Of a DNA stretch of 47,973 nt, positions 1 through 47,973 are shown piece after piece; within the stretch, counting starts at the first letter, position 1, and the number at the start of each line of letters is the position of its first letter. The notes beneath the pieces were generated by a model that was given only the letters and a program-made list of their open reading frames with translations, made no database searches and was not told where the DNA came from. The DNA lies in assembly GCA_902515155.1 (NCBI GenBank), contig CABXTT010000007.1, positions 1 to 47,973 of the forward strand. Reading direction: 5' to 3'. The position numbers and the translations under genes are program-made. This stretch comes from an uncultured SAR86 cluster bacterium. GTDB taxonomy: Bacteria; Pseudomonadota; Gammaproteobacteria; Magnimaribacterales; D2472.

Positions 1-2
1 TC

Positions 3-95
3 GAATTAAATAATTCAAGTAATTTTTTTATTAAATACAAAGATAATTTAGGAATTACAAATTTGGTGGACTTTAAGGTTAAAAATACAATATGA
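3..95 (+). CDS. 3' end of an upstream gene, possibly lolA
   Basis: An open frame enters from the left edge and stops with TGA at 93-95, overlapping the crcB start as ATGA. The visible 30 residues contain 'KYKDNLGITNLVDFKV'. This loosely resembles the C-terminal strand region of the lipoprotein carrier LolA (D-x-L-G-Q-x-T). In several gammaproteobacteria lolA and rarA lie upstream of crcB-serS, which fits. The tail does not look like RarA. The fragment is too short for a firm name, and only the reading frame and coupled stop are certain. Confidence 0.4.
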   Translation, partial: ELNNSSNFFIKYKDNLGITNLVDFKVKNTI

Positions 96-445
96 ATATA
101 TTTTTAATTGGAATTGGAGGAGGGCTTGGAGCAATTTCAAGGTTTTTCTTTACCGAGGTTACTTTAAAATATGTACCCTTGTCGTATCCAATTGGTACTT
201 TGGGCGTTAACGTGATTGGGTGTTTCTTAATTGGAGTATTTATTGGTTATTCTATGCCTGTTAAAGATTCCTCTTATTATTTTTTTGTAATTGGCTTCTT
301 AGGATCTTTTACGACCATGTCAGCTTTTACTCATCAGACAATGCTAATGTTTAATTCTAATATTATTGTAGCTTCATCATATATAATAGCTACTGTTGTA
401 TTATCGATTGCTGCAACTTACTTTGGAACTTTTATTTCTAGATAA
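92..445 (+). CDS. crcB: Fluoride exporter CrcB
   Basis: CrcB/Fluc proteins are dual-topology dimeric fluoride channels of the inner membrane that lower cytoplasmic fluoride. The 117-aa length and four hydrophobic segments are typical. Family motifs are visible: G-rich 'GGGLGAISRF' near residues 9-18, 'GTLGVNVIGCFLIG' near 35-48 and 'GFLGSFTTMSAF' near 68-79, the last matching the GxxGxxTTFSTF pore signature with Met replacing one Phe. The start overlaps the upstream stop (ATGA) and the stop abuts the serS ATG with no gap, so translation is probably coupled. No fluoride riboswitch is visible, as there is no leader room. Confidence 0.93.
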   Translation: MNIFLIGIGGGLGAISRFFFTEVTLKYVPLSYPIGTLGVNVIGCFLIGVFIGYSMPVKDSSYYFFVIGFLGSFTTMSAFTHQTMLMFNSNIIVASSYIIATVVLSIAATYFGTFISR

Positions 446-1696
446 ATGATTGATATAAAAAAATTAAGGGACGAGATAGATCACACAGGTAAAATTCTTT
501 TAACCAGAGGCTATGAGCTAAATAAAGAATTATTCCTTAGTCTTGATGATCAAAGGAAAACACTTCAATTATCTGTTGAAGAGTTGCAATCTAAAAGAAA
601 AAAATTATCTAACGATTTTGGAAAAATAAAATCTTCTGGCGAAGACACTTCTAGTCTAAAAATTGAAATTGATACAATTAATAAAGAGCTTAAGGTTAAA
701 GACGAGCTCCTTCAGTCTGTTCTTATTTCACTAAATGATTTTCTTTTAGATATCCCCAATCTTCCTAATGATAATGTGCCTTTAGGGAGTGATGAAACAG
801 ATAACGTAGTTGTAAAAAAATGTGGTGAAATAACTTCAAAAAATAAAATAGATCATCTTGAAATTACTAATGATATAGATACAGATCTTGCAGCAAAATT
901 AGCAGGCTCAAGATTTTCTGTATTAAAAGGAGATATAGCAAAACTTCAAAGAGCATTAATAAGTTTCATGCTAGAAACGGCTATTAAAAATGGCTATCAA
1001 GAATTCTATGTGCCATATATGGCTAATAGCGAAAGTTTAAAAGGGACTGGACAACTTCCTAAATTTGAAGAAGATTTATTTAAGACTACTGATAATTTAT
1101 ATCTTATTCCAACAGCTGAAGTACCACTAACCAATATTCATAGCAATGATGTTATTGATGAGAAAGATACCCCAGTTAAATTAACTTCGCATACTCCTTG
1201 CTTCAGATCAGAGGCGGGGAGTTATGGGAGAGATACAAAGGGTTTGATAAGACAACATCAGTTTGAAAAAATTGAATTAGTCCAGATTGTAAAGTCTCAA
1301 AACTCTATGGATTCCCTTGATGATCTATTAAGTAATGCAGAAGAAATCTTAGAATTACTTGAGTTACCATACCAAGTAGTTGAACTCTGCACTGGTGATC
1401 TTGGTTTTTCATCAAGTAAAACTTATGATATTGAGGTTTGGATGCCTAGTCAGGCTAAATATAGAGAAATTTCTTCATGTTCAAACTTTAGTGATTTTCA
1501 AGCTAGAAGAGCGAACATAAAGATAAAATCTGATGATAAAAAAGAACTCGCACATACAATTAATGGATCAGCATTAGCCGTTGGAAGAACTTTAATAGCT
1601 CTTTTAGAAAATAATTATGATGGTAAAAAAAATATAAATTTACCCAAATCACTAGTGCCATTTTTTGGATCAGAAGTCGTAAATATATCTAATTAA
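446..1696 (+). CDS. serS: Serine--tRNA ligase
   Basis: Cytosolic class II aminoacyl-tRNA synthetase charging tRNA-Ser (and tRNA-Sec where present). At 416 aa it has the usual length. Residues 1-110 form the lysine/glutamate-rich coiled-coil arm that contacts the long variable arm of tRNA-Ser. Motif 2 appears as 'FRSEAGSYGRDTKGLIR' around residue 253, and motif 3 as 'NGSALAVGRTLIALLE' around residue 373. ATG directly follows the crcB TAA, so it is likely co-transcribed and coupled. A tRNA-Ser(UGA) substrate gene lies at 36287-36378. Confidence 0.97.
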   Translation: MIDIKKLRDEIDHTGKILLTRGYELNKELFLSLDDQRKTLQLSVEELQSKRKKLSNDFGKIKSSGEDTSSLKIEIDTINKELKVKDELLQSVLISLNDFLLDIPNLPNDNVPLGSDETDNVVVKKCGEITSKNKIDHLEITNDIDTDLAAKLAGSRFSVLKGDIAKLQRALISFMLETAIKNGYQEFYVPYMANSESLKGTGQLPKFEEDLFKTTDNLYLIPTAEVPLTNIHSNDVIDEKDTPVKLTSHTPCFRSEAGSYGRDTKGLIRQHQFEKIELVQIVKSQNSMDSLDDLLSNAEEILELLELPYQVVELCTGDLGFSSSKTYDIEVWMPSQAKYREISSCSNFSDFQARRANIKIKSDDKKELAHTINGSALAVGRTLIALLENNYDGKKNINLPKSLVPFFGSEVVNISN

Positions 1697-1758
1697 TTTA
1701 TGCACTGTTTATACACATAAAATTTGCACAATTGTTGCTATTTTTATTAACTTTTTTC

Positions 1759-1786
1759 TTGAACCACAAAATTAAAAGCATATACT
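1759..1786 (+). promoter_or_regulatory. Sigma70-type promoter for the TBDR at 1827
   Basis: TTGAAC at 1759-1764 and TATACT at 1781-1786 are separated by 16 nt and lie about 40 nt before the ATG. An AAGAGG ribosome-binding site follows about 10 nt before the start. The 130-nt gap after serS supports a new transcription unit. The call rests on hexamer matching in AT-rich DNA. Confidence 0.4.
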
Positions 1787-1826
1787 TTACTAAGATTATA
1801 CTTTCATTTAATAAGAGGATATTTAT

Positions 1827-4800
1827 ATGAATCACTGGAAAAAATTTGTTCTTTCTTCCGCATTAGTTTTTTCAACATCTGCCTTTGCAATCGATACTAC
1901 ATCAGATATTAAAGGTAGTGTTGCAGACCAGTCTGGGAATTCAATTGCAAATGCTGAAGTTACAATTACGTACGAAGCAACGAATACTTCAAAAACTGTT
2001 AGCACTGACGCTAATGGTAATTTTTATGCACTTAACCTTAAAGCTGGAGGACCATATACAGTATCTTCCGGTGCTTCAAAAGTTTCAGACGTTACTTTAG
2101 CAATCGGTAAAACTGCAAACATTAAATTAGTTATTTCAACCTCTGGGTCCATTGAGGATGTGGTGGTAACAGCAACCAGATTGAATGTTGTAGAGACTAC
2201 TTCGGGTCCAAGTTATGTTTTCACAAGTACGGACTTAGCAAACGCTGCTGCGTATGATAGAGATATTAAAGAAGTTTTAGCTCAACATCCTTCAATCTAC
2301 ATTAACGAAGCAGATAATAAAGCCATGCAATGTGCTGGTAATAACAGCAGACTAAATGGATTAACAGTTGATGGAATAGCCCTAAATGATACTTTCGGTT
2401 TAAATTCAAATGGTTACCCAGCTGAAAGAATGCCTTTTTCATATGATGCAATTGATCAGGTGGCTGTAGAATTTGCTCCTTATGATGTTCAATACGGTGG
2501 TTTCTCAGCTTGTGTTGTAAATGCTGTAACAAAATCTGGAGGTAATGAGTTATCTGCTAGTGCTTTTTATGAATTTACAAATGACGGTTTAACTGGCGAT
2601 GAAGTTGAAGGATCATCTGTAACCATTCCTGAATACGATGAAGCTAAGTATGGGTTCACCGTAGGCGGTCCAATTATGAAAGATAAACTTTATTTTTTTG
2701 CTGCGTATGAAATGTATGAAGATCAAGATTTGGGTGAATTTGGATATGTTGGCTCAGGCATGCCAACAGAGTTATCTTGGTTTTCAAAAGCTCAGTTTGA
2801 CCAAATAGTCGATATTGCTAAAAATAAATATAACTTTGATCCAGGTGGCCTACCTTCAGTATTAGATAGTGAAAGTGAAAAACTTCTTGCTAAATTTGAT
2901 TATTATGTAAGTGACGACACAAGAGCAGTATTTACTTATAACTATAGTGAAGGTTTTACAAATCAACCATCTGATGCTTCTCCTACTGAGTTTGAGTTTA
3001 GTAATCATTTTTATAAAAGAGGTAATGAGTTAAACGCATATATGCTTCAAGTATTTTCATCAATTGGTGAAATTAACACCCAATTTAAATATGGTTATAA
3101 AGAGTTAGAAAATATGCAAGTAGGTCTTGGTGGTCCTTTTGGTGATTTTCAAATTAATGTGCCTGGAGGAAAAGTCTATCTTGGTGGTACTGATGATTCA
3201 AGACAAAATAACATGATGAATTATGACACTACTAATATGGCTTTAATTGGCGATTATCAAATGGGTAACCAACTTATAACATTTGGTTATGAGTATGAAG
3301 AAAGCAATATATTTAATATGTTTATGCAAGAGTCAATTGGCGGCGAGTGGGATTTTTATTCACTTGATTTATATGACTCAGGAACTGTTGCATTTGATTT
3401 CCAAAACACAGCAACATTGAACCCAAGAGATGCTTCAAAGCAATGGTCCTACGAAATTACTACTCTATTTATTCAAAGTGAAATGGCTGTCTCTGACATG
3501 CTTAACATATCATATGGAATAAGATATGAGGACTATGGTGTTCCAGTGGCACCACCTGCCAATTCAAGTTTTGCAACAACCTATGGATATTCTAATGCTT
3601 TAACTTATGATGGCGAAAGCATGCTAATGCCAAGATTATCATTTAGTTATAGACCAGATGCTGATACAGAATATTACGGTGGTTATGGTGTATTTTCTGG
3701 AGGAAATCCAGCTGTCTGGTTCTCAAATGCTTATTCAAATAATGGTGTAAGTATTATAGATGGTGATGGTAATTATAATGCTTTCACTGATCCAATGTGT
3801 GATCCATTAACAGGCGCTGCATCATCAGCAGGTCCTGGTTATGCTGTTCCTTGTGGGGCTATAACTAAGATTCAATCTGGATCAGCTAGAGGTGATACTA
3901 ATAGTTTAGATCCATCATTCGAGATGCCTTCATATGCTAAATTTTCTCTTGGTATGAAGAAGCAAATTGGTGAATATAATCTAACAATAGATTTCATGAA
4001 CTCTAAAAATAATGATCCATTGTATGTATATAACTTAGCTAATACGATCGGAGCATATGCTAATACAGGTCACGCAATCTCAACCTCTTCAGGTTGTTGT
4101 ACTGGTGATTATTCATTAGCAAATTCGTCTTACACTCCTGAGACAACTCTTTATTCAATAAATGTAAGTAGATCTTTAAGTGACAATGTAGATGTAACAT
4201 TTGGATATACTCATACCGATGCAGAAGACGTTCATCCAATGGGATCTAGTGTAGCTTATACCAATGCTAATGAAAATTTAGTTGCAGTTAATCCAAATAA
4301 TCCTGCTCCTGCAAGATCTAATTGGGAAATAGAGCACAGATTTGTGGGCTCATTAAACTGGATGGTATCTGACAAAACTAATGTTTCTTTATTTTATCAA
4401 AGAGCAAGTGGTAATCCTTATTCACTTTCTGCTTATGGTGGATTTGGTGAATTAGGAATTCAGCCTGGTTGGAGATCAGAAGACTTCCCATCAATTCCTC
4501 TTTATATTGGTGGCTCAAATGTTACTTATGCAAATTCAGCTACTGAAACCGGTCTTACTTCCCTTGGAACTGGTTTGTTAAATAGAAATGGGTTCACTTC
4601 AAAATATTCAACAAGAGTAGATCTTAAAATTACTCATACATTAGTTGATAATTTTGATGTTTATGCTGTTGTAAGAAATCTTGGAAATCTTCTTGATAGT
4701 GTTGTTCCTTCAGAATTTTTACCAATATCAGATGGAACCTATTATAGAAGTTCATCAGCAAATGGTGTTGCAACAGCTGATTTTGATTCTGCTGGAAATG

Positions 4801-4895
4801 TAGAGTATTCTGATTACACATCCCCATCAGTGAATGCAGCAATTGGTTCTGCATCTATATGGAATGTTAAAATTGGTTTTAAGTATTCTTACTAA
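1827..4895 (+). CDS. TonB-dependent receptor, Oar-like with N-terminal carboxypeptidase-regulatory domain
   Basis: Large outer-membrane beta-barrel transporter (1022 aa) driven by TonB. A signal peptide ends near Ala22 (…STSAFA). Residues about 27-100 form a CarboxypepD_reg-like beta-sandwich ('IKGSVADQSGNSIANAEVTI', 'STDANGNFYALNLKAGGPY'). A TonB-box-like 'IEDVVVTATR' follows near 110, then the plug ('VLAQHPSIYINEADNKAMQC') and a long barrel ending in aromatic 'IGFKYSY'. This architecture resembles Oar/RagA-type receptors for peptides or polymers, but the substrate is unknown. It has its own promoter and a strong terminator at 4914-4943, so it is probably monocistronic. It lacks the PYY-C-DYY loop of the other two receptors. 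Confidence 0.9.
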   Translation: MNHWKKFVLSSALVFSTSAFAIDTTSDIKGSVADQSGNSIANAEVTITYEATNTSKTVSTDANGNFYALNLKAGGPYTVSSGASKVSDVTLAIGKTANIKLVISTSGSIEDVVVTATRLNVVETTSGPSYVFTSTDLANAAAYDRDIKEVLAQHPSIYINEADNKAMQCAGNNSRLNGLTVDGIALNDTFGLNSNGYPAERMPFSYDAIDQVAVEFAPYDVQYGGFSACVVNAVTKSGGNELSASAFYEFTNDGLTGDEVEGSSVTIPEYDEAKYGFTVGGPIMKDKLYFFAAYEMYEDQDLGEFGYVGSGMPTELSWFSKAQFDQIVDIAKNKYNFDPGGLPSVLDSESEKLLAKFDYYVSDDTRAVFTYNYSEGFTNQPSDASPTEFEFSNHFYKRGNELNAYMLQVFSSIGEINTQFKYGYKELENMQVGLGGPFGDFQINVPGGKVYLGGTDDSRQNNMMNYDTTNMALIGDYQMGNQLITFGYEYEESNIFNMFMQESIGGEWDFYSLDLYDSGTVAFDFQNTATLNPRDASKQWSYEITTLFIQSEMAVSDMLNISYGIRYEDYGVPVAPPANSSFATTYGYSNALTYDGESMLMPRLSFSYRPDADTEYYGGYGVFSGGNPAVWFSNAYSNNGVSIIDGDGNYNAFTDPMCDPLTGAASSAGPGYAVPCGAITKIQSGSARGDTNSLDPSFEMPSYAKFSLGMKKQIGEYNLTIDFMNSKNNDPLYVYNLANTIGAYANTGHAISTSSGCCTGDYSLANSSYTPETTLYSINVSRSLSDNVDVTFGYTHTDAEDVHPMGSSVAYTNANENLVAVNPNNPAPARSNWEIEHRFVGSLNWMVSDKTNVSLFYQRASGNPYSLSAYGGFGELGIQPGWRSEDFPSIPLYIGGSNVTYANSATETGLTSLGTGLLNRNGFTSKYSTRVDLKITHTLVDNFDVYAVVRNLGNLLDSVVPSEFLPISDGTYYRSSSANGVATADFDSAGNVEYSDYTSPSVNAAIGSASIWNVKIGFKYSY

Positions 4896-4913
4896 TTAGT
4901 AATTAATCTTGAG

Positions 4914-4943
4914 AAGGGCAGAAGTAATCTGCCCTTTTTTTTT
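4914..4943 (+). terminator. Rho-independent terminator
   Basis: Stem AAGGGCAGA / TCTGCCCTT with loop AGTAA, followed by a run of nine T. It lies 18 nt after the TBDR stop and ends only 14 nt before the next ATG. Confidence 0.9.
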
Positions 4944-4957
4944 GATAGAATATATTT

Positions 4958-5854
4958 ATGAGTAGCGTCCCAAGAATATCATTTAAACACTTAGTTAAAA
5001 AAAATGATAAAGCATTAAAAAGTCTATCAATAGCTCTTGAGGATCATGGTTTTTTTTCCATTAAAGATCATGGACTATCTAAAGATTTAATTGATGCATG
5101 CTATGAAAAGTCTATTGATTTTTTTAATCTTACTAATGATGAAAAAGTTAAATATTCTTTTCCTAACAATGCTGGTGCACGTGGTTATACACCTTTTGGA
5201 AAAGAAACAGCCTTGGGTGAAAAAGTACCGGATTTAAAAGAGTTTTGGCATCATGGTCCAGTTGTTGATAAATCTTTTGACAATAGAATTAAAAAAAATA
5301 TATATATTTCTGAAATTGATGAATTTAATGAAACCTTTGATAAGCTTTTTGTCGAATTAAATAATTTTGGAATAGAGTTACTATCTTGTATTGCATTATC
5401 TATAGGTCTAGAAAAAAATTATTTTAGTGAGTGGGTTAATAAAGGAAATTCTCTCTTAAGAATGATTCATTATCCCCCATCAGATAATTCAAATATTTAT
5501 AGAGCTAGAGAACATGCAGATATAAATCTAATAACATTGTTAATAGGTGCAAATGAAAGAGGTCTTGAAGTAAAAAGTAAAGATAGTTCTTGGATTAAAA
5601 TTCAAGCTGAAGATGATGATATTGTTTGCAATATTGGTGATATGTTGCAATTAGTTACCGATGGCCTTTTAAAAAGTACTCCACATAGAGTTATAAAATA
5701 TGAGGATCAATCATCCTCCTCGAGATACAGTATTCCTTTTTTTCTTCATCCATCACCAAATGTAATGCTTAAATCTGTTTTTAATGAAGACGATGATGGA
5801 GTTTTAGCAGATGATTTTCTAAATGATAGGCTCAAAGCCATTAAGCTATACTAA
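4958..5854 (+). CDS. 2-oxoglutarate/Fe(II)-dependent oxygenase, isopenicillin-N-synthase-like
   Basis: Soluble non-haem iron oxygenase of 298 aa, with the DIOX_N fold in residues 5-110 and the 2OG-FeII_Oxy jelly roll in about 165-268. The metal triad is complete: His186 and Asp188 in 'EHADINL', and His243 in 'STPHRV'. The 2OG-binding Arg-x-Ser is R256-Y-S258. 'GARGYTPFGKE' near 73 is typical of this family. The substrate cannot be read from sequence, and members hydroxylate or oxidise many small molecules. The start lies 14 nt past the terminator T-run with no Shine-Dalgarno site. TAGAAT at 4946-4951 could give a leaderless message. The nucleoside transporter begins 4 nt after its stop. Confidence 0.85.
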   Translation: MSSVPRISFKHLVKKNDKALKSLSIALEDHGFFSIKDHGLSKDLIDACYEKSIDFFNLTNDEKVKYSFPNNAGARGYTPFGKETALGEKVPDLKEFWHHGPVVDKSFDNRIKKNIYISEIDEFNETFDKLFVELNNFGIELLSCIALSIGLEKNYFSEWVNKGNSLLRMIHYPPSDNSNIYRAREHADINLITLLIGANERGLEVKSKDSSWIKIQAEDDDIVCNIGDMLQLVTDGLLKSTPHRVIKYEDQSSSSRYSIPFFLHPSPNVMLKSVFNEDDDGVLADDFLNDRLKAIKLY

Positions 5855-5858
5855 TCAG

Positions 5859-7109
5859 ATGAATTTATTCTATATAGCTCAAGTTATTATCGGTTTTATT
5901 GGCCTATTAGCCATAGCTGTTCCTTTTTCAGATAATTATAAGATTATCAATTACAAATATATTTTTTATGGTGTTATATCTCAAGTTCTGTTGGCTTTAG
6001 TTTTGCTTAAAGTTCCTTTTGTAATAAGTTTTTTTGAAATACTTGGAAATGGTGTTGTTATTCTTCAAGAAGCAACTACTGAAGGGGCAAATTTTGTTTT
6101 TGGATATGCACCAAGTGACAATGGTTCTGTCTATAGATCACTGTTAGAAACTTTTGCCTTTGGTGTATTGCCTTATATTATTGTTATGGCTTCAATTTCG
6201 GCAATATTGTGGTATTGGGGCATTTTGCCCTTTTTAGTAAATCTCTTATCTAAGGTATGCCAAAAATTATTTAATATAGGAGGTCCTGTTGGGCTGGGTG
6301 CTGCTGCTAATGTTTTTATTGGACAAGTTGAAGCACCGTTACTAATAAGACCTTACGTAAGCAAGCTATCTAATAAAGAATTATTAATTTTAATGACTGC
6401 AGGAATGGCTACTGTCGCAGGTTCGGTAATGGTTGCGCTTATTAGTATTTTAGAGACTCAATTCCCAAATGAAAATTTAATACAGCATTTTTTAACAGCT
6501 TCAATATTATCTGTACCCGCTGCAATTATGTATGCAAATATTATGATTCCTTCTAATACAATTACTGACTTTAATGAATCAAGGCCTCCAAAAGTTTATA
6601 AAAGCACAATAGATGCAATTACAAGGGGTACTTCAGACGGAACTAATATAGCTGTGAGTGTAGGCACAATTTTAATTGTTGTAATTGCACTGGTGTACAT
6701 TGTAAATTCATTTTTAGGCTTTATTGGAGACCAATTCAACTTTGAACTTTCCATCGAAGTTATATTAGGATACCTATTTGCTCCAATAGCTTGGTTAATG
6801 GGTATACCTTGGAATGAAGCTATTATTTCTGGTCAACTGTTAGGAATAAAGACAACATTAAATGAATTTGTAGCATACCCAGCATTGGCCAATCTTGAAG
6901 ATGGCATTTTGTCTGACAAGTCTAAATTAATTACTTTTTATGGATTATGTGGATTTGCAAACCTATCATCTGTCGGTATTCTAATAACTGGCATAACAGC
7001 TATGGCACCAGAAAGAAAAGAAGACCTCATTAATGTTTCTTTTAAAGCTCTGGTTGGGGCAACTTTGGCCTCTTGTATGACGGGACTTATAGTAGGAATA
7101 CTTATTTAA
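5859..7109 (+). CDS. Concentrative nucleoside transporter (CNT/NupC family)
   Basis: Inner-membrane nucleoside:cation symporter of 416 aa. Diagnostic CNT motifs are present: 'GAAANVFIGQVEAPLLIRPY' (the G-Q-x-E-A-P-L nucleoside-binding hairpin), 'GIKTTLNEFVAYPAL' (NEFVAY) and 'FYGLCGFANLSSVGI' (GFANxSS). The frame stays open 12 codons upstream to 5823, inside the oxygenase gene. I prefer ATG 5859, which starts at the first membrane helix 4 nt after the oxygenase stop. The order oxygenase-transporter suggests co-transcription. The 3' end overlaps the convergent tspO stop. Confidence 0.93.
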   Translation: MNLFYIAQVIIGFIGLLAIAVPFSDNYKIINYKYIFYGVISQVLLALVLLKVPFVISFFEILGNGVVILQEATTEGANFVFGYAPSDNGSVYRSLLETFAFGVLPYIIVMASISAILWYWGILPFLVNLLSKVCQKLFNIGGPVGLGAAANVFIGQVEAPLLIRPYVSKLSNKELLILMTAGMATVAGSVMVALISILETQFPNENLIQHFLTASILSVPAAIMYANIMIPSNTITDFNESRPPKVYKSTIDAITRGTSDGTNIAVSVGTILIVVIALVYIVNSFLGFIGDQFNFELSIEVILGYLFAPIAWLMGIPWNEAIISGQLLGIKTTLNEFVAYPALANLEDGILSDKSKLITFYGLCGFANLSSVGILITGITAMAPERKEDLINVSFKALVGATLASCMTGLIVGILI

Positions 7110-7546
7110 TTATTTACAACAATAAATAAATTTAAATAAGAAGCAAATAGCAACCAAAGAACATATGGTACATATATAAGACCTGAAAACTTGTCTAACT
7201 TATACATTTTTATTGTTAAAAGTGTATTTAGATAAATTAAAAGCCATATATTTATTAGGGCTATAAAGGGCATTTGAAAAAAGAAAAATAACCAAGACCA
7301 CATAGCATTAAATATCAATTGAATAAAAAAGGGATTCTTTGTTATTTCAAAAGTTCTATATGCAGCTATAGACATCATTAGATACAAAATTGGCCAAACA
7401 ATACCAAATACATAGCCAGGCGGATTTAAATCAGATTTAACAAGATTTACATACCAAATATCTAATGATTGTGACGAAGCAAAACCACCAATTATTAATG
7501 CTAAAAAAACAAATACAAATACAGAAATTCTATTGTTTAAAATCAA
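7106..7546 (-). CDS. tspO: TspO/MBR family membrane protein
   Basis: Five-helix membrane protein (146 aa) related to bacterial TspO and the mitochondrial translocator protein, which bind porphyrins and respond to oxygen, light or stress. Visible signatures are 'WYVNLVKSDLNPPGYVFGIV' near residues 30-50, 'WPILYLMMSIAAY', 'FNAMWSWLFFFFQ' and C-terminal 'PYVLWLLFASYLNL'. The first codon is TTG (7546-7544), and no in-frame ATG precedes the first helix. It starts 3 nt after the stop of a 47-aa membrane peptide, suggesting coupling. The stop overlaps the convergent nupC stop by 4 nt. Confidence 0.9.
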   Translation of the reverse strand: MILNNRISVFVFVFLALIIGGFASSQSLDIWYVNLVKSDLNPPGYVFGIVWPILYLMMSIAAYRTFEITKNPFFIQLIFNAMWSWLFFFFQMPFIALINIWLLIYLNTLLTIKMYKLDKFSGLIYVPYVLWLLFASYLNLFIVVNN

Positions 7547-7549
7547 AAT

Positions 7550-7693
7550 TTATCTTTTTCTAAAAAACCTTGAAATGGTGTTTGATAAGTCCTTAAGGAA
7601 GGTTGAGCCTTTTGGTCTGGCTTCAATAAAAATATAAAATCCCACAAAAACTGTGGATATTAAAAAAACCCAAACTGCATCGTATTCACCCAT
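7550..7693 (-). CDS. Small membrane protein, 47 aa, unknown function
   Basis: This frame opens with ATG and encodes one hydrophobic segment ('AVWVFLISTVFVGFYIFIEA', residues 6-25) followed by a basic tail ending 'SRFFRKR'. It fills the gap between the FabH-like gene (41 nt upstream) and tspO (TAA, 3 nt, TTG), all on the minus strand. No clear ribosome-binding site is visible. I do not recognise a family. The amphipathic, positive-inside pattern and operon placement argue that it is real. Confidence 0.5.
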   Translation of the reverse strand: MGEYDAVWVFLISTVFVGFYIFIEARPKGSTFLKDLSNTISRFFRKR

Positions 7694-7734
7694 AAGTTTA
7701 TTATAATTGTTTTGTTTTTTATAGGCGAGTGATC

Positions 7735-8850
7735 TTATGCTTTTTCAACAATAATAGAACAAACTGAATATCCTGCTCCAAAAGAACATATAACTCCTTT
7801 TTCACCAGTTTTCATATCATTATTTAGATTGAAAGCAAATAAACTTCCCACAGACGCAAGATTGCCAAACTTTACAATAGGCATTGGAACACGTTCAGTA
7901 TCAAAGTCATCAGTGCCAATAACTTTAGAGGCTATTAATCTAATCATTTTACCATTTGCTTGATGCAGCCAAAACTTTGAAATATCTTCTTGATTAATAC
8001 TATTAGCTTCGAGCTGATCTTTGATTAAAGACGCAACAAGTGGGCAGACGTCTTTAAAAACACTTCGCCCGTTTTGCCGGAACAATAATTCATCACCAGT
8101 TTTTTGATTTATTGCAGTTCTATTTAAATAACTAAAATCACTTCTAATATTATTAGAGAATTGTGTATGGAGTTTTCTATCTAATATTTTAAAACTTTTT
8201 TTAGACTTACTGTCTTTTTGAACAATGGTTGCAGCGCATGCATCTCCAAAAATAAAATGCTTATCTCGTTCAGCAAAATTACAAGCAGGTGTTGATATTT
8301 CAGGATTAACAACAAGTATTGTACTCGCAAGTCCTGACGCTATATCACTAAAGGCATTATTAATAGCAAATGTTGTTGAGGAACAACCAACTAACATATC
8401 ATAGGCATAACCATTTATTCCAAGCTCATGCTGAATTTCAATTGCTACAGCAGGATAGTTTCGGGCAGCATGAGAACTTCCAACAATCACTGCGTCTATA
8501 TCATTTACTGATATTTCGGCTTGTTCTATAGCTTTTTTTGCAGCAATAAGTCCTTTTTGAGCATGTAATGATATAAGTGATTCATCTTCATTTTGAAGAG
8601 ATGGCATCATTTTTTCTGGATTAAGTATTCCCTCTTTATCTATAACATATCTTGTTTGAATGCCGGATGCTTGCTCTATGAAATCAACAGACGAATGTTC
8701 CATTGGCTCAAGATGACCTTTACTAATTACTGATGCATTTTCTATATTGAAGTTATCTACATAAGCATTGAACGAAGTAACTATTTCTTCATTTGTTACC
8801 TTATCTTCAGGATACCAAATGCCAGTACCAGCTATATTAATATTACTCAT
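7735..8850 (-). CDS. Beta-ketoacyl-ACP synthase III-like protein, long form
   Basis: Thiolase-fold condensing enzyme (371 aa) that would join an acyl-CoA primer to malonyl-ACP. The catalytic triad is intact: Cys156 in 'VGCSSTTF', His296 in 'WLHQANGKM' and Asn330 in 'GNLASVGSL'. It is about 50 residues longer than E. coli FabH, with an insertion near residues 28-90 between the first strand and the body. From memory, Pseudomonas-type long FabH paralogues that use medium-chain acyl-CoA share this. It may therefore feed beta-oxidation intermediates into fatty-acid synthesis, an inference. It heads a leftward group with the 47-aa peptide and tspO and diverges from the lipase gene across 38 nt. Confidence 0.85.
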   Translation of the reverse strand: MSNINIAGTGIWYPEDKVTNEEIVTSFNAYVDNFNIENASVISKGHLEPMEHSSVDFIEQASGIQTRYVIDKEGILNPEKMMPSLQNEDESLISLHAQKGLIAAKKAIEQAEISVNDIDAVIVGSSHAARNYPAVAIEIQHELGINGYAYDMLVGCSSTTFAINNAFSDIASGLASTILVVNPEISTPACNFAERDKHFIFGDACAATIVQKDSKSKKSFKILDRKLHTQFSNNIRSDFSYLNRTAINQKTGDELLFRQNGRSVFKDVCPLVASLIKDQLEANSINQEDISKFWLHQANGKMIRLIASKVIGTDDFDTERVPMPIVKFGNLASVGSLFAFNLNNDMKTGEKGVICSFGAGYSVCSIIVEKA

Positions 8851-8888
8851 TATAAAATTATAAAATTATTTAATTGTTATTGTAAATT

Positions 8889-9782
8889 ATGAATCGTAAT
8901 ATAACTAATATGAGCATTATTTATGAGAATTTTTCTAATCAAAAAAAGATAAAGGGAATTGTTCACATAAGTCATGGGATGGCTGAACATATTGGAAGAT
9001 ATAAATGGCTCATAAATAAGTTTAATAATGATGGTTTCCATGTAATTTCTATAGATCATAGAGGACACGGAAAATGGTTAGATAATCCAAATAACATACA
9101 AGGTTTTTTCCATAAAAAAAATGGATGGTCGCAAGTAACAAATGATCTAAGAGAATTAATATTAGATACTAATAAAAAATATCCAAATATTAATCAATAC
9201 TTATTTGCTCATAGCATGGGGTCTTGGATTGGCCTTTCCGCAATTTTAAAACCGTTACCACTTAAAGGTTTAATAATTTCTGGATCAACAAAATTACCTA
9301 AATTTCTTATATACATCCAAACATTATTAATAAAAATAGTTTTAATCTTTCAAGGAAAAGAGGGAGTTAGTAGTTTCCTTGACTTTATTACAATTCGTTC
9401 TTATAACAATAAATTCAAACCTAACAGAACAAATAGTGACTGGATTTCAACAGATGATCAAAATGTAGATGAGTATGTTCAAGATAAGTTATGCGGCTTT
9501 CTTGTAACAAACTCTTTATGGCTAGACATGTCAGAAGGTTTTTTAGAGATATTTAATATTAAAAACTATAAGTATGTAGATAAGGATATGCCAATACTTT
9601 TAATTTCTGGGGCTTTGGATGCAGTAGGCGATTTTGGTAAAGGCTCTCCTAAATTGGCAAGGATGTTAAATAAAGCCTTTAAAAAAGTAGATTCAGTTAT
9701 TGTTCAAGATGAAAAACATGAAGTTTTTAGCGGTACTTTAAAAGAATCTTCATATAAAATAATAAAAAATTTCTTAAACTAA
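8889..9782 (+). CDS. Alpha/beta hydrolase, monoacylglycerol lipase/lysophospholipase-like
   Basis: Hydrolase_4-type serine esterase of 297 aa with no signal peptide. 'VHISHGMAEHIGRYKWLINK' and 'DHRGHGKW' are the typical start of monoglyceride lipases. The nucleophile elbow is 'AHSMG' (Ser109), with Ala replacing the usual first Gly. 'PILLISGALDAVGDFGKG' carries the acid region and 'DEKHEVFSG' the catalytic His. It is probably active on lysophospholipids or monoacylglycerols. An alternative ATG lies at 8910, and neither start has a clear ribosome-binding site. The next gene begins 4 nt after the stop. Confidence 0.85.
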   Translation: MNRNITNMSIIYENFSNQKKIKGIVHISHGMAEHIGRYKWLINKFNNDGFHVISIDHRGHGKWLDNPNNIQGFFHKKNGWSQVTNDLRELILDTNKKYPNINQYLFAHSMGSWIGLSAILKPLPLKGLIISGSTKLPKFLIYIQTLLIKIVLIFQGKEGVSSFLDFITIRSYNNKFKPNRTNSDWISTDDQNVDEYVQDKLCGFLVTNSLWLDMSEGFLEIFNIKNYKYVDKDMPILLISGALDAVGDFGKGSPKLARMLNKAFKKVDSVIVQDEKHEVFSGTLKESSYKIIKNFLN

Positions 9783-9786
9783 CAAA

Positions 9787-10815
9787 ATGCGCAATCTTTT
9801 TTTATTATTATCTTTGATATCTTTTAAGATTTATTCTGCAGAGATGGATAGGGTACATATTAATTATGAAGATCAAAAAAGATATTTTTTGATACATGAG
9901 CCAGACACATACAACTCATCAAATCCTATTAATCTTGTCATTGGTCTTCACGGATATACTGGAACAGCCTCAGGTTTTGAGAAAGAAACAACTGGAGGCT
10001 TTAATAGAAGTGCTGATGAATACGGATTTATAGCTGCTTATCCTCAAGGTGAATTCTTTTATGATCGAGGATTTTTCTTTAAGTCTTATGTTTCAGCATG
10101 GAACGATTTAACAGGCTCAAGAACAAAAGCACCTAATGATAAGGGTGAGATATGTGCTGCAGATGCTCCAAGCTATAATCAATTTAAGAGCTGCAAAGGT
10201 AAAGATGTTGGAAGATGCGCATGGGCTAGTTGTTTAGATGATATTGGATTTATTAAAGATATTATTGTTAATATCAAAAGTACACACAATATCGACAAAG
10301 TTTATGTTGTTGGAATGAGCAACGGTGGCATGATGGCACATGCTTTTGCATGTAAACATCCTGAACTAGTTGATGGAGTCCTTAATGTAGTTGGTTTACC
10401 TCACCTTGGTTTAAATTGCATCCCATCAAAACCAGTTAATTATATTGTTTATGCAGGTTTCAAGGATGACATTGTTCCTCCTGAAAATATTGTTTCATGG
10501 GATAAGTACTATTACGAACCTATGCAAAATGTTGTTAATGAATGGAAAGCAGCTTTCAATTGCAAAAACATGCAAAACAATAAAAGTGATTCGATATACA
10601 TTATTTATGAAAAAGAATTCTCTGAATGCAACAACGACGTCAAACTTATTTCACTTCTAAATATGGATGGAGGTCATACTTGGCCTGGAATTGAGGATGA
10701 TGATGCAGGAAATTGTCGATCTAATGACCAATCTGAGATAAATTTTCCAAAATGCAAAAATGTAAATAATTTATGGGGAAACAACTATTTGTTACCAAAA
10801 TTGTTGAATTTATAG
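9787..10815 (+). CDS. Secreted esterase, PHB depolymerase/feruloyl esterase (LpqC) family
   Basis: Exported alpha/beta hydrolase of 342 aa with a signal peptide ending near Ala18 (…SFKIYSA). 'VIGLHGYTGTASGFE' gives the oxyanion region, 'GMSNGGMMAHAFACKHPE' the nucleophile (Ser178), 'GFKDDIVPPEN' the acid and 'GGHTWPG' the His, all hallmarks of the Esterase_phb family. Several Cys pairs (near 123-149 and in the C-terminal third) suggest disulfides in the periplasm. The substrate could be polyhydroxyalkanoate oligomers or aryl or sugar esters. It follows the cytosolic lipase by 4 nt, so the two probably form one unit. Confidence 0.85.
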   Translation: MRNLFLLLSLISFKIYSAEMDRVHINYEDQKRYFLIHEPDTYNSSNPINLVIGLHGYTGTASGFEKETTGGFNRSADEYGFIAAYPQGEFFYDRGFFFKSYVSAWNDLTGSRTKAPNDKGEICAADAPSYNQFKSCKGKDVGRCAWASCLDDIGFIKDIIVNIKSTHNIDKVYVVGMSNGGMMAHAFACKHPELVDGVLNVVGLPHLGLNCIPSKPVNYIVYAGFKDDIVPPENIVSWDKYYYEPMQNVVNEWKAAFNCKNMQNNKSDSIYIIYEKEFSECNNDVKLISLLNMDGGHTWPGIEDDDAGNCRSNDQSEINFPKCKNVNNLWGNNYLLPKLLNL

Positions 10816-10847
10816 TATTTATAGCTGTTTTTTAGTTCTTATCTTAC

Positions 10848-10876
10848 TTGTCAAATATACCTATATTTGTTATAAA
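10848..10876 (+). promoter_or_regulatory. Sigma70-type promoter for the TBDR at 10920
   Basis: TTGTCA (10848-10853), a 17-nt spacer and TATAAA (10871-10876) are near consensus. The -10 ends 43 nt before ATG 10920, which is preceded by a strong AGGGGG ribosome-binding site. This promoter argues against the longer TTG-started frame. Confidence 0.55.
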
Positions 10877-10919
10877 TTTGTTACAAGACTTTGATTTAAC
10901 AATTTATAGGGGGAAAATC

Positions 10920-13295
10920 ATGTCAAGTATCTTTTTAAAACCATTATTTGAAAAAAAAGTAGATCCTGTTACTGCTATTGTAAGAGATATATTTAAAGAC
11001 AATAATTATGCTCTTTCATGTTTAGGGGCTTTATCTCTTGGTTTGGGCGTAAGTCATGCAAATAACCTAGTTGCTCAAGATGACATTGAAGAAGTAATTG
11101 TTACGGCTTCAAAAAAAGAACAAAATATTCAAGATGTAGCTATGAGTGTTCAAGCTATCTCAGCAGCTGAATTAGAAAAGAAAAATATTAAAAGTTTAGA
11201 GGATATTGCAAATCTATCACCTGCTGTAACATTTAATAATGTTGGTCCAGGTAAATCTGATTTTTATATCAGAGGTGTCTCAGATGGATCTATAATGAAT
11301 AGCTACGCAGGTGCAGAAGCTACAACAGCTCTCTACCTTGATGAGCAACCTCTAACTGCGGCGAGTTTAACTCCAGATATACATGTTTATGATGTTGAAA
11401 GAGTAGAGGTTCTTCTTGGACCTCAAGGTACTTTGTATGGCTCCAGTTCTACTTCAGGAAACATAAAAATTATTACCAAGAAACCTGATCCATCTTCAAT
11501 TGATTATGGTTTTGATGTTGAATACGGATCTATAACTGACGGAGCAACTGATGATTCTCTTGAAGCATTTGTTAATATTCCGATTGGATCAAGTCTAGCA
11601 GCTAGATTTAGTACATACGAAGTCAATAACGGTGGTTGGATTGATAACCAAAGAGCAACTTTTACATATAGTCTTTCTGGTTACACAATTGATAATTATA
11701 CAGCTCCATATAATGTTGCAAAGGATGATTACAATGAAGAGGAAAAAGAAGGTAGCAGGCTTAGAATTTCTACAAACAATGACAATGTTAATCTTGATTT
11801 ATCTTTCCTAACTCAAACATCCAGCTATAGTGGATCATACGAAGCCGATGAAACTACTGATGATCTGTTAACAAAAATGGCACCAAGAACAAATACCAGG
11901 TTTACTCCTGAACAATATGATGATGAGTTTGATCAGATTTCAATGTCAATCACAGGAAACATTAACGATGATATGAGTTTCATTTTAACTTCTTCAATAT
12001 TTGAAAGAGAAACTAGTTATACATATGATTATTCTAGTTACGTTGAATATTATTATGGTGCTGGTAGTCCTTACTATGTTTGTGATTATTATGACTATTA
12101 TTACTATGGAATAGCATCAAACTGTCAAGATCCAAGAATGTCCTATGCGCAAAGTAATGATATAGAAAGAACTGCCACTGAGTTTAGAGTTCAATCTAAT
12201 AATGAAGATTCTGGTTTCCAATGGATTTTAGGAGCATTTACTGAAACTGATAAAAAATTAACTGATGTTGATTATCTTCAGCCTGGAGGTTATCCGATAT
12301 GGTGGGAAGCTGACCTTCAAAGAAAAGGAGAAAAAGAAGCTGTCTTTGGTGAGGCAACTATTGATATAACAGATAAAACTACCTTAATTATGGGATTCAG
12401 AGATTATAGTTCAGATATGGATCTTACAGCTGCAGATGGTTATTACGGTAGTTATGGATTTGGAATTAACGCAACTAATTTCAAAAACTCTGAATCTGGA
12501 TTTATACCAAAAATAAATGTAGCTCATGATATATCTGACGATATTATGGTTTATGCAAATATTACAGAAGGATTTAGGCCTTCTGGAGTTAATAGAGCAA
12601 GACCAAGTGATACAACTGTTCCAAAAGTTTATGATGCAGATTATCTTGAAAGTATGGAAATTGGTTTTAAGTCTAAATGGATGGATGGTAAGCTCACTGC
12701 AAATGGTGCATATTACGCTATGGACTGGTCTGATTATCAATCACTGACTTATGATTCAACTAGATCTTCAGCTGCTTTTGTTGAGAATGTTTCAGACGCA
12801 GAAATTAGAGGATTGGAACTTAATTTAATTTATAACCTAAATGACACTTCAACTGTCACAGCTTATATAAATTCAATGGATCCAACACTTGTAGAGGATT
12901 TTTATTCTGAAGGAGTACTTAATGCTTCATCTGGTAATAGGTTGTCCTATATGCCTGAATTAACATATTATCTTTCTTTTGATAAAGATTTTACATTAAT
13001 GGGCAAGCCTGCTTTTGCTAATTTAGACTATTCTTATAATGGTGATAGACGCGATGACATTTCTAATGACAGTAATCTTCTACCATCATATGCGTTAGCT
13101 AATTTTAGAATGGGAGTAGAAAATACTAATTCTGTTGTTGAGTTATATATAACTAATATAACTGATGAAGATGGATATTTATCTAGATACAATGATTTTG
13201 ATGATACTGCCAATCCACCTGCTCAAGGTTTTGGAATTAGGCAAACCAGAACTAAGCCAAGAGTTATTGGTATTCGATATAGATATAGATATTAA
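10920..13295 (+). CDS. TonB-dependent receptor with Cys-bounded Tyr-rich loop
   Basis: Outer-membrane TonB-dependent transporter of 791 aa. I chose ATG 10920 over the longer TTG frame because TATAGGGGG precedes it and the promoter lies upstream. The N-terminus has about 30 polar residues before the hydrophobic signal segment ('CLGALSLGLGVSHA'), unusually long. TonB box 'IEEVIVTASKKE', plug 'LEDIANLSPAVTFNNV' and 'RVEVLLGPQGTLYGSSSTSG' are classic for iron-complex/sugar-type receptors, and the barrel ends 'GIRYRYRY'. Between Cys388 and Cys402 lies a loop beginning 'PYYVCDYYDYYYY', rich in Tyr and Asp. A related loop occurs in the receptor at 21742. The substrate is unknown. Confidence 0.9.
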   Translation: MSSIFLKPLFEKKVDPVTAIVRDIFKDNNYALSCLGALSLGLGVSHANNLVAQDDIEEVIVTASKKEQNIQDVAMSVQAISAAELEKKNIKSLEDIANLSPAVTFNNVGPGKSDFYIRGVSDGSIMNSYAGAEATTALYLDEQPLTAASLTPDIHVYDVERVEVLLGPQGTLYGSSSTSGNIKIITKKPDPSSIDYGFDVEYGSITDGATDDSLEAFVNIPIGSSLAARFSTYEVNNGGWIDNQRATFTYSLSGYTIDNYTAPYNVAKDDYNEEEKEGSRLRISTNNDNVNLDLSFLTQTSSYSGSYEADETTDDLLTKMAPRTNTRFTPEQYDDEFDQISMSITGNINDDMSFILTSSIFERETSYTYDYSSYVEYYYGAGSPYYVCDYYDYYYYGIASNCQDPRMSYAQSNDIERTATEFRVQSNNEDSGFQWILGAFTETDKKLTDVDYLQPGGYPIWWEADLQRKGEKEAVFGEATIDITDKTTLIMGFRDYSSDMDLTAADGYYGSYGFGINATNFKNSESGFIPKINVAHDISDDIMVYANITEGFRPSGVNRARPSDTTVPKVYDADYLESMEIGFKSKWMDGKLTANGAYYAMDWSDYQSLTYDSTRSSAAFVENVSDAEIRGLELNLIYNLNDTSTVTAYINSMDPTLVEDFYSEGVLNASSGNRLSYMPELTYYLSFDKDFTLMGKPAFANLDYSYNGDRRDDISNDSNLLPSYALANFRMGVENTNSVVELYITNITDEDGYLSRYNDFDDTANPPAQGFGIRQTRTKPRVIGIRYRYRY

Positions 13296-14164
13296 TTAAT
13301 AATATCCTTTAAAACTAATGCCAGCTTGTCTGGCATTTCAAAATATGGGAAATGTCCAGATCCTTCTAATATTCTTACGTTAGTATCAATATTAATATGC
13401 TTAATAAGTTCGGATTCTTCATTAAATCTAGCCAACTTATCCTTTTCTCCAAATATAAATTTTATACTCTCTATATTATTTATTTCATTAATTTCTACCC
13501 TGTAAGCAGAGCAAGCTTGAAGATCCTTTGAGAGAATCTCTTTATGAGTTTGGTTAAAAATCTTTTTTAAAGGATAAAGTTTAATTTCTCTTTCTGGGTC
13601 AGATTCAACAGTTTTAGTTCCATAAGGCGATTTTATAACGCCTTTAGATCTTCCATAGAAGCCTGATCCCATGACCCCAAAACCAGAAGATTTAATCTCT
13701 ACTTCAGGTAAAACTCGAACACCATATTTTGTTAAAAATTCAGCAGCTTGATCAAGATTACCTTTTGCGTGTTGTAGTAAGATTTCTCCAACCATAAGAG
13801 GATAGCTAGTATTCATTAAGATCGGATTTGTATTTTTATTAATTATAGCTAAATCTAATGCTACAAGACCGCCCATACTATGACCAATAACTATAGGATT
13901 TTGAACTTTTAAAGCACTTATCACATCATTACAAAATTGCGAATAATCCTTTATGTCTGCCTTTACAGGCCCTGAAGTATAACCATGACCTGGTAAATCG
14001 ATAGATAATATATTGAAGCTATTTGGTAGATCTAAAAAGTTAAAAAGATTACCCATTCGATGATCCATTCCAGCTCCAGGAATTAGAATAATAGATTCTT
14101 TAGAATCATCAAATTCATTATGATTAAATATATGAGCTTTATGATTTCTTAATTCTATAAACAT
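13292..14164 (-). CDS. Alpha/beta hydrolase
   Basis: Cytosolic serine hydrolase of 290 aa. 'SIILIPGAGMDHRMGNLF' is the oxyanion strand, 'SIDLPGHGYTSGP' the following loop, 'VIGHSMGGLVALDLA' the nucleophile elbow (Ser96), 'FIFGEKDKLARFNE' the acid and 'LEGSGHFPYFEMP' the His. It resembles general Abhydrolase_6 esterases or haloperoxidase-like proteins, and its substrate is not predictable. Its start lies inside the 3' end of the BCCT gene (26-nt overlap), so it is co-transcribed with that carrier and may process what it imports. It overlaps the convergent TBDR stop by 4 nt. Confidence 0.83.
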   Translation of the reverse strand: MFIELRNHKAHIFNHNEFDDSKESIILIPGAGMDHRMGNLFNFLDLPNSFNILSIDLPGHGYTSGPVKADIKDYSQFCNDVISALKVQNPIVIGHSMGGLVALDLAIINKNTNPILMNTSYPLMVGEILLQHAKGNLDQAAEFLTKYGVRVLPEVEIKSSGFGVMGSGFYGRSKGVIKSPYGTKTVESDPEREIKLYPLKKIFNQTHKEILSKDLQACSAYRVEINEINNIESIKFIFGEKDKLARFNEESELIKHINIDTNVRILEGSGHFPYFEMPDKLALVLKDIIN

Positions 14165-15623
14165 TTTTTAATATCGAGTAAATTAATAAGCAGTTAATAA
14201 ATAATAACGGCACAGAGAATATCACCATTACCCACTTAAAGGAATCAACCCCATTTAAATACATTAGAAGAGTTGGCTGAACTACTAATAGGAATGCAAA
14301 AACTAGTCTTAAAGACTTAGATCCACTAATTGTAGAATCTTTCATTGAAGCAGATGCTAAAACATATGATGCTGAATCATAGGTTGTGCACAAAAAAATA
14401 ATAATTATAAATGCAAAGCCTATTAATAATATATACCCAAAATCAAGACTCATGATTGAATTAACAACAAGGTCTTCGCGTGAATAAATTTTATTTTCAA
14501 GAATATTTGGAGCATTAATTGCGCCTAATTCAAATAAATGTATTGATAGATTAGATAAGATAGTCATGCTTAAAACACAGCCCAAAGTCCCTATTAAAAT
14601 TGATCCAAATATAACTTCTCTAAGAGTTCTATTATTAGAAATATTGACTAAGAAAGTACCAACCATAGGCGCAAGCGCATACCACCAAGCCCAGTAAAAT
14701 ACAGACCAATCTAAACTTATTTCGGTGCCTGTAGTTAAACTCATATCTATATAGTTGCTTGACAGAAAGCCTAATGTTTTTATTGAATTGCTAAAGATGT
14801 AAGAAGTTGGACCTAGCAAAAATACAACTATTAAAAAAATTATTACTAAAATCATATTTAAATTACTCAATCTCTTAATACCGTTCTGAACCCCAATATA
14901 GGCGCTAGTTGCAAAAATTACAGAACAAATAAGAATGGTAAAGATATCTAAAGAAAATGTTCTTTCAATCATAAATATTTTTGATATAACCGATGATATC
15001 AGGGGAAATGAAAGACCAAGTCCAACACCAGCTCCGCAGATGATAGCTCCTATAAAAAGAACATCTAAAATAAATTTTAGTATTGTATTTTGAACACTTA
15101 ATATACCTGAAAAAGTTAAATTAGAATTTGGTTTTAATGTTAAAGCCAGTCCAAATGCTACAACTGGAAGACAATATATTGCCCAAGCAGTAAAGCCCCA
15201 ATGAAATATTGGATAAGACCTTGAATAGAGTAAAAGTTCTTCAGAAGTTAATTCAGTATCATTCTTTAGAATATTATAGTATTCAATCCATTCTATTGTT
15301 GACCAATACAAAAGAGTTGCTCCTATCCCTGCTGCAAAAAGCATGGAACTCCAAGACAACATTGTGTAGGTTGGTTTATTTTGAAGCTTGAGCTTTATAG
15401 TTCCGTATCTTGATAAAGCTAAGCAAATTAGAAAAATTAATAAAAGAAAACTGCCATACATATAAAAATCTTCAAACATGACTGACAAAATTCCATAGGT
15501 TTGAGATAAGATTGAAGAACTGAATTCTGGATCGACTAAAACAAATATTGATAGCAATATTGACAGCAAAATAGTTATACTAATTACAGACTTATTCCAA
15601 TTTGGATCAATAATTTTTAACAT
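14139..15623 (-). CDS. BCCT-family transporter, divergent
   Basis: Betaine/carnitine/choline-type secondary carrier of 494 aa with about 12 helices. Family landmarks are 'SMLFAAGIGATLLYWSTIEW' near residues 90-110, 'PIFHWGFTAWAIY' and 'GVQNGIKRLSNLNM'. It departs from BetP-like carriers: the GxxEP end of the helix-3 motif is replaced by STIEW, and the WWxxW aromatic-box stretch reads WWYAL, losing the third Trp. The second copy at 20092 keeps both. Its substrate may therefore differ from quaternary amines. Its ATG abuts the divergent sulfotransferase ATG exactly (CATATG). Confidence 0.87.
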   Translation of the reverse strand: MLKIIDPNWNKSVISITILLSILLSIFVLVDPEFSSSILSQTYGILSVMFEDFYMYGSFLLLIFLICLALSRYGTIKLKLQNKPTYTMLSWSSMLFAAGIGATLLYWSTIEWIEYYNILKNDTELTSEELLLYSRSYPIFHWGFTAWAIYCLPVVAFGLALTLKPNSNLTFSGILSVQNTILKFILDVLFIGAIICGAGVGLGLSFPLISSVISKIFMIERTFSLDIFTILICSVIFATSAYIGVQNGIKRLSNLNMILVIIFLIVVFLLGPTSYIFSNSIKTLGFLSSNYIDMSLTTGTEISLDWSVFYWAWWYALAPMVGTFLVNISNNRTLREVIFGSILIGTLGCVLSMTILSNLSIHLFELGAINAPNILENKIYSREDLVVNSIMSLDFGYILLIGFAFIIIIFLCTTYDSASYVLASASMKDSTISGSKSLRLVFAFLLVVQPTLLMYLNGVDSFKWVMVIFSVPLLFINCLLIYSILKNVYRIKKS

Positions 15624-17591
15624 ATGTCAGAATTAAACAGCACGCAACATGCTTTTGATAATGCAGTAAATTTACTTAAAGATAATAATCTAAATGAGTC
15701 AATTGAACAACTTCATGAGATCTTAAAAGTTTTTCCAAAACATAAGAATTCTATTGATTTAATATCTGATCTATTTATAAAAATAAACGAACCAAAAAAA
15801 GCACTAATTTATATAAATAAATACTTATCAATAAGTAAGAATAGTCAAAAGCACTTAGAGAATAAATACAAAATATATTTATATTTAGGTGAAGATAAAA
15901 ATGCATTTAAGGTATTGAAATTACTTCACGAAAATCATCCTACAATTAGAACTGCAAGAACGATATCTAATTACTATCTTTCTAATAATGATGAGGAAAA
16001 ATCAGACCTAGTAATCCAAAGTTTTTTTGAAAAAAATAAATCTTATTCAGATTTATATAAAGGAATTCGTCACGCTAAGGCTGGTAGAAATAAGCTTGCA
16101 GAAGAATCCTACAAAAATGTTTTATCTAAAGATAACAAAAATGTTGATGCTTTAAGACTTCTTGGTTTATTGGCATTTAAGAACAATAATCATGATATTG
16201 CTGAGAAACTACTTATTAGGGCAATTCAGCTTGATCCGTATTTTCACTTATTATGGGACAACTTAGCAAAGGTATTTAGAGTTCAGAACAAATTAGAAGA
16301 ATCAAAAAAAGCATTTAAGAATTTGATAAAACTTGATCCTAAAAATAATGAAGCTTTTGTTGCCTTGGGTACGATATACAATAAATTGGCACAATATAAA
16401 GATGGCATCAATTCATACAAAAAAGCATTAAAGCTTAATGATAATAATGCAAGAGTATATTTAAGTATGGGTCATGCACTTAAAACACTTGGCAACAGAA
16501 AAGAATGTGAGGATTCATATTTGAAAGCAATTAAGTTATTCCCATTATCGGGGGAGGGTTATTGGAGTTTGGCTAATTTAAAAACTTATACATTTAATGA
16601 TAACCAAATACAGGCTATGAAGTCTGCAATTAAAGAGGATATGCACGAACAAGAAAAGATTCAAATGATGTTTGCTCTTGGAAAGGCCTATGAGTCTAAA
16701 AAGAATTTTAAAGAATCATTTAAATTTTATAATGATGGTAATTGGATGCAAAGAAAAACTGTTGAATATAACGCTGAAGAAAATTCTAAATCTATTGATT
16801 TAACTATAGATTTTTTTAGACAAAATAAAGAAAAATTAAATTTTGATTCTGGTATTTCTTCAAAAGACCCTATTTTCATTTTAGGATTGCCGAGAGCGGG
16901 CTCAACACTCCTAGAACAAATACTTTCATCACATTCAATGATTGAAGGTACCGAAGAACTCCATAATATAATGACAATAGGAAGAAGAATAAGAACTACA
17001 AATGACTCAAAAAATTATTTAAATAATCTCTTAGACTTAAATAAAGAAAATATATCTTCATACGGTAACATGTATATCGATGAGACTAGGTGGGCAAGGA
17101 AAGATAACAATTTTTTTATTGATAAAATGCCAAATAACTTTCCTCATATTGGTTTAATAAAAATGATACTTCCAAATGCAAAGATTATTGATGCTAGAAG
17201 AAATCCATTAGATGGATGTTTTAGTTGCTTCAAACAGTATTTTGCAAAAGGACAGCATTTCACTTATGACCTTGATGATGTAGCTAGATACTATAAAGAC
17301 TATTTAAAAATTATGAAATTTTGGAATAATTACTTTCCTGATGAAATTCATACAGTTTGCTACGAAAATGTAATAAATAATCCTGAACAAGAGGTGAGAT
17401 CAATGTTGAAATATCTTGGATTGGATTTTGAAAAGTCTTGCATGGATTTTCATAAATCTTCTCGTCCAGTCAAGACTGCAAGTTCAGAGCAAGTTAGACA
17501 ACCTATATACAAGTCAGGCATGAATTATTGGGAAAATTATGAAGATGACTTATCTACGCTTGTAAAACATTTCCCTGTTTATGATAAATAA
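15624..17591 (+). CDS. TPR-repeat sulfotransferase
   Basis: Predicted cytosolic PAPS-dependent sulfotransferase of 655 aa. Residues about 1-390 are tetratricopeptide repeats (for example 'AIQLDPYFHLLWDNLAKVF', 'LIKLDPKNNEAFVALGTIY'). The catalytic part begins near 415 with the 5'-phosphosulfate loop 'FILGLPRAGSTLLEQ', followed by the 3'-phosphate site 'DARRNPLDGCFSCFKQ' near 523. This layout relates it to Sulfotransfer_3/tyrosylprotein-sulfotransferase-like proteins, with the TPRs probably binding a protein acceptor. A paralogue lies at 24425. The start abuts the divergent BCCT start, leaving no leader, and its end overlaps the exonuclease by 11 nt. The acceptor is unknown. Confidence 0.88.
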   Translation: MSELNSTQHAFDNAVNLLKDNNLNESIEQLHEILKVFPKHKNSIDLISDLFIKINEPKKALIYINKYLSISKNSQKHLENKYKIYLYLGEDKNAFKVLKLLHENHPTIRTARTISNYYLSNNDEEKSDLVIQSFFEKNKSYSDLYKGIRHAKAGRNKLAEESYKNVLSKDNKNVDALRLLGLLAFKNNNHDIAEKLLIRAIQLDPYFHLLWDNLAKVFRVQNKLEESKKAFKNLIKLDPKNNEAFVALGTIYNKLAQYKDGINSYKKALKLNDNNARVYLSMGHALKTLGNRKECEDSYLKAIKLFPLSGEGYWSLANLKTYTFNDNQIQAMKSAIKEDMHEQEKIQMMFALGKAYESKKNFKESFKFYNDGNWMQRKTVEYNAEENSKSIDLTIDFFRQNKEKLNFDSGISSKDPIFILGLPRAGSTLLEQILSSHSMIEGTEELHNIMTIGRRIRTTNDSKNYLNNLLDLNKENISSYGNMYIDETRWARKDNNFFIDKMPNNFPHIGLIKMILPNAKIIDARRNPLDGCFSCFKQYFAKGQHFTYDLDDVARYYKDYLKIMKFWNNYFPDEIHTVCYENVINNPEQEVRSMLKYLGLDFEKSCMDFHKSSRPVKTASSEQVRQPIYKSGMNYWENYEDDLSTLVKHFPVYDK

Positions 17592-18264
17592 GTTTAATTA
17601 TCCATTACTTGAGAGGGTGGAAACAGAAATTGGTCGCCATTACTTAGATTCAAATAATGAGCCTGTTCCTAGTGTTACAACAGTATTGTCAGGAACATCT
17701 ACAAGTAAGTCGGGTATTGATCAATGGAGGCAAAGGGTAGGTGACATAGAAGCTGATAGAGTTATTAAACAAAGCACTGATATAGGAACCGCAGTTCATG
17801 AAGCTATAGAAAATTATTTAAATAAACATGATTGGGATAACTTTGGTCAGGAAAGTGATCAACTTATGGCAAAAAATATAACTAACAAATTTATTGCAGA
17901 TGGATTAAATGGTATTGATGAGGTATGGGGATTGGAAGTAGGGCTAATTTTGGACAAACTTTATGCTGGTACAGCAGATTGTGTTGGCATTTATAATGGA
18001 GTGCCTTCTTTAATAGATTTTAAGACAGCAAAAAGAATTAAAAAAAGAGAATGGATAGAGGATTACTTTTTACAAGGCTGCGCCTATGCAAATGCACATA
18101 ATGTAATGTTTGATACAAACATTCAGCAAATTGTTATCTTGATGGTCGATAGAGATTTACTATTCAAAGAATTCTTAGTTACTTCTTTTGAATTCAATCA
18201 TCTAACAACAAAATGGAAACAAAGATTAATTGATTTCGATAAAAAATTTAAAACAGTGAAATGA
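17581..18264 (+). CDS. PD-(D/E)XK exonuclease, MGME1/phage-exonuclease-like
   Basis: Nuclease of 227 aa in the RecB-like PD-(D/E)XK superfamily. 'VPSVTTVLSGT' (29-39) is the signature opening of marine T4-like phage exonucleases and of mitochondrial MGME1. Catalytic elements follow in order: 'GTAVHEAIENYL' (His73), Glu119 in 'GLEVG', Asp133 in 'AGTADCVG', 'DFKTAK' (Asp146, Lys148) and the QxxxY motif 'LQGCAYA' (Gln165). It probably trims single-stranded DNA ends in replication or repair. It overlaps the sulfotransferase by 11 nt and the S51 peptidase by ATGA, so it is operonic. A phage origin or a housekeeping role are both possible. Confidence 0.8.
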   Translation: MINKFNYPLLERVETEIGRHYLDSNNEPVPSVTTVLSGTSTSKSGIDQWRQRVGDIEADRVIKQSTDIGTAVHEAIENYLNKHDWDNFGQESDQLMAKNITNKFIADGLNGIDEVWGLEVGLILDKLYAGTADCVGIYNGVPSLIDFKTAKRIKKREWIEDYFLQGCAYANAHNVMFDTNIQQIVILMVDRDLLFKEFLVTSFEFNHLTTKWKQRLIDFDKKFKTVK

Positions 18265-18956
18265 AACAAATTATAGCAATTGGCGGCGGAGGATTTGGAA
18301 GAGAAATCAAAGATCTCAAAATAGAAAAATATATTGTTGATCAATCTAAAGCTAGAACACCTAAAATTTGCTTTATACCAACTGCTACAGGCGACGATCA
18401 AGTTTATATAGATACTTTTTATGAAGCTTTTAATTCATTGGGATGTAAAACTTCTCATATAAATTTTTTTAAAAGAACAATTAATCTTAAAGAGCATATT
18501 TTAGATCAAGATATAATTTATGTTGGTGGTGGAAACACTAAAAGCATGCTGGCAGTATGGAAAGAATGGCAATTAGATAAGATTCTTTTTGAAGCTTATA
18601 ACAATAAGATTATTATGAGCGGCGTGAGTGCTGGGGCTATTTGTTGGTTTAAAAAAGGTATTACCGACTCATGGAAAGATAACCAGGCTACGCTTGATTG
18701 CTTAAACTTTGTTGATGGTGTTTGTTGTCCTCACTATGACGAGGAACCTGAAAGAATTCCTTATGTTAAAGAAATTTTAGTCAATAAAGAAATTAATTCC
18801 TGCTATGCAATAGAGGGATATGCAGCACTTCATTTAATTGATGATAAACCTAAATATAATGTAAGTTTTAAAGAGGATACCTCTTGTCATTTAGTAACTC
18901 TTAAAGATTCTATAGAACATGAGAATATTGATGGTACCATTAGGATTAAATTATGA
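18261..18956 (+). CDS. Peptidase S51 (dipeptidase E-like)
   Basis: Cytosolic serine peptidase of 231 aa in the class-I-glutamine-amidotransferase-like fold. 'IAIGGGGFG' opens the protein, 'FIPTATGDDQVYIDTFY' follows near 38-54, 'IYVGGGNTKSMLAVW' near 90-104, and the nucleophile elbow is 'SGVSAGAICWF' around residue 120. PepE enzymes cleave N-terminal Asp-X dipeptides. The ICWF variant is typical of the wider S51 group, so exact specificity is open. Its ATG overlaps the exonuclease stop (ATGA) and its own stop overlaps the next ATG. Confidence 0.85.
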   Translation: MKQIIAIGGGGFGREIKDLKIEKYIVDQSKARTPKICFIPTATGDDQVYIDTFYEAFNSLGCKTSHINFFKRTINLKEHILDQDIIYVGGGNTKSMLAVWKEWQLDKILFEAYNNKIIMSGVSAGAICWFKKGITDSWKDNQATLDCLNFVDGVCCPHYDEEPERIPYVKEILVNKEINSCYAIEGYAALHLIDDKPKYNVSFKEDTSCHLVTLKDSIEHENIDGTIRIKL

Positions 18957-19324
18957 AATTACCACAAATATTATCAGGAATTTTAGGTCTAGTTTTAGCT
19001 ATTATTGCTATTCGCTGGATGATTTCACCTGAAGAGTCAGCATTATCTCTAAATATGATTTTATTTGAGGGTGAGGGTCGCAATACACAAATTAGAGATT
19101 TTACTGGTATTTTTCTCAGCACCTCAGTCTTTTGCTTTATTTCAATGATTACTAGGCAATATCAATGGATTTGTTGTACAGGAATTGTTTTCTTAGTTAT
19201 TGCTTTAATGAGCATCCTGGCTAGTCAAATTCATGTTGCACCAATTACTTATTCATCATTGATTGCAGAAGTCATATTCGCAGTCATGGCTTTGGTATCT
19301 TCTTTTTTATTTAAATTTAAATAA
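18953..19324 (+). CDS. DUF4345-like integral membrane protein
   Basis: Small membrane protein of 123 aa with four hydrophobic segments at about 5-22, 48-66, 72-92 and 97-120. 'RDFTGIFLSTSVFCF' in the second half of helix 2 resembles DUF4345/DUF4149-type families, but the match is from general pattern only. No catalytic residues are apparent. The start is coupled to the S51 peptidase (ATGA overlap). Its TAA abuts the convergent nitroreductase stop, leaving no terminator space. Confidence 0.65.
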   Translation: MKLPQILSGILGLVLAIIAIRWMISPEESALSLNMILFEGEGRNTQIRDFTGIFLSTSVFCFISMITRQYQWICCTGIVFLVIALMSILASQIHVAPITYSSLIAEVIFAVMALVSSFLFKFK

Positions 19325-19876
19325 TTAAAGTCTACTAACAAAATTATCTATATCTAGCTCTGGCACTTTTTTATTTTTACCATCAGAAGTACCAACATAG
19401 AGATAGCCAAGTATTTCTTCAGTATTATCTAGACCTAATTTATTTGAAACGAATCTGTTGAAAGCTAATTTTCCTGTTCTCCAGATTGCAGAATATTTCA
19501 TTGCATTTAAAGCAAGCATAATATTTTGTGCAGCTGCAGCTGTTGACAGTTTCTGTTCGATTGCAGGTACTTTAGGATGTTCTTTATATGAGTTAATTAA
19601 AATAATAATCATAGGAGCCCTATAAGGAGCATTCTTATATTTTTCAGCAACTTCAGGAGATATATCGTCTATGGTTTGACTGTATTCATCAAAAATACTT
19701 GACAGCTTTGATATTCCTTCATCTGAAACCTCTATAAACCTGCTTGGTCTTAGCCAGGCATGATCTGGTGCACGAAGAGCAGCTTTATAAACAAGCTCAA
19801 GCTCGTCTTCATTGGGATGAGGTTGAACAAGATTTCTTGCTGAAACCCTATTTAATATATTATCTAATGCTTCCAT
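19325..19876 (-). CDS. Nitroreductase family protein, YdjA-like
   Basis: FMN-dependent oxidoreductase of 183 aa. 'NRVSARNLVQPHP' gives the N-terminal FMN-phosphate site (R-x-S-x-R). 'ALRAPDHAWLRPSRFI' matches the YdjA pattern A-P-(D/S)-H-x-x-x-x-P-W/R. 'AAAAQNIMLALNAMKYSAIWRTG' and 'LGYLYVGT' complete the fold. YdjA proteins are minimal nitroreductases, active as dimers and of uncertain physiological substrate. It is monocistronic on the minus strand, convergent with the DUF4345-like gene and divergent from the small ORF at 19937. Confidence 0.88.
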   Translation of the reverse strand: MEALDNILNRVSARNLVQPHPNEDELELVYKAALRAPDHAWLRPSRFIEVSDEGISKLSSIFDEYSQTIDDISPEVAEKYKNAPYRAPMIIILINSYKEHPKVPAIEQKLSTAAAAQNIMLALNAMKYSAIWRTGKLAFNRFVSNKLGLDNTEEILGYLYVGTSDGKNKKVPELDIDNFVSRL

Positions 19877-19936
19877 TTATTATTATGTTAATCTAATAGA
19901 CAAGGATAAATCAGATGTATATATAAAGGAATACAA

Positions 19937-20089
19937 ATGTTATACCAAGTTGGCTTAATTTTAATATTAGTAGCAATTGCAATAATTTTTTCAAAAAAAT
20001 TGAGCAATTCATCCACTCATGAAACATATGTATTTGAAGATGAGATGGATTCTGAAGAGCTTAAAGATTTAGATGACGATATAAATTAA
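19937..20089 (+). CDS. Small single-pass membrane protein with acidic tail, 50 aa
   Basis: ATG follows an AAAGGA ribosome-binding site by 6 nt. Residues 3-18 form one hydrophobic helix ('YQVGLILILVAIAIIF'), then a short KK-containing turn. The tail is very acidic: 'FEDEMDSEELKDLDDDIN' holds eleven Asp/Glu. N-terminus out and acidic domain in the cytoplasm fits the positive-inside rule. I know no family. It could be a small partner of a membrane complex. It lies alone between the nitroreductase (divergent) and BCCT (convergent, 2 nt apart), so it needs its own promoter. Confidence 0.6.
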   Translation: MLYQVGLILILVAIAIIFSKKLSNSSTHETYVFEDEMDSEELKDLDDDIN

Positions 20090-20091
20090 TT

Positions 20092-21567
20092 CTATAATTC
20101 CTCTTCAAGCGATCTATAGAACTCTCTACAAGCAAAAGCAGTTATTATCGAAAAAGGAACCCCAAATATTACAACTGCTGTTTGAAGAGCTCCTAACCCT
20201 CCAGCCTTTAATAAAACAGCTGCAACTACACCGAGTAATATTGCCCAAGTGATTCTTGAAATAAGTGGAGAATCACTATTGATATCAACATGTTTCTTTG
20301 ACGAAAGCATTGATGCAACCAATGCACCTGAGTCTGAGGATGTTACAAAAAAAGTAACGATTAAAATTAAAGAGGTTATTGATAACAATTTTGTAAAACT
20401 TAAGGAATCAAATAATACAAATAATGCAGTGCTAGCATTTGAACTTACAGCACCACTTATATCTCCTATATTGTTAAGTACTTGGTAAATAGCTGCATTA
20501 CCAAAAACACCCATCCAAATAAATACTATTAATGAGGGCACCAAAAGTACTCCAATTATAAATTCTTTTATCGATCTTCCATATGAAATTCTTGCTATAA
20601 AAAGAGACACAAAAGGCGCCCATGCAAACCACCAAGTAAAATAAAATAATGTATATCCATTTTGATAGACTGAATCATTATATGCCTCAGTCCAAGTAGA
20701 CAGCTGAATCAACTGATTAAGATAGACCCCAGCATTTTGAATCATGGCATTAAAAATGAATACAGTCGGCCCCAATATTAAAGTTAGAAGTAAAAGTAAA
20801 ATTGCTATGCCCATATTCATTTGAGAAAGTCGCTTTATTCCCACATCAAGTCCAAGACAAACACTTATTAAGCCAATAATTGTAATAACTACAATGATTA
20901 CAAACTCATTAAGTTTAATGTTAAAAACGTAATCTAATCCGCCATTTATTTGAGTTGCTCCTATTCCTAATGAAGTTGCAATGCCAATTACGGTTGTAAG
21001 TATTGCAATAATATCAATCAGCGTTGCCAATAATTTATTGCTCTCAACTTTAGACCCTAATAACGAACTAACTCTAAATGCCTTATTTCGATTATATGAA
21101 GCAAAAGCAAAACATAGACCAAGTGATGAATATATTGCCCAGCCATGAAGACCCCAATGTAAATTAGTAAGACCAAGAGCTTTACCAGCGTTATTTGAAA
21201 GATCTCCATCAACCATTCCTGGATAATCATTTAAGTTACCAATTGGCTCAGCAACACCATAAAATAATAGACCAATACCCAAACCTGCACTAAAAAGCAT
21301 AGCAATCCAATTTGTATAACTATATTTTGGCTTTGCGTCTATACCACCAAGTTTAATATTTTTATATTTTGTAAAGATTAATGATATTGAAAAAATCACA
21401 AAACCATTAGCAATTAAAATTATAAACCAGCCTAAATATTCTGATAAGAAAATTTGAGTATTTTTAAATAATTCTGCTGACTGAGCAAGATTATTAAAAA
21501 CTACACTTGTAATAATTACTAATAAAAGTACTGATGTAAAAAACCTTGGCTTGTTGATATTTTCCAT
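20092..21567 (-). CDS. BCCT-family transporter (betaine/choline/DMSP-type)
   Basis: Sodium- or proton-coupled carrier for quaternary ammonium or sulfonium compounds, 491 aa from ATG 21567. A TTG 15 codons upstream is open but has no ribosome-binding site. Landmarks are complete: 'FSAGLGIGLLFYGVAEP' with the GxGxG and GxxEP features, 'HWGLHGWAIYSSLGLCFA', 'GLDVGIKRLSQMNM' and the aromatic-box stretch 'FTWWFAWAPFVSLFIARIS' with all three Trp. Likely substrates are glycine betaine, choline, carnitine or DMSP. The DmdA-like gene 6 kb away makes DMSP attractive but unproven. It is divergent from the TBDR at 21742. Confidence 0.92.
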   Translation of the reverse strand: MENINKPRFFTSVLLLVIITSVVFNNLAQSAELFKNTQIFLSEYLGWFIILIANGFVIFSISLIFTKYKNIKLGGIDAKPKYSYTNWIAMLFSAGLGIGLLFYGVAEPIGNLNDYPGMVDGDLSNNAGKALGLTNLHWGLHGWAIYSSLGLCFAFASYNRNKAFRVSSLLGSKVESNKLLATLIDIIAILTTVIGIATSLGIGATQINGGLDYVFNIKLNEFVIIVVITIIGLISVCLGLDVGIKRLSQMNMGIAILLLLLTLILGPTVFIFNAMIQNAGVYLNQLIQLSTWTEAYNDSVYQNGYTLFYFTWWFAWAPFVSLFIARISYGRSIKEFIIGVLLVPSLIVFIWMGVFGNAAIYQVLNNIGDISGAVSSNASTALFVLFDSLSFTKLLSITSLILIVTFFVTSSDSGALVASMLSSKKHVDINSDSPLISRITWAILLGVVAAVLLKAGGLGALQTAVVIFGVPFSIITAFACREFYRSLEEEL

Positions 21568-21679
21568 ATTGGATAATTGTTTAAAAAGTGAATTTTTATC
21601 AGTGAAACACAATTAAAATTAATTTTCTATACAAATGTATAAACATATATAGAAAATAGATATATTTACTTAACCCGAT

Positions 21680-21708
21680 TTGCATAGTTTTTTATTATCC
21701 TCTACACT
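21680..21708 (+). promoter_or_regulatory. Sigma70-type promoter for the TBDR at 21742
   Basis: TTGCAT (21680-21685), a 17-nt spacer and TACACT (21703-21708). The -10 ends 33 nt before the ATG, and AGGGG lies 5 nt before it. Spacing to the start resembles the other two TBDR promoters. Confidence 0.4.
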
Positions 21709-21741
21709 TAAAGGAGTAATTTATTAATCAATAGGGGAATC

Positions 21742-24330
21742 ATGATAAATAACTTTAAAATAATACAAAATAAAATATTGCCTTCGCTTTCAGCGCTTGC
21801 TCTAGTTAATGCTTCTGTATTTACTGGAATAGTCGGTGCCCAAAGTCAAGCTACTGTTGAGGAAATTGTAGTAACGGCACGAAAAAAATCAGAGAGTCTT
21901 CAAGATGTTCCACTTTCAGTTTCTGCAATAAGAGAAGAAACTCTAGAAGAAAAAGGAATAAATGTCTTTGAGGACTATTTACTACAATTACCTGGCGTTA
22001 CCGCTGGTGGTTCAGGCCCTGGAACAAGTACTATTTATATTAGAGGTCTTGCCTCAACTACTCCAAATATTACAACTGCAGGTGTGGGTGGTTTAGCTCC
22101 TAACGTATCTTTTTATCTTGATGAGCAGCCTCTTGCTCAGCCAGGAAGGAACTTAGATGTTTATGCGGCTGACGTTTCTCGAATTGAGGTACTTGCAGGA
22201 CCGCAAGGAACTTTATTCGGTGCAAGTGCTCAAGCTGGTGTTGTAAGAATGATTACAAACAAACCTGTCATTGGAGATTCTGAAAGTAGTTTAGAAGTTG
22301 AAACTAGATTTACTCCTGAGGGTGATCACGGTTCAAAAGTAGAATATATGTCTAATATCCCATTAGGTGATAGTACTGCAATGAGATTTGTTGCATACAG
22401 AGATAGAAAAGGTGGGTATATAGACCAAGTTGCTGGAACAGTTAATGTAAGTTCATCAGCACGTTGGAGACCATCAGGAACTATGAGAGCTAATGGCGTT
22501 CCAGTTGAATCAGCAAGAAATGGCTTCAAGGTAGGAACAGATCTTTCTGGAGCAACTTTGCCAAATGCAAATGCTATTGTTGAAGATGACGTTAATGGAA
22601 CAACTTATGAAGGTTTTAGAGCAAGTGTTAAGCATCAAATTAATGATAACTGGGATGCATTAGTAACTGTTGCTAATCAAACTATAGAATCTGATGGTGT
22701 CTTCTTTGCAGATCCAACTTTAGGTGACTTAGAAGTAAATAGATTTTCTGATGATTCACTTTCAGATGAATTTGATAACATAAGTTTAACTTTAGAAGGA
22801 TCTATTGGTGATCTCGATATTGTTTATGCTGGTGCTTATACAGATAGATTCTCTGATCAGATCGTTGATTACACAGATTATCTTTTTGTTGGTCAATATC
22901 TTCCATACTATATATGTGACTATTATGTATCTTATCCACAAAATGGAGTTGCAGTTGGGCAGTGTGGTGCCCCAAATTTATATGTTGAGTCAGATACAAA
23001 TACAGAAGTTATGACTCATGAGTTAAGAATTAACACTGATTTGAGTGATACTATGAGCTTAACAGCTGGTGTATTTGTTAGTGATTTAGAGCTTTTAGAG
23101 CATAATATGTTTACATACCCTGGTGCATTAGTAAGTGATATCGGTTGGGGAATTAACTATGCGCTTACAGATATTTCAGTAACTGGTATTCCAACACACG
23201 GCAAATCTAAAATGTATGCTGGAGCTGGATGGAACTCTGGAAGAGGTCCTTACATGCCCCCTGTAATGTTTATTAATGATATTAAAAGAACTGACAAACA
23301 AAAAGGTGTCTTTGGTGAAGTTAATATAGCAATGTCCGATACCGTTGAGCTTACCTTAGGTGCTCGTTGGTATGATATTGAAGTTGACTTAGAAGGAAGT
23401 GCTAATGCTTCATTTAGTACTGGCTTTGGTGGAGGTGATCAGCAAAGATTTGGAACAAACCTTTCAGGTGCTTTTAATGCTCCAGGAGAGATTACAGGCA
23501 ACCCAACTTTGGATGCACTGGATTATCCTGACAAACAAATAACAGATGGTGTTATTGGCAAAGCAACTTTGGCTTGGAATAAATCAGAAGATGTGATGTA
23601 TTACGTTACTTGGTCCGAAGGCTTCAGACCCGGTCTATTAAACAGACCTGCTGGACAATCAACTCCAGATGGTTCTTATACAGTTAGACCTGTTACTGAT
23701 TCAGATGAAATTACGAACTATGAATTTGGTTGGAAAACAATACTAAGAGATGGTCAGCTTCGATTTAATGGTGCAGCCTTTTTTGTCGATATTAGCGGTT
23801 TACAAACATCTATTTTTGATCCGAGTATTGCTAATCTGTTTTTCTCAGACAACGCTGCAGATTCAGAAATAACCGGTGTAGAAGGTGACTTTACTTATTA
23901 CACTAATACAGACGGTTTGGTTGTATCAGGTGCCTTTTCAATGCTAGATTCAGAGATTAAAAAATCTTTAACAACTGGTGATGTTGTAGCTGGTATGCCT
24001 TTAGCTTTTGCGCCTGAAATGCAAGGTAATATTGCAGTCAGAAAAGAGTGGGGTATGTCTTCTGGTAATATGGGACACATTCAAGCTCAATTAACTTGGT
24101 CTGATGAAAGTTACTCAGATATTATTGAGGCCAACAAAGGGAAGCAAGACAGTTATAGTTTTATGAACCTCAGAGCCGGTATCAGTAATGATGAATGGAT
24201 GACAGAGCTTTATGTTGATAACATCACAGATGAAAGAGGCGAAATTAGTAATAATTTTGTCTTTGACGTTGAGCGTGTTACATACATTAGGCCTACGACT
24301 GTAGGTATTAGATTTAAACAAAACTTCTAA
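21742..24330 (+). CDS. TonB-dependent receptor with Cys-bounded Tyr-rich loop (paralogue of 10920)
   Basis: Outer-membrane TonB-dependent transporter of 862 aa. The signal peptide spans about 1-32 ('SLSALALVNASVF…GA'), the TonB box is 'VEEIVVTARKKSE', and the plug carries 'IYIRGLAST' and 'RIEVLAGPQGTLFGASAQAG'. The barrel ends 'VGIRFKQNF' with a terminal Phe, as OMPs require. It is clearly related to the receptor at 10920: both have 'SFYLDEQPL'/'ALYLDEQPL' in the plug and a loop 'PYYICDYYVSYP' bounded by Cys392 and Cys408. It has its own promoter and a terminator after it, with the TPR-sulfotransferase next. The ligand is unknown. Confidence 0.92.
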   Translation: MINNFKIIQNKILPSLSALALVNASVFTGIVGAQSQATVEEIVVTARKKSESLQDVPLSVSAIREETLEEKGINVFEDYLLQLPGVTAGGSGPGTSTIYIRGLASTTPNITTAGVGGLAPNVSFYLDEQPLAQPGRNLDVYAADVSRIEVLAGPQGTLFGASAQAGVVRMITNKPVIGDSESSLEVETRFTPEGDHGSKVEYMSNIPLGDSTAMRFVAYRDRKGGYIDQVAGTVNVSSSARWRPSGTMRANGVPVESARNGFKVGTDLSGATLPNANAIVEDDVNGTTYEGFRASVKHQINDNWDALVTVANQTIESDGVFFADPTLGDLEVNRFSDDSLSDEFDNISLTLEGSIGDLDIVYAGAYTDRFSDQIVDYTDYLFVGQYLPYYICDYYVSYPQNGVAVGQCGAPNLYVESDTNTEVMTHELRINTDLSDTMSLTAGVFVSDLELLEHNMFTYPGALVSDIGWGINYALTDISVTGIPTHGKSKMYAGAGWNSGRGPYMPPVMFINDIKRTDKQKGVFGEVNIAMSDTVELTLGARWYDIEVDLEGSANASFSTGFGGGDQQRFGTNLSGAFNAPGEITGNPTLDALDYPDKQITDGVIGKATLAWNKSEDVMYYVTWSEGFRPGLLNRPAGQSTPDGSYTVRPVTDSDEITNYEFGWKTILRDGQLRFNGAAFFVDISGLQTSIFDPSIANLFFSDNAADSEITGVEGDFTYYTNTDGLVVSGAFSMLDSEIKKSLTTGDVVAGMPLAFAPEMQGNIAVRKEWGMSSGNMGHIQAQLTWSDESYSDIIEANKGKQDSYSFMNLRAGISNDEWMTELYVDNITDERGEISNNFVFDVERVTYIRPTTVGIRFKQNF

Positions 24331-24348
24331 TATTTAATCTATAAAATT

Positions 24349-24373
24349 AAAGGGAGCATAAGCTCCCTTTTTT
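24349..24373 (+). terminator. Rho-independent terminator
   Basis: Stem AAAGGGAGC / GCTCCCTTT with loop ATAA and six T in total on the 3' side. It follows the TBDR stop by 18 nt. The stem core GGGAGC/GCTCCC also occurs in the terminator at 33203. Confidence 0.9.
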
Positions 24374-24424
24374 AATTATGCTAAATAAATAATTTAATAT
24401 ATTCTTTGTTAAGATAATACATAG

Positions 24425-26455
24425 ATGAACAATAATAAATTTAATACAAATGATGACACCCTCTCGGTAGATCTTAATGAGGCTACACTTGCTGTTAAAG
24501 AAAATAGATTCGATCAAGCTCTTAAGCTTCTTGAGATTATTTTAAAAGACAATCCAGAGCATATTGATACCTTATATCTTGCATCAGTTTCATCTAGATA
24601 CTTAAAGCAGTTTGATAAATCCATGGAGTATATTCAAACACTACTAGCTAATGCACCTGACATGGGTCGTGCATATCAAGAATTAGCTCATATTAATCGA
24701 GATATGGGCAATGAAAAAAAAGCTGTAACTCATTATAGACAGGCATGTGAGTTAAACCCTGCGCTACTATCTTCGTGGAACTCTTTATATAAATATTTTA
24801 ATGAAAACAATAATAAGCCTGCGGCAGATCATGCCCTTGAGCAAATTAATAAACTTAAATCTTTACCTGGAGTTCTTTTGTATATAGAGCAGATCCTAAA
24901 CGAGGGAAGACTAGGTCTAGCAGAGAATAAATGTAGAGAATTCTTAAAAAAGAACCCAACTCATACCTATGCAATGTCATTGTTATCAGAAATAGCCAAT
25001 CGAATGGGTTATTTTGATGATGCAGAATTTTTACTTGAAAAAGCAGTTAGTTTTAAACCAAACGACGGCGAATTAAGAATGAAATATGCATCAATTCTTA
25101 GAAAAAAACAGAAATTTGCAAAAACTATGGAGCAAGTAAATATATTATGTGAAAAATTTCCTGATAATCTCAATTATCAAGCACATAAAGCTAGTGAAAT
25201 TATGCAAAACGGCGATCACGAAGAAGCAATTATTCTACTAGAAGATATTATTAAAAAAAATCCTTATAATTTTAGTACATTGACTTCTAAAGGACATGCA
25301 GAAAAAACCTTAGGCAGGTCTGATGAGGCCATCCAAAGCTATCAATCAGCTTATAAAATAAAACCAGACCATGGAGAGGCTTACTTCTCATTAGCCAATT
25401 TAAAAACATACTCTTTTACAGAATCTGAACTTGACTCAATGAGAGATCAAGTGAAAAGAGTCGATCTATCACTCAGAGATAAAGCATATTTTCATTTTGC
25501 TCTTGCCCAGGGCTGTGAGGTCATTGAGTTTTTTGATGAAGCTTTCCATCACTTAGAAAAGGGTAATAATATTAAAAATAAACAGAGCCTTTATTCAATA
25601 GAAAGAATGAATAAAGAGTTACAGGCACAAGAAGATATATGTAATGAAGAGTTTTTTCAAAATTTAGGTGATGGTGGTTTTAGAACCAAAGATCCAATAT
25701 TTATTTTAGGATTACCTAGAGCAGGCTCAACATTAATCGAGCAAATATTAGCATCTCATTCAATGATTGATGGAACTTTAGAACTTCCTAATATTTTGTC
25801 AATTGCTCAAAATCTCAGAGGTGATGACATTTATGGAAAACTTGGCAATTATCCAAAGAGCCTTGAGTCTTTAACACAAAAGCAGCGAGAGGATTTTGGA
25901 AAAGATTTTATAAATGATACAAGAATGCATAGAAACGATGCACCTATGTTTACAGACAAAATGCCTAATAATTTTAGACACATTGGGTTAATACATCTAA
26001 TTATGCCAAATGCAAAAATAATTGATGCAAGAAGATATCCTCTTGATTGTTGTTTTAGCATGTTTAAACAGCTCTTTGCACAAGGACAAGAGTTTACATA
26101 TGGACTTGAAGAAGCAGGGAATTATTATAAAAGTTACGTAAAATTAATGAATCATTGGGATAAAGTGTTGCCTAATAAAATACTCAGAGTTAATAATGAA
26201 GATGTTATTGATGACCTTGAGGGACAAGTAAAAAGAATATTAAGTTTTCTAGAAGTTCCTTTTGAAGAAAACTGTATTTCATTTTATGAAACAGACAGAT
26301 CTGTTAGGACAGCAAGTTCTGAGCAAGTAAGACAACCCATTAATAAAAAAGGTATGGGTAGATGGAAACCATATGCTAAGCATTTAAAGCCATTGCTTGA
26401 GAGTCTTGATAAGGACCTGTTGCTTTCTGAAGATATTTCTTTAATTAATTCTTGA
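24425..26455 (+). CDS. TPR-repeat sulfotransferase (paralogue of 15624)
   Basis: PAPS-dependent sulfotransferase of 676 aa with TPRs over about residues 10-330 ('AYQELAHINRDMGNEKKAVT', 'SKGHAEKTLGRSDEAIQSY'). The catalytic domain follows: 'DPIFILGLPRAGSTLIEQ' near 423 (5'-phosphosulfate loop) and 'DARRYPLDCCFSMFKQ' near 534 (3'-phosphate site). The C-terminal 'ASSEQVRQPI' is shared exactly with the paralogue at 15624. No signal peptide is present, so it acts in the cytoplasm where PAPS is available. It follows the TBDR terminator by about 50 nt. GATAAT 6 nt before the ATG and no Shine-Dalgarno site suggest a possible leaderless start. The acceptor is unknown. Confidence 0.88.
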   Translation: MNNNKFNTNDDTLSVDLNEATLAVKENRFDQALKLLEIILKDNPEHIDTLYLASVSSRYLKQFDKSMEYIQTLLANAPDMGRAYQELAHINRDMGNEKKAVTHYRQACELNPALLSSWNSLYKYFNENNNKPAADHALEQINKLKSLPGVLLYIEQILNEGRLGLAENKCREFLKKNPTHTYAMSLLSEIANRMGYFDDAEFLLEKAVSFKPNDGELRMKYASILRKKQKFAKTMEQVNILCEKFPDNLNYQAHKASEIMQNGDHEEAIILLEDIIKKNPYNFSTLTSKGHAEKTLGRSDEAIQSYQSAYKIKPDHGEAYFSLANLKTYSFTESELDSMRDQVKRVDLSLRDKAYFHFALAQGCEVIEFFDEAFHHLEKGNNIKNKQSLYSIERMNKELQAQEDICNEEFFQNLGDGGFRTKDPIFILGLPRAGSTLIEQILASHSMIDGTLELPNILSIAQNLRGDDIYGKLGNYPKSLESLTQKQREDFGKDFINDTRMHRNDAPMFTDKMPNNFRHIGLIHLIMPNAKIIDARRYPLDCCFSMFKQLFAQGQEFTYGLEEAGNYYKSYVKLMNHWDKVLPNKILRVNNEDVIDDLEGQVKRILSFLEVPFEENCISFYETDRSVRTASSEQVRQPINKKGMGRWKPYAKHLKPLLESLDKDLLLSEDISLINS

Positions 26456-26525
26456 TAGAATATTTTTTTATTACATTTATATTTGATAGTATAAGAATAT
26501 AAACTTATATATTTAGGATTTTATT

Positions 26526-26906
26526 ATGGTTGAATTAATTGTTTGTGTTGCTTTATTTTATATATTTCATCTTTTCTTAACAATGAGCCTTTCTCTTCAT
26601 AAGGTTCCATTTTTAGATTGGACCTATACGGGTGGTGATATTTCAAATATGACAGATTTGTCTCAAAGGATGGCGTCTGCTGGCGATAATCTTAGACAAA
26701 CCTTACCACTTTTTTTAGTGCTATCATGCATGTCCATTATATTGGAAGTAGATAATTTACTTTATGCTCAAATTTGGTTTGGATTTAGAATTGCTTATCT
26801 TGTAGGAGCAATTTTAAATATTTATAGATTTAAATTAATAAGACCACTTATATGGGTTCCCTCAATCGTTATGTTAATAAGAATGGCAACGAATCTTATA
26901 AGTTAA
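26526..26906 (+). CDS. MAPEG family membrane protein
   Basis: Four-helix membrane protein of 126 aa. 'RMASAGDNLRQTLPLFLVL' near residues 48-67 corresponds to the MAPEG R-x-x-x-A-x-x-N-x-x-E-x-x-P motif with Gln replacing the usual Glu. 'WFGFRIAYLVGAILNIYR' follows. The family includes microsomal glutathione transferases and eicosanoid enzymes, while bacterial members are mostly uncharacterised. The Glu-to-Gln change in the glutathione-contact motif makes catalytic activity uncertain. It stands alone and is convergent with the DUF2721 gene. Confidence 0.8.
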   Translation: MVELIVCVALFYIFHLFLTMSLSLHKVPFLDWTYTGGDISNMTDLSQRMASAGDNLRQTLPLFLVLSCMSIILEVDNLLYAQIWFGFRIAYLVGAILNIYRFKLIRPLIWVPSIVMLIRMATNLIS

Positions 26907-26912
26907 TTTTTT

Positions 26913-26945
26913 GAAATCAAATTATTTAATTTGATTTCTTAATTT
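26913..26945 (+). terminator. Palindrome, probable terminator after the MAPEG gene
   Basis: Perfect 12-bp inverted repeat GAAATCAAATTA / TAATTTGATTTC with a 2-nt spacer (26913-26938), then TTAATTTT. The stem is AT-rich, so termination strength is uncertain. Its right arm is inside the 3' end of the convergent DUF2721 gene. On the minus strand it is followed by A, not T, so it should act rightward only. Confidence 0.45.
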
Positions 26946-27383
26946 TGTAATAACAACTTCACTTGACGCTTCATTTTTATGGATAGTTCTAGTTGCAAGA
27001 AATACTTCGTATACTAATGAAAGAAGCGATGATGCAAGTAGAAACATACAAATAATAAATAATGTAGCCACCACTTTAGAAATTTCAACAGCTGTTATGG
27101 CTCCTAAGAACATAAAGATTATAACCAAACAAACAAATAAGGCGCTTCCGGTAGAGAGCCAAATGCCAATTGATACCAAGATACTTCTTTTAGCTAATTT
27201 TTTCATAGCTGAGTTAATAAGCTCATAATCATCACCAGTAGCTTTATGAATAATTGAGTAAATTAAACGTTCTCGATCTTTTATTCTTCCCAAACGACTC
27301 ATCATAACGTTTAGCAACGCCCCAATTCCTGTTAATAAGAATACCGGCGTTACAGCTGTTTGCATTGCTTCAGTGATTAGCAT
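26922..27383 (-). CDS. DUF2721 family membrane protein
   Basis: Membrane protein of 153 aa. The N-terminus 'AMQTAVTPVFLLTGIGALLN' and 'MMSRLGRIKDRER' are the family signature (helix, then R-x-x-R-x-x-D-R). Two long helices near 70-95 and 105-130 follow. The function is not known. The gene lies 9 nt after a small secreted protein on the same strand, suggesting one transcript, and its stop lies in the palindrome at 26913-26938. Confidence 0.8.
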   Translation of the reverse strand: MLITEAMQTAVTPVFLLTGIGALLNVMMSRLGRIKDRERLIYSIIHKATGDDYELINSAMKKLAKRSILVSIGIWLSTGSALFVCLVIIFMFLGAITAVEISKVVATLFIICMFLLASSLLSLVYEVFLATRTIHKNEASSEVVITKLRNQIK

Positions 27384-27392
27384 TTATTTATT

Positions 27393-27728
27393 TTAGTTTT
27401 CAAATTTTCTTTCAGTTCTTTGTTTGCCTCTATGTACACAACTAAGATTGGATGTACTATTATCTAGGAGCGTAACAATCTGATGATCAAACATACAAAA
27501 TCCTTGGATAAGATCAGTTATATATACTTTACTAATTGAAGGTTCAAGAAAGCTTGTTACTGATAAAATATCATATTTATTACATTGATTTATTTTATTT
27601 AGAGCATCTTTATATGCTTCATCACTTGATTGAAGTCTCTTTGTTATCAATATAGAACACTTGGTATCAAACTCAGCAAATAAGTTAAACGAAAACAATA
27701 TAGTTATAAAAAAAAGGTAGTTTTTCAT
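27393..27728 (-). CDS. Secreted small protein with four cysteines, unknown
   Basis: Protein of 111 aa with a clear signal peptide (MKNYLFFITILFSFNLFA). The mature part contains four Cys ('TKCSI', 'NQCNK', 'GFCMF', 'LSCVH'), enough for two disulfides, and ends in a basic stretch 'RGKQRTERKFEN'. I do not recognise a family. It lies just upstream of the DUF2721 gene on the same strand and is divergent from the DmdA-like gene across 100 nt. Confidence 0.6.
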   Translation of the reverse strand: MKNYLFFITILFSFNLFAEFDTKCSILITKRLQSSDEAYKDALNKINQCNKYDILSVTSFLEPSISKVYITDLIQGFCMFDHQIVTLLDNSTSNLSCVHRGKQRTERKFEN

Positions 27729-27828
27729 ATTGATTTTTTTTTAATTATTTTGACACAATACCAGAGAAAAGTATTTACAATTGTCAGTGATATTTTAATT
27801 AATAAACTTAATTTATACAGGATTATAT

Positions 27829-28974
27829 ATGTCTCAAGAGCTTGATGATTTTGGCTTTGGAACGCAAATTAGGAAAAGTCCTTTTTTTGATGCAACTATA
27901 AGATGGGGGGCACAAGGCTTTTCTGTATATAATCATATGTACATACCCAGAGATTTTGGAGATCCAGAACAAAACTTTTGGAACTTACTTAACGATGCAA
28001 TTCTTTGTGATGTTGCAGTCGAAAGACAAGTTCAAATCAAAGGTCCTGATGCATCAAAATTTGTTCAAATGATGTCACCTAGAGATTTATCAAATATGCA
28101 GGTTGGTCAATGCAAGTATGTAATTCTTACCAATCAATTTGGTGGAGTATTAAATGATCCTGTTTTACTTCGTGTTAAAGAAGATTGTTATTGGTTCTCC
28201 TTAGCAGACAGTGATGTTTTATTTTGGGCTTTAGGCCTTGCATCAAATGGAGACTATGATGTTGAAATAACTGAGCCTGATGTATCGCCGCTTCAGCTTC
28301 AAGGTCCAAAATCTAGAGATATCATGATTAAATTATTTGGTGATGAAATTAAAGATCTAAAATATTACTGGTTTAAAAATTTGAAACTTGGTGACATTAA
28401 TCTATTAGTTTCCAGAACAGGCTGGTCAAGCGAGCTTGGTTATGAAATCTTTCTTTTAAATACCGAGGAGGGTGATGAGGTTTATGAAACCATTATGCAG
28501 GTAGGTAAAGACATAGGCCTTCACGCAGGTCATACATCAACAATAAGAAGGATTGAGGGCGGTATGTTGTCTTATCACTCTGACATGAATATTGATACTA
28601 ATCTTCTTGAATTAGGAATGGATAGACTAGTAGATCTTGATAATGATTTTGATTTTATAGGTAAAAATGCATTGCAGAAAATTGCAAAGGAAGGAGTTAA
28701 GAATATGCAAGTTGGTTTAGTTATTCATGATGACCCTATGCCTAGACCAAATACGAAATATTGGAATATTTATAATAATAAATCTATGGTTGGAAAAGTT
28801 ACGTCTGCAGTTTATTCGCCTCGTTTAAAAAAGAATATTGCGCTGGCAATGGTAGATATAAACTCCTCAGTTATAGGAACAAAACTAACAGTTGAAAAAG
28901 ATAATAAAGTTATAGATGCAGAAGTTGTTGAGAAGCCTTTTTACGATCCAAAAAAATCAATTACAAAATCATAA
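27829..28974 (+). CDS. DmdA/GcvT-like aminomethyltransferase family protein
   Basis: Tetrahydrofolate-dependent enzyme of 381 aa with the GCV_T domain (about 25-270) and C-terminal barrel (about 285-370). Motifs resemble DMSP demethylase DmdA as I remember it more than glycine-cleavage GcvT: 'GFSVYNHMYIPRDF' near the N-terminus, 'VAVERQVQIKGPDA', 'MMSPRDLSNMQVGQC' and 'GGVLNDPVLLR', where GcvT has GGxxDD. 'SDSDVLFWALGLA'-like and 'LQGPKSRD' segments also fit. DmdA moves a methyl from DMSP to THF, giving methylmercaptopropionate. No gcvH or gcvP is near. A dimethylglycine- or sarcosine-type demethylase is the main alternative. CAGGAT precedes the ATG. Confidence 0.75.
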   Translation: MSQELDDFGFGTQIRKSPFFDATIRWGAQGFSVYNHMYIPRDFGDPEQNFWNLLNDAILCDVAVERQVQIKGPDASKFVQMMSPRDLSNMQVGQCKYVILTNQFGGVLNDPVLLRVKEDCYWFSLADSDVLFWALGLASNGDYDVEITEPDVSPLQLQGPKSRDIMIKLFGDEIKDLKYYWFKNLKLGDINLLVSRTGWSSELGYEIFLLNTEEGDEVYETIMQVGKDIGLHAGHTSTIRRIEGGMLSYHSDMNIDTNLLELGMDRLVDLDNDFDFIGKNALQKIAKEGVKNMQVGLVIHDDPMPRPNTKYWNIYNNKSMVGKVTSAVYSPRLKKNIALAMVDINSSVIGTKLTVEKDNKVIDAEVVEKPFYDPKKSITKS

Positions 28975-28991
28975 TATTGTTTAAATAGTTT

Positions 28992-29078
28992 TTAACCTTT
29001 TAAGTAGATATAAAATCCTATACCCAAAAGCAAAATTAGAAATAAAAATTCTTCACTAAAAACAAGATATTCAATCAT
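28992..29078 (-). CDS. Micro membrane peptide, 28 aa
   Basis: ATG overlaps the stop of the 139-aa gene as ATGA. It encodes 'MIEYLVFSEEF', then a hydrophobic helix 'LFLILLLGIGFYIYL' and KG. Coupling to the upstream gene supports translation. No family is known. At this length an accidental frame cannot be excluded. Confidence 0.35.
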   Translation of the reverse strand: MIEYLVFSEEFLFLILLLGIGFYIYLKG

Positions 29079-29494
29079 TTTCTGTTCTTAAATAAATTCG
29101 GAGACTCATCAAGTAAAACTACAGCAATAAGATCCAATCCTTTATGCAATTTATTTGTAGTTTTGCTTATACCTTCCCATTCATTATATTTAATCATTAC
29201 ATTAGATCCATTAGGTAATTCTTCAAAAAGCTCGAGGCGTTTTCTATTTTTATCAAATAACATTGGACGCTCAAGGACGTCGTCCATATGTTTCACCTTA
29301 CGTCTTATATAAACTGATAAACCTACATTTTCTTTATCGATAGTAATCATACTCATGTCATAACCGTATTTTTTAAATCTTTGCTGCTCTATTTGACTAG
29401 GAACAAGTTGCAGAGACCATTCAGGATTAGAGCGAATGTCAGGTTGATTTAAATAACAGTAATATGCCTTGCCTTCAATAATTTTTTCTGACAT
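29075..29494 (-). CDS. Possible phage-type ssDNA-binding (gp2.5-like) protein
   Basis: Soluble protein of 139 aa from ATG 29494; the TTG one codon earlier is an unnecessary start. The middle holds 'IRRKVKHMDDVLERPMLFD'. The C-terminal half has 'LPNGSNVMIKYNEWEG' then 'KGLDLIAVVLLDESP'. This order (P-x-x-x-D, G-N-G-S-x-x-x-V, then G-x-x-L-x-x-x-x-V-x-D) is what I recall from OB-fold T7 gp2.5/DUF2815-like ssDNA-binding proteins of marine phages. Identity with any member is not shown, so this stays tentative. It is tightly coupled with the lipoprotein upstream (TGATG) and the 28-aa peptide downstream (ATGA). Confidence 0.5.
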   Translation of the reverse strand: MSEKIIEGKAYYCYLNQPDIRSNPEWSLQLVPSQIEQQRFKKYGYDMSMITIDKENVGLSVYIRRKVKHMDDVLERPMLFDKNRKRLELFEELPNGSNVMIKYNEWEGISKTTNKLHKGLDLIAVVLLDESPNLFKNRK

Positions 29495-29715
29495 CAAGAA
29501 TTAGGTGCAAGTAATGCAGGATTATTTTCACACTCGAATATAACAGAAGCTTTTTCTCTTGGTGGAAATCCTCTTTTAGCATCTAAGTTATCTATAAAAA
29601 TAATACAGTCATCAAGGTTATTAAATGGAGGACTTAGATTATCTTGAGATGATTGACTGTCAGAACAACCACTAATTACAAAAAAACCAACAATAAATAA
29701 AATTTTCTTTCCCAT
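29494..29715 (-). CDS. Small lipoprotein, unknown
   Basis: Protein of 73 aa with a lipoprotein signal: MGKKILFIVGFF, then lipobox 'VISGC' with Cys17 as the lipidation site. Ser follows by one Asp; the Asp at +3 and Ser-rich linker leave membrane sorting unclear. Two further Cys lie in 'DDCIIF' and 'FECENN'. No family is recognised. The stop overlaps the next ATG (TGATG), coupling it to the putative ssDNA-binding protein, an odd pairing. It is divergent from GGT with only 20 nt between starts. Confidence 0.65.
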   Translation of the reverse strand: MGKKILFIVGFFVISGCSDSQSSQDNLSPPFNNLDDCIIFIDNLDAKRGFPPREKASVIFECENNPALLAPNS

Positions 29716-29735
29716 TTGGTTATTATATTTATATT

Positions 29736-31463
29736 ATGACAAAACGAATAACTTTATTTAGAATTGAATCTATGCAAATAAGAATACTATTACTCTTTGT
29801 GTTATCAATTACTATTAACCTGATGTCATACGATAGAGTTACTGGTGAAGATTTCGCATCAAGATCTGAAGTAATTTCTACAAATGGCATGGTTGCTACA
29901 AGTCATCCTCTGGCAACACAAATTGGAATAGATATTCTTAAAAGCGGTGGTAATGCCATAGATGCAGCTATTGCTGCAAATATTGCTTTAGGACTGATGG
30001 AGCCAACAGGTAATGGAATTGGCGGTGATCTTTTTGCAATTATATGGGATCAAAAAACACAAAAACTTTACGGTTTGAATGCAAGTGGTCCTGCGCCAAT
30101 TAATCTATCTATAGAATACTTTAAAAAAAATAACCTCCAAAAAATACCTTCTTATGGTCCGCTTCCTGTAACTGTTCCAGGAGCAGTAGATGGATGGATT
30201 AAGATGCATGAAAGATTTGGATTGATTCAGTTTAGTGATTTATTTAAACCAACAATTAATTATGCAAGAGAGGGTTTTCCAATTACAGAGACCATTGCAT
30301 ATTATCTTCAATTATCTTCAGAACGTTTTGCATCTTACTCAAATTTTAAAGAAGTTTGGATGCCAAATAATAAGACTTTGTCTAAGGGCGATATTTTTAA
30401 GAATCCTTTTCTTGCTAAAACTCTTGAAGAAATTTCAAAATCTAAGCGAAAAAGTTTTTATGAGGGAGAAATTGCAAAATTGATGTCTGATTTTATTAAA
30501 GAGCAAGGTGGCTTCTTATCGCAAGATGATCTTGCTAACTATAGTGCTGAATGGGTAGAGCCAGTATCTACTAATTATAGAGGTTATGATATCTGGGAGT
30601 TGCCACCTAACAGTCAAGGTATAGCTGCATTACAAATTTTAAATATTTTAGAAAATTTTGATGTTAAAGATATGGGACTTTTTAGTCATGAATATATTCA
30701 TCACTTTGTTGAGGCAAAAAAACTAGCTTTTGAAGATAGGGCAAAATATTATGCTGATCCAAATTTTAATACAATTGATACTGATTATTTAATATCAAAG
30801 GATTACGCTCTTAAGCGAACAAAACTAATTAATAAGTCAAAATCTCTATCAAGAATTGATGCTGGTAATTTAAAAGATGGAGATACTATCTATCTTACAA
30901 CTGCTGATAAATTTGGGAACATGGTTTCTTTGATACAAAGTAACTATAGAGGGATGGGATCTGGAATGGTACCTCCTAATAGTGGATTTATGCTTCAGGA
31001 CAGGGGTGAGTTATTTAGTTTAGATAAGAACCATGCAAACGCACTGGTTGGGGGTAAAAGACCTTTTCATACAATAATACCTGCCTTTATAACTAAAGAT
31101 AACAAACCTTTTGTAAGTTTTGGTGTAATGGGAGGAGGAACCCAACCTCAAGCTCACGCACAAATTGTTATAAACTTAATAGACTTTGAATTAAATCTAC
31201 AAGAGGCTGGTGATGCTCCTAGAATAGTCCATACTGGATCAAGTCAGCCAACCGACGAAATAATGATTGATGGAGGACTTGTTAACTTAGAAAGCGGTTT
31301 TAACTTAAATATTCAAGCAAATCTTATAAAGTACGGACACAAAATGGGTAACGAAAAAAATGGAAAGGGTATCTATGGTGGGTATCAAGCAATAATGATT
31401 AAAGATGGGGTATATTATGGCGCCTCAGAATCAAGAAAAGACGGCCATGCAGCAGGGTATTAA
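29736..31463 (+). CDS. ggt: Gamma-glutamyltransferase
   Basis: Periplasmic N-terminal-nucleophile hydrolase of 575 aa that cleaves gamma-glutamyl bonds in glutathione and related peptides. The large-subunit start is typical: 'GMVATSHPLATQIGIDILKS', 'GGNAIDAAIAAN' and 'GNGIGGDLFAII'. The self-cleavage nucleophile is Thr384 in 'GDTIYLTTAD', which would leave a small subunit of residues 384-575 containing 'GGKRPFHTIIPAF' and 'GVMGGGTQPQAH'. A signal segment is 'IRILLLFVLSITINLMS', so ATG 29772 (Met13) may be the true start. A 26-aa peptide gene follows 3 nt after the stop. Confidence 0.92.
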   Translation: MTKRITLFRIESMQIRILLLFVLSITINLMSYDRVTGEDFASRSEVISTNGMVATSHPLATQIGIDILKSGGNAIDAAIAANIALGLMEPTGNGIGGDLFAIIWDQKTQKLYGLNASGPAPINLSIEYFKKNNLQKIPSYGPLPVTVPGAVDGWIKMHERFGLIQFSDLFKPTINYAREGFPITETIAYYLQLSSERFASYSNFKEVWMPNNKTLSKGDIFKNPFLAKTLEEISKSKRKSFYEGEIAKLMSDFIKEQGGFLSQDDLANYSAEWVEPVSTNYRGYDIWELPPNSQGIAALQILNILENFDVKDMGLFSHEYIHHFVEAKKLAFEDRAKYYADPNFNTIDTDYLISKDYALKRTKLINKSKSLSRIDAGNLKDGDTIYLTTADKFGNMVSLIQSNYRGMGSGMVPPNSGFMLQDRGELFSLDKNHANALVGGKRPFHTIIPAFITKDNKPFVSFGVMGGGTQPQAHAQIVINLIDFELNLQEAGDAPRIVHTGSSQPTDEIMIDGGLVNLESGFNLNIQANLIKYGHKMGNEKNGKGIYGGYQAIMIKDGVYYGASESRKDGHAAGY

Positions 31464-31466
31464 ATA

Positions 31467-31547
31467 ATGTCATACACAACATATTTAATAGGAAACCTAA
31501 TTTTCATAGGTCTCCTATACTATATTGTTAAAAATAAAAACAAATAA
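31467..31547 (+). CDS. Micro membrane peptide, 26 aa
   Basis: ATG lies 3 nt after the GGT stop (TAA ATA ATG). The product is MSYTTYLIGN, a hydrophobic 'LIFIGLLYYIV' and a basic KNKNK tail, the normal layout of a tiny single-pass protein. Close coupling to ggt and positive-inside charge support it. Length alone leaves doubt. Confidence 0.35.
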   Translation: MSYTTYLIGNLIFIGLLYYIVKNKNK

Positions 31548-31556
31548 TTTTATTTA

Positions 31557-32336
31557 TTAATCTTCACTTGAGTTGTATAACCATTCAACTCTATATGTTG
31601 ATTGAGGGCCACACTTTGCATTTGTTTGAAGTTCTGCCCAATAACCAGTTTCACGCATCATATTTCTAAATTCTGGAGAGCTTGAAATTATATCGCCTCT
31701 TTTTTTAGCACTGTAATAATGTCGCATAATTACAAAGTCATACTTAGTATCTGCATCCAATCCTCTATAAGGAATTAAGATATGTTCACCATAACCAGCT
31801 CTGTTACCAAGCTCTATCTCCTTAGCTTCAATTTTTGCATTGATTTCCAATATATTATTTAAATTACCTAGACTGGTATAAGAGCATTGCATAAAATCAA
31901 CAAATTTAAATTTATCCATTTCTTCAGCAGGAATTCTGATTCCTCTTGCTCTGACACCCCTCATCGAGATACTTCTTTTAACTTCAACTCCACTTTCACC
32001 ATCAAACTCGCTATTATCAGCAGCCCACTTAGGATAATTATTCATGTAAGCACCCCATTCTTTATATTGCTCAATTCCATTGGGCCACCATCCATATTCA
32101 ATTATGTCGTATTCTCTTTCTCCAGCCCAAATAGGAACAAATAAGGCTCTACCATACTTTAAATTATTTTCTTTAAGGAACTTTAAATATTCCATACTTT
32201 GCTTTCTAACATCTTCGTAATTTTTTCCTTCTGACATATTTCCAAAGAAAAACTCAGCTCTATAGGTATATTGCTCTGAAGTTTCAGCATTAATTTTTAT
32301 TGAAAATAACAATACAAATGTTATTAAGATTCTCAT
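31557..32336 (-). CDS. Secreted protein, possible dimeric alpha/beta-barrel fold
   Basis: Exported protein of 259 aa with signal peptide MRILITFVLLFSIKINA. The mature part is rich in Tyr and Trp ('EYGWWPNGIEQYKEWGAYM', 'GYGEHILIPYRGLD') and has two Cys ('FMQCSY', 'NAKCGP') that could pair. The alternating strand-helix pattern suggests two ferredoxin-like barrel domains, but I assign no family. AAGGAG 7 nt before the ATG is a strong ribosome-binding site. It is divergent from the secreted protein at 32501, with 164 nt between. Confidence 0.6.
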   Translation of the reverse strand: MRILITFVLLFSIKINAETSEQYTYRAEFFFGNMSEGKNYEDVRKQSMEYLKFLKENNLKYGRALFVPIWAGEREYDIIEYGWWPNGIEQYKEWGAYMNNYPKWAADNSEFDGESGVEVKRSISMRGVRARGIRIPAEEMDKFKFVDFMQCSYTSLGNLNNILEINAKIEAKEIELGNRAGYGEHILIPYRGLDADTKYDFVIMRHYYSAKKRGDIISSSPEFRNMMRETGYWAELQTNAKCGPQSTYRVEWLYNSSED

Positions 32337-32347
32337 CAGTCACTCCT

Positions 32348-32375
32348 TTTATATTTAATCTTTAAAGCATATCAA
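32348..32375 (-). promoter_or_regulatory. Possible promoter for the gene starting at 32336
   Basis: On the minus strand TTGATA (32375-32370), a 16-nt spacer and TATAAA (32353-32348). The -10 overlaps the Shine-Dalgarno site by one base, so the leader would be only a few nt. It could be chance in AT-rich DNA. Confidence 0.25.
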
Positions 32376-32457
32376 AATATTAACTATTTTTTAAAATTAA
32401 AAGATATTAAAGCTTATAAAAGTTATATACATTTAAGAAAGACGCTAATTTGTAAAT

Positions 32458-32487
32458 TTGATATATTTAGATAGAACTTTATATAAT
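32458..32487 (+). promoter_or_regulatory. Possible promoter for the gene starting at 32501
   Basis: TTGATA (32458-32463), an 18-nt spacer and a perfect TATAAT (32482-32487). GGAG (32491-32494) follows at once and ATG is at 32501, so the leader would be under 10 nt. It mirrors the site for the divergent gene. Confidence 0.3.
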
Positions 32488-32500
32488 TTCGGAGAAAATA

Positions 32501-33184
32501 ATGAAAAATTTTAGATTAGCGTGCTTGTTAGCATTATCAATTAATATTATGTCAGCACCTGAGGGAGCTTTTAATACCTTAATGGTTAAGGCAAAAGACG
32601 TAAATGGATATATTAATTTTATGAAAGAAAATCCAGAGGTTTTTAAAACAATCGGCTCAGATGTCGCTGGTGTTTGTGTAACCAGTTTAGGAAATGATTA
32701 TCCTGGACAAATGTTTGTGTGGAATGCTTTCCCATCAATTGAAAAAGCTTTTGCTGCAAGTGATTTATACGACCCAATGAATACTTCATCTGACTTTAAA
32801 CAATTAAGAACCGTGATGTATGCTGCAACATTTAAACCACTTAAGGATTTTGAATTAAGACCAGGTTCTGAAAGACTTTGGAGAATTAAATTAAATAACT
32901 GGCAAAAATATGTTGAAAAAATGACTGAATTAGAAAAAGCCTTGAATGATGCAGGGCATGATATACGTATTGGAGTATTTAGTCCTATTGGAGGCGGATC
33001 TGCAGAAACAGGAATGTTTCATTTAAGAGCTGTTGGCAATTCTAGTGCTGAAACAGGCGCTGCAATAGATGATTATTTTTCAGGAGCCTCGTGGGGTAGG
33101 GTTTGGGATGCTTCTCAAGAATATGTTGATGAAGTAGTCAACGAAACTCTTGAAAATTGTCAGATAGTTTATACTGCAGAATAA
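32501..33184 (+). CDS. Secreted protein, possible antibiotic-monooxygenase/EthD-like barrel pair
   Basis: Protein of 227 aa with signal peptide MKNFRLACLLALSINIMSA. Two halves each look like a ferredoxin-type barrel: 'FNTLMVKAKDVNGYINFM' with 'GQMFVWNAFPSIEKAFAA', and 'LWRIKLNNWQKYVEKMTELE' with 'GMFHLRAVGNSSAETGAA'. This strand-helix order resembles Dabb/ABM/EthD folds, and no catalytic residues are known for it. GGAGAAA precedes the ATG. A strong terminator follows at 33203. It is probably functionally linked to the divergent secreted protein at 31557, which has a comparable layout. Confidence 0.6.
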   Translation: MKNFRLACLLALSINIMSAPEGAFNTLMVKAKDVNGYINFMKENPEVFKTIGSDVAGVCVTSLGNDYPGQMFVWNAFPSIEKAFAASDLYDPMNTSSDFKQLRTVMYAATFKPLKDFELRPGSERLWRIKLNNWQKYVEKMTELEKALNDAGHDIRIGVFSPIGGGSAETGMFHLRAVGNSSAETGAAIDDYFSGASWGRVWDASQEYVDEVVNETLENCQIVYTAE

Positions 33185-33202
33185 TTTTAGATTGATATTC
33201 TT

Positions 33203-33228
33203 AAAAGGGAGCAAACGCTCCCTTTTTT
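33203..33228 (+). terminator. Rho-independent terminator
   Basis: Stem AAAAGGGAGC / GCTCCCTTTT with loop AAAC and six T in total, 18 nt after the stop of the secreted-protein gene. Its stem core matches the terminator at 24349. Confidence 0.9.
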
Positions 33229-33241
33229 ATTATAATGATAT

Positions 33242-33406
33242 ATGGATAAAAATAAGGTTTGGACTTTTGGAGATTCAAAATTAGATAGACAAGGTAGAGC
33301 AATCTTCTTTGTTGGCTATAGTGAAGAAACTAACCTAAAAAATGAATTAATCGAACTTTGGGAGCCTGAAAATGTTTTTAAAAGCAGGAGTAAAGAAAAT
33401 GAATAA
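33242..33406 (+). CDS. Small soluble protein, 54 aa, unknown
   Basis: ATG begins 13 nt past the terminator T-run, with TATAAT at 33231-33236 only 5 nt before it. The product starts 'MDKNKVWTFGDSKLDRQGRA', continues 'IFFVGYSEETNLKNELIELW' and ends in a charged tail. A strand-turn-helix mix is plausible. No family is recognised. It overlaps the next micro-ORF by 8 nt, suggesting a two-peptide unit. Confidence 0.45.
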   Translation: MDKNKVWTFGDSKLDRQGRAIFFVGYSEETNLKNELIELWEPENVFKSRSKENE

Positions 33407-33482
33407 TTGGGTAAATTGGGTTATTTATATTTGTTTGGCAGTAGGTATATTTAGTTACGTGGTGAGACTTGCATATAGTTAA
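33399..33482 (+). CDS. Micro membrane peptide, 27 aa
   Basis: ATG lies 8 nt inside the end of the 54-aa frame. The product 'MNNWVNWVIYICLAVGIFSY' followed by VVRLAYS is one Trp-flanked hydrophobic helix. No Shine-Dalgarno site is apparent apart from AGGAG about 10 nt upstream (33386-33390). No family is known. Confidence 0.4.
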   Translation: MNNWVNWVIYICLAVGIFSYVVRLAYS

Positions 33483-33501
33483 AAAAAGTTTCTATATATG
33501 A

Positions 33502-33948
33502 TTAAAGCCATTTTCGAACACTTTTCTTGTAACTAGCAAACTCTTCACCAAAAAGTTTATCCATAACAATTTCTTCAGGCTTAATTTGAAATACTGAAAT
33601 ATATAACATAAAAAGTATTGTGAATAATATGCCACCTATTAGATTAAATATTAGGGTTAGTGCAAGCAAAATAAAAACCATACCTAAATACATTGGATTT
33701 CTAGAATATTGAAAAATACCAGTTACAACTAATGAAGAAGCTTTTTCTATATTAATTGGGTTAACAGTAGTATCTTGTTTTTTAAATGAACGAACTGCAG
33801 AAATTAGAATTGAAATTCCTATCAAGAAAGAAACAAGACCCATTGTGTTTAAAATATCGCTTTTGTAGATAGGGAAATAAGATTTTGAGAAGAAAATACA
33901 TAATCCAAAGAAAAGGGTAACTATTGGTGGCGGTATTTTATTATTCAT
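33502..33948 (-). CDS. Isoprenylcysteine/phospholipid methyltransferase family protein (ICMT/PEMT)
   Basis: Integral membrane methyltransferase-like protein of 148 aa. The start is ATG 33948, one base after the preceding hydrolase stop; the upstream TTG frame lies inside that gene. 'GIFQYSRNPMYLGMVFILLA' near residues 85-105 is the ICMT/PEMT signature (R-N-P-x-Y), and 'EEIVMDKLFGEEFASYKKSV' then 'RKWL' forms the SAM-contacting C-terminus. Bacterial members methylate lipids or small isoprenoids, and many are uncharacterised. It follows the membrane-anchored hydrolase in one leftward operon. Confidence 0.85.
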   Translation of the reverse strand: MNNKIPPPIVTLFFGLCIFFSKSYFPIYKSDILNTMGLVSFLIGISILISAVRSFKKQDTTVNPINIEKASSLVVTGIFQYSRNPMYLGMVFILLALTLIFNLIGGILFTILFMLYISVFQIKPEEIVMDKLFGEEFASYKKSVRKWL

Positions 33949-33949
33949 A

Positions 33950-34858
33950 TTATTTTTGTATATTATCAATAAATTCTTGAGCCACTTTTCTTTCTATACC
34001 AGTTGAAAAAAAATGACCACCAGAATATTTTTTTACTATTGGATTATTATAGTTTTTAATGGCCTCTTCAACTAGTTGTGAATCTATTTCTGTATCGTCT
34101 TCTGCATAGGCAAAATAGCTTGGAATGAAATTATTTCCTATAATCTTATGGTCATTAAGCCTATTACCCATAGCATTTCCTAAAAAGAATTTTTTAAAAA
34201 AATTTTCAGTTCCTTTTACCTTAAATTGTCCAATGTAGTGATCTATTAATTTCTTGCCCATTAAATCTTCATACTCTTCTATGCGTTCTAAAACACCAGG
34301 AACCAGGAATGCTCTAGATAATAAATCTCCATATAAAGGAACTTTTACTATAGAAAGCAGAGGTACATTTGCAGAATCAATAAGTGGAACCTGATAACCT
34401 ATAAAACTCACATTTTCTTGATTATTTGAGGCATATTTAGCAACAACTGCAGCGCCAAAAGAGACACCATATAAAATTACATCTTCAACTTCACAATGCT
34501 CAATTAGTTCTTTCAGTTGATTTTCCATAAGTTCAATACTTACGTTATCGTTCACTCTATCTGAATAACCTCTGCCATATTGATCGTAAGTGATAACTCT
34601 ATAGTTATTTTCAAGAAACACATTTACATATTCTTCATAAGCAAGTGATCCAAAAGTAGCACCATGTACTAAAACAATAACTTTATTATTTTTATCTCCA
34701 ATATCTTTATAGGAAGTTACACCATCGCTTAATCTAACTTCTTCATAGCCAGAATCTAATCGAAATTCATTTATATCAATATTCTCTCTGTTAAGAGCGA
34801 GATATAAGCAAGCTGGGATAACTATAAATATTAAGAGAAGGGATAAAATCCATTTCAT
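33950..34858 (-). CDS. Membrane-anchored alpha/beta hydrolase
   Basis: Serine hydrolase of 302 aa with an N-terminal anchor or signal helix ('WILSLLLIFIVIPACLYLAL'). 'VVLVHGATFGSLAYEEYV' is the oxyanion strand, 'TYDQYGRGYSDR' the next loop, 'LYGVSFGAAVVAKYA' the nucleophile elbow, 'AYAEDDTEIDS' the acid and 'YSGGHFFSTG' the His. I chose ATG 34858, with GGGTTGGA upstream, over TTG 34867. This ATG shares one base with the stop of the 46-aa ORF (TAATG), so translation is coupled. The active domain is probably periplasmic and the substrate is unknown. Confidence 0.83.
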   Translation of the reverse strand: MKWILSLLLIFIVIPACLYLALNRENIDINEFRLDSGYEEVRLSDGVTSYKDIGDKNNKVIVLVHGATFGSLAYEEYVNVFLENNYRVITYDQYGRGYSDRVNDNVSIELMENQLKELIEHCEVEDVILYGVSFGAAVVAKYASNNQENVSFIGYQVPLIDSANVPLLSIVKVPLYGDLLSRAFLVPGVLERIEEYEDLMGKKLIDHYIGQFKVKGTENFFKKFFLGNAMGNRLNDHKIIGNNFIPSYFAYAEDDTEIDSQLVEEAIKNYNNPIVKKYSGGHFFSTGIERKVAQEFIDNIQK

Positions 34859-34998
34859 TAAATCCAACCCTGCAATTTAGTAATCATTCCACCGATCACT
34901 CCTAATATAAATAATGTTTTGTTATCTATATCAAAACGAAATCCTTCAACTTTATCTTTTTTTTTGGAATCCAAAAATTCTTCGTAATCTTTACTCAT
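34858..34998 (-). CDS. Small protein with one membrane segment, 46 aa
   Basis: The frame begins with ATG and a charged stretch ('MSKDYEEFLDSKKKDKVEGF'), then a single moderately hydrophobic helix ('TLFILGVIGGMITKLQGWI'). Its TAA overlaps the hydrolase ATG (TAATG), and it sits 21 nt after the coiled-coil protein gene. Position in a tight leftward operon supports it. No family is recognised. Confidence 0.5.
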   Translation of the reverse strand: MSKDYEEFLDSKKKDKVEGFRFDIDNKTLFILGVIGGMITKLQGWI

Positions 34999-35019
34999 GA
35001 TTTTTTCTTTAATTTAGCT

Positions 35020-35256
35020 TCAATTCTTAATAACCTTTAAAGCATAACTTCTTAATCTTTCATTAACTGAATAATAGATGGGCTTACCGCCAAACTTACT
35101 TTCAGTTATTGCTTCAATACCAATTCTTTCTTTAATCATAAATATTTCAGCTTCAAGTGAATCTATTTTGTCATTCAGTTTATTGTTATCAATAATGTAT
35201 ACCGTAATGAATATTGCTAAACAAATATTAATTACAGTTTGCATATGTTCTTTCAT
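35020..35256 (-). CDS. Small membrane-anchored coiled-coil protein
   Basis: Protein of 78 aa with a membrane helix at about 8-23 ('VINICLAIFITVYIID'), a short coiled coil 'LNDKIDSLEAEIFMIKERIG' and a polar C-terminus. GGAGAGA lies 3-4 nt before the ATG. It appears to head a leftward operon with the 46-aa protein, the hydrolase and the ICMT-like gene. The function is unknown. Confidence 0.6.
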   Translation of the reverse strand: MKEHMQTVINICLAIFITVYIIDNNKLNDKIDSLEAEIFMIKERIGIEAITESKFGGKPIYYSVNERLRSYALKVIKN

Positions 35257-35410
35257 GATCTCTCCATTTTAAAAATATAATTTATTTTGACATAATCTAT
35301 GAAATAAAAAAATCGCAACCTTCGTTGGTTCGTTGTTAATATAAGAAGCTATGATTAAATATATCGAAAGAGATCTAAAATTTTTTCAATTTAGTCTCAC
35401 TCTTGGTTTT

Positions 35411-36178
35411 ATGAAAAAATTAATATCATTAGCAGTCTTATTTATTTTAATAGGGTGTTCAGAGTCTTATCTTGATTTAGAAGACAGAGTTAAGTTTCAG
35501 GCAGAAAAAAGCAGCTCTCAGATATCATTTTTGCAGATCAAAAGAGATGCTTATTATATTTTACAATGGAGTAAAGATGATGCGTTTCAAGATGAAATAA
35601 ATGAATTTAAAAAATTAGATTCTATTAGTCCACCTGAAAAAGGCAGTATTCTTTTCACAGGAAGTTCAAGTATAAGGTTCTGGAATTCTTTAGAGAAAGA
35701 TATGAAGCCACTAAAAGTGCTAAATCGTGGTTTTGGAGGCGCGCATATTTCACATGTCATTCATCATTTTAAAGATATTGTTGAGCCATATGATCCAAAA
35801 GCAATAGTATTTTTTTGTGGAACAAATGATTTAACTGCCTTAAAGTCTCCAGAAGAGACAATAGATGATTTTAAGAAATTTTTAAATCTTGCTAGAAAAA
35901 ATTTAAAAGATATAAAAGTTTATGTCATTGGAATAAAGCCATCTGTTTCAAGACTTTATTTAGACGAACAAGAAAAAACTTACAATAGCTCAATTAGTGC
36001 CTTAGCAAATGAGGATCCTTCCTTAGAATATATCGATGTTTGGAATTCAATGTTAAATAATGACGGAACAAGAATGTCAGAGCTATATATTGAAGATGGC
36101 CTTCATATGAATGAAAAAGGTTATGAGGTGTGGACTAAACTTGTTAGAGAAACTCTTGCTAAAGACTTTAATTTATAG
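35411..36178 (+). CDS. SGNH/GDSL hydrolase lipoprotein
   Basis: Lipoprotein esterase of 255 aa. Met at 35411 opens a clear lipoprotein signal ('MKKLISLAVLFILIGC'), so I reject the longer frame from 35351. The four SGNH blocks are visible: 'ILFTGSSSIRFW' (Ser nucleophile), 'VLNRGFGGAHIS' (Gly), 'VFFCGTNDLTA' (Asn) and 'DGLHMNEKGYEVW' (Asp, His). Substrates of this family include acylated sugars, lipids and thioesters. It would sit in the periplasm anchored to a membrane. Ser after the lipidated Cys is followed by Glu-Ser, so outer-membrane sorting is possible. Confidence 0.88.
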   Translation: MKKLISLAVLFILIGCSESYLDLEDRVKFQAEKSSSQISFLQIKRDAYYILQWSKDDAFQDEINEFKKLDSISPPEKGSILFTGSSSIRFWNSLEKDMKPLKVLNRGFGGAHISHVIHHFKDIVEPYDPKAIVFFCGTNDLTALKSPEETIDDFKKFLNLARKNLKDIKVYVIGIKPSVSRLYLDEQEKTYNSSISALANEDPSLEYIDVWNSMLNNDGTRMSELYIEDGLHMNEKGYEVWTKLVRETLAKDFNL

Positions 36179-36243
36179 ATTGAACTTTTAAAAAAGTAAT
36201 TTCGTTGAGTTGTAGAGATGTTTTAGGGGTTAAATCAAAGATA

Positions 36244-36271
36244 TTGCAATTAGCAACAAAGCCTATAGAAT
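36244..36271 (+). promoter_or_regulatory. Promoter for tRNA-Ser
   Basis: TTGCAA (36244-36249), a 16-nt spacer and TAGAAT (36266-36271). The -10 ends 15 nt before the mature tRNA 5' end, a reasonable distance for a short precursor leader. Confidence 0.45.
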
Positions 36272-36286
36272 AAGCGTTCAGACACA

Positions 36287-36378
36287 GGAGGGATGGCAGA
36301 GTCTGGTTTATTGTAACGGTCTTGAAAACCGTCGTGCCTTCATCGGCACCGTGGGTTCGAATCCCACTCCCTCCGCCA
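36287..36378 (+). tRNA. tRNA-Ser(UGA)
   Basis: A 92-nt class II tRNA. Acceptor GGAGGGA pairs with TCCCTCC, followed by discriminator G and an encoded CCA (36376-36378). The anticodon stem-loop is ACGGT-CTTGAAA-ACCGT with anticodon TGA at 36323-36325. A long variable arm forms GTGCC…GGCAC, and the T arm is GTGGG-TTCGAAT-CCCAC. UGA reads UCN serine codons. Confidence 0.97.
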
Positions 36379-36390
36379 TTTATTATTATT

Positions 36391-36804
36391 ATGAATAAAA
36401 ACTTAGATGATATTTTTAAAGAAGTTCCACCTTTTTTAGAGATTTTTGGATTTAGGGGAGCGTCTATAGCAGAAGATAAAAATTCTTTTACATGCATCTT
36501 TAATCCATCTACAGACCTCACTCATTCAAATGGAACCATTGTTCAAGGTGGTTTTGTTTCAGGAATGTTGGATTCTGCCATGGCACAATTTATTATTTTT
36601 CTCTCTGAGGGTAAAAGACTGCCTTTAACTCTTGATATGACAACAACATTTTTACTTCCATGTGAACCTAACAAAGAAATTGAGGCTGTAAGCACTATTA
36701 TTAAAAACGGTAAATCTATTGTTTTTACAGAAGCTAAATTATTTCAAGAAGGTAAGTTAATAGCCTTAGCATCTGCTAGTAACAAAATAATTAATCTCGA
36801 TTAA
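36391..36804 (+). CDS. PaaI-type hotdog thioesterase
   Basis: Acyl-CoA thioesterase-like protein of 137 aa with a single hotdog domain. 'NGTIVQGGFVSGMLDSAMAQ' near residues 46-65 matches the HGG-x-x-x-x-L-x-D motif with Gln in place of His, and 'LPLTLDMTTTFLLPC' and 'IEAVSTIIKNGKSIVFTEA' follow the usual strand order. It probably hydrolyses aromatic or medium-chain acyl-CoA. The true start is ATG 36391: the open frame extends back into the tRNA gene but cannot be translated there. It lies 12 nt after the tRNA. Confidence 0.85.
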   Translation: MNKNLDDIFKEVPPFLEIFGFRGASIAEDKNSFTCIFNPSTDLTHSNGTIVQGGFVSGMLDSAMAQFIIFLSEGKRLPLTLDMTTTFLLPCEPNKEIEAVSTIIKNGKSIVFTEAKLFQEGKLIALASASNKIINLD

Positions 36805-36858
36805 TCTGTTTTCACTCTTTTCATATATAATTTTTTATACTTAAATATAAAGACTTTT

Positions 36859-37956
36859 ATGGATCATCAAAAATTATATGAGTTTCTAGAACTTGTAAAA
36901 CCAAACATATCTTTTGATGATGATAACCATCCAATTGAACCTGATTATTCTGATTTAAATAATTGGGTTGCTTTGCCAGAAATAGATGGACCACAATTTT
37001 ATTTGCCTGATGATTCTTGCAGTCTTTCTAAAAATAATAATGATGTCGATGTTTTTTATATTCATCCCACAGGTTTTTATGAAAAGACATGGAATTCTAA
37101 TATGGATAAAACCAGTTCTGCTTTCGAAAGAACTGAGATTATGTTGGGTAATCAGGCAAGTGTTTTTAATGATAGTTGTAATATATATGCACCTGAATAT
37201 AGGCAAGCTACCTATTACTCATTTTTTGCTAACGATGGTAATGGTACCAAGGCACTCGATTTAGCGTATACAGATGTTGTGAAGTCATTCAATTACTTTA
37301 TTGAAAACTTTAATAAAGATAGGCCTTTTATAATCATGGGTCATAGTCAAGGAGCAATTCATGCTCATAGATTAATTTGTAATGAAATACAGGGCACTGA
37401 CTTACAAAAAAGAATGGTGTGCGCATATGCAATTGGTTACATAATCCCCGAGATTTTATATGATAATGTATTCCCATTAATTCCACCCTCACAGAATCCA
37501 AACGATACAAATTGTATAATTTCATGGTCAACAGTTGTTGAAGGAGTAAAAAGAAGTAGAGAGAGAACAGTTTTTTGGCAACCATCAGGATGGTCAGTTC
37601 AACCAATGAAGCAAAAAATTGTTGCTACTAATCCATTTTCTTGGACTAACGACTCAACTTGGCATATGGCAAATAATTTTAGTAAATCTATTATTAATAA
37701 ATCACCTGATTACAATTTTGCTGATGTTCTTCAACTTAATTATTTAGGATCAAAAAAAAGTATAGGATTAACTCGCTTACAGAATCTTAGTGCATCGTTA
37801 AATAGTGAAAGTGGTTTGGTTGAAACGAAAGGGCCATTAATTGATAATATGAAAAAAATGGCAGGATTTACAGGAGATCTTCATAGTTTTGATGTTATGT
37901 TGTTCTGGGGCTCAATGCGTGAGAATATTCATAATAGAATTAATGCGTTCTTATAA
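36859..37956 (+). CDS. DUF3089 alpha/beta hydrolase
   Basis: Protein of 365 aa in the lysophospholipase-like DUF3089 family. 'VDVFYIHPTGFYEKTWN' near 60-77, 'YAPEYRQATYYSFF' near 112-125, 'IIMGHSQGAIHAHRL' (nucleophile Ser) and 'NPNDTNCIISWSTV' are the family's usual blocks. The C-terminal 'GDLHSFDVMLFWGSMRENI' carries the His. No signal peptide is seen. Activity is assumed, not proved, for the family. TATAAA lies 7 nt before the ATG and no Shine-Dalgarno site is visible. It overlaps the next hydrolase by 14 nt. Confidence 0.82.
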   Translation: MDHQKLYEFLELVKPNISFDDDNHPIEPDYSDLNNWVALPEIDGPQFYLPDDSCSLSKNNNDVDVFYIHPTGFYEKTWNSNMDKTSSAFERTEIMLGNQASVFNDSCNIYAPEYRQATYYSFFANDGNGTKALDLAYTDVVKSFNYFIENFNKDRPFIIMGHSQGAIHAHRLICNEIQGTDLQKRMVCAYAIGYIIPEILYDNVFPLIPPSQNPNDTNCIISWSTVVEGVKRSRERTVFWQPSGWSVQPMKQKIVATNPFSWTNDSTWHMANNFSKSIINKSPDYNFADVLQLNYLGSKKSIGLTRLQNLSASLNSESGLVETKGPLIDNMKKMAGFTGDLHSFDVMLFWGSMRENIHNRINAFL

Positions 37957-38923
37957 TTTTTTAATAGTAATACTTATGTCTGCTTCAATAGAATTATCCT
38001 CATTTACTGAAAACACTGTAGCTAACGGTGATGTAGATATATATTATCGAGATTATGGTCCATCTGATGGGGATCCAATATTACTAGTACAAGGTCTTGG
38101 AGGTCAGCTTATTAACTGGCCTGAACATTTAATCGATTTTTTAATAGATAATAATTTTAGGCCAATTGTTTTTGATAACCGCGACACAGGTAAATCTTCT
38201 AGAATAGATGATAGCCGTTTTTCAGAAGGTAATAGAGCTAAAACAATTAATACTACTTATCTAAGATATTTTTTAAGATTGCCAATAAGATCTTCTTACA
38301 GCTTGGATGATATGGCTAATGACTCAATTTTAATTCTTGATCAATTAAAAATTGATAAAGCTCATTTACTGGGAATATCAATGGGTGGAATGATTGCTCA
38401 AATAATTGCTGCAAACCATCCTGATAGAATTAAAACTTTTACATTAATCTCATCTTCAACAGCAGTGCCAAGTCCTTTTAATGGACCAACAAGATCCGTT
38501 AGAAAACTATTAATGAAAAGATCAAATAATCCTCAATCAAGTGTTGATGAAAGAATAGATAGGAGTAAGAAGATTTTTGCTCTTATTGGTTTGGAGGGTT
38601 ATGACCTTGAAACAGAGGAATTTTATAATCAATCTGTTAAGTCTATAGAGAGGTCTGGTCCTGATGATACTGGTTTTAGTAGACAGATAATGGCTATATT
38701 GGCATCTAAAAATAGAATAAAAAAAGTTAAGACAATTCAAGCAGATACACTAATTATTCATGGAAAAGAAGATCCACTCATCAAGGTAAAAAATGCATAC
38801 AAAGCGAAAAAACTTATTAAAGATAGTAAATTAGTCATTATTCCTGAAATGAGACACTTAATAGAACCTCCGGTATTCAATCAATTTAAACAAGAGCTAC
38901 TTCTTCATCTCAAGGACTCATAG
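37943..38923 (+). CDS. Secreted alpha/beta hydrolase
   Basis: Serine hydrolase of 326 aa. I take ATG 37943, which begins a signal-like segment 'MRSYNFLIVILMSASIELSS'; the longer frame from 37889 is only a shadow over DUF3089. 'ILLVQGLGGQLINWPEHL' is the oxyanion strand, 'FDNRDTGKSSRID' the next loop, 'LLGISMGGMIAQIIAANHPD' the nucleophile elbow, 'IIHGKEDPLIKV' the acid and 'PEMRHLIEPP' the His. It resembles aclacinomycin-methylesterase/haloperoxidase-like Abhydrolase_1 proteins. It is coupled to DUF3089 (14-nt overlap) and to the GPH transporter (TAG-ATG). Confidence 0.83.
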   Translation: MRSYNFLIVILMSASIELSSFTENTVANGDVDIYYRDYGPSDGDPILLVQGLGGQLINWPEHLIDFLIDNNFRPIVFDNRDTGKSSRIDDSRFSEGNRAKTINTTYLRYFLRLPIRSSYSLDDMANDSILILDQLKIDKAHLLGISMGGMIAQIIAANHPDRIKTFTLISSSTAVPSPFNGPTRSVRKLLMKRSNNPQSSVDERIDRSKKIFALIGLEGYDLETEEFYNQSVKSIERSGPDDTGFSRQIMAILASKNRIKKVKTIQADTLIIHGKEDPLIKVKNAYKAKKLIKDSKLVIIPEMRHLIEPPVFNQFKQELLLHLKDS

Positions 38924-40318
38924 ATGCTTACAAATACCTTCAAAGCTAATTATTCAGTTGGCGCTATAGCCAATGGTATTAAAACTGATACATTTACTTT
39001 TTTTCTACTTTTTTTTTATTCTAGAGTAATTGGTTTAGATCCTTTATTAGCATCATTAGCAATAGGCCTTGCGCTAATAATAGATTCGTTTACTGACCCT
39101 TTAATGGGCACAATTTCTGATAGAACTAACAGTAAATATGGAAGAAGGCATCCCTTTATGTTTGTCTCGTTTCTACCAATAGCAATTTTTTACATATTAC
39201 TTTTCACACCAAAGCCAGATTGGGATTTGTCTCAAACACAACTATTTTGGTGGATGTTTATTTCTGCTTCAATGACAAGAATTGGAATGACATTGTTTGA
39301 AGTACCTCATCGTTCATTTGGAGCTGAGATAACTAAAGATTACATAGAGAGAACTAAACTATTCTCATGGAGAGAAATGTTTGCTTGGACTGCAGGGATA
39401 TCTAATGCTTTTCTTGCCTATAATGTTTTTTTTAAATCAACTCCAGAATACTCATATGGACAGCTAAATCCAGATGCATATTTTCCTCTTGCTCTAACTG
39501 GTGCCTCAGTTATGGTTCTCAGCGTACTTTATTCGACTATATCAACTAGAAAGGAAATACATAATTTATCTAAATGGTCTGGTTCAATATCACTATCACA
39601 AATTTTTACTGAATTAAAAATCGCCATATCTAATAAATCATTTATTTTATTCTTTTTAGGAAGTCTTACTCTTTCTATTTCATGGGGATTGCTTAATAGT
39701 CTTACTTTATTTATTAATACAGATTTCTGGGGTTTAAAAGGGAGTCAAATTGGTATTTTTCTATATATATATTTTGGAGCAGCATTTCTAGCTTTTTATA
39801 TTACTCCAAAGCTTGTCTCAAAAATTGGTAAAAGAAATTTTGTATTATTTTGTGTATTTGGAGTGGCTATTGCATCCCCAGTTGCATTTATTTCTTACAA
39901 TTTAGGTCTAACTCCTGAAAAAGGAACTACTTCACTTGTTTTATTTTTATGTTTCCCATTAGTGTTTATATCTACCTTTAGTATTGCTGGAAATATGACA
40001 CGTGATGCAATGATTGGAGATATTGCTGATGAAGTAGACTTGCAAAGTGGTAAAAGGCAAGAGGGAGTCTTATATTCAGCTGTTTCATTTGTTCAAAAAG
40101 TAAATACTGCAATTGGAGCTATAACTGGTGGATTAACATTATGGGTTCTAAATATTACTAAGGAAACACCCACATATGATCAAGCCTACACGCTATTTTT
40201 TGTTCAAGGTGTAATTGGCCCAATTTTGTTAATAATACCAATCATATTCTTTTATTTTTATTCATTAGATATCAATAAACATAAAGAAATATTGAGAGCA
40301 CTTAAAGAGCGGGTTTAA
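38924..40318 (+). CDS. GPH-family (MFS_2) cation symporter
   Basis: Twelve-helix inner-membrane carrier of 464 aa in the glycoside-pentoside-hexuronide:cation family. 'YSVGAIANGIKTDTFTFFLL' opens the protein, and 'DSFTDPLMGTISDRTNSKYG' followed by RRHPF is the family's diagnostic loop. 'MIGDIADEVDLQSGKRQEG' in the C-terminal half is also typical. Likely cargo is a glycoside or, given the hydrolases upstream, an organic acid or lipid-derived product. Its ATG directly follows the hydrolase TAG, so DUF3089, hydrolase and carrier form one operon. Confidence 0.88.
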   Translation: MLTNTFKANYSVGAIANGIKTDTFTFFLLFFYSRVIGLDPLLASLAIGLALIIDSFTDPLMGTISDRTNSKYGRRHPFMFVSFLPIAIFYILLFTPKPDWDLSQTQLFWWMFISASMTRIGMTLFEVPHRSFGAEITKDYIERTKLFSWREMFAWTAGISNAFLAYNVFFKSTPEYSYGQLNPDAYFPLALTGASVMVLSVLYSTISTRKEIHNLSKWSGSISLSQIFTELKIAISNKSFILFFLGSLTLSISWGLLNSLTLFINTDFWGLKGSQIGIFLYIYFGAAFLAFYITPKLVSKIGKRNFVLFCVFGVAIASPVAFISYNLGLTPEKGTTSLVLFLCFPLVFISTFSIAGNMTRDAMIGDIADEVDLQSGKRQEGVLYSAVSFVQKVNTAIGAITGGLTLWVLNITKETPTYDQAYTLFFVQGVIGPILLIIPIIFFYFYSLDINKHKEILRALKERV

Positions 40319-40322
40319 ATCA

Positions 40323-41741
40323 TTAAACAAGAATTTCTATTGATTTTGAAATTCTTTTCCATAAAGCCTTTTCAGCTGTACTTGGATCACTTGATACATT
40401 ATTTATAAAGTGAATTAATAACTCATCTAATGAATTTAAGTCATTAGATGTTTTATTAAACTTATTTGTAAGCATTTCCATTTGAATAGATTGCCTTAAA
40501 TCAATATCTTTCTTAAGAGAGTCAAGATTAGCAAGAGATTCTAATTTTACGCATGAATATCTGAGCTTTTCTGTATTTGATTTTTCTAAAGGCTCTTTAT
40601 TTAATTTATTTTTTATAGATGAAGGAAGATCATTATTATCTAAATCATTCTTAACAAAAGACTCTAATAGAGATACATATGAATTAATTTTTGTTTCTTT
40701 TTGCTTGATTTGTAATTCAGATTTTTTTGATTTTATTAGTTTCTTTATAGATTCGTATTCTTTTGATTTATTTATATTTTTTAGCTCATTTAAATTATTA
40801 CTAGCATCATAAATTGATATTTCATCAGATTTTAGATTTGTTAATATTTCTTGTGCTTTTTCTAACTCACCATCAATAATTTCTTTTTTAACATTAAAAA
40901 ACCTATCTGCACTTTTATTAAATGTTTCCCAAAGTTTATTATCTAGTTTTCTTCCAGCTGACCCAGCTTTCTTCCATTCGTTTTTAAGATCATTAAATTG
41001 TTTAATACAAATATCATTATCTTCATTTGAAATGGCATCAACTTTAGCTATTAAAGACTCTTTTGCACTAACTACTAATTGCTCTTGTTTTTTTATCTGA
41101 TCATTAATAGGCTTCTTTGCTTCGAAATATAATTTTTTTAACTTATTTAAATCTTTATCTAAAACAGGAGCAAATTGTTGCCATTTATCAAAAGTATCTC
41201 TTAAATAAAAAATAAGTGTTTTTGCATCAGGCCATTTTTTTGAATTATTCTCAACATAGCTGTCAATTTTATGAATTATTTTTATTCTTTCCTTTGCATT
41301 ATTAATTTTAATATCCTTTAGTTCATCAAAGTATTCACCACAAGGCTCCCAGGCCTTGTTGGTAAGTTCATTAAACTTCGTCCATTGATCTCTTGATGCT
41401 GGTCTACTAGACAAATCCAGTAATTGCCATTTAGTTTGGATATCATGAATTAAATGAGCTTGTTTCTTTAGCTCTTTAAGAGGGCTGTCGATAATATTAG
41501 ATATCTCTTTAATCAATTCATCTCGTTTAGGATTTGTAGCAAACGATGACATCTCATCAAAATATCTAGATTGACCAATAGCAAAATTTAGTTTGTGCCT
41601 TAATTTATTAGGAACTTTATTAAACGTTTTAGTTTTAGAGATGACGTCTCTTACTTTTTTTTGAGCAATCTTAATAGAACCATCTGAAAATAATTTCTCA
41701 GCTTCTTCTAACTGCTTAAATAAATCTTGACTAGTTTCCAC
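40323..41741 (-). CDS. DUF349 repeat protein
   Basis: Highly charged, helical cytosolic protein of 472 aa. DUF349-type units recur: 'WTKFNELTNKAWEPCGEYFD', 'WQQFAPVLDKDLNKLKKLYF' and 'LKNEWKKAGSAGRKLDNKLW' then ETFNKSADRFF, each with the W…F pattern of that repeat. The function is unknown. The start codon is GTG (41741-41739) with AAGAGA upstream. It is divergent from trpS with 33 nt between and convergent with the GPH gene with 4 nt between. Confidence 0.82.
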   Translation of the reverse strand: METSQDLFKQLEEAEKLFSDGSIKIAQKKVRDVISKTKTFNKVPNKLRHKLNFAIGQSRYFDEMSSFATNPKRDELIKEISNIIDSPLKELKKQAHLIHDIQTKWQLLDLSSRPASRDQWTKFNELTNKAWEPCGEYFDELKDIKINNAKERIKIIHKIDSYVENNSKKWPDAKTLIFYLRDTFDKWQQFAPVLDKDLNKLKKLYFEAKKPINDQIKKQEQLVVSAKESLIAKVDAISNEDNDICIKQFNDLKNEWKKAGSAGRKLDNKLWETFNKSADRFFNVKKEIIDGELEKAQEILTNLKSDEISIYDASNNLNELKNINKSKEYESIKKLIKSKKSELQIKQKETKINSYVSLLESFVKNDLDNNDLPSSIKNKLNKEPLEKSNTEKLRYSCVKLESLANLDSLKKDIDLRQSIQMEMLTNKFNKTSNDLNSLDELLIHFINNVSSDPSTAEKALWKRISKSIEILV

Positions 41742-41774
41742 AATATTCTCTTTTGATGTTTATAATTATAACAA

Positions 41775-42767
41775 ATGAAAAAACGAATTCTAACAGGTAT
41801 TACTACAACTGGTACTCCTCATATTGGAAATTATTTAGGTGCCATCAAGCCTGCAATCAATTTAGCTAGTGATTTTGATGAATCCTTTTATTTTCTAGCT
41901 GATTATCATGCAATCATAAAGAACTCAGACTCAAATGCGGTTGGTCAGTCAGTAGAAGATATAGCTTTAGCATGGCTTTCATGTGGACTCGATACAAATA
42001 AATCTTTTTTTTATAGACAATCGGATGTACCAGAAATTCTTGAATTAAGCTGGATTTTAAGCTGCGTCACAGCAAAAGGTTTAATGAACAGGTCTCATGC
42101 ATACAAGTCAGCTACATCAATGAATACAGATGAGGAAGATAAAGGAATTACAATGGGTCTGTTTTCATACCCCGTTCTTATGGCTGCTGATATCTTAATG
42201 TTTAATGCAACGCATGTGCCAGTTGGCAATGATCAAATTCAACATATAGAGATGACCAGAGATATAGCAGGGCGCTTTAATCATATTTATAAAAAAACAT
42301 TTGAACTACCTGAAGCAATTATTCAAGATAAAAATAATACTGTCCCTGGTATTGACGGAAGGAAAATGAGTAAATCTTATAAAAATATAATTCCACTTCT
42401 GTCTTCAGAGAAGCAATTAAAAAAATCAATTCTAAAGATTGTTACTAACTCTCTTGAGCCCGGAGATCCAAAAGATACAAAAGACTGCACTATACATTCT
42501 TTATATACATATTTTGCATCTAAAGATGAAGTTGATGAGCTCACTAATGCATACAAAGAAGGTATAGGCTGGGGAGATGCAAAAAATATGCTATTTGATG
42601 TGATAAATAGAGATATTGCCCCTATAAGGAATAAGTATGAAACTCTTTCGTCTGATAAGACTTTAATTAATGATCTTTTAAGTGACGGAGCTTCCAAAGT
42701 CAGAATTTCTGCAAAAGAAATGATATCTAATCTTAGAGATTCTATTGGTATTAAAATAATATCTTAA
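41775..42767 (+). CDS. trpS: Tryptophan--tRNA ligase
   Basis: Class I synthetase of 330 aa. The HIGH element is 'TTGTPHIGNYLGAIKP' near residues 10-25 and the KMSKS loop 'GIDGRKMSKSYKN' near 194-206; 'VPVGNDQIQHIEMTRDIA' lies between. The length is typical of bacterial TrpRS. TATAAT sits 8 nt before the ATG and no Shine-Dalgarno site is visible, so a leaderless transcript is possible. It heads a rightward run with an MFS carrier (TAATG overlap), hemH, an SDR and an aldehyde dehydrogenase. Confidence 0.97.
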   Translation: MKKRILTGITTTGTPHIGNYLGAIKPAINLASDFDESFYFLADYHAIIKNSDSNAVGQSVEDIALAWLSCGLDTNKSFFYRQSDVPEILELSWILSCVTAKGLMNRSHAYKSATSMNTDEEDKGITMGLFSYPVLMAADILMFNATHVPVGNDQIQHIEMTRDIAGRFNHIYKKTFELPEAIIQDKNNTVPGIDGRKMSKSYKNIIPLLSSEKQLKKSILKIVTNSLEPGDPKDTKDCTIHSLYTYFASKDEVDELTNAYKEGIGWGDAKNMLFDVINRDIAPIRNKYETLSSDKTLINDLLSDGASKVRISAKEMISNLRDSIGIKIIS

Positions 42768-43978
42768 TGAAATCAACTGGCTCATCATGGCTTAAATTTG
42801 GCCTATTTTCGGTTGGTCTTGGTCAATCTTTTGTTTTTGTCATAGTGCCTCCTTTGGCTCGTGATCTTGGTATGACAGAAATACAAACTTCTTTAGTATT
42901 TGCATTCTCTGCTATTGCCTGGGCTTTAACTAGTGCGTCATGGGGAAGAGCTAGTGATCGTTACGGCAGAAGAAATATCGCTATGCTAGGACTAATAGGT
43001 TATGCAGCTTCATTAGTAACAATGATAACTCCACTTTTTTTAGTAGAGAAAAATATACTAGATGTAGTTTTTTTATTTCCATTACTAATATTTGGTAGAT
43101 TATTGAATGGTCTTTTAGGCTCTGCAACTAGGCCGGCTGCATTTGCATATGTTGCAGATAATAGTTCAAGAGACAAAAGAACAGTTAAATTTGCAAGATT
43201 AGAATCAAGCTTTCTTCTTGGTACTGTAGCAGGACCACTTATTGGTGGCTTTCTAATATTAATTACAAAAGAAACACCGTTCTATGTATTTAGCTTTATG
43301 GCACTGATAGCATCAATTGGAATATATTTTAATATCGATAATACAAGTTCTCATAAAAAAACTATTGAGCCATCTGAAAAAATATCTTGGTTGTCAAAGT
43401 CTATATGGCCGTTTCTTGCTTTAGCTTCAATAGCAAGTCTTACACAAGCATCATTGTTACAATCTATTGGTTTCTTTATATTTGATACATTTTCATATCT
43501 TGATGATCTACCAATCATTGTGAGTATGAGTTTTGCTTTATTATCAATCTCAACGATAGTAAGTCAGTATCTATTTACAGATGCTTTCCCTATATCTAAT
43601 TTTAAATTACTAATATACGGTTCTTTTTTAATAATGTTTTCTTATATAACAATGGGATATTTTTCAAAGATTTCAATTTATTTTCTTTCAATAACCATAA
43701 ATGGGCTTGGTGCAGGCATGTTAAGACCTGCTTTGTCGTCAGCCTTGTCACTTTCACAAACACCGGAAAATCAGGGATCTGCAGCAGGTTATTTAGGTTC
43801 CGTATATCCAATAGGCCATATGTTAACTCCGATTATAGCTATGCCAATCTATGCTATAAATCCATCTTTTCTATATTATTTCAGTTCTATCTTATGTATT
43901 AGCCTAATTATATTTATAATAAGTCATCCAATTTTTAGGATGAATAACGAAAATGAAAAAAGCACTATTAATAGTTAA
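42767..43978 (+). CDS. MFS transporter, TetA-like drug/metabolite efflux type
   Basis: Twelve-helix major facilitator of 403 aa. The helix 2-3 motif A reads 'WGRASDRYGRRNIAMLGLIG' and motif C-like 'LGTVAGPLIGGFLI' lies in helix 5, typical of DHA1 drug-proton antiporters. 'GAGMLRPALSSALSLSQ' resembles TetA/Bcr members. The substrate is not predictable. The start shares one base with the trpS stop and its 3' end overlaps hemH by 26 nt, so it is co-expressed with both. A role in porphyrin export is conceivable from context only. Confidence 0.85.
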   Translation: MKSTGSSWLKFGLFSVGLGQSFVFVIVPPLARDLGMTEIQTSLVFAFSAIAWALTSASWGRASDRYGRRNIAMLGLIGYAASLVTMITPLFLVEKNILDVVFLFPLLIFGRLLNGLLGSATRPAAFAYVADNSSRDKRTVKFARLESSFLLGTVAGPLIGGFLILITKETPFYVFSFMALIASIGIYFNIDNTSSHKKTIEPSEKISWLSKSIWPFLALASIASLTQASLLQSIGFFIFDTFSYLDDLPIIVSMSFALLSISTIVSQYLFTDAFPISNFKLLIYGSFLIMFSYITMGYFSKISIYFLSITINGLGAGMLRPALSSALSLSQTPENQGSAAGYLGSVYPIGHMLTPIIAMPIYAINPSFLYYFSSILCISLIIFIISHPIFRMNNENEKSTINS

Positions 43979-44960
43979 TTTAGGAACACCTGATAGTCCT
44001 TCATATTTTAGTGTTTTTAAATACCTTAGGCAGTTTTTATCTGATGAAAAAGTATTAAATGTTAATCCTATATTAAGATTTCTACTTGTTAATTTTATCA
44101 TTTGCCCAACGCGGTCCTTTAGCTCATCAAAAATCTATAAACAAGTTTGGGATTCAAAGTATGGTTCACCACTTTTGCATAATACAAAAAAACTAAATTT
44201 GGCCTTGTCTGAAAAATTACCTGATGTTGATGTGCAATATGCAATGAGATATCAGTCCCCGTCGATAAAATCTGTGTTAGACGACATGTTAGCAAAGAAT
44301 CCTGATGAGATAATTGTTTTACCTTTGTTCCCACATTATGCAGCAGCTACTACTGGATCAGTTTTTAAAGAGGTTTCAAGATGTCTTTCTAATAAATGGG
44401 TTATCCCTAAAATAACATTTATTAACCAATTCTATGATAATCCAAATTTTATTAATGCTTGGATTGATAAAACTAAGGGAATTAACCTAAGTTCATATGA
44501 CAAAATAATATTCAGCTATCATGGCGTGCCCAACAGTCATGTAGATGATGTTTATTCAGGAAGCATGTGTAGTGATCATGATTGCGAAATTGCTATAACT
44601 GAAAAGAATAAATTTTGTTATAAAGCCACTGTATATGAAACAACAAAGTTAATTGCTGAAAGACTAAACCTTAATTCATCAAAATATATGGTTACATTTC
44701 AATCAAGATTGACAAATAAATGGCTTGATCCATTTACTGATGAAGTACTTGAAGGGTTGCCTAAAGATGGACACAAAAAAGTATTAGTATTCTCACCAGC
44801 CTTTACAGCAGATTGCTTAGAGACGATTATTGAGATTGGTGATGAATATAAAGAACTATTTATCGATGCTGGTGGCAAGGTCTTAGACTATGTTCCCTCA
44901 TTAAATTATTCTGATCAATGGGCAGATGCTATTATTAACATAACAAATTTAGAAAGTTAG
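43953..44960 (+). CDS. hemH: Ferrochelatase
   Basis: Last enzyme of haem synthesis, inserting Fe(II) into protoporphyrin IX; 335 aa. 'ALLIVNLGTPDSPS' opens the fold, 'VLPLFPHYAAATTGSVF' is the conserved pocket, 'IIFSYHGVPNSHV' carries the metal-site His and 'VFSPAFTADCLETIIEIGDE' the conserved Glu. 'TFQSRLTNKWLDPF' matches the family W-L-x-P block. It overlaps the MFS gene by 26 nt, and the SDR starts 10 nt downstream. Confidence 0.96.
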   Translation: MKKALLIVNLGTPDSPSYFSVFKYLRQFLSDEKVLNVNPILRFLLVNFIICPTRSFSSSKIYKQVWDSKYGSPLLHNTKKLNLALSEKLPDVDVQYAMRYQSPSIKSVLDDMLAKNPDEIIVLPLFPHYAAATTGSVFKEVSRCLSNKWVIPKITFINQFYDNPNFINAWIDKTKGINLSSYDKIIFSYHGVPNSHVDDVYSGSMCSDHDCEIAITEKNKFCYKATVYETTKLIAERLNLNSSKYMVTFQSRLTNKWLDPFTDEVLEGLPKDGHKKVLVFSPAFTADCLETIIEIGDEYKELFIDAGGKVLDYVPSLNYSDQWADAIINITNLES

Positions 44961-44970
44961 GGAGATATCA

Positions 44971-45840
44971 TTGTTTAAAAAAGATTTATTAAAAGATAAA
45001 CGTATATTAGTTACTGGAGCAGGTACTGGTTTGGGTAAGGAAATGGCTAATCATTATGCAGAACATGGCGCCAATCTCTTCATATGTGGAAGAAGAGAAA
45101 ATGTACTAAAAGAAACTGCTACAGAAATTGAAGACAAATATGAAGTAAATGTTAATTATGAATCTTTAGATATTAGAGCTTCTAAAGATGTCGATGATTA
45201 TGTGGGTAGAATATTTGAAGATGCTCCATTAGATGGTCTTGTCAATAATGCTGCAGGCAATTTTATTTCTCCTACTAAGGATCTTTCTCATAAAGGTTTT
45301 GATGCTATTGCTAATATAGTTTTTCATGGTACTTTTTATATGACTCATTCTGTTGGAAAAAGATGGATCGAATCAAAACATAAAGGTTCTATTATTTCTA
45401 TATTAACTACTTGGGTTTGGACCGGTTCACCATATGTAGTCCCATCAGCAATGTCTAAATCTGGTTTGAATACGATGACGCAGTCATTAGCTGCAGAGTG
45501 GGGAAAATATGGAATTAAAGTTAATGCAATTGCGCCAGGGCCTTTTCCTACAAAAGGAGCATGGGAAAGACTAAATCCTAATGGTGATGATGGAAGTGTA
45601 ATGGGAGAAGTTCCTCTTGGAAGAGTTGGTGAAATGGGTGAATTACAAAATCTTGCTACTTTTTTAATGGCTGACGGATGCGATTATTTAACGGGTCAGA
45701 CAATTGCTATAGATGGAGCACAATATTTAACAGGTGGCGGTACATTCTCAAATTTAGATAAGCTTAGTGATGATGAATGGGAACAGATAAGGACGATGAT
45801 AAGGTCGTCTAATACAAAAGATAAGGCCGATAGAGGTTAG
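44971..45840 (+). CDS. 2,4-dienoyl-CoA reductase-like SDR
   Basis: Short-chain dehydrogenase of 289 aa with the NAD(P) loop 'TGAGTGLGKE' (15-24). 'NNAAGNFISPT' (92-102), 'VVPSAMSKSGLNTMTQSLAA' (156-175) with 'EWGKYGIKVNAIAPGPFPTK' (176-195) follow animal mitochondrial DECR1 closely as I remember it. That enzyme reduces 2,4-dienoyl-CoA in unsaturated fatty-acid oxidation. The classic YxxxK Tyr is replaced (SAMSK, Lys163), as in DECR, but the DECR alternative Tyr about 15 residues before Lys is also absent (W148/V149). The start codon is TTG with GGGAGA upstream. It is operonic with hemH and the aldehyde dehydrogenase. Confidence 0.85.
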   Translation: MFKKDLLKDKRILVTGAGTGLGKEMANHYAEHGANLFICGRRENVLKETATEIEDKYEVNVNYESLDIRASKDVDDYVGRIFEDAPLDGLVNNAAGNFISPTKDLSHKGFDAIANIVFHGTFYMTHSVGKRWIESKHKGSIISILTTWVWTGSPYVVPSAMSKSGLNTMTQSLAAEWGKYGIKVNAIAPGPFPTKGAWERLNPNGDDGSVMGEVPLGRVGEMGELQNLATFLMADGCDYLTGQTIAIDGAQYLTGGGTFSNLDKLSDDEWEQIRTMIRSSNTKDKADRG

Positions 45841-45849
45841 GAGAAAATT

Positions 45850-47280
45850 ATGCAAAATACATACGATGACATGAACAGAGTTTTATCTGATCAAAAAAAA
45901 CATTTTATAAATGAAGGAATTCCTTCAATAGAACTTAGGCTAGATAGGTTAAATAGATTGAAATCTATGATTATGGACAATAGATACGATATTGTTGATG
46001 CTTTAAATTCAGATTATGGTAATCGATCTAAAAATGCGTCTTTAATGTCAGATGTTTATATGATTATTCCTGAGATTACTAAAGCCATTAAAAATATTAA
46101 AAAGTGGACTAAAGTGGAGAAGAGGTCTTCTAATTTTCCTTTTGGACTTCTTGGAGCTAAATCATATGTAAAGTATGAGCCTCTTGGCACAGTAGGTATG
46201 ATTTCTCCCTGGAATTTTCCTTTGAATCTAGCATTAAGTCCATTAGCTGCAATATTTGCAGCAGGTAACCAGGTTATGCATAAACCAAGTGAAATGACAC
46301 CTATAACAGCAGCTTTAATGAAAGATCTTTGTGATAAAACGTATGATGAGGTTGAGTTTGCAACGTTTTTAGGAGGACCAGAAGTTGGGGAGGCATTTAC
46401 CAAGCTCCACTTTGATCACTTAATGTATACAGGCAGTGGAAACGTAGGTAGGCATGTAATGCAATCAGCTGCTGAAAACTTAGTTCCTGTAACTCTTGAG
46501 CTTGGTGGCAAGTCTCCAGTTATTATTGGTAATAGTGCAGATATGAAGGTATCAGCAAAGAGAATTATGTTTGGTAAAACTCTTAATGCTGGGCAGATAT
46601 GTTTAGCACCTGACTATGTGATGGTACATAAGGATAAGAAGGAAGAGTTTATAAATGAGGCTAAAAATACAATTGAAGGATTTTTCCCTGATATCAAAAA
46701 CAATGATGATTACACATCAATTATAAATGAAAAACATTTTGATAGAATTAATCATCTTTTGGATGATGCTAGAGAAAAAGGAGCACATGTAGAACAGATT
46801 AATCCATCTAACGAGGACTTTTCACAACAAGAATTTTATAAAATACCTCCTACCATTGTCACCAATACAAATGATGATATGAAAATAATGTCTGAAGAAA
46901 TTTTTGGGCCTGTTCTTCCAGTTGTTGAATACGATGACATTAAAGAAGCAATAACTACTGTTAATGCAAAAGATAGGCCACTTGGATTATATTATTTTGG
47001 AACTGATAAATCTGAAGAAGCAAAAATATTAAACAATACTTCATCTGGTGGTGTAACTATTAATAATGTAGTGGGCCATATACAACAGGCAGATCTTCCT
47101 TTTGGTGGAGTTGGACCTTCTGGGATGGGAAGATATCATGCATATGATGGGTTTAAGAATTTTTCAAATCCAAGAGCTTTTTATAAAGATGTAGGCTTTA
47201 AGCTAGATAAATTATTTGAGGGTATCAGACCGCCTTACAAAGAAGGGTTTGAAAAACTCGTAAAAACATTACTCAAATAA
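45850..47280 (+). CDS. Aldehyde dehydrogenase, coniferyl-aldehyde-dehydrogenase-like
   Basis: NAD(P)-dependent aldehyde oxidoreductase of 476 aa. 'GTVGMISPWNFPLNLALSPL' (nucleotide pocket), 'LELGGKSPVII' (general base Glu217) and 'NAGQICLAPDYVMV' (nucleophile Cys251) are intact, and 'EEIFGPVLPVVEY' follows. 'PFGLLGAKSYVKYEPLG' and the C-terminal 'ADLPFGGVGPSGMGRYHAYD' fit the coniferyl/fatty aldehyde branch (CalB/ALDH3-like). It probably oxidises lipid-derived or aromatic aldehydes. AGGAGA lies 6 nt before the ATG, 9 nt after the SDR stop, so both are one unit with hemH. Confidence 0.92.
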   Translation: MQNTYDDMNRVLSDQKKHFINEGIPSIELRLDRLNRLKSMIMDNRYDIVDALNSDYGNRSKNASLMSDVYMIIPEITKAIKNIKKWTKVEKRSSNFPFGLLGAKSYVKYEPLGTVGMISPWNFPLNLALSPLAAIFAAGNQVMHKPSEMTPITAALMKDLCDKTYDEVEFATFLGGPEVGEAFTKLHFDHLMYTGSGNVGRHVMQSAAENLVPVTLELGGKSPVIIGNSADMKVSAKRIMFGKTLNAGQICLAPDYVMVHKDKKEEFINEAKNTIEGFFPDIKNNDDYTSIINEKHFDRINHLLDDAREKGAHVEQINPSNEDFSQQEFYKIPPTIVTNTNDDMKIMSEEIFGPVLPVVEYDDIKEAITTVNAKDRPLGLYYFGTDKSEEAKILNNTSSGGVTINNVVGHIQQADLPFGGVGPSGMGRYHAYDGFKNFSNPRAFYKDVGFKLDKLFEGIRPPYKEGFEKLVKTLLK

Positions 47281-47290
47281 CAAATATTTT

Positions 47291-47973
47291 GTGTTTTCTT
47301 TATCCTTTAAATTAGCTTTAAAATATTTTAAGTCTAATAAAGGAGGAGCTTTCTCTTTTACTTCATTTTTAGCTATTACTGGTCTCAGTATTGGTGTTGC
47401 AAGTCTAATTATCGTTATGTCTGTTATGAATGGATTCGAGAGAGAGCTGCAAGAAAGAATATTAGGAGTAGTTCCACATGCTGTAATTTATTCAGACAAA
47501 CCAATAGATAATTATCAAGATATTGTTAACAACATATCAAAAAATACTGAAGTTGTTAAAGCTGCCCCCTATATTGCATTCCAAGGGTTAATTTCTTATA
47601 AAGATGTGTCTAAAGGTGTCTCTATAACTGGAATTGATATAGATGCTGAAAAAGAAATGTCCATTCTTCCTGACTACATAACATATGGATCTATTAAATC
47701 ATTGGATGAAGACAACTCAATTATTATTGGTTCATGGCTTGCTTCATATTTGGGAGTTTTTATAGGCGATTCAATAAATATAACAACATCTGATATCAAA
47801 ACATCAATCTTAGGCTCCTACCCGAGATCAGTCTCTTTAAAGGTTGTAGGTATATTTGAGTTACGAGCAGAAATAGATCAATCTCTTGCATTAATATCAC
47901 ATAAATTAGCTCAAAAATTTAAGAATATCCCAGAACAAACTCTCTCAATAAGGATTAAATCATCTAATCTATT
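47291..47973 (+). CDS. LolC/LolE lipoprotein-release permease, 5' part
   Basis: Start of the membrane subunit of the Lol ABC system, which extracts outer-membrane lipoproteins from the inner membrane. The frame from GTG 47291 reads through the right edge. 'SFTSFLAITGLSIGVASLII' then VMSVMNGFERELQERILG is the LolC/E first helix and ERE motif; a periplasmic MacB-like domain follows ('GIDIDAEKEMSILPDYI', 'IIIGSWLASYLGVFIGDSI'). About 227 residues are visible of roughly 410. GTG fits the family N-terminus, and I see no ATG. It lies 10 nt after the aldehyde dehydrogenase stop. LolC versus LolE cannot be decided. Confidence 0.9.
   Translation, partial: MFSLSFKLALKYFKSNKGGAFSFTSFLAITGLSIGVASLIIVMSVMNGFERELQERILGVVPHAVIYSDKPIDNYQDIVNNISKNTEVVKAAPYIAFQGLISYKDVSKGVSITGIDIDAEKEMSILPDYITYGSIKSLDEDNSIIIGSWLASYLGVFIGDSINITTSDIKTSILGSYPRSVSLKVVGIFELRAEIDQSLALISHKLAQKFKNIPEQTLSIRIKSSNL

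Follow-up and report, generated by a model that had tools for sequence, protein, structure and literature searches.

The window analysed here comprises 47,973 nucleotides of an uncultured SAR86 cluster bacterium (contig CABXTT010000007.1) and contains two copies of one conserved pair, a TonB-dependent receptor (TBDR) and a TPR-sulfotransferase (Table 1). Both receptors (P0001 and P0002) match PF07715 and PF00593, and both enzymes (P0004 and P0005) combine PF13469 with TPRs. P0004 starts 2.3 kb past P0001, with two minus-strand genes intervening, and P0005 starts 0.1 kb past P0002, as the first-pass annotation had claimed. The Cys-closed, Tyr/Asp-rich loops that it had reported are present in both receptors; although P0001 and P0002 are 28% identical overall, the loop still aligns and is retained. 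The host genome (75% complete) encodes two PF13469 proteins and twelve Plug-containing TBDRs. Both PF13469 enzymes and both loop-bearing receptors of the genome sit within this window, so the association of loop and enzyme is above chance; the other ten TBDRs, some of which hold other Cys pairs, were read as far as 1.5 kb beyond the Plug match. The ORF at 1827, which had been offered as a receptor with neither loop nor adjacent enzyme, is a poor control because it is an Oar-like barrel that matches PF25183 and PF13620 and has no PF07715 or PF00593 match in the domain search.

Table 1. Features of the two receptor–enzyme pairs and their neighbours in the window
Feature	Position	Strand	Evidence and details
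TonB-dependent receptor P0001, 791 aa, partner 1	10920..13295	+	PF07715 E 1e-16, PF00593 E 5.6e-27
DYSSY (D370-Y374) in P0001, D-Y-x-x-Y common to both classes, candidate modification site	12027..12041	+
Cys388-Cys402 Tyr/Asp-rich loop, P0001	12069..12125	+	PYYVC 12069-12083; Cys388 12081-12083; Cys402 12123-12125
Alpha/beta hydrolase, between receptor P0001 and enzyme P0004	13292..14164	-	PF12697 E 1.4e-16
BCCT (betaine/carnitine/choline family) transporter	14139..15623	-	PF02028 E 1.5e-96
TPR-sulfotransferase P0004, 655 aa; R424, E445, K501, S620 = TPST catalytic equivalents	15624..17591	+	PF13469 E 7e-45
BCCT transporter, divergent, directly upstream of P0002	20092..21612	-	PF02028 E 4.4e-154; NF047988 450 bits, below cut-off 650
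TonB-dependent receptor P0002, 862 aa, partner 2	21742..24330	+	PF07715 E 2.5e-17, PF00593 E 3e-26; AF2 model pLDDT 86
DYTDY (D376-Y380) in P0002, start of predicted extracellular loop 4	22867..22881	+
PYYIC...C loop (P388-C408), P0002, predicted extracellular loop 4	22903..22965	+	PYYIC 22903-22917; Cys392 22915; Cys408 22963
TPR-sulfotransferase P0005, 676 aa; R432, E453, K512, S631 = TPST catalytic equivalents	24425..26455	+	PF13469 E 1.2e-44; model pLDDT 90

Because TPR proteins swamp a search of the PDB with the full-length enzyme profile, the search was made with the catalytic domain only. Its top sequence matches are tick TPST and TPST1 (E 7.7e-13 to 3.8e-12), with an alignment that extends through the C-terminal SxxQVxxP block. 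Their lead over PKS sulfotransferases is small (49.4–51.6 bits versus 47.9 and 45.8 bits), and TPST2 (39.7–40.1 bits) ranks below the latter. By fold, the catalytic domain of the P0005 model matches human TPST1 (Z 21.8), tick TPST (21.6), and TPST2 (21.3), with a TPST range of 21.0–21.8 versus 16.9 and 16.3 for the next sulfotransferases. Specifically, the TPST1 catalytic residues R79, E100, K159, and S286 (PMC5562738) align with P0005 R432, E453, K512, and S631, which are invariant in 42 enzymes. The window enzymes are TPST-like in modelled catalytic fold with the catalytic residues aligned, consistent with the first identification, and are probably cytosolic. In fold comparison, their TPR array is similar to the one in O-GlcNAc transferase (OGT).

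Receptor and enzyme occur in two arrangements, namely receptor then enzyme (class A) and enzyme then receptor (class B). On the enzyme side, the sample comprises the best 80 loci of a contig scan, from SAR86, Sphingomonadales, Hyphomonadales, and others. In 78 of these best 80 loci, a same-strand TBDR ORF immediately precedes the enzyme, with a gap of 15–528 bp; L160 is paired as well, giving 79 of 80, and L203 is unpaired. Named carriers of the pair include Erythrobacter sp. NAP1 and Parerythrobacter lutipelagi. More distant enzyme loci (n = 36, enzyme profile at least 600 bits) have a receptor ORF no more than 1.5 kb away in 34 cases; L265 is without a subfamily receptor, and the ORF search finds none at L285, yet a separate search, scoring at most eight candidates per genome, places a receptor there. 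The P0001-type SAR86 pairs are not operons, as minus-strand genes lie between receptor and enzyme.

The same link is seen from the receptor and loop sides and far beyond SAR86, bearing out the co-occurrence that the first-pass annotation had proposed to look for. In the family that includes Parerythrobacter, 119 genomes yield 46 P0002-like receptor loci, and 43 of these have an enzyme within 1.5 kb; of the three that do not, two are at contig ends. Of the 20 loop-pattern sites in these genomes, 19 are less than 3 kb from an enzyme. In the reverse direction, 39 of the 82 enzymes in these genomes, some of which were fetched, are without a P0002-like receptor (E < 1e-45) within 1.5 kb. Among 386 sampled genomes of Parerythrobacter's class, with at most two candidates per genome scored, the receptor loci fetched are all paired (12/12, 11 new). 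Loop-bearing receptors without the enzyme are rare in the genomes searched, so the counter-case named at the outset, such receptors being common, is not what is found. Receptor and enzyme distances correlate with a Spearman coefficient of 0.86 (147 pairs), a mirror-tree value that ignores species kinship. Shared descent is the main confounder. The pair-linked receptors form one subfamily, with profile scores above about 380 versus 34–310 for other receptors (profile built from class A partners); pairing and motif are therefore not independent, both being features of that subfamily.

P0002 has the defining parts of a TonB-dependent receptor, a plug and a 22-strand barrel (strands counted in the model), and it shares its fold with FyuA (Z 38.7 over 613 residues). 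Loop 4 (residues 377–413) connects strands 7 and 8. The Cys-closed Tyr loop is predicted to lie in this extracellular loop and not in the periplasm, in agreement with the surface position first suggested for it.

Just before the YYxC loop position lies an acid-flanked D-Y-x-x-Y motif that is kept in both classes. Counted anywhere in the protein, the motif occurs in 119 of the 125 partners in class A (shuffle expectation 18.3) and in 27 of the 28 in class B (shuffle expectation 3.5). These counts exclude receptor ORFs shorter than 600 aa, sequence duplicates, L001–L068, L224–L227, and L230–L249, and they include two non-subfamily rows, L189 (class B, 34 bits) and L183:17528 (class A, 291 bits). 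At the aligned Y380 position, all 125 class A sequences and all 27 aligned class B sequences have Tyr. Six rows are on the opposite strand; L082, L084, L092, and L265 are unrelated receptors, while L272 and L273 keep DYTYY. Control receptors carry D-Y-x-x-Y in 11 of 43 cases, the other 32, including L124, being without it. Of these eleven, L073, L090, L121, L127, L142, L143, L188, L270, and L271 are subfamily members (enzyme cut off, distant or absent, or duplicated beside), and L126 and L223 have the motif elsewhere in the protein.

Among 17 conserved tyrosines, an acidic −1 residue is present in most sequences only at Y79, Y377, and Y380. An acidic −1 residue is described as mattering strongly to human TPST1, and an acidic +1 residue as also preferred by TPST (PMC5562738); such a +1 residue is found in 0/50 sequences at Y377 and in 0/50 at Y380. 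Y79 is a plug residue that would not be surface exposed, which counts against the argument for the sites. The SAR86 genome G059 (94% complete) has no PF13469 protein, and its receptor keeps PYYTC...C but has DYSGF, with Phe at the equivalent of Tyr 380. This receptor is the sole subfamily member found in a genome without PF13469. Its Phe speaks for the D-Y-x-x-Y site, but the Tyr-to-Phe change is a single event. The receptors of G463 and G468 are 99% identical and have no adjacent enzyme at the locus, the part examined. L270 is an intact receptor that keeps DYSYY with no adjacent enzyme, and an enzyme is present elsewhere in its genome. The YYxC loop is probably not the key site, and the D-Y-x-x-Y pair is the best candidate.

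From the computed pairing, the TPST-like fold with conserved catalytic residues, the predicted extracellular position, and the conservation of D-Y-x-x-Y in both classes, we infer the receptor as substrate, tyrosine as acceptor, the tyrosines concerned, the timing before export, and the purpose. The reading that we favour, with confidence just under even, is that the receptor is paired with a dedicated TPR-linked, TPST-like sulfotransferase that sulfates receptor tyrosines before export. The TPR superhelix would hold the newly made, still unfolded receptor, while the catalytic domain would transfer sulfate from PAPS to its tyrosines, the best candidates being Y371/Y374 in P0001 and Y377/Y380 in P0002. 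Sec export and folding of the receptor would follow, placing the sulfotyrosines in extracellular loop 4. In class A, the Cys-closed Tyr loop next to these sites may be an extra substrate. The resulting anionic, aromatic site would tune how the receptor binds its imported ligand; for class A, this ligand may be a cationic osmolyte that is then passed to a BCCT transporter. That export competes with cytosolic modification counts against sulfation of the receptor.

The loop class is often near BCCT transporters, so the role of the loop may instead be to bind a cationic osmolyte. Aromatic cages bind such ligands, and the Tyr-rich, Cys-closed loop could be a cage for a quaternary ammonium or sulfonium osmolyte (betaine, choline, carnitine, or DMSP); its tyrosines need not be modified, and the proposal, which we hold somewhat short of an even chance, is compatible with sulfation. 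Of the class A loci with 2.5 kb or more of upstream sequence (n = 105), 84 carry a BCCT gene in the region fetched; in 40 of these the gene is divergent and lies directly upstream. It is present in 0/25 class B loci, a class that is also loop-less but whose regions are shorter than most class A regions. The window itself has two BCCT genes close to its loci, together with a protein that scores 371 bits against the DMSP demethylase model, short of its cut-off of 410. The loop positions are conserved among the 125 class A partners, with Y386 kept in 104, Y389 in 110, Y390 in 123, Y398 in 115, and each Cys in 117. However, within class A the numbers with and without BCCT are 70 and 17 for loop receptors and 8 and 2 for others; the odds ratio of 1.03 (class B left out for its short regions) led us to reject the idea that the loop tracks BCCT. 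The cage also leaves the enzyme partner and D-Y-x-x-Y unexplained. Clusters of TonB receptor, BCCT, and sulfotransferase appear among genes co-occurring with halotolerance, with no link drawn among them in the portion of the source consulted (PMC10040529).

Rather less probable, in our estimate, is that the enzyme acts on the imported ligand or on another protein, the gene linkage then reflecting one shared pathway. PKS-line sulfotransferase domains, which are not protein sulfotransferases, are close to the window enzymes by sequence and next by fold (4gox and 4gbm), and the BCCT genes and a few possible methyl-group catabolism genes lie near the loci. On the other hand, no other gene matches the pair in constancy, since clustering of genes at 52 loci gave the receptor at 51, the enzyme at 49, BCCT at 36, and any other at 12 or fewer; ORFs shorter than 120 aa were left out, so that a small peptide gene could be missed. 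The absence of BCCT from all 25 class B loci also argues against such a pathway. Moreover, the top fold matches of the catalytic domain are enzymes that sulfate proteins, and the TPR array is similar to the one in OGT, itself a protein-modifying enzyme.

Sulfation mainly within the Cys-closed loop (CDYYDYYYY), the substrate originally proposed, seems unlikely to us. The D-Y pairs in the variable extra DYY units of P0001's own loop do carry acidic −1 residues, and loop tyrosines are dense in many P0001-type SAR86 relatives. Against this, the conserved Y389 and Y390 have an acidic −1 residue in 0/50 sequences, residues 394 and 395 of the loop differ among class A partners, and G059 keeps the loop without any PF13469 protein in its genome. 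The loop cannot be a general substrate because YYxC is present in 0/28 class B partners and the first loop Cys is missing in 8/125 class A partners.

The loop is nevertheless real. Among 81 related genomes, YYxCDYY has 25 occurrences, in 20 genomes, versus one for the reversed control pattern. Among 232 genomes of the window's class, the loop pattern has four matches versus seven for the reversed control, so the count alone is uninformative there; both new sites are receptors followed by an enzyme. Two matches with no enzyme nearby (G039:C1 and G449:C1) are counted as chance because neither lies in a receptor recognised by the searches. A shorter marker, YYxC[DN], was dropped, with matches at or below the reversed-control level. 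That the loop is a functionless, low-complexity AT-rich tyrosine run, as the succession of TAT/TAC codons in P0001 might suggest, is refuted for practical purposes by retention of its layout, among the matches listed, both in receptors sharing 28–75% identity and in distantly related bacteria.

To our knowledge, bacterial protein tyrosine sulfation has one well-studied system, RaxST/RaxX. RaxST of Xanthomonas is described as a TPST-like enzyme acting in the cytoplasm before its substrate is secreted, and, compared by that description, it likewise shares one cluster with its substrate or partner (PMC9372746, PMC6637879). RaxX is described as a small secreted peptide, whereas the window partner is an outer-membrane receptor; the enzyme's constant neighbour is a TBDR, with no other near-universal clustered gene (ORFs of at least 120 aa) at the 52 loci. 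Unlike RaxST, the window enzyme carries a TPR array, and the window-type pair is widespread. Human and tick TPSTs provide the best catalytic fold match, with Arg, Glu, Lys, and Ser aligned; we know of no TPR array in them. Fold-alignment identity is 15–19%, and human TPSTs, unlike the probably cytosolic window enzymes, are described as membrane-anchored with a luminal catalytic domain (PMC5562738). OGT likewise joins a TPR superhelix to a protein-modifying catalytic domain; it matches the window enzyme in the TPRs only, its chemistry and catalytic fold being different. The siderophore, cobalamin, and heme transporters FyuA, FoxA, FhuA, and BtuB share the receptor fold at 14–19% identity, and we know of no such partner enzyme for them. 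A search of open-access literature covering titles and abstract openings returned no link between a TPR-sulfotransferase and a TonB-dependent receptor.

More broadly, and more tentatively, the pair may represent a widespread proteobacterial system in which the enzyme sulfates the loop-4 D-Y-x-x-Y to make a sulfotyrosine ligand-binding surface, which in the osmolyte class would help capture cationic, betaine-like nutrients. Since the pair occurs in both gamma- and alphaproteobacterial lineages and some of its carriers are named, it would make receptor sulfation testable at once. If true, it would be a largely unexplored bacterial way to decorate surface receptors, and would bear on nutrient uptake by abundant ocean bacteria and on their recognition by phages or bacteriocins.

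Domain matches identify P0001 and P0002 as TonB-dependent receptors and P0004 and P0005 as TPR-sulfotransferases (hereinafter the enzyme), and the positions of the Tyr/Cys loops (YYxC...C) that the first-pass annotation reported in both receptors are confirmed. The source genome (1.02 Mb, 75% complete) encodes two proteins with the sulfotransferase domain PF13469, both inside the window, and 12 Plug receptors, among which P0001 and P0002 only have the loop (the other ten examined over short stretches). P0001-type receptor and enzyme lie 1.5–5 kb apart in SAR86 and do not form an operon, because minus-strand genes separate them. A large barrel protein in the window matches PF25183 and PF13620 and is not a standard TonB-dependent receptor; presumably it is Oar-like.

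Features of the window and of related loci
Feature	Location	Remark
Receptor P0001	10920-13295	partner of P0004
Receptor P0002	21742-24330	partner of P0005
Enzyme P0004	15624-17591	
Enzyme P0005	24425-26455	
Large barrel protein	1827-4895	
BCCT transporter	14139-15623	
BCCT transporter	20092-21612	
GcvT-fold (aminomethyltransferase-fold) protein	27829-28974	DMSP demethylase model NF009133, 371 bits, below cut-off 410
Class A receptor, 721 aa, shortened, no enzyme after	L121:9021-11183 (-) (G044:C8)	receptor/enzyme junction may be lost as one piece
Tandem receptors and single enzyme	L188:4136-9631	Rhodothalassium salexigens
Broken receptor and enzyme ORF	L114:5790-10471 (G002:C13)	

Genome contigs were searched with an enzyme-alignment profile. 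In 78 of the best 80 loci among the matches listed, the enzyme follows the end of a receptor ORF by 15–528 bp, both genes being on one strand (class A); L160 is paired as well, with a split enzyme ORF, and L203 is the sole locus of the 80 with no receptor paired with the enzyme. Taxa include SAR86, Erythrobacter, Novosphingobium, Sphingobium, Hyphomonas, Parvularcula, Emcibacter, SAR92, Woeseia and others. [YFH]YxC occurs in 69 of the 78 upstream receptors, two of the other nine being fragments (L173, L209). The usual loop form is PYYICDGSVSYPG...GTC, and DYYDYYYY in the window is therefore a local elaboration. More distant enzymes, in the family of Parerythrobacter, often have the reversed order, enzyme then receptor (class B); a receptor is adjacent in 18/19 regions first fetched around them and in 34/36 loci of the full fetched set. 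In R. salexigens, two receptors in tandem, both with loop and DYxxY, precede a single enzyme.

Loop-pattern searches run without the enzyme as query bear out the co-occurrence of loop-bearing receptors and TPR-sulfotransferases suggested by the first-pass annotation: the enzyme is near 22/25 loop sites in 81 genomes, 19/20 in 119 genomes and both of the new ones in 232 genomes. The 25 YYxCDYY sites are spread over 20 of the 81 related genomes, where the reversed pattern matched once; for 22 of them, a TPR-type enzyme has its sulfotransferase domain no more than ~7 kb away. The site in G067, one of the three without a nearby enzyme, is at a contig break; that in G044 is in a receptor without its C-terminus, with no enzyme beside it. 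The third, on G039:C1, was rejected as outside any recognised receptor. PF13469 is present in 56 of the 81 genomes, and families f3 and f4 of the order (21 genomes) have neither PF13469 nor YYxCDYY. Most of the 56 also carry a second, short PF13469 protein (~340–390 aa), too small for a long TPR array. At L114, a receptor ORF broken after 353 aa adjoins a 597-aa enzyme ORF, by decay or assembly error.

The 119 genomes, of the Parerythrobacter family, yielded no match for the reversed control, and the 19 sites are within 3 kb of the enzyme; the twentieth is not inside a recognised receptor. In the 232 genomes of the window's class, the pattern was found in the source genome and two others, in both of which the enzyme follows the receptor; the reversed control gave seven matches, so this count alone is not above chance. 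A P0002-like receptor query of the 119 genomes (at most eight candidates scored per genome) gave 46 loci. In 43 of these the enzyme is no further than 1.5 kb away; two others are contig ends and the last is G360:C3. Such a receptor lies, at a strict threshold, beside 43 of 82 enzymes there, and some of the other enzyme loci were fetched. A draw of 386 genomes from the class of Parerythrobacter gave 13 with a receptor match (at most two candidates scored each). Pairing was already known in G312 and G380; in the other 11, all 12 receptor loci adjoin the enzyme (one, L316, is the earlier L199), and all 12 receptors keep both DYxxY tyrosines, although Ala takes the place of Asp376 in one receptor and Glu does so in a second.

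P0002, modelled with AlphaFold2 (mean pLDDT 86), has 22 strands and matches TonB-dependent transporters in fold (FyuA, Z 38.7). Strands 7 and 8 are joined by a loop of residues 377–413 (pLDDT 72 for 381–390, 85–88 for 391–410), which lies on the long-loop side, as read from strand order; hence the loop is predicted to be extracellular, as first proposed, not periplasmic. YYxC is found in 0/28 class B receptors. The two classes have in common D-Y-[ST]-x-Y, immediately ahead of the loop position: DYxxY is present in 119/125 class A and 27/28 class B receptors, with 18.3 and 3.5 expected from shuffled proteins. In the alignment, Tyr377, Tyr380 and Asp376 are kept in 123, 125 and 118 of 125 class A receptors and in 27/27 class B receptors each; each loop Cys is kept in 117/125 class A receptors. 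DYxxY also occurs in 11/43 control receptors, of which two have the motif elsewhere in the protein; the other nine belong to the subfamily but lie apart from their enzyme, are duplicates next to it, or have none. The receptor of G059, a genome without PF13469, has DYSGF at the motif, with Phe in place of Tyr380, yet keeps PYYTC...C. In two further genomes of this family the receptor is 99% identical and has no neighbouring enzyme; the three count as one event, with genome-wide enzyme absence established for G059 alone.

The enzyme model (P0005, pLDDT 90) matches human TPST1 (Z 21.8), tick TPST (21.6) and TPST2 (21.3) ahead of other sulfotransferases (16.9, 16.3). By sequence, the first places go to tick TPST and human TPST1, at E 7.7e-13 to 3.8e-12, ahead of PKS sulfotransferases (1.0e-11, 4.7e-11), and TPST2 follows (2.5e-9 and weaker); the TPST lead is small, and the TPST alignments extend further, through the C-terminal block. 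A TPST1 study (PMC5562738) names R79, E100, K159 and S286 as catalytic residues, gives a −1 Asp and an acidic +1 position as major Km determinants, and describes the acceptor region as thought to be intrinsically unfolded. The four residues align with R432, E453, K512 and S631, none of which varies among 42 enzymes. Seventeen P0002 tyrosines are at least 80% conserved across 50 partners. Just three of these are preceded at −1 by an acidic residue in the majority of sequences, namely Y79 in the plug (48 of 50), Y377 (46) and Y380 (38), and in no case is +1 acidic. Inspection by eye found no signal peptide at the enzyme N terminus, so the enzyme is probably cytosolic.

There is good support for the pairing, for the TPST-like fold and for the extracellular position of the motif; that the receptor is the substrate is inferred. 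That a dedicated TPR-linked TPST-like enzyme sulfates its partner's tyrosines, with the DYxxY pair as best candidates, is nearly an even question. What weakens it most is shared descent: the receptor subfamily, its motif and the partner enzyme are inherited together (receptor-enzyme distance correlation 0.86 over 147 pairs, uncorrected for the species tree), and therefore conservation alone cannot tell which residue, if any, is modified. That the enzyme acts instead on an imported ligand or another protein is rather unlikely. We hold sulfation, as well as its broader meaning set out below, slightly lower and this alternative slightly higher because the TPST1 sequence lead over PKS sulfotransferases is small and because, among the genomes carrying the Phe variant, a single one was shown to lack the enzyme genome-wide.

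Neighbour clustering (loci numbered L157 and above with regions longer than 15 kb; ORFs of at least 120 aa) gave a BCCT transporter as the third recurrent gene (36/52 loci). BCCT genes occur anywhere in the fetched region of 84/105 class A loci, divergent and directly upstream in 40, and in 0/25 class B loci, whose fetched regions are shorter than most class A regions. With BCCTs frequent near class A, and two in the window along with the DMSP demethylase-like protein, class A may serve osmolyte uptake; the Tyr loop could then be a cation-binding cage, but within class A the presence of the loop does not follow that of a BCCT gene. For receptor sulfation, the broader meaning is possible, though we lean against it: modification at the extracellular loop-4 DYxxY would be widespread in these receptors and would give them a sulfotyrosine ligand-binding surface.
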